This document shows positions 1-64,000 of a stretch of DNA of 64,000 nucleotides, one piece after another. The stretch is from Cystobacterineae bacterium (lineage in GTDB: Bacteria > Myxococcota > Myxococcia > Myxococcales > Myxococcaceae), in assembly GCA_009782175.1 (NCBI GenBank), contig WRKR01000005.1:1-64000 (forward strand). Reading direction: 5' to 3'. A program made the position numbers and the translations under genes. Positions within the stretch are counted from its first letter, which is position 1, and each line of letters opens with the position of its first letter. The notes beneath the pieces were generated by a model, which was given only the letters and a program-made list of their open reading frames with translations, did not search any database and was not told where the DNA came from.

Positions 1-135
1 TCAATTTGGCATGAGGTCGAGGCGGGCGAGGCCTAAGTCCCGAGGGTCAGGCGCGATGGGAGTGCACTTAAGTGCATGACCTGAGCGAAACCGGAGCCCA
101 ACGAAGAGATCATGTCAAAGTGAAAGCGGTCTAGG
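1..135 (+). repeat. Dispersed inverted-end repeat, copy 1 (cut by window edge)
   Basis: Same sequence as the copies at 38709-38831 and 46477-46599, lacking its first eight or so bases because the window begins inside it. It carries the left end (TCAATTTGGCATGAGG), the palindrome TGCACTTAAGTGCA and the right end (CAAAGTGAAAGCGGTCTAG). Its core differs from the other copies by a longer stretch at about 31-58. It lies just past the stop of the leftward gene, whose TGA is five bases beyond the repeat end. Confidence 0.85.
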
Positions 136-138
136 TGT

Positions 139-1935
139 TCAGTCCCTTACGGGGATGGCTTTGAGGGCTGCCTTCCCATCCTTAATTTGCACCAAAAAGC
201 GTACAGCTTTGCACTGGTGTTTGGAGAGGAGGTTGTTTTTGCTGGCTTCCAGTTTGGTTTTGAAGCGCTCAAAGCTCAGGCCTTCTGTGTCCTGGTTGCA
301 TTGCTTTCTCACGCGCAAAAACTCAGCAAATACATTTCGCCACTCTGCCTCCTCAGGCTCTTTGGCAGAAGCGGCAAGCGCTTCTCCTGACAAAGGAGAA
401 TGCTCCGGCAAAAAATCCGCCCCCAAAAAACGCTCTGCCTCTTCGCGCAAAGTGGCCTCAAAAAGGGCAGCCGGGTTTTCATGGGGCGCATAGTCCTCCC
501 CCAAAACTTCTTCAGGCTGTACAGCCTTGCCGCTTAAGCCCAGGGAAAAGGGCTCCCCTGCCATTTCAGCTGCTGGTGAAAATTCCACAGGAGGTGCAGG
601 CGAGAGCTTCTGGGGAGGGCGCTCCGTCTGCAATGTTTGCAAAAGCTTGGAAAGCTCAGGCAAAGTTTCCAGGGACTCTTCTGCTGGCAAGGGCTTTGGC
701 AACTCAGGCGGCATTTGAGGCTGCTGTGCCTGCAAAAACGTCGGCAACTCGGGCGACACGTTGAAAGGCTCTTCCGTATACAGAGGCTTGGGCAACTCAG
801 GAAGCTCAGGAAGCTCAGGTGGCGCCAGGGGTGGTGCCGACAAGGGGAGGGGCAATGTAACGGGCAAGGGCAACTCAGCAAGCAACTCCTCTTCCTCTAA
901 AGCAGCGGCTTTCCTTGAGGGCTGGGTAGCCAAGGGAGGTGAAGAGGGCAATGCAAAGCTTTGCTCTGTCGTTTCGCTCACCTCTTCGCTGGGGGCGGGC
1001 TTGGGTCGGGAGGGTACAAAAACAAAACCGGCCACAACGCTCAGCAGGAGGAGCGTCAACCACCCATAAAAAACCGTTTGCTGTGCACTCAGGAGGGCTT
1101 CTTGTGTGGCTTGCTTGCTGAGTATAAGCACCAACTCTGCTTTGCCTGTATTTATAGGGTGGCGAGCGGCTATTTCGTCTGAGGAAAGTTGCCTTAAAGT
1201 CCCCCAGAAGGTGGACAGGAAAGTTCCCCCTCCTCCTTGTTTGTTGAGAGGCTTTAGCATGCCCACGTTGCCCGGTTTAATGCTGGAAATGGCTGTGTTG
1301 AGTGAGGAGAGGGAGTGGCCTGTCTGCAGGGCAAGTTTTCCCGAAACAACAACGCCCAGGCCTGAGGTGGAGCTGTGTTTCAGCTCTTGCTCAAGCTTGG
1401 GCTCCCAAAAACGCATGGCCGGCCCACCTATCCACAAGTGAAAGCCACTGTCCGCCTCAGCAGGCAGCTTTATGGAGAAAAACACTTTCCAGCCATTGCC
1501 CATTTCAACCATTTCCTGGCGGCGAGCAGCATCCTCAACCACTTGTTTGGAATAATCTTCAGGAGGTTTTTCTGACCAACGGTTGTCGATGAGCCACAAT
1601 GCCTTTCCAGAAGCCTTCTCCGAAAGCAGTGCAATGTCCTCTGCATCCCAGGGGAATGCTTCCTCTAGCAATGCTGCTGGCAAGCGCTTGGAAACCTCCG
1701 CCAGGGTCGAAGCTTTGTTGGTGCTGGCCAAGGCTTGCTTCAGCGCTGGAGAGTTCGCCAAAGAGGCATAGGGGGAAACAGGCAGCTGTGCGGCAACGGC
1801 GCGCGCCGTTTGCAAAGCCAACGCTTCTGCATCCGCCTGGGCTCGGCTTGCCCACTGGGAAAAGACGCTGGCAAACCCCAGCCAAGCAAGAAAAGCCGTC
1901 AACACCAAAAAAATAAAAAACTTTAGCCTTAACAT
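139..1935 (-). CDS. MXAN_5187-like C-terminal domain membrane protein
   Basis: Predicted inner membrane protein of 598 residues. An N-terminal membrane segment (about residues 5-25) and a second one (about 288-307) bracket a roughly 260-residue region that should face the periplasm, as in sensor proteins. After the second segment comes a long Pro/Glu/Leu-rich linker (about 310-490) with repeated PELPELP-like units. The last 70 residues (from EWRNVFAEFLRVRKQ to the end) resemble the C-terminal domain known in Myxococcota as MXAN_5187 C-terminal domain; I recognise it from memory of the family. Function is unknown. It is the last gene of a leftward group with the DUF1460 and HEAT genes and ends next to a dispersed repeat. 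Confidence 0.8.
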   Translation of the reverse strand: MLRLKFFIFLVLTAFLAWLGFASVFSQWASRAQADAEALALQTARAVAAQLPVSPYASLANSPALKQALASTNKASTLAEVSKRLPAALLEEAFPWDAEDIALLSEKASGKALWLIDNRWSEKPPEDYSKQVVEDAARRQEMVEMGNGWKVFFSIKLPAEADSGFHLWIGGPAMRFWEPKLEQELKHSSTSGLGVVVSGKLALQTGHSLSSLNTAISSIKPGNVGMLKPLNKQGGGGTFLSTFWGTLRQLSSDEIAARHPINTGKAELVLILSKQATQEALLSAQQTVFYGWLTLLLLSVVAGFVFVPSRPKPAPSEEVSETTEQSFALPSSPPLATQPSRKAAALEEEELLAELPLPVTLPLPLSAPPLAPPELPELPELPKPLYTEEPFNVSPELPTFLQAQQPQMPPELPKPLPAEESLETLPELSKLLQTLQTERPPQKLSPAPPVEFSPAAEMAGEPFSLGLSGKAVQPEEVLGEDYAPHENPAALFEATLREEAERFLGADFLPEHSPLSGEALAASAKEPEEAEWRNVFAEFLRVRKQCNQDTEGLSFERFKTKLEASKNNLLSKHQCKAVRFLVQIKDGKAALKAIPVRD

Positions 1936-1949
1936 TCTTTTTCTCTCAT

Positions 1950-2804
1950 TTAGGGTCCATCCATGGGCTTGGCCTCAGGTGGTTTTTGTATGCTTTTTTC
2001 AGGCCTTTTCAACTCGTATACCGCAACCCCTTCAAGTGTCCAACTGGCATAGGCAAGGTTGCGGCGAATATATGCCTCTATGGGCTCATCCACCACTTTT
2101 TTAAATGTGCGGGAAGCATGCCGAAGCATGGGGCCTGCAGGGGCCTGCACAAGCAAGCCCAAATGGCGAATGCGGGTTATTTGTTTGGGCAAATCCGCTC
2201 GGATAAAAACAACCAAACTCCCTTCAGGCCATTTTGAAAACAATGGCAAGGCCTGCGCCAAGGGCACCATTTCCACGCCAAAACGCCCCAGGGGGCGTGC
2301 CTTGGCTGAAAGTTTCAGCGAGTGGCCTTCCGCAAAGGCCCAACTCTGCACAGTCAACTGCTTGTGTGCTTGCTGCACCTTCACCTGGGGAAAAAGAGTG
2401 GCCAGGCTTCTCAAATAACCCTTCTTCAAGTTGAGGGGCAGCCATTGCGCCTCCATGAGGTGGTTTCGAGCCTCATAGCTGGGTTTCCCTTCCGCATAGC
2501 GAATGTCATTGAGGAGGGGAAGCACCTCTTCCCAGGTGTCGGCCAAGCTCAGCGCCATGGTTTGCTCTACAAAAGTCAAACAATCCACCAACTCCCAGCG
2601 GAACAGCGGATCCTCATCCACGCCTTCCCCTTCTCCCAGCGGAGAAAGGGCATAAGGCGTTCCCAAAAAACCGGCACTCACTTTGACCATTTTTTTTTGC
2701 AAAGGCGTGTCTGCCCACTCCTGCAAACGTTGCAAACGCAGCCCCTCCTCCAGGGTCCACCAGGGGGAGGTTAACAAAACGCCCAACAACCCATAGATAG
2801 TCAA
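1950..2804 (-). CDS. DUF1460 family protein (amidase-like fold)
   Basis: 284-residue protein with the marks of DUF1460: FLGTPYALSPLGEGE at about residues 46-60, then VDCLTFVEQ with the presumed catalytic Cys75, then an IRYAEGKPSYEARNHLMEAQW stretch whose His and Trp are conserved in the family. Members are related to papain-like N-acetylmuramoyl-L-alanine amidases, so peptidoglycan or another envelope amide is the likely substrate. The N-terminus is hydrophobic and may act as a signal. The start ATG overlaps the stop of the upstream HEAT gene (ATGA), which implies translational coupling. The exact substrate cannot be read from sequence. Confidence 0.8.
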   Translation of the reverse strand: MTIYGLLGVLLTSPWWTLEEGLRLQRLQEWADTPLQKKMVKVSAGFLGTPYALSPLGEGEGVDEDPLFRWELVDCLTFVEQTMALSLADTWEEVLPLLNDIRYAEGKPSYEARNHLMEAQWLPLNLKKGYLRSLATLFPQVKVQQAHKQLTVQSWAFAEGHSLKLSAKARPLGRFGVEMVPLAQALPLFSKWPEGSLVVFIRADLPKQITRIRHLGLLVQAPAGPMLRHASRTFKKVVDEPIEAYIRRNLAYASWTLEGVAVYELKRPEKSIQKPPEAKPMDGP

Positions 2805-3778
2805 AGCCGCTTCTCCTTGGGGGTTGGCGAGTTGGCCAAAAGCTCCCGCACTCTGTTGAGGGCCTTCTCATATATACCTAGCTCATCGCCCTCGCTTTGT
2901 TCCACTTTTCTTTCAAGCCAGAGCTGAGCAGAGCGGTCTTTCCAATGCACAGCCACAACAGCAGCCCTTGCGGCCAATGAGGCTTGGCGCTTTTGCATAA
3001 TATTATGCAGCAACCCCAGGGCTTCTTTCTTCCAGCTTGGGCTGGGCACCACCTCTTCCAGGCTCAGCAAAGCATAGTCACATTCACTGTCTTCTGGAGA
3101 GTTTAAATGGGGTTTTAACCACTCCCATCCGCTGTGCTCTCCCATGGCAAGCAAAGCTTGGGCCGCGGCCCAACGTGTAGCCTCAGAGGAATGCGTCAAA
3201 AACCTTTGAATGGAAGAAAGGCTTTTTTTGTCATTCAGCATGCCCAAAGCCCAAAGCATTTGCTTGCGGACTTCGGGCTCAGCCTCCACATGCAGCGCCG
3301 CCAGCAAAGGCTCCATGGCTTGTTTCAGTTTCAGCCGCCCCAAGGCTGTTGCCGCCTCTCGACGCAAGGCCAAGCGCGGATCCAACAACATGTTAACAAG
3401 GCTCGGCAGTGCTTCTTTGTGTTGCAATGGGCCCAGGGCCTTTGCAGCCAACATGCGCAGATAAACGTCTTCGCCTTCAAGAGCATCCAAAAAATAACGG
3501 GCAGAAACGCTTTGAGAGAGCAAAGCCAATAACTCAACCAAGCGGTAGCGCGTTTGTATTTCCATGGGGTTTTGAAGCACTTTCATCAACAAAGCGGCGG
3601 AGGTTTTTTGAATGCCCAACACCTCCATGCGGTTGCTGGCTGAAACCGGGGAGAGGGTTTTTTGTTGCACCTCTCTTATCAGCCGATGAGCTTCTTGCAT
3701 CTGCCTCGTCGTATTGTCATTCTCCAACGAAACAAACCCCAGCCACCAAAATAACAACACGGGAGCCTTCAGATGCAT
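2801..3778 (-). CDS. Secreted HEAT-repeat protein
   Basis: About 325 residues from the ATG at 3778, chosen because it opens a signal-like segment (MHLKAPVLLFWWLGFVSL); the open frame runs further upstream but that part overlaps the divergent truD. From about residue 60 on, repeated helical units (LRMLAAKALGPLQHKEALPSL, LALRREAATALGRLKLKQAM, VRKQMLWALGMLNDKKSL, TRWAAAQALLAMGEHSG) fit HEAT/PBS-lyase-like repeats, normally a protein-binding scaffold. It is translationally coupled to the DUF1460 gene downstream. No catalytic motif is seen. Confidence 0.8.
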   Translation of the reverse strand: MHLKAPVLLFWWLGFVSLENDNTTRQMQEAHRLIREVQQKTLSPVSASNRMEVLGIQKTSAALLMKVLQNPMEIQTRYRLVELLALLSQSVSARYFLDALEGEDVYLRMLAAKALGPLQHKEALPSLVNMLLDPRLALRREAATALGRLKLKQAMEPLLAALHVEAEPEVRKQMLWALGMLNDKKSLSSIQRFLTHSSEATRWAAAQALLAMGEHSGWEWLKPHLNSPEDSECDYALLSLEEVVPSPSWKKEALGLLHNIMQKRQASLAARAAVVAVHWKDRSAQLWLERKVEQSEGDELGIYEKALNRVRELLANSPTPKEKRL

Positions 3779-3835
3779 AGCGCATTCAAGCCTAGCCGAA
3801 GTTTGCCTAAACGTGTATGAGAAGTTTTTTGCACT

Positions 3836-4837
3836 GTGAATTGCCGCCTGACACATGCCCTTGTCCACTCCACCGGGCAATACAAAAGCTGCCCTGAGGA
3901 TTTTCAAGTAGAAGAAATTCCCGCCTATGAGGCTTGTGGCGAGGGGGAGCACCTCTTTGTCCAAATTGAAAAAACAAACCTCAGCACTGTTGAAGCTGCA
4001 AAACTGCTGGCAGAAGCAGCAAAGCTTCCGGAGTCCGCGCCAAGCTGGGCGGGGCTCAAAGACAAGCATGCTTTATGCCGTCAAACGCTTTGTCTTCCTG
4101 CCCAGGCAGAAGAGGCTTTGCTTGGGTTTTCAAACCCGGCTTTGCGCATTCTCTCGATGAAGCGTCACCGCAACAAGTTGAAGACAGGGCACCTGAAAGC
4201 CAACCGTTTTCAGGTGGTATTGCGAAAGCTCAGCAATGTCAGCGCAGCCATCCGTTGTTTTGAGCAGCTGTTGGAAACAGGGTTTCCCAATTTTTTTGGG
4301 CAGCAACGTTTTGGCCACCACAACCTTCGGCGTGGGCTGCTTTGGCTCAAGCAAAAACAGGTGGCGCGGTGGAATGCTTTCCAGAAAAAAATATATATAT
4401 CGGCCGTCCAATCCGCGTTGTTTAACCACCTTTTAAACCAGCGCCTCCAGGAAGGTGTTTTCTTCAAGGTGTTGGAGGGGGACGTGCTCAAAAAACATGA
4501 AACCGGGGGGGAATTTGTTTGCCGCAATGCGGGTGAAGATCAGGTACGCTTTGAGCGCTTTGAGTTGTCACCCACAGGCCCCATGTATGGCCCTAAAATG
4601 ACTTTTGCCGAAGGAGAAATGGCCGACAAAGAGGCTGCCGCGCTTGTGGAGTTTGGACTTTCTCTGGAGGACTTTAAACGCGTGGGCTTTCTTGCGCACG
4701 GGGCACGCCGGCCTTTCAGGGCTTTGCTGGAGGAAGCTTCTTTTAAGGCTTTGGAAAACGAGCTGGTGTTGTCCTTCACTTTGGCACCTGGGTGTTATGC
4801 CACCTCCGTCATCCATGAAATGATTGACGAAGCATAG
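3836..4837 (+). CDS. truD: tRNA pseudouridine(13) synthase TruD
   Basis: 333 residues, a usual length for TruD. It isomerises U13 of tRNA-Glu and a few other tRNAs to pseudouridine. The N-terminal CPEDFQVEEIPAY motif and GLKDKHA (residues 73-79, catalytic Asp76) are diagnostic. FFGQQRFGHHN and the inserted TRUD domain follow. The start is GTG. Divergent from the HEAT gene with about 57 bases between them; it converges on the DUF4398 lipoprotein genes. Confidence 0.95.
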   Translation: MNCRLTHALVHSTGQYKSCPEDFQVEEIPAYEACGEGEHLFVQIEKTNLSTVEAAKLLAEAAKLPESAPSWAGLKDKHALCRQTLCLPAQAEEALLGFSNPALRILSMKRHRNKLKTGHLKANRFQVVLRKLSNVSAAIRCFEQLLETGFPNFFGQQRFGHHNLRRGLLWLKQKQVARWNAFQKKIYISAVQSALFNHLLNQRLQEGVFFKVLEGDVLKKHETGGEFVCRNAGEDQVRFERFELSPTGPMYGPKMTFAEGEMADKEAAALVEFGLSLEDFKRVGFLAHGARRPFRALLEEASFKALENELVLSFTLAPGCYATSVIHEMIDEA

Positions 4838-4877
4838 GGCCAGGATGTGAAGCTTGCCTCAGCGGGGGGCGCTGCCT

Positions 4878-5303
4878 TTAAGGGCTGTTTTCCTCTGGAG
4901 GGGCCTCTTCTGGGCAACCTTGGTTGCTTGCAGGGCCGGGCAGGCGTGGGCAAGCATCCTCTGCATCTGGAATACCATCCCCATCGCTGTCTATACCTTC
5001 TATGGCGAGGAGGTGGTGGGGTGGTCCGTCATGGCAATGGGAGTGTTGGAAGGCTTCCATTTCCCTCAAAGCTTGTTGTGCTGCTTGCAGGTGTTTTTCT
5101 GCGCGGCGCAACTGTCCGCGTTTTTGCTCTGCTTGAGCAAACTCCAAATGGGTTTCTGCTTTTGCCAGTTGCACAGGAGAGCACCAACCCAGCCCTTGCC
5201 GTTTGAGTGCTTCCATGCGTCGGTGCTCCTGGGTGAGTTGTTTTTGCGGCAAGGAGGCGCAAGCCAGCGCCACAGCCAAGGCTGCTCCAAGCGCAAGCCT
5301 CAT
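4878..5303 (-). CDS. Lipoprotein with calcium-binding type 3 repeat motif
   Basis: 141-residue predicted lipoprotein: a short signal ending in the lipobox ALAC (Cys15). The middle (LAKAETHLEFAQAEQKRGQLRRAEKHLQ, split over heptads) is coiled-coil-like and resembles DUF4398. It is followed by DSDGDGIPDAEDACP, a thrombospondin type 3/OmpA-linker style Asp-rich calcium-binding motif, then a Pro/Glu tail. Its start overlaps the stop of the upstream DUF4398 lipoprotein by four bases (ATGA), so the two are probably made together and may pair at the outer membrane. No OmpA peptidoglycan domain follows, so it may be a shortened OmpA-like protein. Confidence 0.75.
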   Translation of the reverse strand: MRLALGAALAVALACASLPQKQLTQEHRRMEALKRQGLGWCSPVQLAKAETHLEFAQAEQKRGQLRRAEKHLQAAQQALREMEAFQHSHCHDGPPHHLLAIEGIDSDGDGIPDAEDACPRLPGPASNQGCPEEAPPEENSP

Positions 5304-5602
5304 GGGAATTCCTTGGGAGCGCTCATGGCCTCGTTTTGAGCGGACAAGGCCCAGTGCTTGGCTTTTTTGGAATATTCCATGGCTTGCTCATATTGTGAGC
5401 GGCCGTTTTTTTCTTTGGCTTTTTCTAAATACAGCTCTGCCTTTGTCCAGGCATAGGGTGAGCGGCTTGGCGCCTGTTGCGCTTTGGCCTCTTCCATGGC
5501 CTGCTGAGCCTCTCGCATAAAGAGGGAAGTTTGCAAAGGGGCGCAGGCCCAAAAGCCCATTGCCAACAAGCCCACAACTGTGCCATGCAAAAAAGCGCGC
5601 AT
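5300..5602 (-). CDS. DUF4398 lipoprotein
   Basis: 100 residues: signal peptide with lipobox FWAC (Cys20), then a single DUF4398-type helical unit (REAQQAMEEAKAQQAPSRSP, then WTKAELYLEKAKEKNG, then YEQAMEYSKKAKHWALSAQ). Such proteins are outer membrane lipoproteins often found beside OmpA or PEGA proteins; their role is not established. It lies 14 bases after the PEGA protein and overlaps the next lipoprotein gene, so the three form an operon. Confidence 0.8.
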   Translation of the reverse strand: MRAFLHGTVVGLLAMGFWACAPLQTSLFMREAQQAMEEAKAQQAPSRSPYAWTKAELYLEKAKEKNGRSQYEQAMEYSKKAKHWALSAQNEAMSAPKEFP

Positions 5603-5616
5603 TTTCTTTGGAGGGC

Positions 5617-7191
5617 CTAGAAGCGCCCGACGAGCAAAAGGCCTCCTCCATCCTTTGCGAAGTGTGGGGCAATGCTCAGCTGAGGGGAGTTTTCTGTTTG
5701 AGGGGGCAAGGCAAAATATAAAATCAACCCTGTTGTGAGGGAGGCCAAACCGGCGGCTCCCATAATAATGGCTATTTTCTGTGTTTGGTTTTTTCTATCC
5801 AGGAAGGCTCTATAGAGGGGGCCATCGTGAGAGTTTTGGGCCAGCATTTCATTTCCTCCATACCTTTGGAGGACTTTGTTCGCATCTGAAGCAGCCAAGA
5901 GGGACTGAACTCCGGCGACGCCTCCACCCACGCCCAGGCAGCCCCCGGCGCCAATAAAAATCCAACTCACAACGCGAGCGGTATTCCCTCGAGGGGAGCT
6001 GATTTGAGGCGAGCCCAATTGGCCTTCGACGAGTTTCAGTGGCGTATCGCCAAATTCAATGGTTTCTTTGGAATCTGTTTTAGAGGAGGGTGGCTTTAAC
6101 AACTCTAAGGGCTCAATAAGTCCGCCTTGGTTGTCCACGGGCAAAACCACATTCTCATCTTTTTTGAGTTCCCCGGAAACCATAAAGCTGAGCAATTTTT
6201 CCAGGGGCTCTTCTCGTTGCTCATCCTCTAAATAAACACCGCCTTCGCGTATAGCCCTGTCTTTGTTCACATCCAAAAGCGCTGCTCTGATGCCTTGTTG
6301 TGTTGAGGAAGCAGGAAGCATATCCAGCTTCAGCACCTGGTGGGCCCCCAAGTCCCTGGCCATTTGCTTTAAAGAGGAGAAGGCGAGTTCTCCCTCTTCC
6401 TGAAGGCAGGCGGGTTTCAGCCAGGCGGCCTCCCATTTGAAGGGGATGTTGAGGGTTGTCGGTTTTTCAAGGCTCAAGTTGACAACGAACAGGGCGGAGG
6501 TTCTGCCTTCTTTTTCCAGAACAATGCGATAAGAGCCTGGCAACAATTCTGGCTCCAAAGGCGTCTGTCCCAAGGGTGCTCCGTCGACAAAGGCCATGGC
6601 GCCCTCGGGAGAGGAGCTGAGCTTAAAGCTTGCCTTTCTCCTTTTGCTTAAGGCTTGGCGCAAGCGCTCGAAACTTTGAATGACGGTGGGAGGAAAAATG
6701 AGGTGGTCCAGCTCATAATTGAAATCCAACTTTAAAATTTCTATAAAAACCTCGTCGCTGGCCCGGTTTTTTTTCTGTTTGCTCAAAGCAAAGCCTTTCA
6801 TTGCCAGAGCTTTTGCAATAAGCTGCCAGGACTCCGAGGAAGGAGTCGATTTTTCAAGCGTATCCAAAACCTTTTGTATGTCTCTGAGGGCAGCGGAATA
6901 GTTACCTAGAAGAATTTTAGAATGTACTGTCCCCAGTATACGCTGCTCTTCTTGGGTTGAGTAGAGAGGCAACAGCTTTCTTTTTTCAAAAAGTGGAGCT
7001 AGTTGAATGGGAGTTATGTCGCCCTTTTGTTGGGCCATGGTGGTGAGCAGCTGAATGTCTTTCAAAAACGTCTCTTCTGAGCAATTTCCGGTTCCCATAA
7101 CCAAGGTTTTGGGCGAAGCAAAACTGCTTGTTGCACCCAAGCCCGCGCAGAAAATAATGAAGGCACTTAAACACTTCCCCAAATTCCTCAT
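5617..7191 (-). CDS. PEGA domain envelope protein
   Basis: 524 residues from the ATG at 7191, preferred over the TTG at 7218 because it follows GAGGGAG and opens a clear signal peptide (RNLGKCLSAFIIFCAGLG). The first third has TPR-like helices. A PEGA domain follows at about residues 190-255 (SFKLSSSPEGAMAFVDGAP, GQTPLEPELLPGSYRIVLEK). Two hydrophobic segments near the C-terminus (WIFIGAGGCLGVGGGVAG and IAIIMGAAGLASLTTGLIL) probably span the membrane. PEGA domains in Myxococcota occur in surface proteins and kinase tails. It heads an operon with two DUF4398-like lipoproteins and is divergent from a kinase that also ends in a PEGA-like domain, so a link between them is plausible but unproven. 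Confidence 0.8.
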   Translation of the reverse strand: MRNLGKCLSAFIIFCAGLGATSSFASPKTLVMGTGNCSEETFLKDIQLLTTMAQQKGDITPIQLAPLFEKRKLLPLYSTQEEQRILGTVHSKILLGNYSAALRDIQKVLDTLEKSTPSSESWQLIAKALAMKGFALSKQKKNRASDEVFIEILKLDFNYELDHLIFPPTVIQSFERLRQALSKRRKASFKLSSSPEGAMAFVDGAPLGQTPLEPELLPGSYRIVLEKEGRTSALFVVNLSLEKPTTLNIPFKWEAAWLKPACLQEEGELAFSSLKQMARDLGAHQVLKLDMLPASSTQQGIRAALLDVNKDRAIREGGVYLEDEQREEPLEKLLSFMVSGELKKDENVVLPVDNQGGLIEPLELLKPPSSKTDSKETIEFGDTPLKLVEGQLGSPQISSPRGNTARVVSWIFIGAGGCLGVGGGVAGVQSLLAASDANKVLQRYGGNEMLAQNSHDGPLYRAFLDRKNQTQKIAIIMGAAGLASLTTGLILYFALPPQTENSPQLSIAPHFAKDGGGLLLVGRF

Positions 7192-7251
7192 GCTCCCTCT
7201 CCATAAATCCCGAAACAATTTCTTAGCTCGTACGCCTTATTAAAGCACATC

Positions 7252-9033
7252 ATGCTTAGCACGAACACTGTCATTGGAGATCGCTATATCGTCAAACGCA
7301 AGCTTGCAGAAGGCGGGATGGCAGAAATCTATCTATGCACGGCCATGGGCCCTGAAGGTTTTGAAAAAGACGTCGTTATCAAGCGCATTCGAAGTTTCTG
7401 GGGGAATGATGACGTATTCGTTCAAATGTTCATTGCCGAGGCGCGCCTGGCTTCGCGGCTTAACCATGCCAACATTGTACAAATATTCCATTTTGACAAA
7501 CATGAGGACAGCTATTATTTGGCCATGGAATATGTCAATGGGCCTTCTTTTCGCGACTTTCTTCGAAAAACCAAAGAGAAGAATACGCCTTTGCCCATTT
7601 TGATGGCCAGTGAAGTGGCTGCCCACATTGCCCGAGGCCTGCACTATGCGCACAACCTCAGCATTGTCCACCGGGATGTGAGTCCGCACAACATTCTTTT
7701 GTCTTTTGATGGGAACATAAAGCTGGCGGATTTTGGCATTGCGAAGACGGGCACGCAGCACACGTCGCCAGGCGTGCTCAAAGGCAAGTTTGCTTATATG
7801 GCTCCGGAGCAGGCGCGGGGGGAGGCGGTGGATGCGCGTACGGATATTTTTGCCTTGGGCATTGTCCTCTGGGAAGCTTTGACGCACACGCGCCTGTTTG
7901 AATATGACAGCTATGTCAACACTTTGCAGGCTCTCCAGGAAAATTTGATTGTTCAGCCTTCACGTTTTAACGCTGAGGTGCCCGAGGAGCTTGACAACAT
8001 TGTCCTCAAAGCTTTGAAGCGCAATGCGGCTGAGCGCTATCAAACGGCACAAGAGCTTGAGCGCGCCCTGGCCAACTTTATTTTAAACCATGCACGCTCT
8101 GTGGATGACACCAACATCAGCCATTTCCTCAAAGCCGTTTATGAAGAAGTCCCCGCAGCGAAGCCCGAGCATAAACAAGGGCAAAAGGAAGCTTTAACCA
8201 GCACTTATACGCCCTCTTTGCCCTCTGAGCCGCTCAAAGCCCCTACACCCAGTCCCTCTTTGGCCGCGCCTGGGGCAGACCAACCACCGGCTACGCTTAT
8301 TCGGCCCCAGCGCAATACGCCTGCTCCTGCTCCGGCTTCTACGCTCAACCTTCCTGTGGCTCCAACAGAGGAGTTTCGTCACTCCCCTGAAAAAATGGCC
8401 TCCGTTCAGCAGCGCCACAATTCCTCCCGTTTCTTCAAACGCCCCATTACCTTTGCTGCCATCCTTGTGGCCATTGTAGGTATTGGCATGTATAGCACCC
8501 TCAACTGGGAGGAATTTTTCAGGCCACGCCCGCAGAAAACGGCCATACCCCTCATGGACTCTATCCGCGCGGAGCCCATCGGCAACCCAGATGCTCCTGT
8601 CGCTTCCATTCAAAGAATAATTCCCCCAAAAGAGCCTGACGCCAACGAGAAACCCGGCAGCAATGACAACACCGGTGAGAACGGCAACTCTGGAGGCAAC
8701 GGCAACACCGACACGAATGGCAATGCCCATGACAAGCCCAACACCGTGCCTCCTCCGCCGCCGCCGCCGCCACCACCTCCGCCACCACCGCCGCCTCCTT
8801 CTCCTGCAACGCTCACCCTTTCTGCTTCTCCGTGGGCTACGGTCAGCATCAGCAATATGGACAGCAGTGTTGTGGTGAGGCGTGAAGAGCTCAGCGGAAC
8901 CAAAAGTTTTCGCTTGGTGCCTGGAAATTATAGGATTCGGTTTTCACACCCTCTTAAAGAGGAAACCAGGGTGGTGCATATGCAGCAAGCCAACAGCTAC
9001 AGGGTGTCTTTTCAAGCTCCTGCTGCACCCTAG
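7252..9033 (+). CDS. Ser/Thr protein kinase with PEGA-like C-terminus
   Basis: 593-residue membrane kinase. The cytoplasmic kinase domain (about 10-275) has the glycine loop LAEGGMAEIYL, the ATP lysine in VVIKRI (Lys44), HRDVSPHN (140-147) and DFG (160-162), then APE, so it should be active. A Pro-rich linker leads to one membrane segment (about 405-420). Outside the membrane are a Gly/Asn-rich stretch, an uninterrupted run of about 17 prolines (8752-8801) and a short PEGA-like domain (LTLSASPWATVSISNM to the end). Target proteins are not identifiable. It converges on lpxA with a decayed repeat copy between them. Confidence 0.92.
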   Translation: MLSTNTVIGDRYIVKRKLAEGGMAEIYLCTAMGPEGFEKDVVIKRIRSFWGNDDVFVQMFIAEARLASRLNHANIVQIFHFDKHEDSYYLAMEYVNGPSFRDFLRKTKEKNTPLPILMASEVAAHIARGLHYAHNLSIVHRDVSPHNILLSFDGNIKLADFGIAKTGTQHTSPGVLKGKFAYMAPEQARGEAVDARTDIFALGIVLWEALTHTRLFEYDSYVNTLQALQENLIVQPSRFNAEVPEELDNIVLKALKRNAAERYQTAQELERALANFILNHARSVDDTNISHFLKAVYEEVPAAKPEHKQGQKEALTSTYTPSLPSEPLKAPTPSPSLAAPGADQPPATLIRPQRNTPAPAPASTLNLPVAPTEEFRHSPEKMASVQQRHNSSRFFKRPITFAAILVAIVGIGMYSTLNWEEFFRPRPQKTAIPLMDSIRAEPIGNPDAPVASIQRIIPPKEPDANEKPGSNDNTGENGNSGGNGNTDTNGNAHDKPNTVPPPPPPPPPPPPPPPPPSPATLTLSASPWATVSISNMDSSVVVRREELSGTKSFRLVPGNYRIRFSHPLKEETRVVHMQQANSYRVSFQAPAAP

Positions 9034-9066
9034 GCCGTTTTTACTTAGAACTGATTTGATTCTCCA

Positions 9067-9165
9067 GACCGCTTTCGTTTTGAATTGAGCTACTGCGAGC
9101 CACATTGCGTGCAGCTGAGGCAAGCTTTAGCTCGTCTCATGAAGAGCTCATGTCCAAACGGAGCG
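9067..9165. repeat. Decayed copy of the dispersed repeat
   Basis: Lies in the gap between the convergent kinase and lpxA genes. The left part CCAGACCGCTTTCGTTTTGA and the right part TCATGAAGAGCTCATGTCCA match the short copy at 16299-16376 with scattered differences. The outer flank TTTGATTCTCCAGACC is also shared with that copy, so this is a diverged relative rather than chance similarity. Confidence 0.6.
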
Positions 9166-9204
9166 TGGGGAAGAATGTTTGTGTCTGTTCAGGGTGCTTG
9201 TCTG

Positions 9205-9978
9205 TCAGCGTGTAATGCCGCGCTTGCTGTCTGCAATAAAGTGGATGAGCTCTTCTATTTCTGGGTGTCCGTTATAGGCGGCCTCTAAGCGTTTGAGTGC
9301 ATCGCTCAAGCTGAGTTGGGAGCGGAAGAGGATGCGGTAGGCTTCTTTAATACGCTCTTGCTGTTCTTGGCTGAAGTGGTGGCGCGTCAATCCCACCTTG
9401 TTCAGCCCTGCCAATTCAGCTCTGTCTCCTTGGGCAATGCAATAGGGGGGCACATCCATGGTTACCATGGAGCCCCCTGAAATGAAGGCATGTTTGCCAA
9501 TGCGCGTAAATTGGTGCACGGCGGAAAGGCCGCCCATAATAACGCAGTCTCCCATTTCCACATGTCCGGCCAGGTTGACGGCATTGGCCAATATGCAGCG
9601 GCTGCCAATTTTGCAGTCATGCGCAATGTGGGAGTAGGCCATAATTAAATTGTCATCCCCCAGTTGGGTGAGGCCTCCTCCTCCTTGAGTCCCAATGTGC
9701 AGCGTGGCATATTCCCGGATAATATTTCGGTTGCCAATGTTCAGTTGGGTTTGCTCTTTGGCATATTTGAGATCTTGCGGCACCTCCCCTACGGAAGCAA
9801 ACTGGAAAATTTGGTTTTCCTCTCCCATATGGGTATTCTGCGCTATAACCACATGGGGCCCAACGCGGGTTTTGGCGCCGATGTGGACGCGGGGGCCTAT
9901 AATGGAATAGGGCCCTATTTCGGCCTCTTCGTGTATTTGCGTTTCCGGGTGGACAATGGCCGTTGGGTGAATGCTCAT
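9205..9978 (-). CDS. lpxA: UDP-N-acetylglucosamine acyltransferase LpxA
   Basis: 257 residues. Catalyses the first step of lipid A synthesis, transfer of a 3-hydroxyacyl chain from ACP to UDP-GlcNAc O3, in the cytoplasm. Left-handed beta-helix hexapeptide repeats cover the first two thirds, with the HIAHDC motif (His117 and catalytic His120), GGLSAVHQF and the helical C-terminal cap. The start is the ATG at 9978, which overlaps the fabZ stop (ATGA); the longer open frame upstream lies inside fabZ. Last gene of skp-lpxD-fabZ-lpxA. The usual next gene lpxB is not here. Confidence 0.96.
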   Translation of the reverse strand: MSIHPTAIVHPETQIHEEAEIGPYSIIGPRVHIGAKTRVGPHVVIAQNTHMGEENQIFQFASVGEVPQDLKYAKEQTQLNIGNRNIIREYATLHIGTQGGGGLTQLGDDNLIMAYSHIAHDCKIGSRCILANAVNLAGHVEMGDCVIMGGLSAVHQFTRIGKHAFISGGSMVTMDVPPYCIAQGDRAELAGLNKVGLTRHHFSQEQQERIKEAYRILFRSQLSLSDALKRLEAAYNGHPEIEELIHFIADSKRGITR

Positions 9979-10430
9979 AGAGGATCCCCTGCTTCTCTGC
10001 GCCTGAGCGTGGCCATAAACTCTGCCTCGGCGACGAGGTGGCCATCCACGGTTGCTTCTCCCTTGTGTTTCCAAACAACACCTTTTTGACGCAACACATT
10101 GACAGAAAGCAGCAACTTGTCGCCGGGGACGACAGGCTTGCGAAATTTTGCCTGATCAATGGCCATTAAATAAGAAACATTTTCCGCGGGAGAAAGTCCC
10201 GTCGTTTTATAAGCCAAAATGGCGCAGGCCTGAGCCAAAGCTTCCAGCACAAGCACGCCCGGCATGACGGGGTGGTTGGGGAAATGCCCTCCAAAAAAGG
10301 GCTCATTAAACGTTATATTTTTGAAGGCCAGCAAGTGTTTGCCTGGCTCAAACACCTCTACGCGGTCTACGAGCAAAAAAGGATAGCGGTGGGGAAGAAG
10401 TCGCTGGATTTCACAAATGTCCATGCTCAA
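9975..10430 (-). CDS. fabZ: 3-hydroxyacyl-ACP dehydratase FabZ
   Basis: 151 residues with the hot-dog fold motif [21 protein letters not shown] region (catalytic His49 and Glu63). Dehydrates 3-hydroxyacyl-ACP in fatty acid elongation and competes with LpxA and LpxD for the same substrate, which is why these genes cluster. The TTG at 10430 overlaps the lpxD stop (TTGA) and follows AAGGAA at good spacing; the ATG at 10424 is the alternative and changes only two residues. Confidence 0.96.
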
Positions 10431-11476
10431 GGGAGTTCCTTCTTTTCAAGTTCTTCTAAGCGTCGCTTCAAGCGGTTTACTTCTTTTAGCAGCTCAGGCA
10501 GCTTATGGGCGGACAACATAAACTTCAACCAATCCGCATGTCGAAAAGCATTGAAGCCTGAAACCAGGGCCCCATCCTCCACGTTGCGGGCTATGCCGGA
10601 CTGAGCAGAAGCGATGACACGGTTTCCAATGCTCAGGTGGTCCGCAATGCCCACTTGCCCTGCCAGAACGACGCCTTCTCCGATGGTGACGGAGCCTGCA
10701 ATGCCCACCTGGCCGCAAATGAGCCCCAAAGGCCCTATGCGGACATTGTGGCCTATTTGTACAAGGTTGTCGATTTTTGTCCCTCGCCCTATGAGGGTTT
10801 CGCCATGGGTAGCCCTGTCTATGCAGCTGCCCGCACCAATTTCTACATCATCCTCAATGCGCACAATGCCCAGCTGTGGAATTTTGGTGTGCTTTTTTTG
10901 CTCAACATCAAAAACATAGCCAAAGCCATCCGCGCCGATGATGGCTCCTGCATGAAGGGTAACCCGGTCAGCCAGCAACACGCCTTCTCTGAGCACCACA
11001 TGGGGATAGAGCCAACATTCCTCTCCGAGCTTTGCACCCTCACCTATAAAAACCCCGGGGAATAAAACGCAGCGCGCACCCACCACAGCGCCTTTGTCGA
11101 CGAAGACATTGGCCATGAGGCATGCACTGGGGTGTATTTGTGCTTCAGGGTGCACGCGAGCTGACGCGTCTATGCCGGGAGGCCACTGGGGACGCGGGTT
11201 AAACCAATGGGCAACCTGTGCAAAGGCCAGGGTGGGGTTGGCCACCCTTATCCAATTCATGCCTTCTATAGGAGGCGCATTCTCCCGGGCCAAAACAGCC
11301 AGTGCGCGCGTGCTGAGCAAGGCCTTTTTATAGCGGGGGCTCGCAAAATAGGAGAGCTGTGTCTGGTCTGCGGACTCCAGGTTGGCCACACCTTTCACCT
11401 GAGCTTGAGCTTCTCCTTCTATTTTTCCCCCTATAAATTGAGCAATTTCCCCAAGTGTTTTTGAAAAAGCCTTCAT
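10427..11476 (-). CDS. lpxD: UDP-3-O-acylglucosamine N-acyltransferase LpxD
   Basis: 349 residues, a usual length. Adds the second hydroxyacyl chain, at N2, in lipid A synthesis. An N-terminal uridine-binding domain (about 1-100) is followed by hexapeptide beta-helix repeats, with GADGFGY and the catalytic His243 in [10 protein letters not shown] short helical C-terminus ([19 protein letters not shown]) supports trimer contacts. The start ATG overlaps the skp stop (ATGA). Confidence 0.96.
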
Positions 11477-12024
11477 TTCGCAGGAGTGGCCGGTGGGGTT
11501 GAAGGTTTGGCTGGCACAGCTGTGGCTTTATGCTTCTCGTTATAGGTGCGCACCAACTCGTTGGTATAGTCCATGCTCGCCGGAGCCCATACAAGCCCTG
11601 AATTGGTCTTCTCAAACATCATCGTCAGCCCTTCCCGCTTGGCAATGGCTTCAATAATGGGATCCATTTTTTCAAAAATCCCTCGCAGCGCCACTTGCTC
11701 CATTTGAGCCATATCCTCCTGCATTTTCTGAGCTTTTTTAAACAATGTCGAGCTCTTCTCTTGAAACTCCATGTGCTTCTGGTTGCGAGTGGCTTCGTTC
11801 ATCACGGCCATTTGCTTTTGAAAATTGTCAAATTCTTCTTTGAGTCTGTTTTCTTGTGCTGCCAACTCTCTTTTGCTCTTCTCCACTTCTTTTTCGAGTT
11901 TTTGGCGGGCTTGTTGGCCTTCGGCCACTTCTTTCAAAGCACGCTGCAAATCCACATAGCCCAGCTTGACATTTGCCCACACAGGCAAAGAAAGCATGAG
12001 GCTCAAGCATAGAAACTTCTTCAT
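11473..12024 (-). CDS. skp: OmpH/Skp family periplasmic chaperone
   Basis: 183 residues: signal peptide ([16 protein letters not shown]), then the Skp signature start [15 protein letters not shown] and a long charged coiled coil (about 40-120) that forms the tentacles of the trimer, then a return to the body domain and an Ala/Pro-rich tail. Holds unfolded outer membrane proteins in the periplasm. First gene of the lipid A cluster. In many Gram-negatives bamA precedes skp; here a small barrel gene precedes it instead. Confidence 0.9.
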
Positions 12025-12086
12025 TCACATAACTCCTTCAAGCAAAGCATTGCTCCTGCATAGGAGGCAAAGGCTTTGGGGGGGCC

Positions 12087-12680
12087 TCAAAAACGCCACC
12101 CCAGGTTAAGGCCCATTCTTATTTGAGAAGCCCGCTCCCGTGCAGGCGTTCTTCTGTCTCTCTCATCCAGCTGTAGATCCCACGCCCATGAGAACCCAAT
12201 CATCAGGTGCTCTTCTATCAGCAGGTCGATGCCAAAACTCGGAGAAATGGCAAAACGTGTCCTTCTGTCTATATCGTCATTGGACAGGCCTGCCTTAAAA
12301 CCCATGTTGAAACTCAAGGGCCATGTGTCTGTCCTGAAAGTCGGCCCCACCACAGCCATAAAGCGCTTTGTATTGAAAGCATAATTAAAATGCATCCCCA
12401 AAAGGGCCCAATCCGTAATCCAATAGGAGCCTGTGCCTCCCACATACATGGGACTTCCAGAAGTCGTCCTCTCGCCCTCCGCGTTTCTTGAGTTGATGGC
12501 AAAATTGGCACCCCACTCCGCGGAAAGGGAAAAACTGCCCATTTTTGAATAGCGATAGCCGCCATAATCCAACTCAGAGCCTTCGGGCGCGCTTGCCCTT
12601 CCCCCATATCTCTGAGCAAAACCCTCTGCTGCTCCCAGCATTCCAACCAAGGCCACAATTCCAAATATTCGTCTGTTCAT
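12087..12680 (-). CDS. Small outer membrane beta-barrel protein
   Basis: 197 residues with a signal peptide (MNRRIFGIVALVGMLGAAEG) and a body of alternating amphipathic strands (SMGSFSLSAEWGANFAI-like, YVGGTGSYWITDWALLGMHF, WPLSFNMGFKAGL, MIGFSWAWDLQL), ending in LNLGWRF with the terminal Phe typical of BAM substrates. It fits an eight-strand barrel of the OmpW/OmpX size class. No named family is recognised. It lies 62 bases before skp on the same strand. Confidence 0.7.
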   Translation of the reverse strand: MNRRIFGIVALVGMLGAAEGFAQRYGGRASAPEGSELDYGGYRYSKMGSFSLSAEWGANFAINSRNAEGERTTSGSPMYVGGTGSYWITDWALLGMHFNYAFNTKRFMAVVGPTFRTDTWPLSFNMGFKAGLSNDDIDRRTRFAISPSFGIDLLIEEHLMIGFSWAWDLQLDERDRRTPARERASQIRMGLNLGWRF

Positions 12681-12884
12681 CGTCGGCTCCCAATTTCTCT
12701 TCCCTTGACGCTCATTTCAAAAAAATATTCAAAAAACATTGAGCAGTATATCCACCCTACACGAAAATATCCAACTCCATGCCCTCATTCCTTGCTCGCT
12801 TGGCCCTCATCCTCCCCCTAAAACCCCTGTGGCGCAAGTTTTGCGTTTGACCTATAAAAATATACACTATATCATTTCCAGGTT

Positions 12885-14528
12885 TTGCTACAGTTGATAG
12901 CCACCATGCTCTTTCTTGCAGGAGCTTATCTGTCTGCTCCTGTCTTGGAGTTGGGCTCTGAGCAAAACGCGCACTTTGTCCCTCAACCCCATGCTCAACC
13001 TCATGCTCATCCCCATGCCGAGCCCCATGCTCAACCTCATGCCGAGCCCATGCCGCTTGCACCTCCTTTGAGGGCAGGCCATGTGAGGGAGGAGGCGCAT
13101 GCCTTTGGGCGCGGTATGCTCTATCGCCTGGGTTATTCCAACGCCCTGCGCAGGCAGTTGGAATATAGCTTGGGGCATTGGGAAAAAGAGGGGCAGGCGC
13201 TGGCTTTTCTTCTGCCGCCTGTTGTGGATGTGGAGGGTTTTGACGTGGCGCATGTACAGGAGCGCTATGACATTCCCTTGGAAATGCGTCCTTTGGTTGC
13301 CAGTTATATAGCGTTTTTTCAAGGGGCCGGCCGCAAGTGGTTTGTGCGGTGGTTGGGGCGCTCTACGCGCTATGTACCCCTCATGCGCCCTATTCTGGAA
13401 AAAGCACAGCTGCCCAGGGACACCGTCTATTTGGCGATGATTGAAAGTGGGTTTTCTCCGCATGCCTATTCCTGGGCCCATGCGGCTGGCCCTTGGCAAT
13501 TTATTCCTTCCACAGGGGCCTATTATGGCCTCAAGCAGGATTTTTGGGTGGATGAGCGGAGGGACCCTGTAAAGTCCACCCAGGCTGCTGCGCGCTATTT
13601 GGCAGAGCTCTATCGCAAACTCGGAAATTGGTATCTCGCCTGGGCAAGCTATAATGCAGGTGAAACCCGCGTGCGGCGCCTCATGGAGCGCCACCAGTCC
13701 ATGGACTTTTGGGAGCTTTCTGAGCTTGGCAACCTGGCCAAAGAAACCCAACACTATGTGCCCAAACTCATTGCTGCCGCACTCATTGCCAAACACCCTG
13801 AGGCCTTTGGTTTTGAGCGTGAAGAAATTGCCTATCAACCCCCCTTGGAGTTTGATGAAGTCCTCCTGGATTCAGCCACGGACTTAAACCTCATCGCCAA
13901 ACTGGTGGGCAGCTCTCTGGAAACCCTCCAGGAGTTTAACCCGGAGCTTCTGCACCTTTATACGCCACCGCCACCGCCCCAGCAGCCCTATGTCCTGCGC
14001 ATCCCCAAGGGTACAAAAGAGCCCTTCACCGAGGCTTATGCTCAACTGTCTGACCAAGAGAAACGCAATGCCAAGCCTTATGCCATACGCAAAGGGGATA
14101 CTTTGAAAAAGCTTGCCGCCCACGCCAAGCTGCACATGGACGTCCTCGCCCATTTTAACAACCTCAACCCACAGGCCACCCTCTATGTAGGCCAAGTGTT
14201 GTTCCTCCCCAATGTGGGCTTGCTCAATAACCCTCTTCAGGCTTCCGGCCCCGCACGGCTTCAGAAACGACCTGTCGTTTATCGCGTCGTCTCAGGGGAC
14301 TCGCTGTGGTCTATCTCCCGAAAGTTTGGGGTGGACCTTCAAAAACTCCAAACGTGGAACCGAAGCTTGCTGCGCAAACACAAAACACTGCAACCCGGAG
14401 CCAACCTGACGCTGTGGCCAACCTCCCCCGCCAAAACCCACAAGCCCCAGCAGGTACATTCCTCTTCCTCAGCGAAAAATTCTGCAAACCTTCAGCAGAA
14501 AAAACCCCCGATGACGAAGTCCATGTGA
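12885..14528 (+). CDS. MltD-like membrane-bound lytic transglycosylase with LysM domains
   Basis: 547 residues from the TTG at 12885; the ATG at 12906 is the other start and neither has a clear ribosome site. A hydrophobic signal segment is followed by a His/Pro/Ala-rich tandem stretch (PHAQPHAHPHAEP and so on, residues 35-57). The SLT domain (about 175-290) has catalytic Glu187 in IESGFSPHA, then AAGPWQFIPSTG and YNAGETRV. Two LysM modules follow (AIRKGDTLKKLAAHAKL and YRVVSGDSLWSISRKFG) and bind peptidoglycan. It cleaves glycan strands to anhydromuropeptides. The stop TGA falls in a remnant end of the dispersed repeat. Confidence 0.9.
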   Translation: MLQLIATMLFLAGAYLSAPVLELGSEQNAHFVPQPHAQPHAHPHAEPHAQPHAEPMPLAPPLRAGHVREEAHAFGRGMLYRLGYSNALRRQLEYSLGHWEKEGQALAFLLPPVVDVEGFDVAHVQERYDIPLEMRPLVASYIAFFQGAGRKWFVRWLGRSTRYVPLMRPILEKAQLPRDTVYLAMIESGFSPHAYSWAHAAGPWQFIPSTGAYYGLKQDFWVDERRDPVKSTQAAARYLAELYRKLGNWYLAWASYNAGETRVRRLMERHQSMDFWELSELGNLAKETQHYVPKLIAAALIAKHPEAFGFEREEIAYQPPLEFDEVLLDSATDLNLIAKLVGSSLETLQEFNPELLHLYTPPPPPQQPYVLRIPKGTKEPFTEAYAQLSDQEKRNAKPYAIRKGDTLKKLAAHAKLHMDVLAHFNNLNPQATLYVGQVLFLPNVGLLNNPLQASGPARLQKRPVVYRVVSGDSLWSISRKFGVDLQKLQTWNRSLLRKHKTLQPGANLTLWPTSPAKTHKPQQVHSSSSAKNSANLQQKKPPMTKSM

Positions 14529-14539
14529 AACCGGTCTAG
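14524..14539. repeat. Solo end of the dispersed repeat between convergent genes
   Basis: The sequence TGTGAAACCGGTCTAG matches one end of the dispersed repeat with no second end nearby. It contains the TGA of the transglycosylase (14526-14528) and, on the other strand, the TAG of the AAA+ gene (14536-14538). Confidence 0.55.
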
Positions 14540-16278
14540 CGGCTTTCTCCCAAGAGGAGGCGCAGGTTGTGGATGCGTGTGGCCAACTGGCTTCTGTCCA
14601 TGTCAGCATAGGCCTTGGGCAGCAAGCTGCGCCGGGTGCACTCTTGCACGGCGACGAGGTTTTGCAGCTCCATTTCCAAAGGGTAGGAGGGGGGAATAAA
14701 GTCCTCCAACACCCCAAGCAAGTCAGCCTTGCTGACTTTGGAGCGGCCTTGTGTTGCCGCCCCAAATTGAGCACGTACCAGCAAGGCCTCAATGTCGGCA
14801 CCGCTGAAGGTTTTGTCTGCGCAAAGCTGTGCAAAGTCCTTCACCTCTATGTCCAATTTCAGCTTCTTGCACATGGCCGCATAGAGGGCGTTTTTTTCCT
14901 CGGCCGTTTCAGGGTGGAAGAGGGCAAGGTGCTCTTCGGCGCGCCCCTGGCGCTTTAAGTCAATGGGCAACTTGTCGGGACGGCAGGTTAATAAAAACCA
15001 AATAATTTTTCCGCGGTATTGGGTGTCCCCCATAAACGAGGCCATGGAAGCAAAAACACGGCTGGAAGTCCCCGAGTCTCCCGAAGCATCCCTGTTGCCC
15101 AAAAAAGCGTCTGCTTCATCCACAACAACGGCTACGGGCCAGAGCGCTTTGAGCACCCCAAAAATACGCTCGAGGTTCCCCTCTGTTGCCCCTTGCCATT
15201 GGCTTCGGAAATTTAAAAATTTCACACAGGGAATGCCTACTTCTCCCGCAAAACACTGCACCATGTAGGTTTTGCCCGTGCCTACAGGGCCGGCCACCAA
15301 ATAGCCCATGGGCAATACCTCTGTCATCCCCTTCTTCAACGCCTTCGCTGTGCCCAAAAGCATTTCCTTCGCCGCCTCATGCCCTGCCACCGCGCTCAGG
15401 CCAAAGGGAGGCTCTACAAATTCCAAAAGGCCTTGGCACTGTGCTGCAATGGCCTCCTTCTTCGCCTCCTTTAAGGCCACCAGGGAAATTTTCTGGGAGC
15501 GGTTTTCGCTGAGGCTAAACAAACGCTCCAAATGCAAACAGGACAAACCGGAAGTCAACTTTATACAAGCATCCAGGCCCACTTCGGCCAGGGAAGTCAT
15601 TTTGCGCCCCGCCAATTTGTGCTGCAGAAAACGGCGCCGCTCCGCTTCATCAGGCAGGGACAATTCCACGGTGGTTACATAGGGGTTTTTCACCAGGCGC
15701 GCGGAAATGTCTGCCAGGCTTTCGCACACCAACACAATGGACAGATCCGCCGCCAAAAATTGCGGATCCGCCGCCCAGCGGAGCAAAGTCACCAGCAAAA
15801 AGCGGTCTTCGGAAGACAAGGAGGCTGCGTCGGAGGCGGGCACGAGGGTTTCGGCAAAGTCAATAACGAGGGCGGCGGATTTGCGCTCACCTATGCGCAG
15901 GCGCAAAAAATTTTCAAGCACCTGGAAGGCTTTGCCGGGCTCCTTGGGCAGCGCATGCGCAAACTGGGTGCCGTGTACAGCGTCATAAGCGGACATGGTT
16001 TTAGAAACATCCACCAGGGACTTTCCGTCCAGGGCGCGAATGCCTGAGGAGCGGTTATAGGAGAGGAGGTGGTCTCTCCCTGCAAACAACCCCTGGGCCA
16101 AAAATGTGCTTAAGGGGCCATAGCTGTGTTGGGCATTGGCTCCCTCTGCCTTAACCCCGAGGGGGTGCAAGTCCTTCACCGCCCCGTGCAACACAAAAGT
16201 GCATACGGTTCTGCTGAAATAGGCGTGGGCCAGTTTTTGGGCCCATGCGGGCAAGCCTTCCAATGACTTTTTCAACAT
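14536..16278 (-). CDS. Two-module AAA+ ATPase, first module degenerate
   Basis: 580 residues. The C-terminal module has Walker A GPVGTGKT (330-337), Walker B VAVVVDEADAF (382-392), a sensor 1-like WFLLTCRP and a small helical domain after about 460. The N-terminal half also looks AAA-like (VIDFAE at 138-143 as a Walker B-like strand, VLVCESLADISARL as sensor 1, then a lid region) but lacks a Walker A, so it should not hydrolyse ATP. The layout resembles type II AAA proteins with one dead ring. Substrate unknown; no protease or partner gene is fused. Its stop TAG lies in the remnant repeat end GGTCTAG. A short repeat copy lies upstream. Confidence 0.8.
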   Translation of the reverse strand: MLKKSLEGLPAWAQKLAHAYFSRTVCTFVLHGAVKDLHPLGVKAEGANAQHSYGPLSTFLAQGLFAGRDHLLSYNRSSGIRALDGKSLVDVSKTMSAYDAVHGTQFAHALPKEPGKAFQVLENFLRLRIGERKSAALVIDFAETLVPASDAASLSSEDRFLLVTLLRWAADPQFLAADLSIVLVCESLADISARLVKNPYVTTVELSLPDEAERRRFLQHKLAGRKMTSLAEVGLDACIKLTSGLSCLHLERLFSLSENRSQKISLVALKEAKKEAIAAQCQGLLEFVEPPFGLSAVAGHEAAKEMLLGTAKALKKGMTEVLPMGYLVAGPVGTGKTYMVQCFAGEVGIPCVKFLNFRSQWQGATEGNLERIFGVLKALWPVAVVVDEADAFLGNRDASGDSGTSSRVFASMASFMGDTQYRGKIIWFLLTCRPDKLPIDLKRQGRAEEHLALFHPETAEEKNALYAAMCKKLKLDIEVKDFAQLCADKTFSGADIEALLVRAQFGAATQGRSKVSKADLLGVLEDFIPPSYPLEMELQNLVAVQECTRRSLLPKAYADMDRSQLATRIHNLRLLLGESR

Positions 16279-16298
16279 CCAACTCCCTCCTCAAACCA

Positions 16299-16376
16299 GA
16301 CCGCTTTCACTTTGACATGAGCTCTTCGTGAGACTTGCTTCGCCCACCTCGACCTCATGCCCAATTGAAACCGGTC
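16299..16376 (-). repeat. Short, reversed copy of the dispersed repeat
   Basis: 78 bp from GACCGCTTTCACTTTGACAT to AATTGAAACCGGTC. Reading the minus strand gives the same ends as the full copies, in the same order, but the core is about 45 bp shorter and lacks the TGCACTTAAGTGCA palindrome. The flank CAGACC/GATTCTCC on its left (minus strand) is shared with other copies. It sits between the AAA+ start and the kinase stop. Confidence 0.75.
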
Positions 16377-16414
16377 TGGAGAATCAAATGAGCTCAAGGT
16401 GAACAGGCCCTACC

Positions 16415-18403
16415 CTAGGGTTGCTGCAATTTCTGCAGCGTCTGCTGAAGCCGTACATAGCCCTCTTCACCTTTGGGTATAAACACCTCTACAACGAGAG
16501 GCTCATAACCTTCGGCGGACATGGAAAGACGCAACTCACCCGCAGGTACAGGAAGAAGGCGTGGCCAGCTTTGAAAGGGGCCCCCGTCTTTGTCCAACAC
16601 CTCCTTGTCGTTAATAAACAAGCGCACCTTGCCCCCGGATAACTCTTCAGGCATTTCCACCAAAATATTGCCCATGGGTGCTGGCCATGCCCATAGGAGC
16701 AGCAGCAACCCTGAAGCCAAGCAGAGGGAAGCCACCCCCGCCCAGAGGTATTTTTTTAACGCATATTTCTTCAACAGGGAGAGGCTTTGCTTCAGTGCCA
16801 CCGCCAAAGCCCCAGGGGGGGTGTTGGTATGTGCCTTCACCCTGGCAACAGGCATGGGGGAAACAGGCATGGGGTTTAGCAGGGGAAGTGCCTGTGGAGG
16901 AAGTGCCTGTGGAAGCGCTTCCACGGGCCTAGGTGCCCCGGGGAAAGGTGCTGCCGGAGCAGGCGCCACCTGGTTCCCTTCACGCAGCGTCTCCTCCAAC
17001 ACCGGTGTCAACAGCGGTGTTGGAGGAGGCACAAGCTCAGCCACGGCAGGCGTCAACGGGAACGCGGGCCTTTCATCCGTCTCCTCGGGCGTCTCCAACA
17101 ACTCTGTCAAGTGGGGGTTTGTTGCTATTTTTTCGCCTGTGTTTGCGCCTATATGGGCATCTGTGTTTTCGCCTGTGTTTGCGCCGATGTTGGCATCTGT
17201 GTTTGTGCCTGTGTTTTCACCGGTATTTTCACCTGTGTTTTCACCGGTATTTTCGCCTGTATTTTCGCCTGTATTTTCGCCCATGTTGGGGTCTGTAAGG
17301 CTGACGAGGATGGTGGAGTCGGCGGGAGGTTCCAGTTGGGCACGTTGTGCTTCCAGCTCTGCCAGCCTCTGTTCAGCCAGTTTGCCGTTGGAGCCTGTCC
17401 ATGCGGGCATAGGCAGGGCCAAACATTCCTGGAGGTGTTTTTGCTCATCCGCATAAAGCTGGGCAAAGGAGGACTTCATATATTCGGCAAGGTTTTGTTT
17501 GCGGAATGTGCCCTCCAGGCCATAGAGGAAGTGCATTAACTCATCCCCTATTTCACTGGCATATTGGTATCGGTCTTCTACGTTTCTTGCCAGCGCCTTC
17601 AAGACAATTTTTTCCAATGTTGAAGGAATTTCCCCGTTAAGCGTTGTGGGCAATGTCACTTCGGCTTTGCGGACTTTCTCCAGCACTGAAAAATCGGTCT
17701 TCCCTGAAAACAAGCGCTTTCCCGTCAGCAACTCATAGAGGCAAATGCCAATTCCAAAAATATCCGAGCGCCTGTCTACGTTTTGTCCGAGAATTTGCTC
17801 AGGGCTCATATAGGAAAATTTTCCCTTGAGTGTGCCTGCTGCTGTTTCCGTTCTCCTGTTCACCGCTTTGGCAATGCCAAAGTCAATGAGTTTCACATCC
17901 CCATCAAAACTCACCAGTATGTTCTGCAAGGAGACGTCGCGGTGGACAATGCCCATTTCATTGCCTTGCGCGTCCATGCGGCGGTGTGCATAGTCCAAAC
18001 CCGCGCAGCAGCAGGCCATAACATAGCAGGCAAAAGGAATGGGAGGGGGCGTCTCGCGCTGCGCGCACCAGTCAAACAGGGCGCGTAAATCTCTCCCATG
18101 CACATATTCCATGGCAATATAATAGGAGTTGGCATCCGCATCCTGCCCAAGCTCATAAATTTTACAAATATTGGGGTTGCTGAGTTGGACTGTAATTTTG
18201 GCCTCGTCAATAAACATGGAAATGAAGTCCGTGTCTTCGGCGACATGCGGCAAAATGCGCTTGATGGCCACCAAACGCTCAACACCACCTAAAAGCGTCT
18301 TCCCCAGCCATACGGCGGCCATGCCCCCACTCTTAATGTGGTTGAGAAGAACGTATTTCTGCCCAAAAGGAATGGGCTTTATGTTGTTGTATGAACTTGT
18401 CAC
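16415..18403 (-). CDS. Ser/Thr protein kinase with Asn-Thr-Gly repeats and PEGA-like tail
   Basis: About 662 residues from the GTG at 18403, chosen because AGG lies six bases before it; an in-frame TTG at 18445 is possible. Kinase domain with KSGGMAAVWLGK, AIKRI, HRDVSLQN (His-Arg-Asp about 154-156), DFG (173-175) and a complete activation loop. A low-complexity linker of repeated ENTG/ANTG units (17125-17290) and Pro-rich sequence precede one membrane segment (WAGVASLCLASGLLLLLWAW), then a short PEGA-like extracytoplasmic domain (VEMPEELSGGKVRLFINDKE). Same architecture as the kinase at 7252-9033. Targets unknown. Confidence 0.92.
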   Translation of the reverse strand: MTSSYNNIKPIPFGQKYVLLNHIKSGGMAAVWLGKTLLGGVERLVAIKRILPHVAEDTDFISMFIDEAKITVQLSNPNICKIYELGQDADANSYYIAMEYVHGRDLRALFDWCAQRETPPPIPFACYVMACCCAGLDYAHRRMDAQGNEMGIVHRDVSLQNILVSFDGDVKLIDFGIAKAVNRRTETAAGTLKGKFSYMSPEQILGQNVDRRSDIFGIGICLYELLTGKRLFSGKTDFSVLEKVRKAEVTLPTTLNGEIPSTLEKIVLKALARNVEDRYQYASEIGDELMHFLYGLEGTFRKQNLAEYMKSSFAQLYADEQKHLQECLALPMPAWTGSNGKLAEQRLAELEAQRAQLEPPADSTILVSLTDPNMGENTGENTGENTGENTGENTGENTGTNTDANIGANTGENTDAHIGANTGEKIATNPHLTELLETPEETDERPAFPLTPAVAELVPPPTPLLTPVLEETLREGNQVAPAPAAPFPGAPRPVEALPQALPPQALPLLNPMPVSPMPVARVKAHTNTPPGALAVALKQSLSLLKKYALKKYLWAGVASLCLASGLLLLLWAWPAPMGNILVEMPEELSGGKVRLFINDKEVLDKDGGPFQSWPRLLPVPAGELRLSMSAEGYEPLVVEVFIPKGEEGYVRLQQTLQKLQQP
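17125..17290 (-). repeat. In-frame 12-bp tandem repeat in kinase linker
   Basis: Runs of GAAAATACAGGC-type 12-bp units (minus strand) encoding ENTG, with variants ANTG, TNTD, AHIG. Purely coding and in frame, so gain or loss of units changes only linker length. Confidence 0.8.
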
Positions 18404-18504
18404 AAATAACCTGGAGAGCCAGAAACATACTCTGCTCTGCCCCAAAACAACAATGCTTTAAAATACCCGCTTCCTCACCCTTGGGTTGAGGGCCTGCCCC
18501 TCCC

Positions 18505-19794
18505 CTAGCGACCTGCCAAAACCTCTGCCGGAGACATTTTCTGAAGACGCCTGCTGGGCCCCCAAACACCCAGCAAAGCAGCCAACATGGCCCCCAGAAG
18601 TGCCCCTATACACCCCAGGACAGGAAGCATAAAAAGGTTTTTGGGCAACAGTGGAATGTCCCCAAGCACTTGAAACAAAAAAACATTCAACAAATGCCCG
18701 CCACCTAAGGCTGCAGCAATGCCCAGGCCTCCGCCCACCAAAGCCAAAATAAGGGCTTGGACCATCACTGTCCATGCCAATTGTGCAGGTGTAGCTCCCA
18801 CTGCACGAAAAATAGCAAATTCCGTTTCGCGCATGCGCAGAGAGTGGGACATGCCCTGCGCAATGTTCAGCGTCGCCAAAACACCAATGAGGATGGACAG
18901 CAAAGACAAGGCCCCTGTTGTGGCCCATATGGCAAGGCCCAGCTGCCTGGCCCTCTGGCGCTCTCCCTCATCCACTTTAAAGCCCATGTGCTCTAACTCT
19001 TGGATCAGCTTTGGCACATGGGCGCTGTCTGTCACCTCAACCACCACCGAGGAATAATGCTCCGCGTCCTTCCCCAGGGCACGGTTAATGCGTTTGGCGG
19101 ACTCCAACGGAATGGAAATGCCTGCCAAAAAAGCCCTCGGTGAGAAACCGGCTATAAAAAATTCCTGGGCCAGTGCTTCTCCCGCGTTGCCCGCAAAAAA
19201 ACTCTGGTTGAAAACAACATCAAAACCAAAACCCTTTAACATGTCCTCGTTGCTCAGCAAAGGCAGCCCATTTTTGGGGGCAAAATGTTGGTTATAAACC
19301 TCTATTAAATAGGAGCTGAGCACCACCGGCACGCCCTCTTTTTCCTCAAAAAATATGTCCTCATCAACAAATAACGCTGTTGAAACTTCTGGCGCAAACA
19401 ATGCTGGCTCTATGCCTACCGCCATTATTTCCAGGCCCATGTGGATGCGCATGCCCAAAAGCGTGTCATTGATGCGCGTCGTCCCCGGTGCACGTACCTC
19501 CATTTTTCTATACAGGGTATGCACATGCTCCAAAGCCTGAAATGCTTCACAGGCCGCCTCATCCAACTTTTTGTATTCCTTTTCACCCAATGTCCATTGG
19601 GGCGCTTTCACCTCAAAACGCTTGGCATCCACAGGAAACAAATGCTGGATGAAGTGGGTCAGCCCCATGCCCACCCCCAGGAAAAACAACAGGGAGCCCA
19701 CCGCCAAAGCCATGCCAAAAACCGAGGACAATGCCAAAGAGAAGTCCCTCTTCAGCGACAAGCGCAACAATTTTTGCAAAGCCCAAAGCCTCAT
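18505..19794 (-). CDS. ABC transporter permease, MacB/LolC type
   Basis: 429 residues with the MacB/FtsX plan: one membrane segment near residues 18-45 (VFGMALAVGSLLFFLGVGMG), a large extracytoplasmic domain of about 230 residues, and three membrane segments in the last 150 residues (LAIWATTGALSLLSILIGVL, VMVQALILALVGGGLGIAAA, VLGCIGALLGAMLAALLGVW). A coupling motif MSPAEVLAGR closes the protein. Such permeases act by mechanotransmission rather than by passing substrate through the membrane. The ATG overlaps the stop of the ATPase gene (ATGA). Last gene of the pspA-led operon. Confidence 0.85.
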   Translation of the reverse strand: MRLWALQKLLRLSLKRDFSLALSSVFGMALAVGSLLFFLGVGMGLTHFIQHLFPVDAKRFEVKAPQWTLGEKEYKKLDEAACEAFQALEHVHTLYRKMEVRAPGTTRINDTLLGMRIHMGLEIMAVGIEPALFAPEVSTALFVDEDIFFEEKEGVPVVLSSYLIEVYNQHFAPKNGLPLLSNEDMLKGFGFDVVFNQSFFAGNAGEALAQEFFIAGFSPRAFLAGISIPLESAKRINRALGKDAEHYSSVVVEVTDSAHVPKLIQELEHMGFKVDEGERQRARQLGLAIWATTGALSLLSILIGVLATLNIAQGMSHSLRMRETEFAIFRAVGATPAQLAWTVMVQALILALVGGGLGIAAALGGGHLLNVFLFQVLGDIPLLPKNLFMLPVLGCIGALLGAMLAALLGVWGPSRRLQKMSPAEVLAGR

Positions 19795-20453
19795 TGCAAA
19801 CGCCCTTGCTCCAAGTTGAGGTGGCGCTGGGCTGCTTTCAACAACAAAGGCTCATGCGTCGCCACCACCAGCGTCAGCCCTTCTGCATTCAGCCGCACAA
19901 GCAAGTCCACAATGCTTTGCGTGGTTTGTGCATCCAAGTTGCCTGTGGGCTCGTCGCACAGCATCAGGCGCGCACCCGCAAACAAGGCGCGCGCAATGGC
20001 CATGCGTTGCCTTTCGCCTCCTGAAAGCTGTGCAGGCGTGGACTTGGCCTTGTCGCCTAAGCCTACGGCTTGGAGCATTTGCAAAGCCCTGGGTATTATG
20101 TCTGGAGGGGGGGCTTTGGAAAACAATGCCGGCAAGGCAACGTTTTCTAATGCGGACCAGCCCTGAATGAGGTGGAAACTTTGGAATACGCTGGCCACTG
20201 TTGTGGCCCTATAGTGGGCCAGCTCCCTGGAAGAAAGCTTGGACAACACCTCCTCGCCTATGCGTACTTCTCCTTCATAACACAAATCCAAAGCCCCCAA
20301 AATGTTGAGCAGCGTCGTCTTCCCACTGCCGGATTTGCCGCTGAGCGCAACAAACTCCCCCGAAGCAACCTCTAAGCTGGGAATGGAAAGCGCATGCACC
20401 GCATGGGCATGCGCCTTCTCAAACACTTTGCTTAAGTTGCGGACTTCAATCAC
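19791..20453 (-). CDS. ABC transporter ATP-binding protein, LolD/MacB type
   Basis: 220 residues from the GTG at 20453, which overlaps the TGA of the upstream lipoprotein gene (GTGA); the longer open frame lies inside that gene. Walker A GKSGSGKTTL, Q-loop in VFQSFHLIQGWSALENV, signature LSGGERQRMAIARAL, Walker B LMLCDEPTGNLD and switch His in VATHE are all intact. Family members extract lipoproteins (LolD), export peptides (MacB) or regulate cell wall hydrolases (FtsE). The operon context (PspA, lipoprotein, periplasmic binding protein) points to an envelope function. Confidence 0.9.
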   Translation of the reverse strand: MIEVRNLSKVFEKAHAHAVHALSIPSLEVASGEFVALSGKSGSGKTTLLNILGALDLCYEGEVRIGEEVLSKLSSRELAHYRATTVASVFQSFHLIQGWSALENVALPALFSKAPPPDIIPRALQMLQAVGLGDKAKSTPAQLSGGERQRMAIARALFAGARLMLCDEPTGNLDAQTTQSIVDLLVRLNAEGLTLVVATHEPLLLKAAQRHLNLEQGRLQ

Positions 20454-22030
20454 CGAGGGGCACTCTCGGTGATATGCTCCACAACCCACTGGGCATATTC
20501 TGCGTTGGCCTCCATGCCCACCAATATATATTCTGTTTGCTTCATCTCTTCTCCAAACAGCAACTCCCTGAACTCCCTATCCTGCGCAAAGGCATTGAGG
20601 TGGATGGCCATCGCCACAGGAAAACGCTGCATTTTTTGGAGCATCATCTTTTCCATGGCGCTGGGCACCTCGCCCTCATACACTTGCATGTCTTTTGCAA
20701 TGCGCACTTTGTTTGGCCCCACAGCCTGAAACTGAAAGTTTTCCCTCCTCAGCTGCGCTTGCCACACCGGTGCAGCAGAAGAGGCTTTGTTGGCTTCAAC
20801 TTTGTCTGCTGCAACTTTGTCTGTTTTAACTTTGTCTGCTTCAACTTTTTCTGCAGAAAGCAGCGAAGCCAACAGGCTCACCGCGTTTTCCGCACCTTCT
20901 GTGAGCAAAAAGTCCACGCTCCAGAGCACGTTCAGCTTAGCGTCTTCCTCATTTATTGGTTTTTTAAAGTCCTCGTCTCCCTCATCCATTGTTTTTTTAA
21001 AGTCCTCCTTGGCCTCTCCCTCATCCGTTGTTGTTTTGAGCCAGGCTCTCCCGAGGAAGGGGGACTCCAGGTCTCCTTTCATGGTTTCAACCTCCTCATT
21101 TCCTGTGAGTTGCAACCCGAATACGGAGGCGAAGGGGTTGAGCAGCTGAGTATACCAATCCCATCTCACGGAAGACCAAAAGCTCACTGTCGCCCCGCCC
21201 AGTCCTTGAGTCCATTGTTTCTCTACAAAGGGCAGCATCTGCATCGCCGGTATAACAGCTTCCTGGCCCTGACGAGAGAGGACATTCCCCACCATCTTCG
21301 CGCTGGGCTGCAGAGTAAGGCCGGCCCCTATCCATTCCACCGGGCTCGTCTCGTCTTGAATGTGGAACCACGTAGACACAACGCGTCCCGCGGGAAACCT
21401 GGAGGCCATTTTCAGCAAAACCTCTGTGTGCTTGGCCCAGCTTTTGTCTGCGGGCAGCTGAGTCCTCTTTTGCAAGGCCTCCAGCTCATCCCCTATCCAA
21501 AACAGCGCATAGCCCGGCTTTTGCTCCAAAACAACAAAAGTGCCGGCGTGGTGCCAGCCATATAAGCCTGCAGGCATATTGGGCTGTACCTCCCACTTGT
21601 CTTCGCCTATAAAATTTTTCTCAATGGCAGCCAACAGCGCATCCGGCTTCAACACCGGCAAAGCCAGCAATGCAACAAAGTCCTCCTTCTGGCCACTGAA
21701 ACTCAGCGGGGCTTGTACATTTATCCCCATCTCCTGCCATGTTGCCAGGGAGAACCAATCCAAACCTGTGTGCTCCTTGCCCTCTTCCTGAAACCCCTCC
21801 AGGCCCTTTTTAAAGCGCTCCATAAAGGAGAGCTGCTTCACCTTTTCCAGGGAAGCTTTGAGCTCTTCCATAGAAGAAGCCACCATAAACCATTCTGCTT
21901 CTTCAGGTGTCCACGAGGCCAAAGTCTCCACGCTTTTTTCAGAAACGGAATGAGAGGGACACCGCTTTGCACAGCCCATGCTGAGTGCCAGTGTCAACAT
22001 TCCTATGGCATATGCCATTGTTTTATTCAT
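20450..22030 (-). CDS. Large lipoprotein of unknown function, ABC/PspA operon
   Basis: 526 residues from the ATG at 22030, which overlaps the upstream stop (ATGA). Signal peptide with lipobox LSMGC. The body has no family I recognise: an alpha/beta domain (about 30-330) is followed by acidic repeats (EDFKKTMDEGDEDFKKP) and a DKVxA tandem stretch, then a C-terminal domain of about 110 residues. Position between the membrane coiled-coil protein and the ABC ATPase, with four-base overlaps on both sides, says it belongs to the transporter machinery. Confidence 0.75.
   Translation of the reverse strand: MNKTMAYAIGMLTLALSMGCAKRCPSHSVSEKSVETLASWTPEEAEWFMVASSMEELKASLEKVKQLSFMERFKKGLEGFQEEGKEHTGLDWFSLATWQEMGINVQAPLSFSGQKEDFVALLALPVLKPDALLAAIEKNFIGEDKWEVQPNMPAGLYGWHHAGTFVVLEQKPGYALFWIGDELEALQKRTQLPADKSWAKHTEVLLKMASRFPAGRVVSTWFHIQDETSPVEWIGAGLTLQPSAKMVGNVLSRQGQEAVIPAMQMLPFVEKQWTQGLGGATVSFWSSVRWDWYTQLLNPFASVFGLQLTGNEEVETMKGDLESPFLGRAWLKTTTDEGEAKEDFKKTMDEGDEDFKKPINEEDAKLNVLWSVDFLLTEGAENAVSLLASLLSAEKVEADKVKTDKVAADKVEANKASSAAPVWQAQLRRENFQFQAVGPNKVRIAKDMQVYEGEVPSAMEKMMLQKMQRFPVAMAIHLNAFAQDREFRELLFGEEMKQTEYILVGMEANAEYAQWVVEHITESAPR
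20795..20854 (-). repeat. In-frame 15-bp tandem repeat in lipoprotein gene
   Basis: Four 15-bp units of the form TTCAACTTTGTCTGC (plus strand), encoding the charged five-residue unit D-K-V-x-A. Confidence 0.8.
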
Positions 22031-22824
22031 CGTCTTATACCTGCCTTTTGGGTGTTCCAATGCGTAAGCTCCTCTGAAAATTCCATAAACTGTTCCATTT
22101 CCCTAACGGTTTCTTCTGTGGCCACCGTTTGCTGCGTCAAAAGCTCCAGCTGGCGGTTGACGGACTCAGGGTCCCTTATGCTGACGGCTTGCTCGTTGGT
22201 GAGGCGAAGCAAGTCTTCAATGCTGGCCAGTTGGTGGCTCATCCACTCGCGGCTTTCTTCCGCATATAAAAAGCGGGAAAGCCGCTTCTCTAAAATTTCA
22301 GCCCTCCGTTTTTTAATGTCTGCCAAACGAGAGCCTCCTTCTGTTGAAATGTCCTTTGACACTTCCTTCAACTCTTCTTCAATGCTTTTTTTCTCTTCAG
22401 GCCTAAAACAATGCCGGTATAAGTTGAGGCCCACCACCAGGCGCAAAAAAGCCATCAGCAAAGCACTCAAATGCCTCGCGGAGCTCAGCTGCAGTTGTTT
22501 GCCCCCAGGCAAACGGGCATAACTCTCAAGCGTCTTGTCTTTTAAAACACGCAAGCACTCATAATGGCGGCGCTGAGAAACCGAAAGCTCCGCCAACAAA
22601 CGCGCCTCTTCGCGAGCCAAAGGCGTAGCCTGTGGAGCATGGTGCGCGCGCGCCCACAAAGCCCCGAGGCTGATGCAAAGGGCGCTGCCGGCCATGGCGC
22701 CAAGGCCTGAAGCCAGAGGAATGGCCCATGCTCCCACAGGCAGGCCTGTCCACAGGACGGAGAGGCCCGAAAAAACCCCTGCTACCGGAATGGATAGCCA
22801 TGAAAAGGTAGAAAACTTATTCAC
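22027..22824 (-). CDS. Membrane protein with long coiled coil, ABC/PspA operon
   Basis: 265 residues. Two adjacent hydrophobic segments at the N-terminus (about 8-32 and 34-55: SIPVAGVFSGLSVLWTGL and AIPLASGLGAMAGSALCI), then about 200 residues of charged helix with heptad character (KKSIEEELKEVSKDIS, LELLTQQTVATEETVREME). Probably a membrane-anchored cytoplasmic coiled coil. No family recognised. It starts 30 bases after the binding-protein gene and overlaps the lipoprotein gene (ATGA). A PspA-interacting role would fit, but is inference. Confidence 0.75.
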   Translation of the reverse strand: MNKFSTFSWLSIPVAGVFSGLSVLWTGLPVGAWAIPLASGLGAMAGSALCISLGALWARAHHAPQATPLAREEARLLAELSVSQRRHYECLRVLKDKTLESYARLPGGKQLQLSSARHLSALLMAFLRLVVGLNLYRHCFRPEEKKSIEEELKEVSKDISTEGGSRLADIKKRRAEILEKRLSRFLYAEESREWMSHQLASIEDLLRLTNEQAVSIRDPESVNRQLELLTQQTVATEETVREMEQFMEFSEELTHWNTQKAGIRR

Positions 22825-22854
22825 ATTGTCTCACATAGGCAAGGGGGGCATAAC

Positions 22855-23994
22855 TCACTGTAGCTTAGCTAGCCGTTTTAAAGGTGTTAATTCAAGACTT
22901 TCTTCTGTGCGGGGTGCCGGTGGCCGCTCATAAAGCTTGGTGGCCAGGGCCATGGTGCTTTGGTAAAGCTCCGCATAGCCCACGGCTGCGTGTCCTTGCA
23001 GTCCAAAAAAAGCGAGGTTTTCCTGCAGGGAGGCCAAGGGCTCTTCTTGCAACAATTGTTCAGGCTTAAGCAGCTCAGGGTATTTTTTCTTCAAGCCCGC
23101 CAGCATGGGTTTGCCATAGCGGCCCATGTTCTGCTCCATTTCAAAAACCCCACGGAGCACACGCAAAGCCACCTCAGGGTACCTGGCGGCAAAGGCTCCC
23201 CTGGCTACCAAGAGGGAGGCCACCAAATGGGGGACTTCCGCTGTAGAGTCCAAAAATTCTCCTTTGTTTTGAAGGGCCCAGGGAAGCAACTCCCCATATA
23301 AACCCACGGCCGCATCGGCTGTGCCCTTGTCCAAAAAAAGGGCCGCCTCCAATGCGGAGTCCAAAGGAAGCAGGGTTACCTCATTGAGGCTGAGCCCCGC
23401 GCGCGAAAGTGTCCACAGCAACAAGTGGTGGCCAGGGCCCCACATTTCCACGGCAATGCGTTTGTTTCGCAGTTGCGCAGGGTGGTGCAAGCCTTGTGTG
23501 CCTACCAATAAGTCCTGCCCCCGGCTCCAGCCCATAAGCATGAGTACGCGTGGGGCTGCAGCCTTCAAACGGGGGGCTGTCAGCACCAAAGTCGGCATGC
23601 TGAGCACGGCCATGTCTATGCCACCCTGCTCCCCCCCCTGGGCCAAGGCTTGGCTCAACTCCGTGCTGTTGGAAAAAACGCGAATGCGGACTTCCACGCC
23701 GAAAGACTGACTCCACAGCCCTTCTTCTTCTGCTGCCCACAACAAAGGCCCTGCAAAACCGCGCAGGGTTGTGCCTATATAGGTGGGGCGCAAAATGAAA
23801 ACAGCCCTCTCATGTGCAGGAGCAGCAACGCCTGCCGGAAAGTCCGCGGCATAGAGAACGGGCCCTTGCGGCTGCGCGCGCTTGTGTAGCCCTAAAGAGG
23901 AGAGCAAGGCCAGGCTGAGGGCCAATACAAATAAAAAAGCCAAGGCAAGCCAATGCCCCCTGCTCAGCTTTTTGGGAGAAGCTTTGGCATTCAA
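22855..23994 (-). CDS. NMT1/THI5-like periplasmic substrate-binding protein, membrane-anchored
   Basis: 379 residues. An N-terminal signal anchor (WLALAFLFVLALSLALLSSLGL) has no lipobox, so the protein is probably tethered. The body fits the NMT1/TauA class: a strand-helix start, DMAVLSMPTLVL, VGTQGLHHPAQLRNKRIAVE, HHLLLWTLSRAGLSLNEVTLLPL, GTADAAVGLYGELLPWALQ. Usual relatives bind sulfonates, nitrate or thiamine precursors and pair with an importer permease of the BPD class. Here the operon has a MacB-like permease instead, so the usual import role is doubtful. The start overlaps the pspA stop (ATGA). Confidence 0.78.
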   Translation of the reverse strand: MNAKASPKKLSRGHWLALAFLFVLALSLALLSSLGLHKRAQPQGPVLYAADFPAGVAAPAHERAVFILRPTYIGTTLRGFAGPLLWAAEEEGLWSQSFGVEVRIRVFSNSTELSQALAQGGEQGGIDMAVLSMPTLVLTAPRLKAAAPRVLMLMGWSRGQDLLVGTQGLHHPAQLRNKRIAVEMWGPGHHLLLWTLSRAGLSLNEVTLLPLDSALEAALFLDKGTADAAVGLYGELLPWALQNKGEFLDSTAEVPHLVASLLVARGAFAARYPEVALRVLRGVFEMEQNMGRYGKPMLAGLKKKYPELLKPEQLLQEEPLASLQENLAFFGLQGHAAVGYAELYQSTMALATKLYERPPAPRTEESLELTPLKRLAKLQ

Positions 23995-24728
23995 CTTTTC
24001 AAGTTAACCTTTTTGCCAAGGGTTTTTTCAGGTGCCGGTGAAACCTCCTCTGGAGGGGAAGCCTCCATTAGCCCCATTTCCAATTTCATTTGTTTGACCA
24101 AGTCCATGGCCTGCATTTTTTCAACCTCTTCTTCAAGGTTGACGGAAGGGGTGTCGATGGATTCCAAAGCCATGGCCATGCGCGCTTCATTTAAGGCCGC
24201 CTGCTCATTAACCTTGCGCACCATTTCGTCATGGGTCGCATCCACGCCTGTCACTTTGAAGGATTCCAGGGCATCTGCCACTTTCGCCTGCCACTGCGCG
24301 CGTTGCGCATCCCTTATGGCGGACATGGCTTCCTGCGTTTTGCGCTCTTTTTCGCGCATAAACGCCTTTTTCACCGTCAGGGCCTTCTCATAGGCCTCTG
24401 TGGCCAACACCAGCTGGGCTTCCACTTGGGCCAGGGCCGCTTTCTCCGTTTGCAGCCGCTGCGCATATTGGGCGGCCACCTCATCCTTGCCCAGCTGAAT
24501 GGCTGCTTTTATTTTGGCCGTCAACTCGCGGATTTGGGCCGCGTGCTTGTCCCTCTCTTTCTGCAACAGGGACATGTTGGCGCGTACCATGGCCACTTGC
24601 TCATTCATCCTCGGCACCTGGTCGTTTAAGTCCCTGATGTTCTGCTCTAAAATAAGCTCCGGGTTTTCTATGTTGCTGACAGCAGCACCCAAAAAACTGC
24701 GCACCGCTCTGACAAGTCGCTTCCACAT
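23991..24728 (-). CDS. pspA: PspA/IM30 family membrane-remodelling protein
   Basis: 245 residues from the ATG at 24728, six bases after TGGAG; an ATG six bases upstream is the alternative. Nearly all helix, starting with MWKRLVRAVRSFLGAAV, an amphipathic membrane-binding helix, then NPELILEQNIRDLNDQVP, the PspA family hallmark, and the hairpin and distal helices. The C-terminal tail (about 30 residues, PPEEVSPAPEKTLGK) is extra and disordered. PspA/IM30 proteins are ESCRT-III relatives that coat and repair the inner membrane. First gene of the six-gene ABC operon. Confidence 0.9.
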   Translation of the reverse strand: MWKRLVRAVRSFLGAAVSNIENPELILEQNIRDLNDQVPRMNEQVAMVRANMSLLQKERDKHAAQIRELTAKIKAAIQLGKDEVAAQYAQRLQTEKAALAQVEAQLVLATEAYEKALTVKKAFMREKERKTQEAMSAIRDAQRAQWQAKVADALESFKVTGVDATHDEMVRKVNEQAALNEARMAMALESIDTPSVNLEEEVEKMQAMDLVKQMKLEMGLMEASPPEEVSPAPEKTLGKKVNLKS

Positions 24729-24994
24729 ATGCATCTCCACTCCAGTGGCTTTGTTTTGGCTTATTTCCCCAAGGCATGCCACCTCTTTGTTTTTCTGCCC
24801 ACCTGGGGAAAACCACGGTTGGCCCCCACTATAAACCTAAAGTTTTGCGGTTTCCTTCCTCTCTTTCACCTTTCGCCTGCAGGCAGGGGCTTTGCAGAGT
24901 ACCAATATATTTGTTTTGTTGGGTTTTGAGAAAAACACCCCCTTCAAAGCCCTGTAGGGTTGTGGCGTGGGGGTTGGCTCAACCCTCATCCGCT
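24729..24994. other. Intergenic region upstream of pspA
   Basis: 266 bases without a gene; should hold the pspA operon promoter and the end of the NatAB-like operon. On the minus strand TGGCATGCCTTGGGG (24768-24782) recalls a sigma-54 -24 half but has no GC at -12. No hairpin with a T-tract is seen. Confidence 0.4.
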
Positions 24995-26197
24995 CTATGC
25001 TTTGGGGGGGGCACCAAATACGTTTCGCTCATCCAAAAAAATACGGGTGGAGGTTTTTTGAAATACCACGGCCAACAGCACCGTAACAGCCAAAGTCAGG
25101 GCTGCGGGCCCATATTCCACGTTTCCAAAAACACAGGCTTTGGCCAAGAGGGCCAAGTTGACGAGAGGCATCCACGCCAAAGGCCAGGAAAGCTCCATGC
25201 CGGGAAAAACCACCACCAGGCTGGCCATGAGGGAGGCCAAAGCGGCCAGGGAGGTGGTGGTTTGGCTGGCTTTGAGTGTGCGCGCCACGCTTGCCAGGGC
25301 AATGCAAATGCTGCTGGCCAAAAAAGCGGCCGGCACAAAGCACACACACAAAAAGGCCAGCTGCCCCCATTGGAAATGTAGATGTTGTAGCTCCAGGCCC
25401 CACTCTTTTTCTGGCAACACCCAGGTGGCAACCAGGAAAAGCCCTATAAAAACAGCCAGGTTTAAAAAGGCTGAAAACAAGGCCGAGGCGCTGATAATGG
25501 CTTGCTTGGCGCGCAGCACTTGCTTGGGCTTGAGCGGTGCGGAGAGCAAAGTTTCGAGTGTCCCGCGCTCTTTTTCTCCTGTCACCAAATCCGTCGCCAA
25601 GTTGGCGGAGCTCATAAAGAGTGTGTTGACAATGCAAAAACCTATAAGCACCGCCAACATTTCCAGCCAGGGGCTTTGCTGGGTTACATCCACCTCTTCT
25701 ATTACCATGGGTTTGGCAAAGGCCTTGGAGAGCTCCATCTTCTCAAAGCGTTTTTCCAGGCGCTCCTGGTTTAAGGCTTCCAGGGCTTTATGCAAGCGCT
25801 CTTTCACCTCTTTGGAGCGCTCTTGTTGTCTGGAATAATACAGGCGCAACTTCACAGAGTGTTGCATGTCGCTCTCTTCAAAATGCCCTTCGGCTTCGAC
25901 GAAGGCCCAGAGCTTTTTCTGGGTTATGTGCTCCAGCGCCTCTTCGCGCGCCTTCACCTCCAGAGGCGTATGCTGAAGCTGCCCTTGGAGCACATCCACC
26001 ATGGAGCGGTTTGCAACGCTGGCCGGCAACACCTCATGGGCCAGGCTCTGCTTGGCCCACCACGTGCCATAGAGGATGCCACCAAAGGCCAGCGGCATGG
26101 CCAACACCGGCATCACCAAGGTGAAAAAAACAGCTCGCTTGTCGCGCAAAAACTCACGCAACTCTTTTTTAAACAGCACCCACGTCGCGCCTCTCAT
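24995..26197 (-). CDS. ABC-2 type transporter permease (NatB-like)
   Basis: 400 residues. One membrane segment near the N-terminus (AVFFTLVMPVLAMPLAFGGIL), a soluble domain of about 150 residues, then five hydrophobic segments (WLEMLAVLIGFCIVNTLF, ALFSAFLNLAVFIGLFLVAT, LAFLCVCFVPAAFLASSI, LAALASLMASLVVVFPG, ALTLAVTVLLAVVFQ), with the cytoplasmic EKERGTLETLLSAPL motif typical of the NatB/YhgE-like ABC-2 class. Exports Na+ or small toxic compounds in known members; substrate here unknown. Overlaps the ATPase gene by four bases. Confidence 0.88.
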   Translation of the reverse strand: MRGATWVLFKKELREFLRDKRAVFFTLVMPVLAMPLAFGGILYGTWWAKQSLAHEVLPASVANRSMVDVLQGQLQHTPLEVKAREEALEHITQKKLWAFVEAEGHFEESDMQHSVKLRLYYSRQQERSKEVKERLHKALEALNQERLEKRFEKMELSKAFAKPMVIEEVDVTQQSPWLEMLAVLIGFCIVNTLFMSSANLATDLVTGEKERGTLETLLSAPLKPKQVLRAKQAIISASALFSAFLNLAVFIGLFLVATWVLPEKEWGLELQHLHFQWGQLAFLCVCFVPAAFLASSICIALASVARTLKASQTTTSLAALASLMASLVVVFPGMELSWPLAWMPLVNLALLAKACVFGNVEYGPAALTLAVTVLLAVVFQKTSTRIFLDERNVFGAPPKA

Positions 26198-26946
26198 AAC
26201 TCCCCTTGGGCAAAATGCAGAAAAAGGTCGATCAGCCGAAGTTTGCCGCTTTGCTGTTTTAACGCTTCCAGGGTGCCCTGGGTCGCCATGCGGCCCTTGC
26301 GAAGGAATAAAACCCTGTCACACAAATATTCTATCTCTTCCATGCGGTGTGTGGAAAACACCACGGCCCTCCCGCGGGCTTTGGCTTTTTGCACCAGTTG
26401 GACAATGTCATGGGAGGCCATCGGATCCAAAGTGGCCGTGGGCTCATCCAAAACATAGAGGCTGGGGTCGGCAACCAGCGCGCGTGCGACGGAGACGCGC
26501 TGGCGCATGCCTGAAGAGAGTTGGCCGCAGCGCTTGTCCAAAAAAGCATGCAAATGCATTTCCTCAGCCAGGCTGTTAATGCGGTTGGAGAGGGCAAGGC
26601 CACTGAGGCCATAAAGCTCTCCAAAAATGTGCAAAATGTCTCTGGGGCTCAGCTTCTCATAGAGGCGTGTATTGCCCGTTAAAAACCCCACCTGACGGCG
26701 CGCCTTCAGCGAAGGCTCCAACACGTCCATGCCCTCTATAAGGGTTTGCCCGGCCGTTGGCCGCATCAGCCCGGAAAGCATACGCAACAAGGTTGTTTTG
26801 CCGGAGCCGTTGGCCCCCAATATGCCCAATACCTCACCCGCATATAAGCGGAAGCTGACGCCCTCCACGGCCACTTCTGCACCAAAATGCTTTGTCAGCC
26901 CCACAGCTTCCACAACAGCATGCTGGGGGTCGGCCGTTTTATTCAA
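26194..26946 (-). CDS. ABC transporter ATP-binding protein (NatA/CcmA type)
   Basis: 250 residues with Walker A GANGSGKTTL, Q-loop at FLTGNTRLYEKLSPRD, signature LSSGMRQRVSVARAL, Walker B LYVLDEPTATLD and switch His in FSTHRMEE. Partner of the permease that follows, coupled by an ATGA overlap. Separated from the NHL gene by about 420 bases in divergent orientation. Confidence 0.92.
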   Translation of the reverse strand: MNKTADPQHAVVEAVGLTKHFGAEVAVEGVSFRLYAGEVLGILGANGSGKTTLLRMLSGLMRPTAGQTLIEGMDVLEPSLKARRQVGFLTGNTRLYEKLSPRDILHIFGELYGLSGLALSNRINSLAEEMHLHAFLDKRCGQLSSGMRQRVSVARALVADPSLYVLDEPTATLDPMASHDIVQLVQKAKARGRAVVFSTHRMEEIEYLCDRVLFLRKGRMATQGTLEALKQQSGKLRLIDLFLHFAQGEL

Positions 26947-27365
26947 TATACCTCCCTGGCCTTATGGCGACCTCATGAGACACTGCCCCCTCCTCGCGTT
27001 GTTGTACATGGCCATGGGCATAGCCTTGTCAGCCCCATTTGGCACCCTGAAGTTGTGAAAGTTTCCACCCGGCCCTCTAAACCCCAAAAACCAAGCCTTA
27101 AAGCCCTCCAGGCGGTTTTGGGGGTTGCGTTTTTCGGTTGCGTTTTCCGCAGACAGAAAAGCCGGGAAGGCGGCAAAACCCCCTCCTCTTTTCTGTGTGT
27201 CGGTTTGATTGGTCTATATACGCGACTGTTGGTTTTTATTGTGAGAAGGGGTGAAACATTTTTGGAGAAAGAGCGACATTGTTTAAGTTAGGCTTGTTGA
27301 AGTGAGCGGGCATATGGCCAAAGCCTGAAGGGGCTTTAGAGGGGTTATAGGACGTTGAGGCAACC
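26947..27365. other. Divergent intergenic region
   Basis: 419 bases between the ABC ATPase (leftward) and the NHL lipoprotein (rightward). No credible ORF. A small hairpin AAAGCC-TGAAGG-GGCTTT lies at 27320-27337, and GAGG sits five bases before the NHL start. Promoters for both sides must be here but I see no clean -35/-10 pair. Confidence 0.5.
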
Positions 27366-28511
27366 ATGGATGCACTTTTGAGAAGAAGAGACATATTTTC
27401 CCTGAGGCGGTTTCATTTTTCATTCCCTCCGCGTTTTCTGGCGTTGGTTTTGCTCTCTGGGTGCTTTGTGGCCTGGGATGAAACCATTTATGCCGACGAG
27501 GCGGTGAGTGTCAGCACCTTTGCTGGGGGCACGCGAGGCCACGCGGATGAGCTTGGAGCGGCTGCGCGGTTTTATTATCCTGAGGGGCTGGCCATGGACG
27601 CGGCGGGCAACCTCTATGTGGCCGACAATGGGAATGAGCGCATTCGAAAAATTTCACCTGAAGGAGAAGTCAGCACCCTGGCCGGCACAGGTGCCTCAGG
27701 CCTGGTCAGCGGACCTGGAAATGTTGCACAGTTTAGCTCTCCCAAGGGGCTGGCCTTGGATGCGGCGGGCAACCTCTATGTGGCCGACAGCAACAACCAC
27801 CGTATACGCAAAATTTCACCGGAGGGAGCTGTCAGCAATTTTGCCGGGGGTGGCATAACCGGCCCCTTAGGCGGAGGTTTTGTCAACGGCCAGGGGGCTG
27901 AGGCGCGGTTTTATTACCCTGAGGGGCTGGCCATAGATGCGGCGGGCAACCTCTATGTGGCCGACACGGACAACCACCGTATACGCAAAATTTCGCCACA
28001 GGGAGTGGTCAGCACCTTCGCCGGTGGGGGTTTAAGTGGCTCCATAGGGGGAGGCTTTGCCAACGGCCAGGGGACGGAGGCACGCTTCCGTTATCCGCAG
28101 GGCCTCGCCATAGACGCGGAGGGAAACCTCTATGTGGCCGACAGCGGCAACCACCGCATACGCAAAATTTCACCTGAAGGCGAAGTGGCCAGCTTTGCCG
28201 GAAATGGCATGCCCGGCTATGCCGATGGCCCCGGACACACTGCACATTTCCATTCTCCCCGGGGCCTTGTCCTGGACACAGCAGGAAACCTCTATGTGGC
28301 CGACAGCTGGCACAACCGCATCCGCAAAATTTCACCCGGCAGAGAAGTCAGCACCCTTGCCGGGGAGCGCATTTCCGGCGGCTATGCCAATGGCCCCGGA
28401 CATAGGGCGCTCTTTAGCTCCCCCCGCGGCATGGCCATCAACGCAGAAGGCAACCTCTATGTGGCCGACAGCAACAACCACCGTATACGCAAAATTGTTT
28501 TTGAAAAATAG
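27366..28511 (+). CDS. NHL-repeat lipoprotein
   Basis: 381 residues. Signal peptide with lipobox LLSGC (Cys about 33), then six NHL units of 50-60 residues, each with the pattern PxGLAxDAAGNLYVADxxNxRIRKISPEG, giving one six-bladed beta-propeller that fills the protein. NHL propellers are binding scaffolds or serve as the core of lyases such as peptidylglycine lyase; no catalytic residues are evident here. The DNA of the units is also highly alike (GCAACCTCTATGTGGCCGAC recurs six times), which points to recent duplication or gene conversion between blades. Confidence 0.88.
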   Translation: MDALLRRRDIFSLRRFHFSFPPRFLALVLLSGCFVAWDETIYADEAVSVSTFAGGTRGHADELGAAARFYYPEGLAMDAAGNLYVADNGNERIRKISPEGEVSTLAGTGASGLVSGPGNVAQFSSPKGLALDAAGNLYVADSNNHRIRKISPEGAVSNFAGGGITGPLGGGFVNGQGAEARFYYPEGLAIDAAGNLYVADTDNHRIRKISPQGVVSTFAGGGLSGSIGGGFANGQGTEARFRYPQGLAIDAEGNLYVADSGNHRIRKISPEGEVASFAGNGMPGYADGPGHTAHFHSPRGLVLDTAGNLYVADSWHNRIRKISPGREVSTLAGERISGGYANGPGHRALFSSPRGMAINAEGNLYVADSNNHRIRKIVFEK

Positions 28512-28535
28512 GCTTTGCCCAAAATAGGCTTTGCC
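28505..28535 (+). repeat. 15-bp direct duplication at the NHL stop
   Basis: AAAATAGGCTTTGCC occurs at 28505-28519 and again at 28521-28535. The first copy holds the TAG stop of the NHL gene. Confidence 0.7.
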
Positions 28536-28795
28536 AAAACAAACTGCCCAAACAAACAGAAACCCTCTTTGCGCCTTCACCTTTGGAAAAGCTGCGCTCC
28601 TGCTTCTCTGAAAAGGCAAACATGCCAAGGCAACAGACCAGAGGGTGTTGTCTCTGGCTTTTAACCACGCAAAAACAATGATGATTTTGGGGTGCAGCTG
28701 TGTTGAAAAAATCCAATAAAATTCAATATATATCTGTTTTCGAGGGGGCCGGACCTCTTGGAAACTCAGCACAAACCCATGCTATGTTAAACTTT

Positions 28796-30658
28796 ATGAC
28801 AAGAAAGACTCCCATGTGTTTTGAAAAAACAAAACGCTCTATTCTCCCCTTTTCCTTTTTTCTGTTGGCGTTGGCACTGAGCACCGTGGGTTATGGTTGC
28901 AAGAAAGACAATGGGCAGATGCAAAGCCTCTCATTGAAGGGTGTGGTGCGCGACAGCAGCGGCATGCCGCTGAGTGGTGTGCAGGTGACAACGGGCTCGC
29001 TGAATGTAACAACGGCTGCTAACGGGAGTTTTGAGTTTAGCCAGGCCAGGGTTGTTAACGAGCGTGCGGTGGTTTTGTTTGAAAAAGAGGGCTATTTCAA
29101 ACTGACGCGCTCCAACTTTAAAGCCAATGAAATATATATGGAGGCCATGTTGCATGCAAAAGGCAACTCCCACACCAGCTTACAAACCACATTCCACACC
29201 TCGGAGGCGAAGGACTTGCTTGTCCCCGCCGGCATGAAGGTGGCCTTGTCTGCCTCGTCTATCATGCGCGCCGACGGCTCAGCCTATAACGGCGAGGTGA
29301 AAGTGGACATGCTGTATTTGGACCCCAACCATGGGTATTTCGCCGATATCATGCCGGGTGGCGATTTGGCTGCCCTAAGCGCTGATGAGAGCGAGGTGCA
29401 GCTCATCTCCTATGGGATGACGGATGTACAGTTTGCGGACAATGCGGGCAACCCCCTGCAATTGAAAAACAACTCCCCTGCGGAGATGACTTTCCCCATT
29501 CCCCAAGGCATGGAAGACAATCCACCACCCCGCATTCCGCTCTGGTCCTTCGATGAGGAGCAGGGCATTTGGCTGGAGGATGGAGAGGCCACGCTGCAAG
29601 GCGAGGTTTATGTGGGCCCGGCAAGGCATTTTTCCTGGAAAAATTTAGACCTTCCAGCAGGACGCGTCACCATAAAAGGCAAAGTGAGCGACTGCGCAAA
29701 CAACCCCGTGCCTTTTTTAAAAGTGAGGGCATGGCAAAACGCCGCTTCAACGGGCAACAACGGGGATTATGTTATTTTTGTCCCAGCATATACGGACATA
29801 ACCGTCAAAGCCGATGTGCAGGGCGGAACTTCCAGAGAGGTGCCCGGACAAGCACCAGGTGCTGTTGTGGAAGGACAAGACTTGAGCGTGCCCTGCGGCA
29901 TAGGCAGCGGCGGCGGCATTCTCGGAACACTCAGCGACACCGACAAAGGCTCTGTCAAACAGCTGACTTCCACAGGGGTACTTCAAGTTATTAGTTTTGA
30001 TAACAACAGGCAACGCCTTCGCTTTGATAGCTTTCCCGAAATAGAAGGGCAAGGGGGACCCAACCACCAAATAACGCTTGCGGACCATTCCCGGGACGTT
30101 TGCTCCATATATGACTATAGCAAGGGTGAATGGGGCGAAGAGCTCTCTTTTGAAGCGTTGAAAGAGATGGAGTCAGAAATATTTGGAGGTTCAAGCCCTG
30201 CAGAGGTTTTGAGAATTCAGTTGGAAGAGATGAAAAGACAGCTGGCAGAGGGGAATGTACCCGAAGAGATGAGAGCTTCTTATGAAACTGTTATAGCTCA
30301 ACTGGAAGCTTCCCTAGAAAATCTGGATGCTTCGTTGGGGGACAATTGGTCACCCTCTCAAATTCTTCAGGGTTTTTGGTTGAATGCGGATACTTATAAA
30401 GTCAACGAAGCGAAGTTGCTCTCCGAAGGTTTCAAAAAGCTCCCTGATGTGGTTATTAATGGTTATTTGTGCAAAATGTATTCCGGGACCGTGAGGGGCT
30501 GCGAGCATACCTATGCTTCCTGGAACGGATTGATGATGTTGTTTGAGGACTCCTGCAAGGACGGAAAACTGGTGGGGCAGGCGGCGACGCTCGAGGTTCC
30601 ACCCCGTGCATTTGAGCAGACCACCTTGCGCGTAGACTGGTTGGCAGATGAAGCATAG
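28796..30658 (+). CDS. Lipoprotein with carboxypeptidase-regulatory-like domain
   Basis: About 620 residues. Start uncertain among ATGs at 28784, 28796 and 28814; all give a signal peptide with lipobox VGYGC. After the Cys comes a carboxypeptidase-regulatory-like beta-sandwich (LKGVVRDSSGMPLSGVQVTT, NVTTAANGSFEFSQ), then a region with PAGMKVALSASSIMRADG, LWSFDEEQGIWLEDGEATL and a second such domain (VTIKGKVSDCANNPVPFLKV). The remaining 250 residues include a helical Glu-rich part. Likely anchored on the outer membrane. No enzymatic motif recognised. Confidence 0.78.
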   Translation: MTRKTPMCFEKTKRSILPFSFFLLALALSTVGYGCKKDNGQMQSLSLKGVVRDSSGMPLSGVQVTTGSLNVTTAANGSFEFSQARVVNERAVVLFEKEGYFKLTRSNFKANEIYMEAMLHAKGNSHTSLQTTFHTSEAKDLLVPAGMKVALSASSIMRADGSAYNGEVKVDMLYLDPNHGYFADIMPGGDLAALSADESEVQLISYGMTDVQFADNAGNPLQLKNNSPAEMTFPIPQGMEDNPPPRIPLWSFDEEQGIWLEDGEATLQGEVYVGPARHFSWKNLDLPAGRVTIKGKVSDCANNPVPFLKVRAWQNAASTGNNGDYVIFVPAYTDITVKADVQGGTSREVPGQAPGAVVEGQDLSVPCGIGSGGGILGTLSDTDKGSVKQLTSTGVLQVISFDNNRQRLRFDSFPEIEGQGGPNHQITLADHSRDVCSIYDYSKGEWGEELSFEALKEMESEIFGGSSPAEVLRIQLEEMKRQLAEGNVPEEMRASYETVIAQLEASLENLDASLGDNWSPSQILQGFWLNADTYKVNEAKLLSEGFKKLPDVVINGYLCKMYSGTVRGCEHTYASWNGLMMLFEDSCKDGKLVGQAATLEVPPRAFEQTTLRVDWLADEA

Positions 30659-30668
30659 CCCATCTGCG

Positions 30669-30689
30669 GGCGGCCTCAGGGCCGCCTTT
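30669..30689 (+). terminator. Probable terminator hairpin after the lipoprotein gene
   Basis: GGCGGCC-TCAG-GGCCGCC (30669-30686) is a perfect seven-pair stem just 11 bases after the stop, followed by only TTTG, so a weak intrinsic terminator at best. Confidence 0.55.
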
Positions 30690-30738
30690 GCAGCTTGGAG
30701 CGCTTTTATGTTGACTTAAGTTGGGTGCAATTTTGGTT

Positions 30739-30863
30739 TCCCCCCTCCGGGGGGGGGGAAAACAAAACAAAAAGCGAAAAACCCCTTCGCCAAAGGCGGG
30801 ACGGAGCGAAGCGGAGTCAGGCGAGCTTTAGCGAGCCTCCATTCCCCCCCCCGAAGGGGGTGA
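30739..30863. repeat. G/C-tract inverted repeat element
   Basis: The left end CCCCCCTCCGGGGGGGGGAA and the right end TTCCCCCCCCCCGAAGGGGG are inverted versions of each other about 120 bp apart, and each can also fold on itself. The space between holds small hairpins (CGCC-AAA-GGCG at about 30789-30799; AGGCGAGC...GCGAGCCT at about 30818-30837). Only copy in the window. May be a mobile MITE-like element or a structured leader. Confidence 0.5.
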
Positions 30864-30882
30864 ATATGCTAGGGCCTTGCCC

Positions 30883-32067
30883 ATGCATTCCTCGTTTGGC
30901 TCATCGGCTTTTTTTATACTCGCCCTTTTCCCATTTTTGGGAGTGGGCACCTATTTCCTCTGCTCTCGCTGGCGAAGGCCCCTCAGCACCAAGCTGATAA
31001 TAATAGCAACAGTGTGGCTTTTGTGGCTGACGGTGCTCAGCTCTGCGGGTTGGCACTCACTGAGCCATACCTGGCTGCGCCCCGTTATGGGCGCCATGAG
31101 CCGTATGGGCTATGTGGGGCTGAGCCTGTTGTTTTATTTCAGCTGCGCCATGCTGCTTTCGGGCCTGGTGCTGTGGCTGTTGCGTTTGTTTTGGGAGCCC
31201 AGTTTGCTTTTGCGGCAAAGGGTGAGGGCGCTTTGTGCGGCAGGCGCTGTGGGCATATGCGGCTATGGCTTTTGGGTGGCGGCAAAGGGCCCTCAGCTGG
31301 TGGAGCATGAGGTGGAGTTGAGCAAGCTTTCGCCGGCCTTTGACAACTTTCGCGTGGCTGTTGTTTCGGACATACACCTGGGGCCGATGGCAGGGCGCGC
31401 CTTCAGCGAGCAACTCGTGGAAAAACTCAATGCATTGGAGGCCGATGTTATAGCCATTATAGGCGACCTGGTCGACGGCAGCGTAGAAAGCTTGGCCGCG
31501 GATGTAGCACCCTTCAAAAAACTACGTGCCCGGCACGGCGTGTTGTTTGTAACGGGCAACCACGAGTATTTTACGGGGGCAGCAGAAGCTTGGGTAGAGC
31601 ACTTGAAGGGGTTGGGCTTTTGGGTGCTGGGCAATGAGCGCGTTGAAATAGAGCACCCCACAGCCGATGCGGATGGCGCCGCCCCGCGCCTCGCCTTCGC
31701 CGGCGTGCATGACTTGTATGCGGGCCGCACCCCCCATACAGCGCACCGCACGGACTTGCGCGCCGCACTGGCCGGCTGGGATATAGGGGTTCCGCTGGTG
31801 TTGCTTGCGCACCAGCCGAACCTCTGGAAAGCGGCCCAAGCCGCCGGCGTCGACTTGATGCTTTCAGGGCATACGCATGGCGGGCAGATGTGGCCTATAA
31901 ACCACCTCCTCGCCTGGAGCACCCCTGTGGTACAAGGCTGGTACCGTGAAGAAAACTCCCCCTCTCAACTTTATGTGAGCACCGGCGCCGGCCAGTGGGG
32001 GCCCCCCCTCCGCATTGGCGCCCCACCGGAAATGGCCTTGCTGCGCTTGCGTGCCCCCGCGCCTTAG
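30883..32067 (+). CDS. Membrane metallophosphoesterase, calcineurin-like (YkuE/YaeI type)
   Basis: About 394 residues from the ATG at 30883 (AGGG eight bases upstream; a TTG two codons earlier is possible). Four hydrophobic segments in the first 130 residues, then a calcineurin-like phosphoesterase domain with SDIHLG, GDLVDG, GNHEY and SGHTHGGQ, the complete two-metal site. Family members act on UDP-diacylglucosamine or other phosphodiesters; YaeI-like proteins with membrane helices are common. The region 32068-32141 separates it from the convergent nrdJ. Confidence 0.9.
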   Translation: MHSSFGSSAFFILALFPFLGVGTYFLCSRWRRPLSTKLIIIATVWLLWLTVLSSAGWHSLSHTWLRPVMGAMSRMGYVGLSLLFYFSCAMLLSGLVLWLLRLFWEPSLLLRQRVRALCAAGAVGICGYGFWVAAKGPQLVEHEVELSKLSPAFDNFRVAVVSDIHLGPMAGRAFSEQLVEKLNALEADVIAIIGDLVDGSVESLAADVAPFKKLRARHGVLFVTGNHEYFTGAAEAWVEHLKGLGFWVLGNERVEIEHPTADADGAAPRLAFAGVHDLYAGRTPHTAHRTDLRAALAGWDIGVPLVLLAHQPNLWKAAQAAGVDLMLSGHTHGGQMWPINHLLAWSTPVVQGWYREENSPSQLYVSTGAGQWGPPLRIGAPPEMALLRLRAPAP

Positions 32068-32141
32068 GCCGCTTTGCGAAAGCTACACCCTTGGGGCGGG
32101 GGCCTCTCCAAGGGGCGTTGTGGCTTTTTGGCCCTCCGCTT

Positions 32142-34859
32142 TCAGCTGCAGCCGCTGGTGCTGCCGCAGTTAAGGCATTTATAGCAAGCGCCGTTGCGTA
32201 CCGTAATGGCGCCGCAAACGTGGCATGGGGGGGAGTCCGCCTGGTTGACGAAGGCAATGGGGGCGTTTGGCGCAGGCTCCGGGCGGGCCAAAGCTGAGGA
32301 AGGCGAGGTGGTGGCCGAAGGCAATAAAACCTCTTCTGTTTGAGGCTCCGGCTTTAAAAACTTTAAGGCCAGCCAGCGGAAAATATAGTCCGCAATGGAT
32401 TTGGCCAAAGGCAACTCGGGGTTGCCCGTAAACCCCGAAGGCTCAAAACGCGTATGGCTAAACTTGTCCACCAAAACCTGCAAGGGGACGCCATATTGCA
32501 AGGTGAGGGAAATGGCCGTTGCAAAAGAGTCCACAAGCCCTGAAACCGTGCTGCCCTCTTTGGCCATGGTAATAAACAACTCGCCGGGGTTGCCATCCTC
32601 ATACATGCCCACCGTCAAATAGCCCTCATGGCCGCCCACAGAAAACTTATGCGTAATGGCCTTGCGCTCCGTGGGCAAACGCTTGCGCGCCAGGCGCTCC
32701 TCTTTCGCGGTGGTGGCGGCGGGTGCGGCAGGCGCGGTTTGTGTTGTGCTGACAGGCTGGGTTTGCTTGCATCCGTCGCGATAGATGGCGACGGCCTTCA
32801 GCCCCAGGCGCCAGGCCTCCATATAGGTGGCTTCAATTTCCTCCACCGTGGTCTCATGGGGCATGTTGACGGTTTTGGAAATGGCGCCCGAGAGGAAGGG
32901 TTGGCAGGCCGCCATCATTTTGAGGTGCCCCATGGGTGCAATACAGCGGTTGCCTTTGCGGGGCTTAAAAGCGCAGTCGAAGACGGGCAGGTGTTTGGCT
33001 TCCAAAAAAGGCGCCCCCTCAATGCTGTCGTTTTTGTCCACATAAGCCAAAATGGCCTTCACCTCTTCCATGCGGTAACCCAGCTTCTCCAAAGCCATGG
33101 GTACAGTTTGGTTCACCAGCTTCAGCATGCCGCCGCCCACCAGCTTTTTATATTTAACAAGCGCCATGTCCGGCTCAATGCCGGTGGTATCACAATCCAT
33201 CATAAAGCCGATGGTACCGGTGGGGGCAAGCACGGTGGTTTGCGCATTGCGAAAGCCATGGGCCTCCCCCAGTGCAAGGGCCTCCTCCCAGCACGTTTTT
33301 TGTTTTTCCCAGAGGGCAGCGTCCACCTTGTCCGCGGGGAGTTTTTGGGAGGCCTGGGCATGTTTGCGCAAAACGCCGAGCATGGCCTCTTTGTTTTTGG
33401 CATATTCCGCGAAAGGTCCAAAGCGCTCGGCCATTTTGGCGGACTGTACATAGGCGCGTCCACCCATGAGGGAGCAGAGGGCACCGGCGAAGGCGCGTCC
33501 TTCTTCAGAGTCATAAGGGAGGCCGCTGGCCAGGAGGAGGGCGCCCAAGTTGGCAAAACCCAGGCCCAAGGGGCGGAAGGCGAGGGAGTTTTCGGCAATT
33601 TTAGGTGTGGGGTATGTGGAGGCGCCCACCACAATTTCCATGGCCAAAAGCGTAATGTCCACCGCCTGGCAGAAGGCCTCAACGTCAAAAGCCCCGGCAA
33701 TGGTTCTAAAAGTCATCAGGTTGAGGGAGGCCAGGTTGCAGGCAGAGTCATCGAGGAACATATACTCGCTGCAGGGGTTGGAGGCATTAATGCGCCCGGA
33801 GTTGGGGCAGGTATGCCAAGCGTTGACGGTGGTGTCAAACTGCATGCCCGGGTCGCCGCAAAGCCAGGTGGCCTTGGCAATCTCATGGAAGAGGGTGCGT
33901 GCCGGGTATGTTTGCATGGGCTTTGGGTTGCGCACAGAGAGTGTGGTCCACGCTTTGTCCTTATCCACCGCGTGCATAAAGCTATCGCTAACGCGCACGG
34001 AGTTGTTGGAGTTTTGGAAGAAAATGGAGTTATAGGCCTCGCCGTTGAAGGAGCCGTCATAGCCGGCCTGAATGAGGGCTGTGGCTTTTTTCTCTTCCAG
34101 GGCTTTGCATTGGATGAATTCCAAAATATCCGGGTGCTCTGCGTTCAAAATGACCATTTTGGCGGCGCGGCGTGTTTTGCCGCCGGACTTAATGACGCCG
34201 GCGAAGGCGTCAAAGCCCTTCATAAAGCTGACGGGGCCCGAGGCGGTGCCGCCGCCGGCCAAAAGCTCCTTGGAGGAGCGCAGGGTGGACAAGTTGCTGC
34301 CTGTGCCCGAGCCATGTTTAAACAGCATGCCTTCTGTTTTGGCCAAAGAGAGGATGGAGGACATGGAGTCCTCAACGGAGTTGATGAAGCAGGCGGAGCA
34401 TTGGGCTTTTTCTTCGACGCCCACGTTAAACCAGACAGGGGAGTTGAAGGCCATTTTTTGGCGCAGCACCAGGTGTTTGAGCTCCGCCTCAAAAGCCTCT
34501 TTGTCCTCGGGAGTAGCAAAATAGCCACCCACCTCTCCCCATTGGGCCAGCTGCCCCACGACGCGGGCCACCATGTGCCGCACGGAGGACTCGCGTTTGG
34601 GGGAGCCGAGTGAGCCGCGGAAATATTTGGAGGCGACGACGTTGGCGGCCAGGGGGGACCAGGACTTGGGTATTTCGAGGTTTTTTTGCTCGAAGACGGG
34701 TTTTCCGTCTTCGCCATGAATAACAGCCGTATGCAACTCCCAGGCAATTTCATCCGCAGGGTCTACACCCGGCGTCGTAAACAGACGCCGAATGTGCATG
34801 CCTTTCATGGGAATGAGGGGAGTTTGAGCGGGCATTGGTGATGAGACATCCTTATTCAT
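32142..34859 (-). CDS. nrdJ: Adenosylcobalamin-dependent ribonucleotide reductase (class II)
   Basis: 905 residues. Reduces ribonucleotides to deoxyribonucleotides with a B12-generated thiyl radical, with or without oxygen. Seen: NPCSEYMFLDDSACNLASLNL region with radical and active-site Cys/Asn/Glu pattern, GSGTGSNLSTLRS, APTGTIGFMMDCDTTGIEPD, and a TSCPD-type domain (GLVDSFATAISLTLQYGVP). The C-terminal cysteine-rich zinc-like tail CHVCGAITVRNGACYKC ends in CGSTSGCS, which holds the redox-active Cys pair. AGGAG lies 11 bases before the ATG. Two NrdR-like boxes lie about 165-210 bases upstream. It is the only dNTP enzyme in the window. Confidence 0.96.
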   Translation of the reverse strand: MNKDVSSPMPAQTPLIPMKGMHIRRLFTTPGVDPADEIAWELHTAVIHGEDGKPVFEQKNLEIPKSWSPLAANVVASKYFRGSLGSPKRESSVRHMVARVVGQLAQWGEVGGYFATPEDKEAFEAELKHLVLRQKMAFNSPVWFNVGVEEKAQCSACFINSVEDSMSSILSLAKTEGMLFKHGSGTGSNLSTLRSSKELLAGGGTASGPVSFMKGFDAFAGVIKSGGKTRRAAKMVILNAEHPDILEFIQCKALEEKKATALIQAGYDGSFNGEAYNSIFFQNSNNSVRVSDSFMHAVDKDKAWTTLSVRNPKPMQTYPARTLFHEIAKATWLCGDPGMQFDTTVNAWHTCPNSGRINASNPCSEYMFLDDSACNLASLNLMTFRTIAGAFDVEAFCQAVDITLLAMEIVVGASTYPTPKIAENSLAFRPLGLGFANLGALLLASGLPYDSEEGRAFAGALCSLMGGRAYVQSAKMAERFGPFAEYAKNKEAMLGVLRKHAQASQKLPADKVDAALWEKQKTCWEEALALGEAHGFRNAQTTVLAPTGTIGFMMDCDTTGIEPDMALVKYKKLVGGGMLKLVNQTVPMALEKLGYRMEEVKAILAYVDKNDSIEGAPFLEAKHLPVFDCAFKPRKGNRCIAPMGHLKMMAACQPFLSGAISKTVNMPHETTVEEIEATYMEAWRLGLKAVAIYRDGCKQTQPVSTTQTAPAAPAATTAKEERLARKRLPTERKAITHKFSVGGHEGYLTVGMYEDGNPGELFITMAKEGSTVSGLVDSFATAISLTLQYGVPLQVLVDKFSHTRFEPSGFTGNPELPLAKSIADYIFRWLALKFLKPEPQTEEVLLPSATTSPSSALARPEPAPNAPIAFVNQADSPPCHVCGAITVRNGACYKCLNCGSTSGCS

Positions 34860-35096
34860 GGAAAGAAAACTCCTAGGGTATGTTTGGGGTTTAGGCGGTA
34901 TATTTGGGGTTTAAGCAGAGAGAAGGTGAAGGCAAAAGCAGGAAGGCAAAAGCAGGGTTTGGGGTTGGGGTCAGAAGCAGGGTTTGGCTATGGTTTTGCA
35001 CGCCCTCACACATGTAGGCAAGCACTATATATAGTAGCTTTATTTTTGAATGCTACTATATTTGGCATTTTTGTTTAAACACTTGAAACTGTGGAG
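34860..35096 (-). promoter_or_regulatory. nrdJ leader and promoter region
   Basis: No ORF. On the minus strand it holds the NrdR box pair, then a leader of about 160 bases, pyrimidine-rich with repeated AACCCTGCTT- and AACCCCAAA-like stretches. No B12-box consensus was found, so a cobalamin riboswitch is not supported. Confidence 0.55.
35022..35067 (-). promoter_or_regulatory. Paired NrdR boxes upstream of nrdJ
   Basis: Box 1 GCACTATATATAGTAG (35022-35037) is a near-perfect palindrome matching the NrdR consensus ACACWATATATWGTGT. Box 2 GCTACTATATTTGGCA (35052-35067) is a weaker copy. Their centres are 31 bp apart, the three-turn spacing expected of NrdR, which represses ribonucleotide reductase genes when dATP is high. 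No nrdR gene is in the window. Confidence 0.8.
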
Positions 35097-35135
35097 AAAC
35101 ACAAAACCCCCTGAGAAGTGGCTCTAAGGGGGTTT
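35097..35135 (-). terminator. Intrinsic terminator after the BI-1 family gene
   Basis: Read on the minus strand, AAACCCCCT (revcomp of 35127-35135) pairs with AGGGGGTTT (35104-35112) in a nine-pair stem, followed by TTTTGTGTTT. It separates the BI-1 gene from the nrdJ promoter. Confidence 0.8.
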
Positions 35136-35204
35136 AGAAGAAAAAGCCGTTTTAAGGCCGGTAGGCTGTAACAAACGGTATGTATAGTTTTTAAGGTATG
35201 GTTT

Positions 35205-35903
35205 TTAATTGCGGCGGCCGAAAATGCGGAGGATGGCCAAGAAGAGGTTGATGAAGTCCAAATAAAGCTTGAGGGCGCCATAGATGGCCAGGGCTGTCAT
35301 GCTGCGGTGGGGGCTGTTGGCATGAATTTCTCGAAGTTTTTGTGTGTCATAAGCCGTAAGCCCTGCGAAGACGACAACCATGGCGCAGCTGATGACAAAG
35401 CCCATGGGGCTGCTTTTCATAAATACATTGACGATGCCGGCCACAATAATGCCGATGAGGCCGATGAAAAGGAAGGAGCGCCAGGCAGACAAGTCGCGCT
35501 TGGTGAAGGTGCCATATATAGACAGCGCCAAGAAGGCCGTGGCCGTAATAGCGAAGGCGCTGAAAATGCTGCCCAACTCATAGACGAGGAAGAGGGTGCT
35601 GAAACTGAGCCCTATGGACGCCGAATACACGAGAAACAGCACCGCAGCGACAGGCCCTGACAATTTGTGGGCCATAAAAGAGAGGGCAATGACGAGGACA
35701 ATGGGTGCGAGGGCGACCAGCATGATGTTTCTTAAGACAAAGGCGAGCAGCACCTCATTTTGCACCGTAAACCACGCCACCAGGGCCGTTGTCCCCAGGC
35801 CAAAAGTCATCCAGCGATAGACTTTGGCCATAAAGGTGTTGGCAGCTTCATGGTTGAGAACGGCTTCGGCACCAAAGGGAGAAACTTCATTAGGGACAGA
35901 CAT
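35205..35903 (-). CDS. Bax inhibitor-1 / YccA-YbhL family membrane protein
   Basis: 232 residues with seven hydrophobic segments, the family pattern: FGLGTTALVAWFTVQ, NIMLVALAPIVLVIAL, GPVAAVLFLVYSASIGLSF, SAFAITATAFLALSIYG, WRSFLFIGLIGIIVAGIV, GFVISCAMVVVFAGLTAYD (the conserved YDTQ with its Asp is present), and DFINLFLAILRIFG. BI-1 members leak H+/Ca2+ or modulate membrane proteases such as FtsH. Start at the ATG at 35903, with AGGAG seven bases before it; the TTG two codons upstream is unlikely. Confidence 0.92.
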   Translation of the reverse strand: MSVPNEVSPFGAEAVLNHEAANTFMAKVYRWMTFGLGTTALVAWFTVQNEVLLAFVLRNIMLVALAPIVLVIALSFMAHKLSGPVAAVLFLVYSASIGLSFSTLFLVYELGSIFSAFAITATAFLALSIYGTFTKRDLSAWRSFLFIGLIGIIVAGIVNVFMKSSPMGFVISCAMVVVFAGLTAYDTQKLREIHANSPHRSMTALAIYGALKLYLDFINLFLAILRIFGRRN

Positions 35904-36025
35904 TGACAAACTCCTGGAGTGTTTTTCAAAGAGAAAGGCATACTATAAAACAAGTTTTTGAAGAGCCAAGGCTTAAGGCCCACTTTTTTTGGGTTGCCAC
36001 TCCATGGAGCCAGGGGCCAGGCTTT

Positions 36026-37513
36026 TTAAAGCCCATGCGGGGGCAAAGCCCTTTCTTCAAAAGGGCAGGCCCCTTTTTCCAGTTGCAAGTGTTTGGCCAC
36101 CTCTTCGCGCAGCAAGGGGACGAGGCCGCCGCCGCCCTGAATGTTGACAACGCGGGAGTTGGAGCCTCGGCATACGCCGCCCCAGTGGGGGAGGGGCTGA
36201 ATGCCAACGGAAGTATAGAGGGAAAAGTCCACATAGAGGGGGCAGCTAAAAACCTCCGCAGGGGTGCACAGCCAATGCATTTGCGGGCTGTTTTCTATGG
36301 CTTGTTGCACAACATAGCCCCCGTCTTCCTGGCTTTCAAAGGCGTGTTGGCAGAGCTCTTCCCAGGAGAGGGGCTTGCCAAAAAGCTGCTGGCAGCGCTC
36401 CGCAAAGTCCTTCTCAAAACGGTCCGCGCCTATAAACACGGCTTTTCCGCCATAGCTGCCGTTTTTTTTCAGCACATAGCGCTCAGGGTTTTGTTGTACC
36501 GGCTCCACGAGGGTTTTTTCGTCAAAGAGGCGCGTCCAGGGGACTTGTAGAGCAATGGCCTCACGCTCTTCGGGGCTCAGTTGGGCCAAGAGGGCCAGGG
36601 CCTCATTGTCCACGGACTCTGAAAGCAGGGCGAAAGTAGCTTTAAGCTCCACAGGAGCGACCGGGGGGTTAAGGACGACAGAGCAGAGGGGGCTTTCCCC
36701 ATTGGCTTTCCCCAGGAGGTATTGGAGCAGGGCATGGCCTTCGCGTTTTTCCTCAAGGCGGTGTACAAAGAGGTGGCGATACACCAAGTCATAAAATTTG
36801 CCCTTGGCCCAAAACCCCTCCTTGGCTTCCAGTTGTTCCGGGTGCAGCAAATCCGTTTCCAGGCCAAAGCTTGAGAAAGCGCGCTGCAAATGCAGCAACT
36901 CCGTGAGTTGAGCGTCATTCCTCCGGCACAAAATGCCCATGCGTTGGGGTTGTTGTTGAGGGCGGTAGCAGGCATAGGCCGCCAGCAACCCCTCCCACAG
37001 CGCCCTGGCGTTGGAGCCATTCTCCTCTTGGAGTTTGGCGAGGGTGTCGGGGTGCAAATGCAGGCGCTGGGCATGGGCGGCAATGGTTTGGGCAGCGGCA
37101 ATATCTGAATAGGCCTGCATGGCGGGAATGGTGGCATTCAACTCCAGAGCCCAAAGCCGTGTGGCCGAAGGCCAGCAGTCCACGCGCGTGGTGGCCAGCA
37201 CAGGCATGGGGCGGGGGCGCATGAGGCTTCTTTCTAGAGGAGAAAGCGCCTTCCAAATGCGCTCCAAAGGAGAGCTGTTTTGCAAGGCATAGGCCATTTT
37301 CAGCCCTGCACTCATGAGGTGGTGTGAAAGCTTGAGGCATTTTTGCAGTGTGACCTCAGAAACCACCATGGGGCTCATCGACAGCGCTATGGGACGTTGA
37401 GCTCCACTCTCCGCCTCCATAACCACCAGGCCCGCCTCCGCAGCGCTTTGAGCCAATTTCATTCCCCAGGCCTTGGAAGGCCAGGGTGCGGCATTTTTCT
37501 CGGAATGAGCCAT
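36026..37513 (-). CDS. Circularly permuted ATP-grasp / glutathionylspermidine-synthase-like protein
   Basis: 495 residues. The C-terminal half has the ATP-grasp marks RYVLKKNGSYGGKAVFIG (phosphate-binding lysines) and VDFSLYTSVG with metal-binding carboxylates; VVLNPPVAPVELKATF lies earlier. It resembles uncharacterised bacterial relatives of glutathionylspermidine synthase and circularly permuted ATP-grasp peptide ligases. Substrate unknown; an amide or peptide bond-forming ligase is the best guess. The start is flanked on its 5' side by a run of 13-bp direct repeats. Divergent from queD. Confidence 0.65.
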   Translation of the reverse strand: MAHSEKNAAPWPSKAWGMKLAQSAAEAGLVVMEAESGAQRPIALSMSPMVVSEVTLQKCLKLSHHLMSAGLKMAYALQNSSPLERIWKALSPLERSLMRPRPMPVLATTRVDCWPSATRLWALELNATIPAMQAYSDIAAAQTIAAHAQRLHLHPDTLAKLQEENGSNARALWEGLLAAYACYRPQQQPQRMGILCRRNDAQLTELLHLQRAFSSFGLETDLLHPEQLEAKEGFWAKGKFYDLVYRHLFVHRLEEKREGHALLQYLLGKANGESPLCSVVLNPPVAPVELKATFALLSESVDNEALALLAQLSPEEREAIALQVPWTRLFDEKTLVEPVQQNPERYVLKKNGSYGGKAVFIGADRFEKDFAERCQQLFGKPLSWEELCQHAFESQEDGGYVVQQAIENSPQMHWLCTPAEVFSCPLYVDFSLYTSVGIQPLPHWGGVCRGSNSRVVNIQGGGGLVPLLREEVAKHLQLEKGACPFEERALPPHGL

Positions 37514-37526
37514 TCAACCCTCGGCG

Positions 37527-37576
37527 TTGATATTGTCCGTTGATATTGTCCGTATTGATATTGTCCGTATTGTCCG
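37527..37576. promoter_or_regulatory. 13-bp direct repeats between ATP-grasp gene and queD
   Basis: TTGATATTGTCCG occurs at 37527-37539, 37540-37552 and 37555-37567, then a seven-base remnant TTGTCCG at 37570-37576. The block begins 14 bases upstream of the ATP-grasp start and lies about 130 bases upstream of queD. It could be an operator array or a slippage product. Confidence 0.7.
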
Positions 37577-37596
37577 TTGTGAGATGGATGTGTTGA

Positions 37597-37614
37597 TATA
37601 TAAAAGTTTATATA
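37597..37614. promoter_or_regulatory. 18-bp perfect palindrome upstream of queD
   Basis: TATATAAA-AG-TTTATATA, eight-base arms with a two-base spacer, AT-only. May be a binding site or overlap the queD promoter -10 region; nothing in the sequence decides between them. Confidence 0.5.
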
Positions 37615-37708
37615 TAAAAAACCCAGAGAGAGAAGGGGGCCCCCCTTTAAAGAGAAGAAAAACCTGGAAGGCTTGCCTAGACGAAAGCCCAGGCGCTAAG
37701 GAGGGGGC

Positions 37709-38062
37709 ATGGAAATGGAAATTTCTGTAGAGTTGCATTTTTCTTCCGCTCACCACCTTCCTTTGCATGAGGGGGCATGCAGGCGCCTGCATGGGCACAA
37801 CTACCGTTTGAGGGTAACGCTGGGGGGCATGCCCGAGGGTGGCAGCGGAATGCTGATGGATTTTGAGACTTTGAAAAAAAAAGTATGGGACACATGCTTG
37901 GTGGAGGTAGACCACCGCAACTTAAACGACATTTTCGAAAACCCTACGGCAGAAAACATGCTGTTGTGGCTGTGGAAGCGTTTGGAGCCTGAGTTCAAAA
38001 ACTTAAAGGAATTGGTTTTATGGGAGACTCCCGAATATTTGGTGACGTTGCGCAAAAGCTGA
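37709..38062 (+). CDS. queD: 6-carboxy-tetrahydropterin synthase / PTPS family (QueD)
   Basis: 117 residues, usual length. FSSAHHL (zinc His15 or 16), catalytic Cys24 in GACRRLHGHNY (zinc His28 and His30), then DHRNLND and the C-terminal Glu in WETPEY. Converts dihydroneopterin triphosphate to CPH4 for queuosine (QueD) or to pyruvoyl-tetrahydropterin. The strong AAGGAGG lies four bases upstream of the ATG. It overlaps folE, which makes the substrate, so the pair forms one pathway unit. No queC or queE in the window, so biopterin-type use stays possible. Confidence 0.92.
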   Translation: MEMEISVELHFSSAHHLPLHEGACRRLHGHNYRLRVTLGGMPEGGSGMLMDFETLKKKVWDTCLVEVDHRNLNDIFENPTAENMLLWLWKRLEPEFKNLKELVLWETPEYLVTLRKS

Positions 38063-38643
38063 AGCCCAACCCACAGGCCATGGAGAAGGCCATAGGGGAT
38101 TTTTTGGAGGCAGCGGGTTTTAGCCTTGAGCACCCACAGTTGCGGCATACACCCCAGCGGGTAGTCAAGGTGTGGCTGGAGCGTTTTTTGGACGGCTATG
38201 CTTGCTTGCCAAAGCAATTTTTAGAGGAGCGCTTTCCTTCACCGGCCGAGGAGGGGCAAATGGTATTGCTGCACCACATCCGCTTCCATTCCATGTGCCC
38301 TCACCACCTCCTGCCCTATGAGGGCTATGCGCATATGGCCTATGTGCCTTCTCAAAGCATTGTGGGTTTTGGCCGCCTGGCCGCACTGCTCCAGGGCTTT
38401 GCCCACCGCCTCAGCTTGCAAGAAGACATTGCCAGCAACGTCGCCCACACCCTCTATACAGAGCTCCATGCCCAAGGCGCCGCCTGCATTCTCCAAGCCA
38501 GGCAGTGCTGTTTGCGCCTGCGCAGAGCACACTGCGTGGACGCCTGGACGCAGGCCGAAGCCTATGAAGGAAAATTTAAAACCGAAAGCGCCCTGCAACA
38601 AGCCTTGTGGCTGCGCATTCAATCCTCCACGCCAAACCCATAA
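38020..38643 (+). CDS. folE: GTP cyclohydrolase I (FolE)
   Basis: 207 residues from the ATG at 38020, which would overlap queD by 43 bases; the ATG at 38080 gives 187 residues and removes the overlap. The first family-like helix begins near the second ATG. Zinc site Cys93 and His96 in SMCPHHLLPYEG and Cys163 or Cys164 in ARQCCLRLRR (numbered from the first ATG). QSIVGFGRLAALLQGFAHRLSLQE is the GTP-binding stretch. The usual HxC...RG end is altered to QCC...RR, a mild divergence. Makes dihydroneopterin triphosphate from GTP. A dispersed repeat follows. Confidence 0.9.
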   Translation: MGDSRIFGDVAQKLKPNPQAMEKAIGDFLEAAGFSLEHPQLRHTPQRVVKVWLERFLDGYACLPKQFLEERFPSPAEEGQMVLLHHIRFHSMCPHHLLPYEGYAHMAYVPSQSIVGFGRLAALLQGFAHRLSLQEDIASNVAHTLYTELHAQGAACILQARQCCLRLRRAHCVDAWTQAEAYEGKFKTESALQQALWLRIQSSTPNP

Positions 38644-38672
38644 GACAAAGTGTTTTGAAATATAAGCTCTTT

Positions 38673-38834
38673 CAGACCGGTTTCAGGTTAAAGTTATTCG
38701 ATTATCCAGACCGGTTTCAATTTGGCATGAGGTCGAGGCGGGCGAGGATTTCGCGAGGGGAGTGCACTTAAGTGCATGACCTGAGCGAAACCGGAGCCCA
38801 ACGAAGAGATCATGCCAAAGTGGAAGCGGTCTAG
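38673..38834 (+). repeat. Dispersed repeat, copy 2 (full length with leader unit)
   Basis: Main element GACCGG...GGTC at 38709-38831 (123 bp). Ends GACCGGTTTCAATTTGGCAT and ATGCCAAAGTGGAAGCGGTC are inverted with three mismatches. Inside is TGCACTTAAGTGCA, a perfect 14-bp palindrome. A leader unit starting CAGACCGGTTTCAGG lies at 38673-38705. It follows folE. Confidence 0.9.
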
Positions 38835-39079
38835 CTATTGTTTTCACCGTTTTCATGGGGTTGCTGGGGGGTATGGGTCATTATTTACTTCGAAGCCTCA
38901 GAAGGGTTATATTTGACCCTATGGATGTTTCTGTCTTTGGTGGATTTTTCCGTCAAAAAAGAATTGTCCCATAAAAATCAACAACTTATACCCCTAAAAA
39001 TTCTGGCTTGTCTCTTGCTAGACAAAGAGATGTGGCGTTTACATTTTCATATTGAACAACCTTTAGCAGGAGGGGTTTT
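38835..39079 (+). promoter_or_regulatory. Leader region of the sigma factor gene
   Basis: 245 bases with no credible gene. An inverted repeat TTGTCT-CTTGCT-AGACAA lies at 39008-39025, and AGGAGG sits six to eight bases before the sigma factor ATG. The palindrome may be an operator or an mRNA hairpin. Confidence 0.45.
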
Positions 39080-39922
39080 ATGTTTAGGTCCGAAACTGCA
39101 GGAGAGAGAGGGTTTTTTGAGGATACAGAGGAATTTGAGGTGGGTTTGTTTGTGGGAGAGAAGGAGGCAAAGCCTGCGAAGAAAGTAACGCGCGGCAAGG
39201 GCGAGACGGAGGGTTTGTCTTTCTATTTAAAAGGTTTGGGTGGCCACAAGCAATTGGCTCGCGAAGAGGAATATGAGTTGACGCACAGGGCGCGCCGAGG
39301 GGATGTTTCTGCGCGGCATGCATTGGCGGCAAGCAACCTTCCTTTTGTGGTGGCCATTGCCAAGCGTTTTTCCAACCGTGGAGCGAGGTTGGACGACCTG
39401 GTGCAGGAGGGCAACGTGGGTTTAATGAAAGCCATTGAGCATTTTGACCCGCAGAAGAATGTTCGCTTTGCGACTTATGCGGTGTGGTGGATACGGGCTT
39501 ATATTACACGCTATTTGAAGGACAACCGCAGCCAAGTCCGCGGTGGAGAAGCGGAGCGTGCCTCTATGGTGGATTTTTCATTAGACAACACCGTGGAAGA
39601 AGACTCAGAAACCACTTATTTGGATAGGCTTGAAGACACCAGCCCTACACCCGACAGCTGTTTTTTGCGCATGGAACAAAACCACGAGGTGGTACAAGCC
39701 CTGGGACGCGTGCGCAAACGCCTGGGGGATTTGGGGTGGGATATACTCAAAGAGCGCCTGACGCAGGACAAACCGAGGACTTTAGAAGAGTTAGGCCAAC
39801 GCTGGGGTGTTTCCCGGGAGCGTGTGCGCCAAGTGGAGCTTAAAACCAAGAGTTTTCTGGCGCGCTATTTAAGCTCCATCTACAAAGACGATGAGCTGGA
39901 CGCCCAAAAGGCAACCGCTTAA
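39080..39922 (+). CDS. Sigma-70 family RNA polymerase sigma factor (RpoH-like)
   Basis: 280 residues. An N-terminal charged tail (about 45 residues), region 1.2-like GLSFYLKGLGGHKQLAREEEYEL, region 2 with DDLVQEGNVGLMKAIEHFDP, FATYAVWWIRAYI, and region 4 with EELGQRWGVSRERVRQVELK. The domain layout (no long non-conserved insert, about 280 residues) matches the RpoH/heat-shock group rather than the housekeeping factor. No adjacent anti-sigma gene. Which regulon it serves cannot be read here. Confidence 0.9.
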   Translation: MFRSETAGERGFFEDTEEFEVGLFVGEKEAKPAKKVTRGKGETEGLSFYLKGLGGHKQLAREEEYELTHRARRGDVSARHALAASNLPFVVAIAKRFSNRGARLDDLVQEGNVGLMKAIEHFDPQKNVRFATYAVWWIRAYITRYLKDNRSQVRGGEAERASMVDFSLDNTVEEDSETTYLDRLEDTSPTPDSCFLRMEQNHEVVQALGRVRKRLGDLGWDILKERLTQDKPRTLEELGQRWGVSRERVRQVELKTKSFLARYLSSIYKDDELDAQKATA

Positions 39923-40272
39923 AAACTCACATCAAAAGCTCAGCCCTCTTTAACCCCCCCCAAAGCTCCAGGCTCCTGCTTTATAGAGCTGGCCTACCCA
40001 GGGAATGAAAGCTTTTTATAGGCCCTCCCTTTATTTTGAAAGCTGTGTTAACCTGGGCTCCACCTTGGGTGGGGTTTTGGAGCCTGGGTTTTTCAAGCAT
40101 ACGTGGCCATGCTCCAGAGGAGCGGACTTAGCGAAGTTTCAGGCCTGCAAGCTTTTGCTTGTAGGGCTTGTTCTTTTGTGTTTTTGGAGCCTTAGGCGAA
40201 GAGAAAACGGTTGAGAACAGGGGTGGGACGCGTTGTTAGCAAAGCAAGCACATTATGTTGCTGGAGATGGCC
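39923..40272. other. Intergenic region before the first Mla operon
   Basis: 350 bases. An open frame of 69 codons at 40005-40214 ends in a hydrophobic stretch but has no ribosome site and no family, so I do not call it. No terminator hairpin with a T-run and no clean promoter was seen. Confidence 0.5.
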
Positions 40273-40782
40273 ATGACATTCAGAGGGAGGGCGTTTGTTA
40301 TAGGGTTTTTGGGTTTATGGGCTTTGTCTTGTGCTCAGGGGCGTTTGAGGGGCGAGGTTTTTGAGAAGGGGAATTTACGTTACCATGTAGCGAGTGTGGA
40401 TGTTGCGCATTGGAAGCGCATAGAGGTTTCAGGGAACGACCTGGCCTTTATGAGCTTAGAGGGAGGGTTTTTGCTCGCCCTCAATTCAAGCTGCAAGGAA
40501 TATGGAGATCCACCCTTGGAAGTGTTGGTGCAACACTTGTTGATGGGGTTTACGGAGAGGGAGAAGCTGAAGAGTGAGAGGCGGATGTTGGATGGCCGAG
40601 AGGGGTTGCATGCACGCTATATAGCCAAAATGGATGGGGTAGCCCGCGAGTTGGACTTATTTGTCCTCAAAAAAGACGGTTGTGTTTTTGATCTATCCTA
40701 CATTGCTCCGCTGGGGAAGGGGGAGCTTTGGCGTGGCACCTTTGAGCGTATGCTTTCTGAATTCCAGGTGAGGTTTAGATGA
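40273..40782 (+). CDS. Lipoprotein at the head of the first Mla operon
   Basis: 169 residues from the ATG at 40273, six bases after GGAG; two in-frame ATGs lie just upstream. Signal with lipobox ALSC (Cys about 20). The remaining 150 residues are alpha/beta with no recognised family. Its stop overlaps the mlaE-like start (ATGA), so it is translated with the transporter and probably works at the outer leaflet as an accessory lipoprotein, in the place MlaA or MlaC-like partners take elsewhere. Confidence 0.75.
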   Translation: MTFRGRAFVIGFLGLWALSCAQGRLRGEVFEKGNLRYHVASVDVAHWKRIEVSGNDLAFMSLEGGFLLALNSSCKEYGDPPLEVLVQHLLMGFTEREKLKSERRMLDGREGLHARYIAKMDGVARELDLFVLKKDGCVFDLSYIAPLGKGELWRGTFERMLSEFQVRFR

Positions 40783-41570
40783 GGCCCAGGCCTGGTGGGG
40801 GAGGGTTGTCTCGGGGAAAATTTCGCATGGTGCAGGTGACGCGTGAGTTGGGCGGCATGGTGTTGTTGGGAGCGCGTGCTTTAAGGCGAGCGTTTCAGCG
40901 TCCATTGGCTTTGGGGGATGTGGCCTACCAAGTGGAGATGTTAGGCATAAAATCCATGTCCATTGCGCTTTTGACGGCCATTTTCGCGGGGCTGGTTATT
41001 ACGTTGCAGTTTGCATTTTTTATGGCGCGTTTTGGCGTACAACACTCCGTGGGGAGGGTGGTGGTGTTGACTTTGTTTAGAGAGTTAGGCCCCGTGCTAA
41101 CGGCTTTAACCGTAGGCTCTCGCATTGGCTCTGGCATAACGGCTGAATTGGGCTCCATGAAAGTGACGGAGCAATTGGATGCCATTCGTGCTTTGGGGGC
41201 AGATCCGATAAAAAAACTGGTAACGCCGCGGGTTTTAGCTTGTTTGTTGATTTTTCCCGCGTTGACTGCGCTTGCGGATGTGGTGGGGCTCATTGCAGGC
41301 TCCTGGGTGGTTTATGCGGAATATAACCTCCCTTTCAAAGAGTTTTATCGCACCGCCATAGAGACGGCGACGCTGTTGGATTTTACGTCTGGCATTGGCA
41401 AGAGTGTTGTTTTCGGTGGCATTATTGGGGTGGTGGGTTGCTACAAGGGTTTTAGCGTCCAAGGGGGCACCGAAGGGGTTGGGAAAGCGACGACAGAAAC
41501 GGTGGCCATCACCTCTGTGGTTGTTTGTCTATCCGACTTTTTCTTAACCAAGTTGTTTTTGTCGCTATGA
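40779..41570 (+). CDS. MlaE-type lipid ABC permease (first operon)
   Basis: 263 residues with the MlaE/YrbE fold: five to six hydrophobic segments and the conserved GLVITLQFAFFMARFG, REL-GPVLTALTVGSRIGSGITAELGSM motif and EQLDAIRALGADPI. Forms the core of the MCE complex that moves phospholipids between membranes. Starts at ATGA with the preceding lipoprotein and ends at ATGA with the ATPase. Confidence 0.93.
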   Translation: MRPRPGGGGLSRGKFRMVQVTRELGGMVLLGARALRRAFQRPLALGDVAYQVEMLGIKSMSIALLTAIFAGLVITLQFAFFMARFGVQHSVGRVVVLTLFRELGPVLTALTVGSRIGSGITAELGSMKVTEQLDAIRALGADPIKKLVTPRVLACLLIFPALTALADVVGLIAGSWVVYAEYNLPFKEFYRTAIETATLLDFTSGIGKSVVFGGIIGVVGCYKGFSVQGGTEGVGKATTETVAITSVVVCLSDFFLTKLFLSL

Positions 41571-42316
41571 AACAGGAGCCTCTTATACGCTTTGAGGATT
41601 TGCATTTGGCCTTTGGCGACAACCCGGTGTATGAGGGTTTGTCGCTGACCGTCTATCGCGGCCAAACTTTGGCTGTTATTGGGGGCTCTGGCTGTGGAAA
41701 AAGCGTGTTGCTCAAATGCCTCATTGGGCTCCTCTACCCCAACAGGGGCAGGGTTTTTTATGAGGACATTGAGGTTTCTCAGCTGCCGGAGCAAAAGCTT
41801 CGCTCCATCCGCAAAGACATTGCGATGGTTTTCCAAAGTGCTGCTTTGTTTGATTCCTTGTCTGTGGGAGAAAACCTTGCCTACCCTTTGCGTGAACATA
41901 TGCCCCACCTGTCTGAGAAAGAAATGTCGGCGCGTGTTGCGCAGACTTTGGAGCTGGTGAACTTGCCCGGCATTGAGCGCATGCAACCGGCTGAGCTATC
42001 CGGAGGCATGCGCAAGCGCGTAGGCTTGGCGCGTGCCATTATGACGAGCCCCAAAGTCATTTTGTGGGATGAGCCGACGACGGGTTTGGATCCGATCAGC
42101 ACGCGGATAATTGACGAGTTGATTATTTCCATGAAGAAGCATTTAGGTTGCACCTCCATTGTGGTGACGCATGATATGAACAGTGTTTTTCGAGTCGCTG
42201 ACAGCATAGCCATGTTAGCTCATCGAAAAATTGTGGCCTCGGGGAGTGTAGAGCAGATGCGAAGGTCGACAAACCCGGATGTGTGTGCATTTTTTGGTGC
42301 GGGAGAAAACAGATGA
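41567..42316 (+). CDS. MlaF-type lipid ABC ATPase (first operon)
   Basis: 249 residues from the ATG at 41567 (ATGA with mlaE), not the longer frame that starts inside mlaE. Walker A GGSGCGKSVLLKCLIG, Q-loop MVFQSAALFDSL, signature LSGGMRKRVGLARAI, Walker B VILWDEPTTGLDP, switch His in VVTHD. Drives lipid movement by the MlaE pair. Confidence 0.95.
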   Translation: MKQEPLIRFEDLHLAFGDNPVYEGLSLTVYRGQTLAVIGGSGCGKSVLLKCLIGLLYPNRGRVFYEDIEVSQLPEQKLRSIRKDIAMVFQSAALFDSLSVGENLAYPLREHMPHLSEKEMSARVAQTLELVNLPGIERMQPAELSGGMRKRVGLARAIMTSPKVILWDEPTTGLDPISTRIIDELIISMKKHLGCTSIVVTHDMNSVFRVADSIAMLAHRKIVASGSVEQMRRSTNPDVCAFFGAGENR

Positions 42317-43443
42317 GCAACCCTTCTGAGCGAGAGCGCTCTCTCATATGGAGAGCGGGAATTTTTGTAGGTGCGGGTTTGTTGCTTTCGGGGCTTGTCA
42401 TTTTTCTTTTGGGGAAGGAGCGTGGGCTTTTTGGCGATCAAATCCCCTACCATACTGCTTTTGCGAGTGTGGACGGGTTGCAGATAAATTCTCCGGTGCG
42501 GCTGGGAGGAATGTCCGTAGGAAGGGTGAAGAAAATTGAATTTTCTGACAACCTGCATGACTCTAGAATTCGCATTGAGTTTGAGGTGCAAAAGGCCTAT
42601 GCGGACCGCATCCGCGAGGACTCTGTGGTGCGCATTGTCAGCCGTGGTGTATTGGGTGACAAAGCCATGGATGTCAGCATTGGCTCTCCTGACAAACCCA
42701 TGGCAAAGCGCAATGCATTTTTGGAGGCGGGGGCTTCTGGGGATGTGACGGCCTTGTTGAACAGGGCAGGAGAAATTATAGACAATGTCGTAGACATTAC
42801 GCGGGGGGTGAAGGGTGGGGTTGACGTTTATGCAGATCCAACACTTGCCAAAAACCTAGCGGGGGTTTTGGATTCTTTGAATGCGGTGCTTTCTGGAATT
42901 CAATCAGGCCCGGGTGTTTTGCATACGTTAATTTTTGACAAGCAACTGGGTGAAGACACCAAAACCGTGTTGAGGGAGTTGTCTTCTTCGGTGGTGAAAT
43001 TGGATGCAGCTTTGAAGAATGTGGACGCCTTGGTTTCAGAAGTCCGCAAAGGCGAGGGGCTGGTGGGGGCCTTGCTGAACGACAAAAAGACGGTTTTGGC
43101 ATTTCAGTCCCTGGGGGATGCTGCTTCTGAGTTGGCCAGTTTGTTAAAGGTATCGAGGGAAAATTCAGATGGGGCCATTCACCGCTTGGTTTATGGGGAT
43201 TCGGCACCTCTCATTGACAGTTTGGCTGCCTCAGCTGCGGATTTGAGGGCGATTATGGGCAAAGTACGTTCAGGTGAAGGCTCTCTGGGTGCCATTGTGA
43301 ATGATCCATCCGTTTATGAAGATCTCAAAGAAATTTTGGGAAACATCAAACGCAACCGTCTTTTGCGGGGGCTTGTGCGCCTTTCCATCAGCCACGGAGA
43401 GGATTTTGAGCAATTAGGAGAGGCAACGCCTTCTAAAAATTAG
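42313..43443 (+). CDS. MlaD-type MCE substrate-binding protein (first operon)
   Basis: 376 residues from the ATG at 42313 (ATGA with mlaF). One membrane anchor (about 14-34), an MCE domain (ASVDGLQINSPVRLGGMSVG, VRIVSRGVLGDKAMDVSIGS), then about 240 residues of helical coil with repeated VRKGEGLVGALLNDKKT / VRSGEGSLGAIVNDPSV units that are usual in delta-type MlaD proteins and extend the hexameric tube. The stop TAG is the first three bases of a decayed repeat end (TAGACCG). Confidence 0.92.
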   Translation: MSNPSERERSLIWRAGIFVGAGLLLSGLVIFLLGKERGLFGDQIPYHTAFASVDGLQINSPVRLGGMSVGRVKKIEFSDNLHDSRIRIEFEVQKAYADRIREDSVVRIVSRGVLGDKAMDVSIGSPDKPMAKRNAFLEAGASGDVTALLNRAGEIIDNVVDITRGVKGGVDVYADPTLAKNLAGVLDSLNAVLSGIQSGPGVLHTLIFDKQLGEDTKTVLRELSSSVVKLDAALKNVDALVSEVRKGEGLVGALLNDKKTVLAFQSLGDAASELASLLKVSRENSDGAIHRLVYGDSAPLIDSLAASAADLRAIMGKVRSGEGSLGAIVNDPSVYEDLKEILGNIKRNRLLRGLVRLSISHGEDFEQLGEATPSKN

Positions 43444-43490
43444 ACCGTTTCAAAGTTGAAGTGCGTCTGCCGACCGGCTTCAATGGGACA
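43441..43490 (+). repeat. Fragment of the dispersed repeat
   Basis: AGACCGTTTCAAAGTTGA (leader unit) followed about 29 bases later by GACCGGCTTCAATGGGAC (left end), with no right end. Sits between the convergent mlaD and PHP genes and contains the mlaD stop. Confidence 0.55.
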
Positions 43491-43504
43491 AGAGCATGAG
43501 AGCA

Positions 43505-44317
43505 TTAAAGGGGGCAGCGCATTTTTAAAGCCAAAAATTGCGCATGGGAGGTTTGCATGCAGCCCAAATTGCGGTGGCTGTGCTTTCCGTGAAAGTCACT
43601 CCCGCCCGTGCAGACAAGTCGAAAATGGTTGGCTACAAATGTCCAGTGTTTGCATTCTTCAAAGGAATGCTCTGGGTGGTTGGCTTCAATTCCATCCAAA
43701 CCGTGCTGACACAGCTCTTCAATGTCCTGGGTGCTAAACTGGCTGACACTGGGGTGAGCGAGGGTTGCAGTCCCCTTGGCCTGGTGTACCCAGGCAATGG
43801 CTTGCATGGTTGAAGTTTGTGTCAGCGGAAGCCAAGCCGGTTTTCCTGCTTTCAAATAAAGCTCAAAAGCCGCATAGACGTTTTTGCAAATACCTTTTTT
43901 CACCAAGGCTTGTGCCAAATGAGAGCGAGAAAACCTTCCTTGAGGAGAGAGTGCGGCAACCTCTTCTATGGCCAATGAAATATGGAGCTCCTCCAATTTT
44001 TTGAGCATGCCTTCCATGCGTTGCTTTCGAGCTGTTTGCATGTGTTGGCATACGGCAAGAAGGCTTGCATTGCTTGGATCCACAAAATGGCCCAGCAAAT
44101 GGACTTCACGCCCGTTGAATTGTGTTGAAAGCTCTATACCTGGAACAATTTCCAGCCCTTTGCCTTTTGCCGCCTCTTTGGCCTGTGCAATCCCATCCAG
44201 CGTATCATGGTCCGTCACCGCAAGAATGTGGATTCCTGTTTTTTGGGCCAAGTCCACAAGAGCAGCAGGGGCATGCTCCCCATCACTGAAATGCGTATGA
44301 GTGTGTAAGTCGATCAT
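43505..44317 (-). CDS. PHP-domain phosphoesterase (Rnm/TrpH-like)
   Basis: 270 residues from the ATG at 44317, where the PHP metal motif IDLHTHTHFSDG begins; the frame further upstream belongs to the divergent gene's region. VTDHDTLDG, PGIELST, HLLGHFVD and TGGSDFHG complete the metal ligands. Closest to bacterial proteins of the TrpH type, which act as 3',5'-nucleotide bisphosphatase or 5'-3' exoribonuclease AM. Divergent from the Rrf2 gene by 41 bases. Confidence 0.88.
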   Translation of the reverse strand: MIDLHTHTHFSDGEHAPAALVDLAQKTGIHILAVTDHDTLDGIAQAKEAAKGKGLEIVPGIELSTQFNGREVHLLGHFVDPSNASLLAVCQHMQTARKQRMEGMLKKLEELHISLAIEEVAALSPQGRFSRSHLAQALVKKGICKNVYAAFELYLKAGKPAWLPLTQTSTMQAIAWVHQAKGTATLAHPSVSQFSTQDIEELCQHGLDGIEANHPEHSFEECKHWTFVANHFRLVCTGGSDFHGKHSHRNLGCMQTSHAQFLALKMRCPL

Positions 44318-44358
44318 CGGTTGATTCTCTAAGCTAGCTCTGCCAACCTTGATGTGAA

Positions 44359-44784
44359 ATGCAACCCGTTTCTCGAAAACTTGAATATGGCCTTCGCGCC
44401 ATGTTGTTTTTAGCAGCCCAAGAAGAAGGCCGTGTGCTGCCTTTTCGAGAGGTGGCTCGCCAGATGGATGTGCCGGAAGACTTTTTGGCCAAAATTTTGA
44501 AAACGCTTGTCCGCAAAAAGTTGTTATATTCAACGCGGGGGCCCAAAGGGGGATTTGCGCTGGCGAAGCCGGCTTCGCAAATCAGCTTTTTGGATGTGAT
44601 TGAGGCTGTACAAGGGCCCATACAGTTGAATTTGTGCACAGACAACCATGAGGCTTGCCATTTTGGAGAAGCCTGTACCATGTGGGGCGTCTGGCGGCTT
44701 GGGCAGGAGCGGATGATGGAGGTTTATAGGGCGGCGAAGTTGGACAAACTGGCCATGAGGGGCTTTGTGGATAGGGCCGTCTAG
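44359..44784 (+). CDS. Rrf2 family transcriptional regulator (IscR-like cysteines)
   Basis: 141 residues. Winged helix (about 1-80, EVARQMDVPEDFLAKILKTL and GPKGGFALAKP) and a dimer helix. Cys93, Cys100 and Cys106 keep nearly the spacing of the three IscR Fe-S ligands, so it may sense iron-sulfur status or redox. It lies 17 bases upstream of the deoxyhypusine-synthase-like gene, so it may regulate that gene. No isc genes nearby. Confidence 0.9.
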   Translation: MQPVSRKLEYGLRAMLFLAAQEEGRVLPFREVARQMDVPEDFLAKILKTLVRKKLLYSTRGPKGGFALAKPASQISFLDVIEAVQGPIQLNLCTDNHEACHFGEACTMWGVWRLGQERMMEVYRAAKLDKLAMRGFVDRAV

Positions 44785-44801
44785 GCTTTTGCATTTTTTC
44801 C

Positions 44802-46079
44802 TTGTCCGCCCTTCAGGCCGGCTATATCGACGAAGGAGACTGCAACTTTAAACCCCATATGAAACGGTTGGCTGAAGACATGACGAAAAGCTTGAAAGCC
44901 CAATATGAGAGAGCAAGAAGGGTAGATCCCCAGCCCATTACGGGCAAGGAGACGACGGCGCAGCTGTTGGAGCAGGCCTTTGGTGCCTATGTGGGAAGGC
45001 AAGAGCGCATTGCCTTTGAGCTGATGCAGCGCAGTTTGCAAGAGAATGCAGCTGTATTTTTGACGTTGTCCGGAGCGATGACGCCGGCAGGCCTGCACCA
45101 GTCCTGTTTAATTCCGCTCATTGAGTCCGGAGCCATTTCAGTGCTTTCAACCACGGGCGCAAACCTCTACCACGATGCGCACCGGGTTATTGGGCATGCC
45201 ATTCGCGAAGTAAACCCCAATGCGGGGGATTTGCAGTTTCGCCTCTCTCGCATTATCCGCATTTATGACTTGGGCTTCTGGGAAGAAGTACTCATAGATA
45301 CGGACAAGCTTTTTTCAGCCTTGTTGATGCGGCCAGAGTTTCAGCGCAAAATGACAACGCCCCAATTCCACGCTCTGTTGGGCAAAGCGATGGCCGACAT
45401 AGAGCGCAAGCTTCGCGTCCCCAAGCCCTCGCTGCTCTCCACCTGCTATAAGCACGCGGTGCCCATTTTTGTAGGGGCAGTGCAGGATGGCTCCATTTTC
45501 CTCAACGCCGTGAAATTAAAACGCCTGCTGGGGGAAGCCTTTGCCTTTGAAATTGACACGCTTGAAGATGTATTTTCCATGGCGGCGCTTCAGCACCATT
45601 GCAGAAACCAAGGCTCCAAGCGCATGGCCATTTGGATTTTGGGAGGGGGCGTCCCCAAAAATTATACCTTGCAAGGCGAGCCTTTGCTGGACCAAATTCT
45701 CCATATTCCGGCCGGTGGTTTTGACATAGACTTGCAGTTTTGCGTTGACCCCGTGGACAACGGTGCTTTGTCCAGCTGCCCTGCAGGAGAAGGGCACACA
45801 TGGGGGAAAGTTTCCATGGAAGCGGTGGAGCGAGGCTCTGTCTATGTGCATACGGATGTGACAGCCGTATTCCCCTGGTTGACGCACGCCTTGCTTTCAA
45901 AGCGGAATTTACGCAGAAAACCCATGCGTTTGATGGAGCACATGGACCAAGCCATCAGCACCCTGGACAGGGCTGTGCGCCGTCGCAAAAACACTTTGCA
46001 AGAGACACTTTTTTGGGAACTCCCCCAGAAGAAAGCCGCGGCCAAGCCCCGCGGGCCCAAAAAACCCTCGCGCCCATAA
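44802..46079 (+). CDS. Deoxyhypusine-synthase-like protein
   Basis: 425 residues from the TTG at 44802, or 406 from the ATG at 44859, which has GAAGGAG only at a distance. DHS fold marks: LTLSGAMTPAGL, LIESGAISVLSTTGANLYHD (NAD-site motif), HAVPIFVGAVQDGS, AIWILGGGVPKNYTLQ with a Lys near the position of the active-site lysine, and GGFDIDLQF. In eukaryotes and archaea DHS modifies eIF5A/aIF5A, which bacteria lack; bacterial homologues may make homospermidine or act on other polyamines. A C-terminal basic tail (AAAKPRGPKKPSRP) is extra. Confidence 0.82.
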   Translation: MSALQAGYIDEGDCNFKPHMKRLAEDMTKSLKAQYERARRVDPQPITGKETTAQLLEQAFGAYVGRQERIAFELMQRSLQENAAVFLTLSGAMTPAGLHQSCLIPLIESGAISVLSTTGANLYHDAHRVIGHAIREVNPNAGDLQFRLSRIIRIYDLGFWEEVLIDTDKLFSALLMRPEFQRKMTTPQFHALLGKAMADIERKLRVPKPSLLSTCYKHAVPIFVGAVQDGSIFLNAVKLKRLLGEAFAFEIDTLEDVFSMAALQHHCRNQGSKRMAIWILGGGVPKNYTLQGEPLLDQILHIPAGGFDIDLQFCVDPVDNGALSSCPAGEGHTWGKVSMEAVERGSVYVHTDVTAVFPWLTHALLSKRNLRRKPMRLMEHMDQAISTLDRAVRRRKNTLQETLFWELPQKKAAAKPRGPKKPSRP

Positions 46080-46119
46080 ACACCCCGGCTTTTTAAAAAT
46101 ACGGGCTTATATTTGGTGA

Positions 46120-46464
46120 ATGGAAAGAGAAAACGAGCGACGAGCGGAGCAGAGGGTTTCAGCCACCCTTGAAGTACGTTTTGAAAGTGTTGAAGAGGCT
46201 GCCCGCATGTTTAAAACCTACTCGCTGAACCTGTCCCCCGGAGGCATTTGCATCCGCAGCACGCGCCACCACAAACCAGGGGAGCTTTTGCGCTTGTCTC
46301 TGGAGCTGGGCAAAGAGAAGTTTGAATTGAGAGGCAAAGTGGCTTGGGCCCAGGAGAATGTTATGGGTATACGTTTTGAAGGCATGTCCCCTGCAGAGAG
46401 GTTGCGTTTGGCGGCGGCTTTGGGGACGGCCAAGCTGACTTCAACCAGACCGCTTCAAAGTTAA
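46120..46464 (+). CDS. PilZ domain protein
   Basis: 114 residues, one PilZ domain. RRAEQR (7-12) and NLSPGG (37-42) match the c-di-GMP motifs RxxxR and (D/N)xSxxG. Probable c-di-GMP receptor; no output domain. Its last residues (SRPLQS-like) and its TAA are encoded by the leader unit of the dispersed repeat that follows, so the C-terminus was probably set by repeat insertion. Confidence 0.9.
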   Translation: MERENERRAEQRVSATLEVRFESVEEAARMFKTYSLNLSPGGICIRSTRHHKPGELLRLSLELGKEKFELRGKVAWAQENVMGIRFEGMSPAERLRLAAALGTAKLTSTRPLQS

Positions 46465-46602
46465 ATTGATTTTCCAGACCGGTTTCAATTTGACATGAGG
46501 TCGAGGCGGGCGAGGATTTCGCGATGGGAGTGCACTTAAGTGCATGACCTGAGCGAAACCGGAGCCCAACGAAGAGATCATGTCAAAGTGGAAGCGGTCT
46601 AG
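46445..46602 (+). repeat. Dispersed repeat, copy 3 (full length with leader unit)
   Basis: Leader unit CCAGACCGCTTCAAAGTTAA at 46445-46473; main element 46477-46599, 123 bp, nearly identical to copy 2 (38709-38831). Lies between convergent genes: TAA of the PilZ gene (46462-46464) is in the leader, TAG of nadA (46599-46601, minus strand) is in the right end GGTCTAG. Confidence 0.9.
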
Positions 46603-47516
46603 CTCCACTCCAGCATCAGCTTGAGGGGAGCCAAGGCCTTTTGCCTGAAAGCCTCGGGAAGCTCCAACTGTGGAGAGCGGTTTTTCATGCACGCAAAGAG
46701 TTTTTCCATGGTGTTAAGCTTCATATGGGGGCAGGTATTGCAGGGGCAGCCATTGTCAGCAGGCGGGGAAATAAACTGCTTATGGGGGGCTGCTTTTTTC
46801 ATTTGGTGCAAAATGCCTGGCTCCGTAACCACAATAAACAGGCTTTCAACGCCTCGGGTGACGCGCTCCAAAAGCTGTGCTGTGGAGCCGATAAAGTCAG
46901 CATGCATCAGCACAGCCTCCTCGCACTCGGGGTGGGCGACAACGAGGGCCTGAGGGTTTTCATGCTTGAGTTGGACCAGTTTTTTTTCGCTGAACATTTC
47001 ATGGACAATGCAGCTGCCGGGCCACAAAAGCATGTCGCGCCCGGTTTGCTGCATAACATAGCGTCCCAAATGCCTATCCGGCGCAAAGAGGATGGGGCGG
47101 TTTTGAGGAATGCGGCTGACAATTTTAACCGCGTTTGAGCTTGTACAAATAACGTCGCTTTGGGCTTTTACTGCAGCTGAGGAATTGACATAGGTGACGA
47201 CGAAGCAGCCCTCATGCTGTGCTTTGAATGCGGCAAAAGCCTCCGGTGGACAGCGATCTGCCAAGGAGCAACCTGCATTCAAATCCGGAAGCAACACCAA
47301 CTTGCCCGGGTTTAATATTTTGGCTGTTTCCGCCATGAAGTGCACGCCGCAAAAGACAATGGTATCCGCCGTTGTTTGGGCGGCTTGCTGGGCCAGAGCC
47401 AAGCTATCGCCCACAAAGTCCGCGCAATCCTGAATTTCGCTTTCTTGATAATAGTGAGCCAGGACAACGGCATTCAACTCGCGTTTTAGCTTTTGAATTT
47501 TGTTTTCAAGGTCCAT
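46599..47516 (-). CDS. nadA: Quinolinate synthase NadA
   Basis: 305 residues from the ATG at 47516, the point where family similarity begins ([21 protein letters not shown]); no ribosome site is evident. Condenses iminoaspartate with dihydroxyacetone phosphate to quinolinate in NAD synthesis. Three [4Fe-4S] ligands are visible in [18 protein letters not shown] and CPCNTCPHM. No nadB or nadC nearby. Its TAG comes from the end of a dispersed repeat. Confidence 0.95.
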
Positions 47517-47595
47517 GGAGGTGTCGTCAAAAGGTGCGGATGAAGAGAGAGGGCTAGGGTGAAGGCGCAAGCAAAGGTTATGGCGAGGGTGAGGA

Positions 47596-49389
47596 TTAAG
47601 GCAAGTCATCCCACTCAATGCGCAGTTGATACTCGTCCTGGAAGTTGGATTCGCGTTTTTTAGGGTCCTTCACCTCAAGGAAATAGATGCCCGGGGTGGC
47701 AGAATAGCGCAAGGTGGTGGGCCCCTCCTTTTTGGGGACAGGGGCGGTTTGGACAAGCTCCAGTTTTTCTTCCTCATCCAGGCGGTGAAGCCACAGCCCC
47801 AAGTTGTTTTTGGGAAGCCCAAAAAGGGTGACGAGGATGGGTTTGCGCACGAGGTGTTGACTTAAATCCACACGGAAAAAGTCCACATCCCCTTTGGGGT
47901 AGATATGGCCGCGCACATTTTGTCCCAAGGCCAACTCCGTCGCTTGCTTGAAGGCGTTGTTGGGCTCCTTCTCACGGCGTTGCAAGCCCTCCTGGAGTTG
48001 CGCGCGAATTTTATAGGGAGTTTTGAGGTTTTCTTGGGTTTTGGTCCACTTGCCAGAAATTTTTTGTGCGACGGACTCCACTTTGAAATAGCAGGTGGCC
48101 TCACATTCTACATCCAAAAGACGCTCGGCCTCATTCATTTTCCCTTCATTGCTGCGAAGCAGGAGGCGCTCAGCCTCCTGGGTGGCTGTGTTGGCTGGAA
48201 CAATGGCTGACAGCTGCAAATCCACACCCTCCAGAGCAGAAAGCTCAACATTGATTAAAGAGGGCGAAGCCACATCCACGCGAAAATAATCCACATCCGC
48301 AGCTGGTGACAAGAGCGCTTCCATCTCTCTGGCCAAAGGCAGAGGTGTTGCCTGCAAAGGTGTGTTGTTGGGCTCTGCTTCAAAGGACAAGCCCTCCTTT
48401 TCCAGGGAGAGTTTGAGTTTATAGGGGATGGGCGCAAAGGGAGGCTGATAGGCTTTGTTGGGGAGGCGTTTTTCGGGTCGAAGCACCAAGGTTAGAGCGG
48501 AGAGGTTGGGGGACAAAGCATAATTGCGCACCACCCAATTCCCTCGGTGCCCTCGGCGCGTTTGCACAAGCGGCTTGCCTTCGCCATCACACAGCTGAAT
48601 TTCAAATGCGACCTCCGCATCCGTTTCAACTTCCACGGCAATACGCCGCAAAACCACTTCAGCCGCGGGCACAGGCTCAGCTGTGGGCACAGGCTCAGCT
48701 GTGGGCACAGGCTCAGTTGTGGGCACAGGCGAAGGCGCCGTTTCATGCGCAGGTTTTGCCTCAGCTTCCCGGGGTGTTGAGGGCACAGGCTCTGTGGGCT
48801 CAAGCAAGGGTATTTCAAAACGAAACCAATCCACGTCCTCGGCCGAGTCCAGCGTGCCCTGTTGCCATTGCTGAAGAGGGACGAGGATGGCCTCCAAAAG
48901 GCGGTTGTTGGGCTCTGCTTCATGCTCGGGAACAGCCTCAACAAAACGCACACTGAGGCGATAGCTTCCGCCTGAGCCGTCTTTGGCCGAAACAACGCGG
49001 AAAAAACGAGGCTGAGCAAGCCCCACGTTGGGGATGGATTCCACCCCTCCGAAGCCTGTCTGGTTGCGGCGCAGCAAAACATCGCCTTCCGGCGACATAA
49101 GCTCCAAGGCCAAATCCACCCCCGGGGAGGGGGTAGCCTCTATATAAGCCCAGTGGTTGGGGCTAGCCGGCAACTCAAACCAGTCTTCGTCGCGCGGTTG
49201 GGTGTCCACAGAAATGTCGGCCTCCAGCGTTAAGTCACGGACAATTTTTTGGGCTTGGCCAGCTTCATTGTTGGGCTCTTCCTCTTTGGCGACAGAAGGC
49301 GGAGGCTCTTTTTCGTTTTTTTGGGGGCAGGCCAGGCAACAGAGCGCGAGGAGGAGTGCTGAAATAAGAGGGGAGGCAACAGGTTTCAT
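47596..49389 (-). CDS. Lipoprotein with repeated EPNN (pre-peptidase-like) domains
   Basis: 597 residues from the ATG at 49389, which opens a signal with lipobox CLAC (Cys about 19); the frame upstream overlaps another gene. Four beta-sandwich units each start with an EPNN motif ([47 protein letters not shown]) and end with a [11 protein letters not shown]-like strand, the pattern of bacterial pre-peptidase C-terminal (PPC) domains, which bind and present substrates or cargo. A Pro/Val/Ala-rich insertion (EPVPTA repeats) splits the second unit. Confidence 0.82.
48667..48730 (-). repeat. 18-bp tandem repeat in the EPNN lipoprotein
   Basis: Three copies of GGGCACAGGCTCAGCTGT (plus strand) and a partial fourth, encoding EPVPTA units in frame. 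Confidence 0.85.
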
Positions 49390-49408
49390 AGGGCAGCGAG
49401 GCAGCAGC

Positions 49409-49846
49409 TTAGGAGGTTTTTGCAGAAGGCATTTTTTGGTGGATGAGGGTTTTGGCGAAGGCTTTAAAAGCCACATCAATTTTTTCACCGCGGACCGTTT
49501 GGACAAAGCCCAAGCCGAAGGTGGGGTGGTTGAGCAACTCCCCTTCGGCAAAGCTCTCCTTAGGGCTATAGTTGCGGGCTTTGGAAGCGTCTGCACCCGC
49601 CAATTGTTGAAGGAGGCTTATGGGGGAGCCTGCGGGTGTTTTGGGGCGAGAAGGTGTGGGGTTTTCTGGGCGAGGAGAGGAGGTGCCGGGGGCACTTTTG
49701 CGGAAGGCGTGGTATTTTTGACAGGTGTTGCAACGCACGCGGGCAACGCGCGCGCCCACCATGGCCAGAACGGTATGAGCAAGCTCCATACGGCAACTTA
49801 TACAATAGGCGTCGACTTCTCCGCCCACTTTGAGAAAAGGCTGCAT
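49409..49846 (-). CDS. Small CxxC zinc-ribbon-like protein
   Basis: About 145 residues from the ATG at 49846; the ATG at 49879 is also possible. Two CxxC knuckles (YCISCRMELAHTVLAM and RCNTCQKYHAFR) form a zinc-ribbon-like domain of a kind I recall from Myxococcota hypotheticals. A linker leads to SPKESFAEGELLNHPTFGLG, a small beta domain with pattern G-x-HPTFGxGxV, also common in such proteins. Function unknown; possibly nucleic acid or translation related. Lies 19 bases upstream of the EPNN lipoprotein start. Confidence 0.72.
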   Translation of the reverse strand: MQPFLKVGGEVDAYCISCRMELAHTVLAMVGARVARVRCNTCQKYHAFRKSAPGTSSPRPENPTPSRPKTPAGSPISLLQQLAGADASKARNYSPKESFAEGELLNHPTFGLGFVQTVRGEKIDVAFKAFAKTLIHQKMPSAKTS

Positions 49847-49950
49847 AGCAAGAAAAGTTAAAAAACTGGCTTTTAGCATGCCAAGCCCAGAAGGAAGTGT
49901 TTTTATGTGGCCAAAAGCCCTGCCACACTTTAGACAGGCACCCACCTGCC

Positions 49951-51126
49951 ATGACTTCTCCTTTAAATTTTCCCACCTTGCCCAAGCGCCGCGCCTTGGA
50001 TTTGCCCATACGTCCGACGCGCGCGGAAATTTCCGCCAGTGCTCTGTTGCACAATTTGGAGCAGCTCAAGCATTGGGTTTTGCCTACACCCATATTGGCT
50101 GTGGTGAAGGCCAACGCTTATGGGCATGGCGCCATAGATGTTGCGCGCACCTTAGAGGCAGGGGGCATATGGGGTTTGGCCGTGGCCCTCGTAGAGGAGG
50201 GAGTGGAGCTCCGCCGCGCGGGGATAAAGGCAAAAATAATAGTGATGGGGGGCGCCTATGAGGGCGCCTGGCCGCAGATTGTTGAGCATGACTTGACACC
50301 CACGTTGTTCCGCAAGGAGCATTTGCAAAGCTGCGGGCAGCTGTTGCGAAGCTTAGGGCGCCAGGCTGAGATTCACGTGAAGGTGGACACGGGCATGGGG
50401 CGCAACGGTGTTGCGCTGGCAGAGCTTGAAGCCTTTGCTGTGGAGCTAAAAGCCTGGCCTGAGCTGCACATGGAAGGCTTATGTACACACCTGGCTTGTG
50501 CGGAGCAGGTGGGTGCTGCGTTGACGCTCCTGCAACTTCAGCGTTTTGAGAAAGCCTTCCGTTATTTGGAGCAGCTTGGAATAAACCCTGCATGGCGCCA
50601 CACAGCCAACACAGCGGCGACGCTTTCCCTGCCCGAGGCGAGAGACGGCCGCATATTTAACCTGGTACGCCCCGGTGGGGCGTTATATGGCCTCTTTCCC
50701 AAGGGTTGGCCGCACACTTTGCCTTTGCGCAGGGTGCTGAGTTGGAAGACGGGGATAACGCATTTGAAGTGGTTGTCTCCGGGGGATTCCGTCAGTTATG
50801 ATGCGACATGGAAAGCTGAGCGAAAGACGCATGTTGCGACGTTGCCGGTGGGCTATGCGGATGGGTTTGGGCGCGAATATTCCAACAAAGGCGAAGTATT
50901 GTTAGATGGGAAGAGGGTGAAAATAATTGGTCGTGTGGCGATGGATTTTTGTCTGGTGGATGTGACGGATGTTGAAGCGGTGTCTGTTGGCGACGAAGTT
51001 GTTTTGCTGGGAGAACAAGGTGCGGAGTGTTTGGATGCGGATGGTTTGGCCGAGCTCTCCAACAGCCTGCACTATGAAGTTTTATGCAGCATAGGTGCGC
51101 GTGTCCCTCGCCTCCTGGTTGAATGA
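49951..51126 (+). CDS. alr: Alanine racemase
   Basis: 391 residues from the ATG at 49951 (a GTG at 49897 would add 18 residues). PLP lysine in VVKANAYGHG (Lys53 from this start), the catalytic Tyr in DSVSYDATW, and RVAMDFCLVDVT are present. Makes D-alanine for peptidoglycan. Its stop overlaps the start of the second MlaE gene (ATGA), an unusual joining of cell wall and lipid transport genes. Confidence 0.94.
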   Translation: MTSPLNFPTLPKRRALDLPIRPTRAEISASALLHNLEQLKHWVLPTPILAVVKANAYGHGAIDVARTLEAGGIWGLAVALVEEGVELRRAGIKAKIIVMGGAYEGAWPQIVEHDLTPTLFRKEHLQSCGQLLRSLGRQAEIHVKVDTGMGRNGVALAELEAFAVELKAWPELHMEGLCTHLACAEQVGAALTLLQLQRFEKAFRYLEQLGINPAWRHTANTAATLSLPEARDGRIFNLVRPGGALYGLFPKGWPHTLPLRRVLSWKTGITHLKWLSPGDSVSYDATWKAERKTHVATLPVGYADGFGREYSNKGEVLLDGKRVKIIGRVAMDFCLVDVTDVEAVSVGDEVVLLGEQGAECLDADGLAELSNSLHYEVLCSIGARVPRLLVE

Positions 51127-51941
51127 AAGTGAACTTAAAACCTCCCAAACGCCACGCGTGGATGGATGGCTTGCAACAAGGGGCGAGCCAAGTGGGGGCT
51201 GTTTTTAAAGGCAGGGTGACGGAGTTGGGCGGCATGGTGCTTTTGGCTTTTCAAGTATTGTGGTGCTCCATCCGCCCCCCGTTTCGGCTGAGGAATTTTC
51301 TAACCCAGTGTGAGTTTATAGGTGTGGGCTCTGCTTTTTTGGTGTGTTTGACGGGGGCCTTTTCAGGGATGGTTTTTGCGCACCAAAGTGCGCGAGCCTT
51401 TCAAATTTTTAATGCGACAAGCCTGGTAGGCCCCACGGTGGCGCTGACCATTACGCGGGAGTTGGCGCCTGTGTTTAGCGCGTTGATGGTGACGATGCGG
51501 GCCGGCAGCGCCATGTGCACGGAATTGGGCACCATGCGCGTGACGGAGCAGGTGGATGCGCTTGAAACCATGGCGATTAACCCCATCCAATACCTGTTGG
51601 TGCCCCGCGTGCTTGCAGGCCTGTGCGTATTGCCCTTGTTGGTGGCGCTGTTTGATTTTGCGGGGATGGCGGGGGCCTATTTGGTGGCGGTGGGTTTTCA
51701 GGGCATTTCTGCGGGCACATTTTGGCTGCGGACGCAGCGTTGGCTGGAGTGGCCAGACGTTGCGGAGGGGTTGATGAAGGGAGCTGTTTTCGGTGTAGTT
51801 GTCACCATGGTTTCCTGCTATAAAGGCTTTCATGCCAGCGGCGGTGCCAAGGGTGTAGGCAAGGCCACAACAGAGGCGATGGTTGCTTGTGCCTTAAGCA
51901 TTTTCATTCTCGACTATTTATTAGGAGTGCTGCTCCACTGA
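51123..51941 (+). CDS. MlaE-type lipid ABC permease (second operon)
   Basis: 272 residues, MlaE fold with GMVFAHQSARAFQIFNA, REL-APVFSALMVTMRAGSAMCTELGTM and EQVDALETMAINPI. Similar in plan to the first operon's MlaE, with different sequence. Coupled to alr by an ATGA overlap and followed at once by the ATPase gene (stop TGA, then ATG). Confidence 0.93.
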   Translation: MKVNLKPPKRHAWMDGLQQGASQVGAVFKGRVTELGGMVLLAFQVLWCSIRPPFRLRNFLTQCEFIGVGSAFLVCLTGAFSGMVFAHQSARAFQIFNATSLVGPTVALTITRELAPVFSALMVTMRAGSAMCTELGTMRVTEQVDALETMAINPIQYLLVPRVLAGLCVLPLLVALFDFAGMAGAYLVAVGFQGISAGTFWLRTQRWLEWPDVAEGLMKGAVFGVVVTMVSCYKGFHASGGAKGVGKATTEAMVACALSIFILDYLLGVLLH

Positions 51942-52694
51942 ATGTCCAAACCACCTATTATTCGTGTTGTTGACTTGCACAAGTCCTTTGGAAGCCATGG
52001 GGTGCTTGAGGGCATAAACTTAAGCATTCGTGAAGGCAGCACGCTGGTGGTTTTGGGTGGCTCCGGAAGCGGGAAGACGGTTTTAATAAAGCATTTAATT
52101 GGGTTGTTAAAACCCGAGAAGGGGCAAGTTTGGGTTGACGGTGAGGACATTGTTCCTTTGGGGGATGAGGCTCTGGCCAGGGTGCGAAGAAAATTTGGCA
52201 TGGTGTTTCAGGCAGCTGCTTTATTTGACTCGATGACTGTTTTTGAGAATGTGGCTTTCCCCTTGAGGGAGAACTCTGAAAAAAGCGAGGAGGAGATACG
52301 AGAAGTGGTGCATTCTCGCTTGGCATTGTTTGACTTAAAGGGCATTGACGAGAAATTTCCTGCTGACTTATCTGGAGGAATGCGCAAGCGCGTGGGTTTG
52401 GCCAGGGCCATTGTTTTAGAGCCGAAGATAGTGCTTTATGATGAGCCGACGACAGGTTTGGACCCCATTACGACGGATTATGTGGATGAGATGATTTTGC
52501 AGGCGAAGGCAAGCTTGGGCGTGACGTCGATTGTTATCAGTCATGATCTGGCTTCAGCGTTTAAGGTTGCTGACGAGGTGGCTTTTTTGTCAGAGGGCAA
52601 AATTCTCGAATTGGCGCCACCTTCAGCGTTAAGGGACTCAAAAATGCCTGCAGTCCAGCGTTTTTTGGACAGCTGGTTTAGGAAGAATGAGTGA
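51942..52694 (+). CDS. MlaF-type lipid ABC ATPase (second operon)
   Basis: 250 residues with Walker A GGSGSGKTVLIKHLIG, signature LSGGMRKRVGLARAI, Walker B IVLYDEPTTGLDP and VISHD. The last codons overlap the start of the MlaD-like gene by eight bases. Confidence 0.94.
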   Translation: MSKPPIIRVVDLHKSFGSHGVLEGINLSIREGSTLVVLGGSGSGKTVLIKHLIGLLKPEKGQVWVDGEDIVPLGDEALARVRRKFGMVFQAAALFDSMTVFENVAFPLRENSEKSEEEIREVVHSRLALFDLKGIDEKFPADLSGGMRKRVGLARAIVLEPKIVLYDEPTTGLDPITTDYVDEMILQAKASLGVTSIVISHDLASAFKVADEVAFLSEGKILELAPPSALRDSKMPAVQRFLDSWFRKNE

Positions 52695-54261
52695 TGCGGA
52701 GAAAGCCGTGAAACAGTGGATGACGCCTTTCAAAGTGGGCTTGTTTGTCCTCGTGGCAACGGGTGTCCTCATTGCTTTTTGGAATTTTATAGGCCAGGGG
52801 CGTTTTGGCAAAGACGAGACCCTTTTGGTGCATGCTTATTTTCAGGATGCTTCGGGCCTTGCCTCTCAGACGCGCGTGCAAGCAGCAGGCATAGCCATAG
52901 GCGAGGTGGTGGATGTGCGCTTGGAAAACGGCAGGGCTTTGGTTTTGCTGAGGCTTGCCAAGAAAGCTCAATCTCGAAAAGATGCGGTATTGCGCAAGCG
53001 CAGCGAGTCCATTTTGGGTGATTTTGTTTTGGATATATTGCCAGGCAGCCCCCAAGCGCCTTTGCTTGAGGATGGGGATGAAATTTTGCGTGTTTTGGAT
53101 GCAGAGGGCATTGAACAAATTTTTTCGAGTTTGACAAAAATTACGGATGACATTTCACAAGTCACCGCTGCACTGCGAGAGAGCCTCAGCGGTGCTCAAG
53201 GAACAAGCTCCCTGACGGAGATTGTCGACAACATGGTAAAAATTTCACGCTCGCTTGAGAGGATGATGGAGGATACTTCCGGCAAGTTGGAGCACATTTT
53301 GTCGAATGTGGATGTGGTCAGCCAAAGCCTGAGCAGAATTGCGCTCAGCGAAGAAAGCGACATTAAGCAGATTGTCAAAAACATTGAAGGCGTTACGCGG
53401 GACATGCGCAGCGTTATGGCCACACTCAACGCGTTATTAAGCCCCACTCAAGGCCAAGAGAGTGAGGGGGTTTTAGGTGTTAAAAACAGCATTCAAAAAC
53501 TGGAGAACAGTTTAGCCAACATTGAGGAGCTGACGCGCAAGGTGAAGGAAGGTGAAGGAACAGTGGGCAAATTGTTGGCGGATGAGCGCCTGGGGCAGCG
53601 GCTGTCTGAAACCCTTGAGGATATTGCCGACTTCACGCAGCGGCTCACCTCACTCAACCTCGAAGTGGATGTGCGCAGCGAATACCTGTTTAGACAGGGG
53701 CAAGCCAAAAATACATTTGGCCTTCGCCTCATCCCCAGGCCTGACAAATATTACCGTATAGAGTTGATAGATGATCCGCGAGGCAGCACCAGCGTTTCCT
53801 ATATTCAACAAAACCCCCCCAATGCGGGCTCCCCTGCCGTACAAAAACAAACGGTCACCACGGACAAACTGAAAATAAGCGCTGAATTTGCCAAGCGCTA
53901 TTCTCTGCTTACTTTGCGTTTTGGAATTATTGAGTCCTCCGGTGGCATAGGGATAGACCTGGGCGTCCCCATCAAATTCCCCTATTCATCCAAATGGATT
54001 GAGAATGCCTTGTTGCTCCGGGTGGATGCATTCCATTTTTCTGCTGAAAATTTGGACTATCCGCGTCTTCGCGCAAGCCTTCGCTTTTCGCCCCTGGAGC
54101 ATGTTTATTTGCAAGTGGGAATGGATGACATTCTCAACAGGCCCAATAGGGACTTGACGACGAACAAATATTTGGGTGGCCGGGATTTTTTTGTAGGTGG
54201 CGGCATTTATTTTACGGATGAAGATCTAAAATCCCTCTTCACCCTTGTACCCACACCATGA
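52687..54261 (+). CDS. MCE protein with outer-membrane-barrel-like C-terminus
   Basis: 524 residues, long for MlaD. Membrane anchor (about 16-37), MCE domain (DASGLASQTRVQAAGIAIG, RSESILGDFVLDILPGS), then a long helical coil (about 140-320) with GEGTVGKLLADERLG at its end. The last 195 residues are made of short alternating strands (TFGLRLIPRPDKYYRIEL, YSLLTLRFGIIESSGGIG, ALLLRVDAFHFSAENL, HVYLQVGMD, DFFVGGGIYFTDEDL), which looks like an outer membrane beta-barrel. If so, one protein could link both membranes. Coupled to the ATPase gene. Confidence 0.85.
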   Translation: MSDAEKAVKQWMTPFKVGLFVLVATGVLIAFWNFIGQGRFGKDETLLVHAYFQDASGLASQTRVQAAGIAIGEVVDVRLENGRALVLLRLAKKAQSRKDAVLRKRSESILGDFVLDILPGSPQAPLLEDGDEILRVLDAEGIEQIFSSLTKITDDISQVTAALRESLSGAQGTSSLTEIVDNMVKISRSLERMMEDTSGKLEHILSNVDVVSQSLSRIALSEESDIKQIVKNIEGVTRDMRSVMATLNALLSPTQGQESEGVLGVKNSIQKLENSLANIEELTRKVKEGEGTVGKLLADERLGQRLSETLEDIADFTQRLTSLNLEVDVRSEYLFRQGQAKNTFGLRLIPRPDKYYRIELIDDPRGSTSVSYIQQNPPNAGSPAVQKQTVTTDKLKISAEFAKRYSLLTLRFGIIESSGGIGIDLGVPIKFPYSSKWIENALLLRVDAFHFSAENLDYPRLRASLRFSPLEHVYLQVGMDDILNRPNRDLTTNKYLGGRDFFVGGGIYFTDEDLKSLFTLVPTP

Positions 54262-54267
54262 AGGAAA

Positions 54268-55539
54268 ATGGACATGTTCAAAAAATTTCTTGTCGCATGG
54301 TCATTGGGGAGTGTGGCGGCACTTGGTTTATGGCTCTCTAGCGGGGTGAGGGGTGAGCCAGCATCCGCTTATGCCCAGCCTTTGCCTGCCTCAAAGAAAG
54401 CTTCCCCAACAACGGTGCAACCCAAGCCTTTGAAACAAAGCTTGGCAGAGCATGTGCCAGAGCCTTTGCAATGGCAGCCCGGAAAAATTTGGCCTCCACC
54501 CACACCCCGGGCGAGTTTGGACTCTGAAATATTTGCAGAGGCTTCCACGCGAAATGCAGCAGCGTTGTTTGATGGAAGGTTCAGGGATTTTGGTTGGCAG
54601 GCAGGAAAGCCCTCTGCAACGCCAAAATCCAAGGCAAGCCCCCCGTGGGCAGCCGTTAAACTGAAAAAGAGTTATGCACGCATTCTGGTGCATTGGACGG
54701 CTTCTGGAAACAGTGACTATAACCAAACCACCTATGGGGCACCCGGCAGCTATGCCATTGAGCTTTCAGAAAACTCTACCCAGGGCGAAGACGGCAAGTG
54801 GCGTAGGGCCATTGAAGTCCACAACAACCGCGTTCGCACCCGAAGCCATGTGGTGGAGTTGCGGCCAGGAGAAGTTTTTTTGCGTTTTGTGGTCCGCGCA
54901 GAAGCAGCGGATTGTTATAGCTATGGGGTACAGATAGATGAGCTTTCCATTTTTGATATGGGCATGTGCAGGCAAGGCTTTGCTTGTGACACGTGGGCTT
55001 TTGTCGGCGACAGCATTACGGCCATGAGCTTTGACAATGCGGCTGCACACCGCCCTGGTTTTGCTGATGCCGTGCAGGAGGGGGACTCACGCAGGACTCC
55101 GGTGGTGCTGAATGGGGGCATTGGCGGGGAGAATGTGGCGCATATAGAGCAGCGCATTGAGCGTATGCTGGATGACAACCCAGCCATTTATTATTGGGCC
55201 ATTGGCATTGGGAGCAATGACTCTGCCGGAAACAACACGCAGACACAGCCCTTTCGTCAAAGCTTGGAGCGTGTGGTGAAACACATTGTTTCCAAGGGAC
55301 GCATGCCCATTTTGGCGCGCATTCCCTATGCTTCGGATGGCCAGCACGAAACCATACCCGCTTTTAATAAGGAGATTGATGAGCTTACAAAAAAATATCA
55401 GCTCCCCGTTGGGCCGGACTTATATATGCATTTTAAAAACAACCCCCAACAGTTGGCCGATGGCCTCCACCCTACGGATGAAGGCATCATCGCCTTGCAA
55501 AGCTTATGGGCCCAAACCGCCTTAGGCTTGAAGCCATAG
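54268..55539 (+). CDS. SGNH/GDSL hydrolase with N-terminal discoidin-like domain
   Basis: 423 residues from the ATG at 54268 (or 421 from 54274, better spaced to AAGGA). Signal peptide; a Pro-rich stretch; a beta-sandwich (about 90-235, NAAALFDGRFRDFGWQAG to the DELSIFD motif) like a discoidin or carbohydrate-binding domain; then the SGNH core: VGDSITA (Ser nucleophile), NGGIGGE, GSNDS and DGLHP (Asp-His). Likely a periplasmic or surface esterase for acyl groups on glycans or lipids. Lies six bases after the MCE gene, so probably belongs to that operon. Confidence 0.88.
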   Translation: MDMFKKFLVAWSLGSVAALGLWLSSGVRGEPASAYAQPLPASKKASPTTVQPKPLKQSLAEHVPEPLQWQPGKIWPPPTPRASLDSEIFAEASTRNAAALFDGRFRDFGWQAGKPSATPKSKASPPWAAVKLKKSYARILVHWTASGNSDYNQTTYGAPGSYAIELSENSTQGEDGKWRRAIEVHNNRVRTRSHVVELRPGEVFLRFVVRAEAADCYSYGVQIDELSIFDMGMCRQGFACDTWAFVGDSITAMSFDNAAAHRPGFADAVQEGDSRRTPVVLNGGIGGENVAHIEQRIERMLDDNPAIYYWAIGIGSNDSAGNNTQTQPFRQSLERVVKHIVSKGRMPILARIPYASDGQHETIPAFNKEIDELTKKYQLPVGPDLYMHFKNNPQQLADGLHPTDEGIIALQSLWAQTALGLKP

Positions 55540-55656
55540 CCGCTTGACTTTGCCCTCCTATGGCCTTTGCACTCGCCTTTGCTCAAACACCTCCCCTCGT
55601 ACCTCCGCTTCCTCCTCTGTGGACAAAGGGGAGGCCCTATGGCTTATTTAAAATGC

Positions 55657-55685
55657 TTGACTCTGTTGGTATGCTGGCATAGTTG
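55657..55685 (+). promoter_or_regulatory. Possible tRNA-Glu promoter
   Basis: TTGACT at 55657-55662 and TAGTTG at 55680-55685, 17 bases apart; 10 bases before the tRNA. The -35 is good, the -10 poor. Confidence 0.35.
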
Positions 55686-55695
55686 GCCTCCACCT

Positions 55696-55768
55696 GTCCC
55701 CGTCGTCTAGAGGCCTAGGACGCTGGCCTTTCAAGCCGGCAACACGGGTTCGAATCCCGTCGGGGACA
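55696..55768 (+). tRNA. tRNA-Glu (anticodon UUC)
   Basis: 73 bases fold as a full cloverleaf: acceptor GTCCCCG/CGGGGAC, D arm GTCTAGAGGCCTAGGAC, anticodon arm with loop CTTTCAA reading TTC, T arm ACGGGTTCGAATCCCGT, discriminator A. The CCA end is not encoded. A strong terminator follows about 42 bases later. Confidence 0.97.
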
Positions 55769-55810
55769 TTTGGATATTTTGGGGAAGGGACATTTTCTTG
55801 AAGCTCGAAG

Positions 55811-55850
55811 AAGTCCGTCAAAGTTCGCAAGGCCTTGACGGACTTTTTTT
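55811..55850 (+). terminator. Intrinsic terminator after tRNA-Glu
   Basis: AAGTCCGTCAA pairs with TTGACGGACTT around a 14-base loop, then TTTTTTT. Textbook rho-independent terminator. Confidence 0.93.
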
Positions 55851-55879
55851 CCTCCAGGGGGTGTTGCGGATTAATTCAA

Positions 55880-55895
55880 CCCTAAAGCGGTCTAG
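55880..55895 (+). repeat. Solo end of the dispersed repeat
   Basis: CCTAAAGCGGTCTAG matches the right end; no left end nearby. Its CTA is the TAG stop of the leftward lipoprotein (55892-55894). Confidence 0.45.
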
Positions 55896-56464
55896 GTAGG
55901 GGATGCTGAGTCCGTGCTTGGTTGGCTAGGTGCGAGGCTGGGCGCGGGAAGCGGATGGTCTGTGCCGAAAGCGCGCAGGTGAGAAAAGGGTGTTTCTTTC
56001 GCATCGAAATGAAAGACGGCTAGATCTTTAGCTCGGGGTGGAACGGTCAAGTCCGCCACAGGGTTTTTCGCCCGAGCGACAAAGCCATTGGGGTCCAGCG
56101 CCAATATGAGATCATTCCCGAAGAGGCCCGTAATCCTATAAGCCTGCTCCGTCACATTGGAAAAGCCTACGCTGATGTGTACCCCTCCCTCGCTTTGCAC
56201 ATGCTTGACAATTTCAACAACAATTTTCCCCTCCAACTCGCTCGCCTTGTCAATAACAATAGCCCCATCGCTGCTCGTCACTTGTTTGCGCCCTTCTTCT
56301 ATCCCCGTTGAAATTCCAGCGGCGGCCCCTTTGAGGTTTTCCGTTGTTTTTTGGGTGATTTTGCCTACAACATCCTTGGTTGTCTCACCACGGCAGTGGG
56401 AGAGCGCCAGCAAGAAGAATACAGCGAGAGAAACGCGGAGAATAACAGAAGAAAAAGAGGACAT
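55892..56464 (-). CDS. Lipoprotein of unknown family
   Basis: 190 residues. Signal peptide with lipobox ALSHC (Cys24). A short Ala/Gly/Thr-rich linker leads to a beta-rich domain (GGVHISVGFSNVTEQAYRIT, ILALDPNGFVARA, PRAKDLAVFHFD) that looks like an immunoglobulin-like sandwich, then a Pro/Ser tail. No family recognised. Stop lies in a solo repeat end. Confidence 0.7.
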   Translation of the reverse strand: MSSFSSVILRVSLAVFFLLALSHCRGETTKDVVGKITQKTTENLKGAAAGISTGIEEGRKQVTSSDGAIVIDKASELEGKIVVEIVKHVQSEGGVHISVGFSNVTEQAYRITGLFGNDLILALDPNGFVARAKNPVADLTVPPRAKDLAVFHFDAKETPFSHLRAFGTDHPLPAPSLAPSQPSTDSASPT

Positions 56465-56883
56465 GGTACTTTCTTTTTAAAAGTGAAAAGAGATGAGACT
56501 CGTTTCTCAAGCATACCAGCAACCCAATTCCAAGAAAAAACCCGACGACATACCTGCTCACCTGAAGGATGCATGGCCAGAGCCTGTCGCCTTCAACCAC
56601 CCCCTGCGCAACCATTTCTGAATGCAGTTATTCCAATAAAGACAAATTCCAATAAAGCCAAATAAAATTAATGCATTAAAATTTTTAAGCGCACGCCCCC
56701 CCCCCTAAAGCCCAGAAGGCCCCTTGTGAAGTTGTGTTTTGGGGAGCAGCCCTTTTGCGACACCGGGTTGTATTTGCAACACCGGGTTGTGCGCAAAAAA
56801 CCTACTGCCCTGGGTTTCATTCGTCATTATATTATATTATAAACGTAATATTATTTTTTATATTGACATTAGAGGGGACAAGG
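56465..56883. other. Intergenic region before the SQR-like gene
   Basis: 419 bases. A run of AT-rich sequence (TTATATTATATTATAAACG, 56827-56860, with TTGACA at 56863-56868) probably carries the promoter of the flavoprotein gene. No terminator or credible large ORF. Confidence 0.5.
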
Positions 56884-56925
56884 ATGACGCATAAAGTGGT
56901 CTTAAGTCACACAAAGTCAGTTTAA
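56884..56925 (+). CDS. Possible 13-residue leader peptide
   Basis: ATG 56884, MTHKVVLSHTKSV, TAA, preceded by GAGGGGACAAGG, a strong ribosome site. It ends 38 bases before the SQR-like start and overlaps the inverted repeat ACAAAGT/ACTTTGT. It is also the tail of a longer unlikely frame, so a leader role is only a possibility. Confidence 0.35.
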   Translation: MTHKVVLSHTKSV

Positions 56926-56931
56926 CTTTGT
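56911..56931 (+). promoter_or_regulatory. Hairpin upstream of SQR-like gene
   Basis: ACAAAGT-CAGTTTA-ACTTTGT, seven-base perfect arms. Overlaps the end of the possible leader peptide; followed by TTCCC, no T-run, so if it acts, it more likely affects translation than termination. Confidence 0.4.
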
Positions 56932-56963
56932 TTCCCAGAGGGAAAAAAGGAGAAAGGCTGCAT

Positions 56964-58235
56964 ATGAGTCACATTGTTGTCCTTGGCGCCGGCACCGGAG
57001 GGATTACGGCTGCTTTTGAGTTGCGCAAATATCTCAAAAAGAAACATCAAATTACGGTGGTTCATGAAAGAGACTATTTTCAATTTGTTCCATCAAACCC
57101 ATGGGTTGCTATTGGAAAACGCAAACGCAGCCAAACCACTTTGTCCCTTGCGCGTGTGTTGGGCAAGCGAGGAATTAACGTCATCGTCCAGCCGGCAACA
57201 CGCATAGACGCCGACGGCAACGCTCTGGAGTTGAGGGATGGCAGTCGGGTTGCCTATGACTATCTGTTAATTACTACAGGCTCGGAGCTTGCTTTTGACG
57301 CGGTGCCTGGTGCGGGTCCGGACAAGTATACCCAGTCTATTACGCTGGTGGAGCATGCCGAACAGGCCAAAGCCGCATATGAGCGTTTTTTGGAAGCTCC
57401 AGGGCCGGTGGTTGTAGGTGCTCTGCCAGGGGCCTCCTGTTTTGGCGTGGTTTATGAGTATGCCTTCATTTTGAGCAACGACTTGAGAAAGCGCAAACTG
57501 CGCAAAAAAGTGCCCATGACTTTTGTCACACCTGAGCCCTACATTGGCCACATGGGGATTGACGGTTTGGCCAACTCCAACGGCCTGTTGCAAAGCAGGC
57601 TGCGTGAGCACGACATGAAGTGGATTACGAATGCAAAGCTAACACGCATTGAGCCTGGGCGCATGTTTGTGAGTGAGATGAACAGGCATGGCCAGCTGGA
57701 GGAGGAACATGAGCTGCCTTTTGCCTATAGCATGCTGTTGCCTGCCTTCCGCGGTGTGAAGGCCGTGGCTAGGACGGAGGGTTTGTGCAATGCAAATGGT
57801 TTTGTGCGGGTGGATGAGCACCAACGCAGCCTCAAGTGGCCTAACATTTTTGCTGCAGGTGTGGGCATTGACATTCCAGCATTGCCTACGCCCGTGCCTG
57901 TGGGCATGCCCAAGACGGGTTTTATGATTGAGACGATGGTAACGGCTGCCGTTCACAACATTCAGGCGGATTTGACAGGCCGCAAAGCCACGGCGCGCGC
58001 GACGTGGAGCACGCTTTGTTTGGCTGATTTGGGCGACACCGGCGCGCTTTTTGTGGGGCTGCCGCAAATTCCACCGCGCAACACCACGTGGGCCCGCATG
58101 GGTTGGTGGGCACGCTGGGGCAAAATTGTCTTCGAAAGGTATTTTCTCACGAAAATGCGTTGGGGCACCTCAGAGCCGCTGTTTGAAAAATACATGTTCA
58201 AAGCACTGGGAATCAGCCGTTTGGAAAAAAAGTGA
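56964..58235 (+). CDS. Sulfide:quinone oxidoreductase-like flavoprotein
   Basis: 423 residues from the ATG at 56964, six bases after AAAGG. FAD motif VVLGAGTGGITAA, second Rossmann region around VVVGALPGASCFG (one conserved redox Cys) and TLCLADLGDTGALFVG (the second). IPPRNTTWARMG and the amphipathic C-terminal half fit monotopic SQR. The third SQR cysteine, in a SIC motif, is replaced by Thr (QSITLVEHAE). Oxidises sulfide to polysulfur with quinone if functional; a different thiol-type substrate is possible. Confidence 0.87.
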   Translation: MSHIVVLGAGTGGITAAFELRKYLKKKHQITVVHERDYFQFVPSNPWVAIGKRKRSQTTLSLARVLGKRGINVIVQPATRIDADGNALELRDGSRVAYDYLLITTGSELAFDAVPGAGPDKYTQSITLVEHAEQAKAAYERFLEAPGPVVVGALPGASCFGVVYEYAFILSNDLRKRKLRKKVPMTFVTPEPYIGHMGIDGLANSNGLLQSRLREHDMKWITNAKLTRIEPGRMFVSEMNRHGQLEEEHELPFAYSMLLPAFRGVKAVARTEGLCNANGFVRVDEHQRSLKWPNIFAAGVGIDIPALPTPVPVGMPKTGFMIETMVTAAVHNIQADLTGRKATARATWSTLCLADLGDTGALFVGLPQIPPRNTTWARMGWWARWGKIVFERYFLTKMRWGTSEPLFEKYMFKALGISRLEKK

Positions 58236-58296
58236 GAGCCACGGCCCTCTCTTGCAAGTAAAATTTTTTTCAAGTTAAATAAATAACCCCCCCAAA

Positions 58297-58848
58297 CTAA
58301 GGGGAAGAACTTGTATTCGCCCCTGCGTCGTTTGGCTCTGCGTTGGTTGGCACTGCGTCAGTTGGCGCTGCGTCAGTTGGCGCTGCGTCAGTTGGCGCTG
58401 CGTCAGTTGGCGCTGCGTTGGTTGGCATTGCGTCGGTTGGCGCTGCGTCGGTTGGCATTGCGTTCTGCACAGGCAAGCCTTCCATGGGCGACTCTACGGC
58501 AGGGGGTTGCTCTGTAGGGGCCTCTTTTGTGGGGGGGGCGGGTTCTGTATTTTCAGCAGGGGTGGTGGGAGCAGCGGGAGCAGTGGTAGCGGGGGCTTTT
58601 TGGCCGGCCACGACGGAGCCTTGGTAGCCGATGAAAGAGAGCAGCAGCGAGGTAATAAAAAAAGCCACTGCGCAACCTGCCGTCAATTTGCTTAAAAATG
58701 TCGTCGCGCCTTGGCCGCCAAAAGCGGAAGTTGCCGCCCCGCCTCCGAAAGCACCTCCCATGCCTCCTTCTTTGCCGGGTTGGAGCAAAATGACGAGGAT
58801 GATGAAGAAACAAAGCGCTACATGCAAAACTGACAGAAAAATTTCCAT
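58297..58848 (-). CDS. secG: SecG preprotein translocase subunit with repeat tail
   Basis: 183 residues from the ATG at 58848, which opens EIFLSVLHVALCFFIILVILLQPGKEGGMGG, the SecG hallmark (split by the membrane helix). A second membrane helix is near residues 52-75. The last 100 residues are Ala/Pro/Thr-rich with about nine copies of PTDAA-type units and are absent from ordinary SecG (about 75-115 residues). It follows tpiA in the gap-pgk-tpiA-secG order that is common in bacteria. Confidence 0.92.
   Translation of the reverse strand: MEIFLSVLHVALCFFIILVILLQPGKEGGMGGAFGGGAATSAFGGQGATTFLSKLTAGCAVAFFITSLLLSFIGYQGSVVAGQKAPATTAPAAPTTPAENTEPAPPTKEAPTEQPPAVESPMEGLPVQNAMPTDAAPTDAMPTNAAPTDAAPTDAAPTDAAPTDAVPTNAEPNDAGANTSSSP
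58325..58465 (-). repeat. 15-bp tandem repeat in secG
   Basis: About nine units of TTGGCGCTGCGTCAG and variants (plus strand); encodes PTDAA repeats in frame. Several neighbouring units are identical. Confidence 0.9.
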
Positions 58849-59063
58849 AGCCGGCCCGCCATTAAACACAAGCTGCAATTCTCTACAACCTTTAACAGCG
58901 GGACAGTGTCTCCTTTTCAGGTGAAGCTCGTTTTTGTTTAAACCCACAGGCCCACGTGCACCTGCTCTCCCTAAACCCCTGTCTTTTTCAAAGCTTGTCT
59001 GTGGGCAACCCCAAAACCCTTGCCCAGCTGAAGCTGTACAGCTCCCTTTATTTTTAACTCCCT

Positions 59064-59837
59064 TTATTTTTTGTGTGCCATCGCTTTTTTGGCCGCCTCT
59101 ATAATGGCTGAAAATTCTGCAAATTGAAGGCTTGCCCCTCCAACCAGGGCCCCATCAATGTCGGGCTTGGCCATTAATTCTTCGGCATTGCTGGCTTTGA
59201 CGGAGCCTCCATAGAGGATGCGCAGCTGTTTGGAAGTTTCTCCCCAAAGCTGTTGCAGCCACCCTCTTATATGAGCGTGTACTTCCTGGGCTTCCTGGGC
59301 GGTCGCCGTTTTTCCCGTGCCTATGGCCCATATGGGCTCATAGGCAATAACCAGCTTTGCCCCTAGGCCACTGCTTATACCCGCAAGGTTTGCCTGGAGC
59401 TGCTTGGAAACCACCTCCAGGGTTTGGTTGTGCTCGCGCTCTTCAAGGGTTTCGCCCACGCAGAGGATGGGGTATAGGCCTGCTTCCAAAACCGCTTTCA
59501 CTTTCTCATGGATGAAGCTGTCGCTCTCTCCAAACAACTGGCGGCGCTCGGAGTGTCCAATAATAACATAGCGACACCCCAAATCCGCCAGCATGGGGGC
59601 GGATACTTCCCCAGTATAGGCACCGGCGGACAGGGCATGGCAATTTTGCGCTGCCAAGGCCACACCGCTGGGCCTGAGCACCTGCCCCACAGGAAACAAA
59701 GCCACAAACGGAGGCGCAACGGCAATTTCTGCCAATGGGCCACTCGTCAACGTCGCCAACTGTGCCGCAAGCGGCAAGGCTTGCGAAACCGTCATATTCA
59801 TCTTCCAATTCGCAGCAACAAGGCAGCGACGCAGCAT
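59064..59837 (-). CDS. tpiA: Triosephosphate isomerase
   Basis: 257 residues from the ATG at 59837 (AAGGAG six bases upstream; a second ATG two codons earlier has no spacing). Isomerises DHAP and glyceraldehyde 3-phosphate. AANWKMN (substrate Lys), IGHSERR (catalytic His), [14 protein letters not shown] (catalytic Glu), and GGSVKASN phosphate loop. Confidence 0.97.
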
Positions 59838-59861
59838 GTCCATCTCCTTTAAAAAATTCCG

Positions 59862-61046
59862 CTAAGCCGTTTCGAGTGCTTTTATGCCAGGCAAACCTTT
59901 TCCCTCGAGAAACTCCAGGGAAGCGCCTCCTCCGGTGGAAATGTGGCTCATGGGGGAGGCCAGGCCAAACAGGTTAACAGCGGCGGCGCTGTCGCCTCCA
60001 CCTATAATGGTTTGTGCTTTGGCATCTGCCATGGCCAAAGCCACTGCTTTGCTGCCGGAGGCGAAGGGGGCCCTTTCAAACAAGCCCACCGGCCCATTCC
60101 ATAAAACGGTTTTGGCTTCGAGTATGCATTGGCGGTAGAGTTGTTGTGTTTTGGGTCCAATGTCCAAGCCCATGAGGTTTTCGGGAATGGCCTGGGTTTG
60201 CACGGCAATGGGCTGCGCCGCATCCATGGAAGTGGCGCAAATGTGGTCTATGGGCAACATCAACTCAACGCCGGAGCGTTTGGCAGCCTGCAGCACTTGG
60301 CTGGCCAGGGCAAGCTTGTCTTCTTCGAGTCGGCTTTTTCCTATTTCAACTCCCTGGGCCTTGAGGAAGGTATAGGCCATGGCTCCACCCACCAGAAGCT
60401 TCTCAAGGCGCGGCAGCAAGTTTTCTATCACTTTAATTTTGTCAGAAACCTTGGCACCACCCAAAATGGCGACAAAGGGTTTTTCTGGAGAAGCCAAAAG
60501 CGGACCCAAAAACTGCAACTCTTTGCGCAGGAGAAAGCCCGCGGCTTTTTCTTTAACAAAGGAGAGCATGCCCACGGTTGAGGCATGGGCGCGGTGTGCT
60601 GTGCCAAAAGCATCGTTCACATAAAGGTCGCACAGTGCGGCCAGTTGCTTCGCAAAGCCCATGTCATTGGCTTCTTCTTCGGGGTGGAAACGCAGGTTTT
60701 CAAGCATCAACACTTGTCCTGGCCCCAACTCATTGGCCATTTTTATAACCCCATCGCCAACGCAGTCATCGGCTTGCAAAACTTCAGTGTCTTTGCCCAA
60801 AAGCTCTGAGAGGCGTTTGGCTGCCGGCTCCATTGAAAGCTTTGGGTCTGCGCCTTTCTTGGGCCTTCCCAAATGAGAAGCCAAAATCAGCTTTGCATTG
60901 TTGTGGAGTGCATGGCTAATGCTCGGCAAGGCTTCGCGGATGCGTGTGTCATCCGAAACGCGTCCATTGTCCAGAGGTACATTAAAATCCACGCGAATGA
61001 AAACACGCTTGCCTGAAAGCTCCAGCTCATCAATATAGCGGATCAT
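59862..61046 (-). CDS. pgk: Phosphoglycerate kinase
   Basis: 394 residues. RVDFNVPLDNG (N-domain substrate site), LASHLGRPKKG, MLENLRFHPEE, GGAKVSDKI, GGGDSAAAV and the ATP-site C-domain are intact. Starts at ATGA with the gapA stop. Confidence 0.97.
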   Translation of the reverse strand: MIRYIDELELSGKRVFIRVDFNVPLDNGRVSDDTRIREALPSISHALHNNAKLILASHLGRPKKGADPKLSMEPAAKRLSELLGKDTEVLQADDCVGDGVIKMANELGPGQVLMLENLRFHPEEEANDMGFAKQLAALCDLYVNDAFGTAHRAHASTVGMLSFVKEKAAGFLLRKELQFLGPLLASPEKPFVAILGGAKVSDKIKVIENLLPRLEKLLVGGAMAYTFLKAQGVEIGKSRLEEDKLALASQVLQAAKRSGVELMLPIDHICATSMDAAQPIAVQTQAIPENLMGLDIGPKTQQLYRQCILEAKTVLWNGPVGLFERAPFASGSKAVALAMADAKAQTIIGGGDSAAAVNLFGLASPMSHISTGGGASLEFLEGKGLPGIKALETA

Positions 61047-62056
61047 AAGCCCTTCGAGATGATGAATTGAGCAACGTCAACAATGCGGGTTGAATAGCCC
61101 CACTCGTTATCATACCAGGCCAGCACCTTCACCATGTTCCCCTCCATAATGCAGGTGTCCATTGCATCAAAAATGGCCGAGTGTGGGTTGCCATTATAGT
61201 CCGTTGAAACGGTGGGCAACTCGCAATATTCCAAAACACCGCGCAATTCCCCTTCGGCTGCCTTTTGGAATGCCGCATTCACCTCTTCCACCGTGGTGGG
61301 CCTTTTCACCAATACGGTTAAGTCCACCAAGGAGACATTGGGGGTGGGTACTCTAACGGAAATGCCATGCAACTTGCCTTTGAGTTCGGGAATCACCTCA
61401 GCAATGGCCTTGGCAGCTCCCGTGGAAGTGGGGATCATCGAAAGCGCTGCCGCGCGCGCCCGGCGCAAGTCCTTGTGCACCAAATCCAAAATGCGCTGGT
61501 CGTTCGTATAGCTGTGGATGGTGGTCATCAACCCTCTCTCTATGCCCACAAGCCCGTGCAGCACTTTGGCGATGGGGGCCAGGCAGTTGGTGGTACACGA
61601 GGCATTGGAAATAATGTGGTGGGCTTTGGCGTCATAAACCTGGTGGTTCACCCCATAGGCCAGCGTCACATCCACGCCTTTTCCCGGCGCGGAAATGAGA
61701 ACTTTCTTCGCGCCCGCCTTCAGGTGCGCGGCGCACGAGTCTTTGTCCACAAAACGTCCTGTGCACTCGAAGACGAGCTCCACACCCAGCGCTTTCCAAG
61801 GCAAGTTGGCCGGCTCCTTCTCCGCAGTAACGCATATTTCCCTGCCATCCACAACAATGCCCTTGTCCGTTGCTTTAACCTCACCGGGCCACACGCCGTG
61901 TACAGAGTCATATTTGAAGAGGTGCGCCAAGGCAGCGGGCTTATCCAGGTCGTTAATGGCAACCACTTCAAAAGCTGTTGCCTGCCTTGAAAGTGCTGCG
62001 CGCAAAACACAACGACCAATGCGACCAAAACCATTGATGGCAACTTTGACAGCCAT
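61043..62056 (-). CDS. gapA: Glyceraldehyde-3-phosphate dehydrogenase
   Basis: 337 residues. NAD fold INGFGRIGR, catalytic Cys in SNASCTTNCLAP, WYDNEWGYS C-terminus. AAGGAGG four bases before the ATG. Heads the leftward glycolytic cluster. Confidence 0.97.
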   Translation of the reverse strand: MAVKVAINGFGRIGRCVLRAALSRQATAFEVVAINDLDKPAALAHLFKYDSVHGVWPGEVKATDKGIVVDGREICVTAEKEPANLPWKALGVELVFECTGRFVDKDSCAAHLKAGAKKVLISAPGKGVDVTLAYGVNHQVYDAKAHHIISNASCTTNCLAPIAKVLHGLVGIERGLMTTIHSYTNDQRILDLVHKDLRRARAAALSMIPTSTGAAKAIAEVIPELKGKLHGISVRVPTPNVSLVDLTVLVKRPTTVEEVNAAFQKAAEGELRGVLEYCELPTVSTDYNGNPHSAIFDAMDTCIMEGNMVKVLAWYDNEWGYSTRIVDVAQFIISKGL

Positions 62057-62322
62057 GAGGCCTCCTTGAGGTGAAAATGAGGGGGGGAAAAACCAACCAC
62101 TTCAACAACGGCTTAAAAGCCTAAATTAAGGCCACGCCTCCTTCCAGTCAATGCTTCTTGGCCCAATTTTCACAAGCCTTCATTTTTTTCAGCTCCCTCT
62201 ATAATTCCTCCTCCAACGCCCATCAGCGTGCTTCACCCAAGAAGAGGCTTGGGGCCATTTCAAACACGTGGATTTGAATAAAATGACAGGCGTGCCGCTA
62301 AAAGAATATGCTTTAAAAACCA
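62057..62322. other. Divergent intergenic region gapA / dgkA-like
   Basis: 266 bases. Holds promoters for both directions. A GTG at 62323 starts the kinase gene. No ORF and no terminator seen. Confidence 0.45.
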
Positions 62323-62985
62323 GTGAACCTCAGCCCTCGCTCTTCATTTCTCGCCTCCTTGCGCCATGCCTTCAACGGATGGAGCCAAGTCTTGTCCTCG
62401 CAGCGCAACATGCAAATCCACCTCAGCATCGCCCTCGGGTTGTGTGTTGTTTGCGCTCCCATGAGCCTACATGCCACAGAAACCGCGCTGCTGTTGTTGT
62501 TTGTCGGCTTGGTTTTTTCTGCTGAGTTAATGAACAGTGCCCTCGAAGCTTGTGTGGACTTATGCTCTCCCCAGCCGCACCCCTTGGCCAAAAGGGCAAA
62601 GGATGCGGCGGCCGCAGCGGTTTTGGTGTTGGCCCTCACGGCTGTTGTGGTTTTTGTTGTGTTGTTTGCGCGCCAGTGGCCTGTGTTGCAAAGCGCGGTG
62701 CAAAGCGCGGTGCAAAGCGCGGTGCAAGGCGAGGGGTTGCTGGGGGTATTGCCCATGGCTTTGTTGGGTTGCAGTTGGGCCTTGGCCACGGCTGAATGGC
62801 TGTGGTGGAGGCACCGTCGAGCAGCGTTTTTTTTCAGGCTGCTGGCCATTGCCCTTTGGCTTGGGAGCTGGTTTTTTATAGAAAACCCCAACCTCAGCTT
62901 TTGGGGTTTGGGTTTGTTTCTCCTGCTCATCAGCAGGTGCCGCATAAAAACGCATGCCTTGCAGTCCTCACCAGGAGAAAGCTAG
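62323..62985 (+). CDS. Diacylglycerol/undecaprenol kinase (DgkA-like) with extension
   Basis: 220 residues; start GTG. The first 110 residues fit DgkA: LRHAFNGWSQVLSSQRNMQIH, the AELMNSALEACVDLC stretch with the conserved Glu and Asn, and HPLAKRAKDAAAAAVL. This part phosphorylates diacylglycerol or undecaprenol on the membrane. The second half, absent from ordinary DgkA (about 120 residues), adds several hydrophobic segments and a three-fold QSAV repeat. Confidence 0.8.
   Translation: MNLSPRSSFLASLRHAFNGWSQVLSSQRNMQIHLSIALGLCVVCAPMSLHATETALLLLFVGLVFSAELMNSALEACVDLCSPQPHPLAKRAKDAAAAAVLVLALTAVVVFVVLFARQWPVLQSAVQSAVQSAVQGEGLLGVLPMALLGCSWALATAEWLWWRHRRAAFFFRLLAIALWLGSWFFIENPNLSFWGLGLFLLLISRCRIKTHALQSSPGES
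62689..62724 (+). repeat. 12-bp tandem repeat in dgkA-like gene
   Basis: Three perfect copies of CAAAGCGCGGTG, encoding QSAV, in frame, between the DgkA core and the extension. Confidence 0.9.
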
Positions 62986-62994
62986 AGTTGCGCT

Positions 62995-63351
62995 ATGAAA
63001 TACCGTGTCCGTACGCCGGATGGTGAATTGAGTTATCCGTCTATTTTGGAGCTTACAAAAGCCTATCTCATCGGCTTGGTGGAGCCTATGGACGAGGTGC
63101 AACGCGAAGGTGAAGTGAAGTGGCGCAAAGCGGCCTCCATTCCCCAGCTGGCGCAGGCCAAAAAACCGCCGCGCAGCTTTTGGGCTGACAAGCAAATGCG
63201 TTGGGCTTTGGGCCTGGCAACCCTTGGGGCCCTGGCGGGTTTCTCGTTTCTGAATGAAGCTCAGCACATGGGAGTGCTTTTTGTGTTGGCCTTTGTCGTC
63301 ATTGGGCTTCAGTGGGTGACGCGCTGGCAGCGGAAAAAATACCGGAAATAG
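62995..63351 (+). CDS. Small membrane protein, GYF-like N-terminus
   Basis: 118 residues. The first 60 residues (YRVRTPDGELSYPS, LVEPMDEVQREGEVKWRK) are like a GYF_2-type small domain seen in Myxococcota hypotheticals. Two C-terminal membrane segments (WALGLATLGALAGFSFL, GVLFVLAFVVIGLQWV). Function unknown. Starts 10 bases after the dgkA-like gene. Confidence 0.7.
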   Translation: MKYRVRTPDGELSYPSILELTKAYLIGLVEPMDEVQREGEVKWRKAASIPQLAQAKKPPRSFWADKQMRWALGLATLGALAGFSFLNEAQHMGVLFVLAFVVIGLQWVTRWQRKKYRK

Positions 63352-63374
63352 CCAAGAGAGGGGAGGGGAGAGGG

Positions 63375-64000
63375 CTAGCCTGTCTCTCCAAATACGCGTG
63401 CAAAAATCTCATCCATGTGCCGCGTATAATAGTCCTCTTCAAAACAGGCCTCCACCTCCGCCCATGTCATGAGTGACAAAAGCTCCCCGTCGGCCAAAAG
63501 AGCGGTTTTGAAGTCCACCCCCTCTTCAAAAAAACGCATGGCGTTGCGCTGTACAATGCCATAGGCGACCTGGCGCTCCATCCCCTTTTGGGCCAAGGCC
63601 AACAGCAGGCGCTGGGAGTATATAACCCCTCCCAGACGGTTTAAATTATGCTCCATGGCCTTGGGGTAGACGCGCATGGACTCTACCAAGTCGGCAAAAC
63701 GGTGCAACATGAAGTCCAAAGTGATGGTTGCATCCGGTCCGATGACGCGCTCCACCGAAGAGTGTGAAATGTCCCGCTCATGCCACAAGGGGACATTTTC
63801 CAATGCAGCCCATGCATAACTGCGCACAAGCCTTGCCAAGCCGGTGAGGCTTTCTGAAAGCACGGGGTTTCGCTTGTGCGGCATGGCCGAGGAGCCTTTC
63901 TGGCCTTTGCCAAAAGGCTCTTCCAGCTCACCCACTTCTGTACGCTGAAGGTGTCGAATCTCCACGGCAAACTTTTCAATGGAGGTTGCCAGCTGCGCCA
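63375..64000 (-). CDS. purB: Adenylosuccinate lyase, C-terminal part (runs off window)
   Basis: Residues visible up to the window edge continue the fumarase/aspartase-superfamily fold: GSSAMPHKRNP signature (with catalytic Ser loop), HERDISHSSVERV and a C-terminal helical domain. Splits adenylosuccinate and SAICAR in purine synthesis. The N-terminal half is beyond base 64000; the frame is open through the edge. Confidence 0.92.
   Translation of the reverse strand, partial: AQLATSIEKFAVEIRHLQRTEVGELEEPFGKGQKGSSAMPHKRNPVLSESLTGLARLVRSYAWAALENVPLWHERDISHSSVERVIGPDATITLDFMLHRFADLVESMRVYPKAMEHNLNRLGGVIYSQRLLLALAQKGMERQVAYGIVQRNAMRFFEEGVDFKTALLADGELLSLMTWAEVEACFEEDYYTRHMDEIFARVFGETG

Follow-up and report, generated by a model that had tools for sequence, protein, structure and literature searches.

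A conserved PspA-led gene cluster of Myxococcales joined to a phylum-wide type VII ABC cassette

We analysed a 64,000-nucleotide stretch of DNA from a Cystobacterineae bacterium (Myxococcaceae), referred to below as the window, and found that it carries a PspA operon of a described type in altered form, joined to an uncharacterised type VII ABC cassette that occurs throughout the Myxococcota. Below we document the anatomy of this cluster and its conservation, the single-copy state of its PspA and permease, the gain and loss of its parts in modules, and a paralogous locus of importer type. The reading that we prefer, with a probability of about 0.45, is that of a composite envelope-maintenance cluster in which two co-located modules would bring together membrane remodelling, lipid or lipoprotein handling, ligand sensing and kinase control, with contact between the modules presumed.

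Anatomy and conservation of the cluster

The six-gene run led by pspA that the initial annotation had described is real: all six genes lie on the minus strand of the window at positions 18505–24728 (Table 1), and four of their five joints are 4-base overlaps. The overlaps had been given as ATGA/GTGA throughout; three of them are (ATGA at coil/lipoprotein, GTGA at lipoprotein/ATPase, ATGA at ATPase/permease), while the pspA/NMT1 overlap, which is also present in two relatives of the same genus, reads TTGA. The remaining joint (NMT1/coil) is a 30-base gap. Four Pfam families were found in the six genes (PspA_IM30, NMT1, ABC_tran and FtsX), all above their cut-offs and in agreement with the earlier family calls; the coiled-coil protein and the lipoprotein of the window gave no Pfam family from either sequence alone. 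A boundary at six genes proved too narrow, since a Ser/Thr kinase gene and then an AAA+ ATPase gene continue the cluster past the permease, in the same order in relatives.

Table 1. Genes of the cluster in the window and their counterparts in Myxococcus xanthus AM003 (locus L092)
Gene	Position in window	Strand	Description	Position in L092
pspA	23991..24728	-	PspA/IM30 family, 245 aa	7972-8703
NMT1/SsuA-like binding protein (nmt)	22855..23994	-	379 aa, TTG start, N-terminal hydrophobic anchor, no OmpA domain	8720-9904
Membrane-anchored coiled-coil protein (coil)	22027..22824	-	265 aa; hydrophobic N-terminal segment, then helical domain	9926-10723
Lipoprotein (lipo)	20450..22030	-	526 aa; lipobox MGC; divergent DUF3352-type member; orthologous position in relatives	10847-12493
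LolD/YbbA/MacB-type ABC ATPase (lolD)	19791..20453	-	Best NCBIfam match LolD	12502-13161
FtsX/MacB-type (type VII) permease (perm)	18505..19794	-	Single gene; PF02687	13197-14477
Ser/Thr protein kinase (STK)	16415..18445	-	PF00069, 126 bits; same place in relatives	15357-17399
AAA+ ATPase (AAA)	14536..16278	-	PF00004, 70.8 bits at 327-451; same place in relatives	17955-19685

We searched loci from relatives with profiles of the eight cluster proteins. Read one gene at a time, 22 loci showed the order pspA-nmt-coil-lipo-lolD-perm (the window, L032–L048, L051, L056, L057 and L061), among them one with a duplicated lipoprotein (L033) and one with duplicated coil segments (L051); the kinase and AAA+ genes came next wherever the contig reached. 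The full order was also found in 38 of 57 loci from named genomes, the other 19 being mostly cut by contig ends or variants of the cluster. M. xanthus AM003 is among the 38 and carries all eight genes. With 22 independently read loci and 38/57 named-genome loci sharing it, the gene order is conserved far beyond chance. The earlier proposal of a conserved PspA-led envelope cluster with a type VII (MacB/LolC/FtsX-like) ABC transporter is thus upheld, and the same order, which it suggested seeking in other Myxococcota, does recur there. It had named two findings that would count against it, a gene order shared with no relative and a match of the unknown genes to a characterised transporter system; the order is shared, and we found no such match.

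The source genome (2.7 Mb, 99.95% complete) belongs to the same GTDB genus as two metagenome-assembled genomes, WQYA01 (‘Cystobacterineae bacterium’) and WQTM01, both of which we take, from their isolate names, to come from termite gut. Other genomes of the family (Myxococcaceae: Archangium, Myxococcus, Corallococcus, Hyalangium) are mostly 4–14 Mb in size. By this comparison the lineage of the window has a much reduced genome, yet it has kept all eight genes.

The PspA_IM30 domain extends over the length of the window PspA (PF04012, 62.3 bits against a cut-off of 33.9), and its profile matches Vipp1/PspA structures across residues 2–200. It is the only gene of its kind found in the source genome; all Myxococcaceae genomes in which a PspA of this type was detected have just one copy, with about 62–73% identity across the order. 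The cluster has PspA in common with the classical Psp system (PspF-PspA-PspBC), but no PspC was found in the source genome, which sets it apart from a classical Psp response. The best candidates for a sigma-54 site before pspA scored low and their position was not conserved among relatives; with no conserved site, a sigma-54/PspF-type promoter was rejected. Separately, a TGTAAGGT-like element lies upstream of pspA in many relatives. No paper on PspA of M. xanthus was found in the literature searched.

The binding protein and a paralogous importer-type locus

The NMT1-like protein falls in PF09084 (22.2 bits against a cut-off of 20.5) and in SsuA_fam of NCBIfam (1.8e-18), and its profile matches taurine, sulfonate and nitrate binding proteins in the PDB. 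Pfam searches revealed neither an OmpA domain in this protein (P0002) nor a BPD_transp_1 permease or TauB-type ATPase among the proteins of the cluster. Of the components of an NMT1/TauA-type importer, the cluster therefore holds the binding protein and lacks the cognate permease and ATPase. Since the only BPD_transp_1 importer permeases in the source genome are one pair on contig C4, the NMT1-like protein probably has no TauC-type partner.

A second, paralogous locus is present in many Myxococcota. It encodes an NMT1-like protein of 550–760 aa with a C-terminal OmpA domain, after which come a permease of TauC/SaoP type (PF00528), an ATPase of TauB type and a protein homologous to the coil; these parts were assigned by Pfam/NCBIfam or by profile for loci L126 and L132. 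Among several genomes without a window-type cluster, an AAA+ gene and a distant PspA adjoin the paralogous locus in L129 and L132, and in the latter the coil and AAA genes overlap by four bases. The resulting composition is PspA - NMT1+OmpA - TauC-type permease - TauB-type ATPase - transmembrane coil - AAA. Thus, a homologue of the binding protein sits with a TauB/TauC-type importer beside PspA, coil and AAA+, which speaks against its original assignment to the permease system of the window.

The composition of L132 and L126 is that of operons reported by Ravi et al. 2024 (PMC11237479), which in the passages considered combine PspA, a transmembrane Snf7-like protein, AAA+, an ABC ATPase, a permease and a PBPB-OmpA protein (OGG56892.1; also Deltaproteobacteria AKJ06548.1) and for which an importer role was suggested. 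PspA, a membrane-anchored coiled coil, AAA+ and a periplasmic binding protein are common to those operons and the window cluster. The published operons have a TauB/TauC-type importer and an OmpA-fused binding protein, both also present in L126/L132 and both absent from the window cluster, which has instead a transporter of LolD/FtsX type accompanied by a DUF3352-type lipoprotein, a binding protein without OmpA, and an inserted kinase. The passages of PMC11237479 make no mention of the DUF3352-type lipoprotein, the LolD/FtsX swap or the kinase, and no description of a version in which a lipoprotein-LolD-FtsX machine replaces the importer was found in them. Novelty, suggested at first for the whole system, accordingly narrows to these features, as related PspA operons are described in that paper.

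A switch of transporter partner accounts for the ‘odd’ binding protein better than an importer that uses a MacB-type permease. In the simplest history, suggested by the occurrence of the importer type in a larger number of classes within the phylum, the Myxococcales cluster would have arisen from the importer-type locus, whose importer gave way to the lipoprotein-LolD-FtsX trio. AKJ06548.1 is presumably from Archangium, judging by its accession prefix, and may itself belong to a window-type cluster.

Coiled-coil proteins similar to ours were called Snf7 homologues in the passages of PMC11237479; we detected no Snf7/ESCRT-III relation. Profile–profile comparison (hhalign) related the window protein family to PspA in no way, no family member had a Snf7 or PspA match in Pfam, the all-helical model (mean pLDDT 73) reached at best a Foldseek E of 0.3 against solved folds, and the profile at best E 0.13 against the PDB. 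Kinship of this protein with PspA/ESCRT-III is thus not supported, so an ESCRT-like part of the cluster would follow only from PspA and the published reading. The C-terminal domain of the AAA+ protein is CDC48/FtsH-like with intact motifs (CDC48, E 1e-35). The N-terminal half aligns in register with it at Walker B, sensor 1 and sensor 2, weakly (E 0.08), and is plausibly a degenerate AAA domain, in agreement with the published description.

Gain and loss of modules

The permease profile gave exactly one strong match (E<=1e-50) in 164 of 195 Myxococcota genomes, and permease-positive genomes outnumber those with window-type PspA, NMT1 or coil. In other families the lipoprotein and LolD-like ATPase genes directly precede the permease gene (L141–L149, L152, L157, L158); nearly all loci read in the phylum have lipo-lolD-perm in that order, usually without PspA. 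Profile searches found neither lipoprotein nor permease in three genomes (G008, G022, G028). At the loci of these genomes (L049, L060), pspA-nmt-coil is followed by a reading frame that by eye resembles enoyl-CoA hydratase, and then by the kinase. One family (f7, L153–L156) keeps the order pspA, lipo, lolD, perm, STK, AAA with no NMT1-like gene and a short coil-like match only; the kinase match of L154 is weak and placed after AAA. Some related families lack NMT1 and coil or have divergent forms of them, and kinase matches follow the trio also in L148 and L157, both without PspA.

As the trio stands alone in most of the phylum and was lost whole from G008, G022 and G028, which keep the other genes, the cluster divides into two units, lipo-lolD-perm and pspA-nmt-coil(-STK-AAA). 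The same distribution contradicts the idea of the initial annotation that an importer-style binding protein serves the MacB-type permease within one six-part system. The plain form of this idea, in which the NMT1-like protein delivers a solute to the ABC transporter for import, draws on the NMT1/SsuA family membership of the protein and on the pairing of its homologue with TauB/TauC-type parts in the paralogous locus. It would nevertheless have to employ an FtsX/MacB-type permease in a locus with no BPD_transp_1 gene; across most of the phylum no binding protein accompanies the permease cassette, and in L049/L060 the binding protein is present with no permease. We regard solute import as very unlikely.

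The modules are separable, and their co-location may reflect co-regulation and not a single machine. Natural losses occur, so coupling between them is not obligatory; we infer it from the constant order, the overlaps between genes and the survival of the cluster in a reduced genome. That each module is found without the other could mean that two housekeeping envelope modules merely lie side by side with no functional coupling. Overlapping stop and start codons, an order held constant across a family of large genomes, its survival of genome reduction, and its persistence in part combinations without NMT1 or with a duplicated coil all argue against this, and we give such loose co-location the least credence of the readings considered.

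The transporter trio and a proposed function

The permease belongs to PF02687 (FtsX, 53.4 bits against a cut-off of 25.5). Its profile matches YtrF, LolF, MacB, LolE/LolC and YbbP in the PDB, mainly over the C-terminal half, and MacB_PCD weakly (E 0.04). The ATPase scored 205 bits with LolD of NCBIfam (cut-off 307.75), 189 with FtsE and 177 with YbbA, below every equivalog cut-off. An FtsX-domain permease with a LolD/MacB-class ATPase places the pair in the type VII ABC superfamily; with the permease at 32 bits against 362.45 for LolCE and the ATPase short of the LolD cut-off, it does not reach LolCDE at the equivalog level. The sequence pattern of the permease would fit four transmembrane helices and a large periplasmic domain. 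A scan of genome contigs with the permease (P0006) gave no match, the sequence being too divergent. The better LolCE match of the source genome is on contig C3, and the permease was rejected as its main LolCE.

Among known systems, LolCDE-LolA and LolF offer the closest ATPase family and a permease of the same superfamily; the window cluster differs in missing the equivalog cut-offs, in having one permease gene and in having no LolA in the operon. The type VII permease fold is shared with MacAB-TolC, but ATPase and permease are separate genes in the window, and the operon includes neither a MacA adaptor nor TolC. YbbAP-TesA, a type VII ABC lipid hydrolase complex, resembles the trio in that genes for a LolD/YbbA-type ATPase, a permease of FtsX type and a periplasmic partner of their own lie together. 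Type VII systems pass their movement on to partners in the periplasm (EnvC for FtsEX, LolA for LolCDE, TolC for MacAB, TesA for YbbAP; PMC12646458), and those with such a partner, as LolCDE and YbbAP-TesA show, handle lipids or lipoproteins. The YbbAP partner is a thioesterase, whereas that of the window is a DUF3352-type lipoprotein, and YbbP has about 800 aa against 429 aa for the window permease.

The window lipoprotein (P0004) has no PF11832 (DUF3352) match itself, but its orthologues in L148 (40.3) and L045 (33.2) exceed the cut-off of 26.8. Members of this family have about 500–600 aa and mostly keep the lipobox, usually with a second cysteine three residues on (CxxC); in L053 and L055 there is a hydrophobic anchor at the start and no lipobox. 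No function is recorded for DUF3352, and no paper naming it was found in the literature searched. The best fold match of the model (pLDDT 75) is TP0453 (E 2e-5), a partial one (TM 0.25 by query, 0.48 by target, rmsd 6.4). TP0453 is an outer-membrane-associated lipoprotein of Treponema for which a structural study reportedly proposed a lipid role. This partial match in the predicted fold, together with the analogy to LolCDE and YbbAP-TesA, suggests a link of the trio with lipid.

A second Lol-like sorter would fit an ATPase closest to LolD, permease matches to LolF, LolE and LolC, and a lipoprotein gene that throughout the phylum lies immediately before that of the ATPase: LolD and permease would free a subset of lipoproteins from the inner membrane, the operon lipoprotein being substrate or acceptor, and co-expressed PspA would limit membrane damage. 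With both Lol cut-offs missed by far, a better LolCE on contig C3, a large lipoprotein unlike LolA/LolB, and hydrophobic anchors in place of the lipobox in L053 and L055, we consider this unlikely. We judge equally improbable a type VII signalling device, by BceAB-like sensing or FtsEX-like activation, that relays envelope state to or from the kinase and PspA and moves nothing. FtsX-type mechanics and a kinase conserved directly after the permease, with matches also after the PspA-less cassettes of L148 and L157, would suit such a device; however, the kinase stays with the pspA unit where the trio is lost (L049, L060), and no histidine kinase or other BceAB partner was seen.

In the composite envelope-maintenance cluster that we favour, PspA, the membrane-anchored coil and AAA+ would reshape the inner membrane at its cytoplasmic face or seal it there, a repair role read from PspA and AAA+ by analogy with the published operons. 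The anchored NMT1-like protein would derive from the binding protein of an importer and would sense a ligand at the periplasmic face. The LolD-like ATPase and the single FtsX-type permease, probably a homodimer, would form the type VII transporter and pass ATP-driven movement across the inner membrane to their own DUF3352-type lipoprotein. Because this dedicated lipoprotein adjoins the transporter phylum-wide, with no adaptor or outer-membrane channel in the operon, it would most likely accept or present a lipid or lipoprotein that the transporter has drawn out of the membrane. One module, or both, would probably be regulated by the Ser/Thr kinase. A bolder version, in which the trio, near-universal in Myxococcota and marked by its dedicated DUF3352-type lipoprotein, is a new type VII machine that moves lipid or lipoprotein from the inner membrane, has displaced the importer of a PspA/AAA+ remodelling operon in Myxococcales and couples repair with lipid export both physically and genetically, seems to us tentative and rather doubtful.

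The cluster bears on how PspA works in bacteria without its classical PspF/B/C partners, and on the many type VII ABC transporters to which no cargo has been assigned. The analysis pinpoints a single-copy, phylum-wide lipoprotein-ABC trio, while the paralogous locus and the natural losses provide a ready comparison for the interdependence of the parts. With all eight genes present in the tractable M. xanthus, the cluster is a testable case.

Sequence and genes 5′ of pspA

A TGTAAGGT-like element, possibly a –10 element, was observed ~30–50 bases 5′ of the pspA start in most of the Myxococcota loci L040–L048, L056, L057 and L061; no sigma-54 site was found upstream of pspA in this set. In the window, pspA is directly preceded by an ABC-2 permease and its ATPase. 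L037, L038 and L039 also carry this pair 5′ of pspA, and it may represent a looser extension of the PspA cluster.

Variation of the lipoprotein

Most loci of the phylum keep a CxxC in the lipoprotein family, the second cysteine lying 3 residues past the lipidation cysteine, whereas the window lipoprotein has CxxxC; the L149 lipoprotein lacks the second cysteine. A same-genus relative (L033) carries the lipoprotein gene in tandem duplicate. In another small-genome lineage (~3 Mb; L053, L055, L150 and L151, one of them a sheep-colon MAG), the lipoprotein has an N-terminal hydrophobic anchor instead of a lipobox, the coiled-coil gene is duplicated, and the permease is found on a separate contig.

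Coordinates of features in the window and in Myxococcota loci (L numbers)
Feature	Location	Strand	Position or context
ABC-2 permease (ABC_perm_CPBP-like) and its ATPase	window 24995-26946	-	directly upstream of pspA, same strand
Tandem lipoprotein genes	L033:3193-6267
CxxC lipoprotein (example)	L035:10300-11883
CxxC lipoprotein (example)	L141:5440-7254
CxxC lipoprotein (example)	L152:7200-8819
Kinase, same type as the cluster's	L148 11216-13243 (oriented)		3′ of permease, no PspA
Kinase, same type as the cluster's	L157 10961-11932 (oriented)		3′ of permease, no PspA

Paralogous locus, cassette loss and the kinase

A long NMT1-like protein, an ABC ATPase and a transmembrane coiled coil mark the paralogous locus in L126, L127, L129, L131, L132 and L133. 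For L126 and L132 it was confirmed that the NMT1-like protein is fused to OmpA, that the permease is of importer type and that the ATPase is of TauB type. L129, L131 and L132 have the AAA+ gene next to this locus and come from genomes that yielded no copy of the PspA cluster seen in the window.

The lipoprotein-ATPase-permease cassette is absent from L049 and L060, where an enoyl-CoA-hydratase-like reading frame lies between coil and kinase. Since a Ser/Thr kinase of the cluster's type follows the permease in PspA-less L148 and L157, the transporter cassette may be the module to which this kinase belongs.
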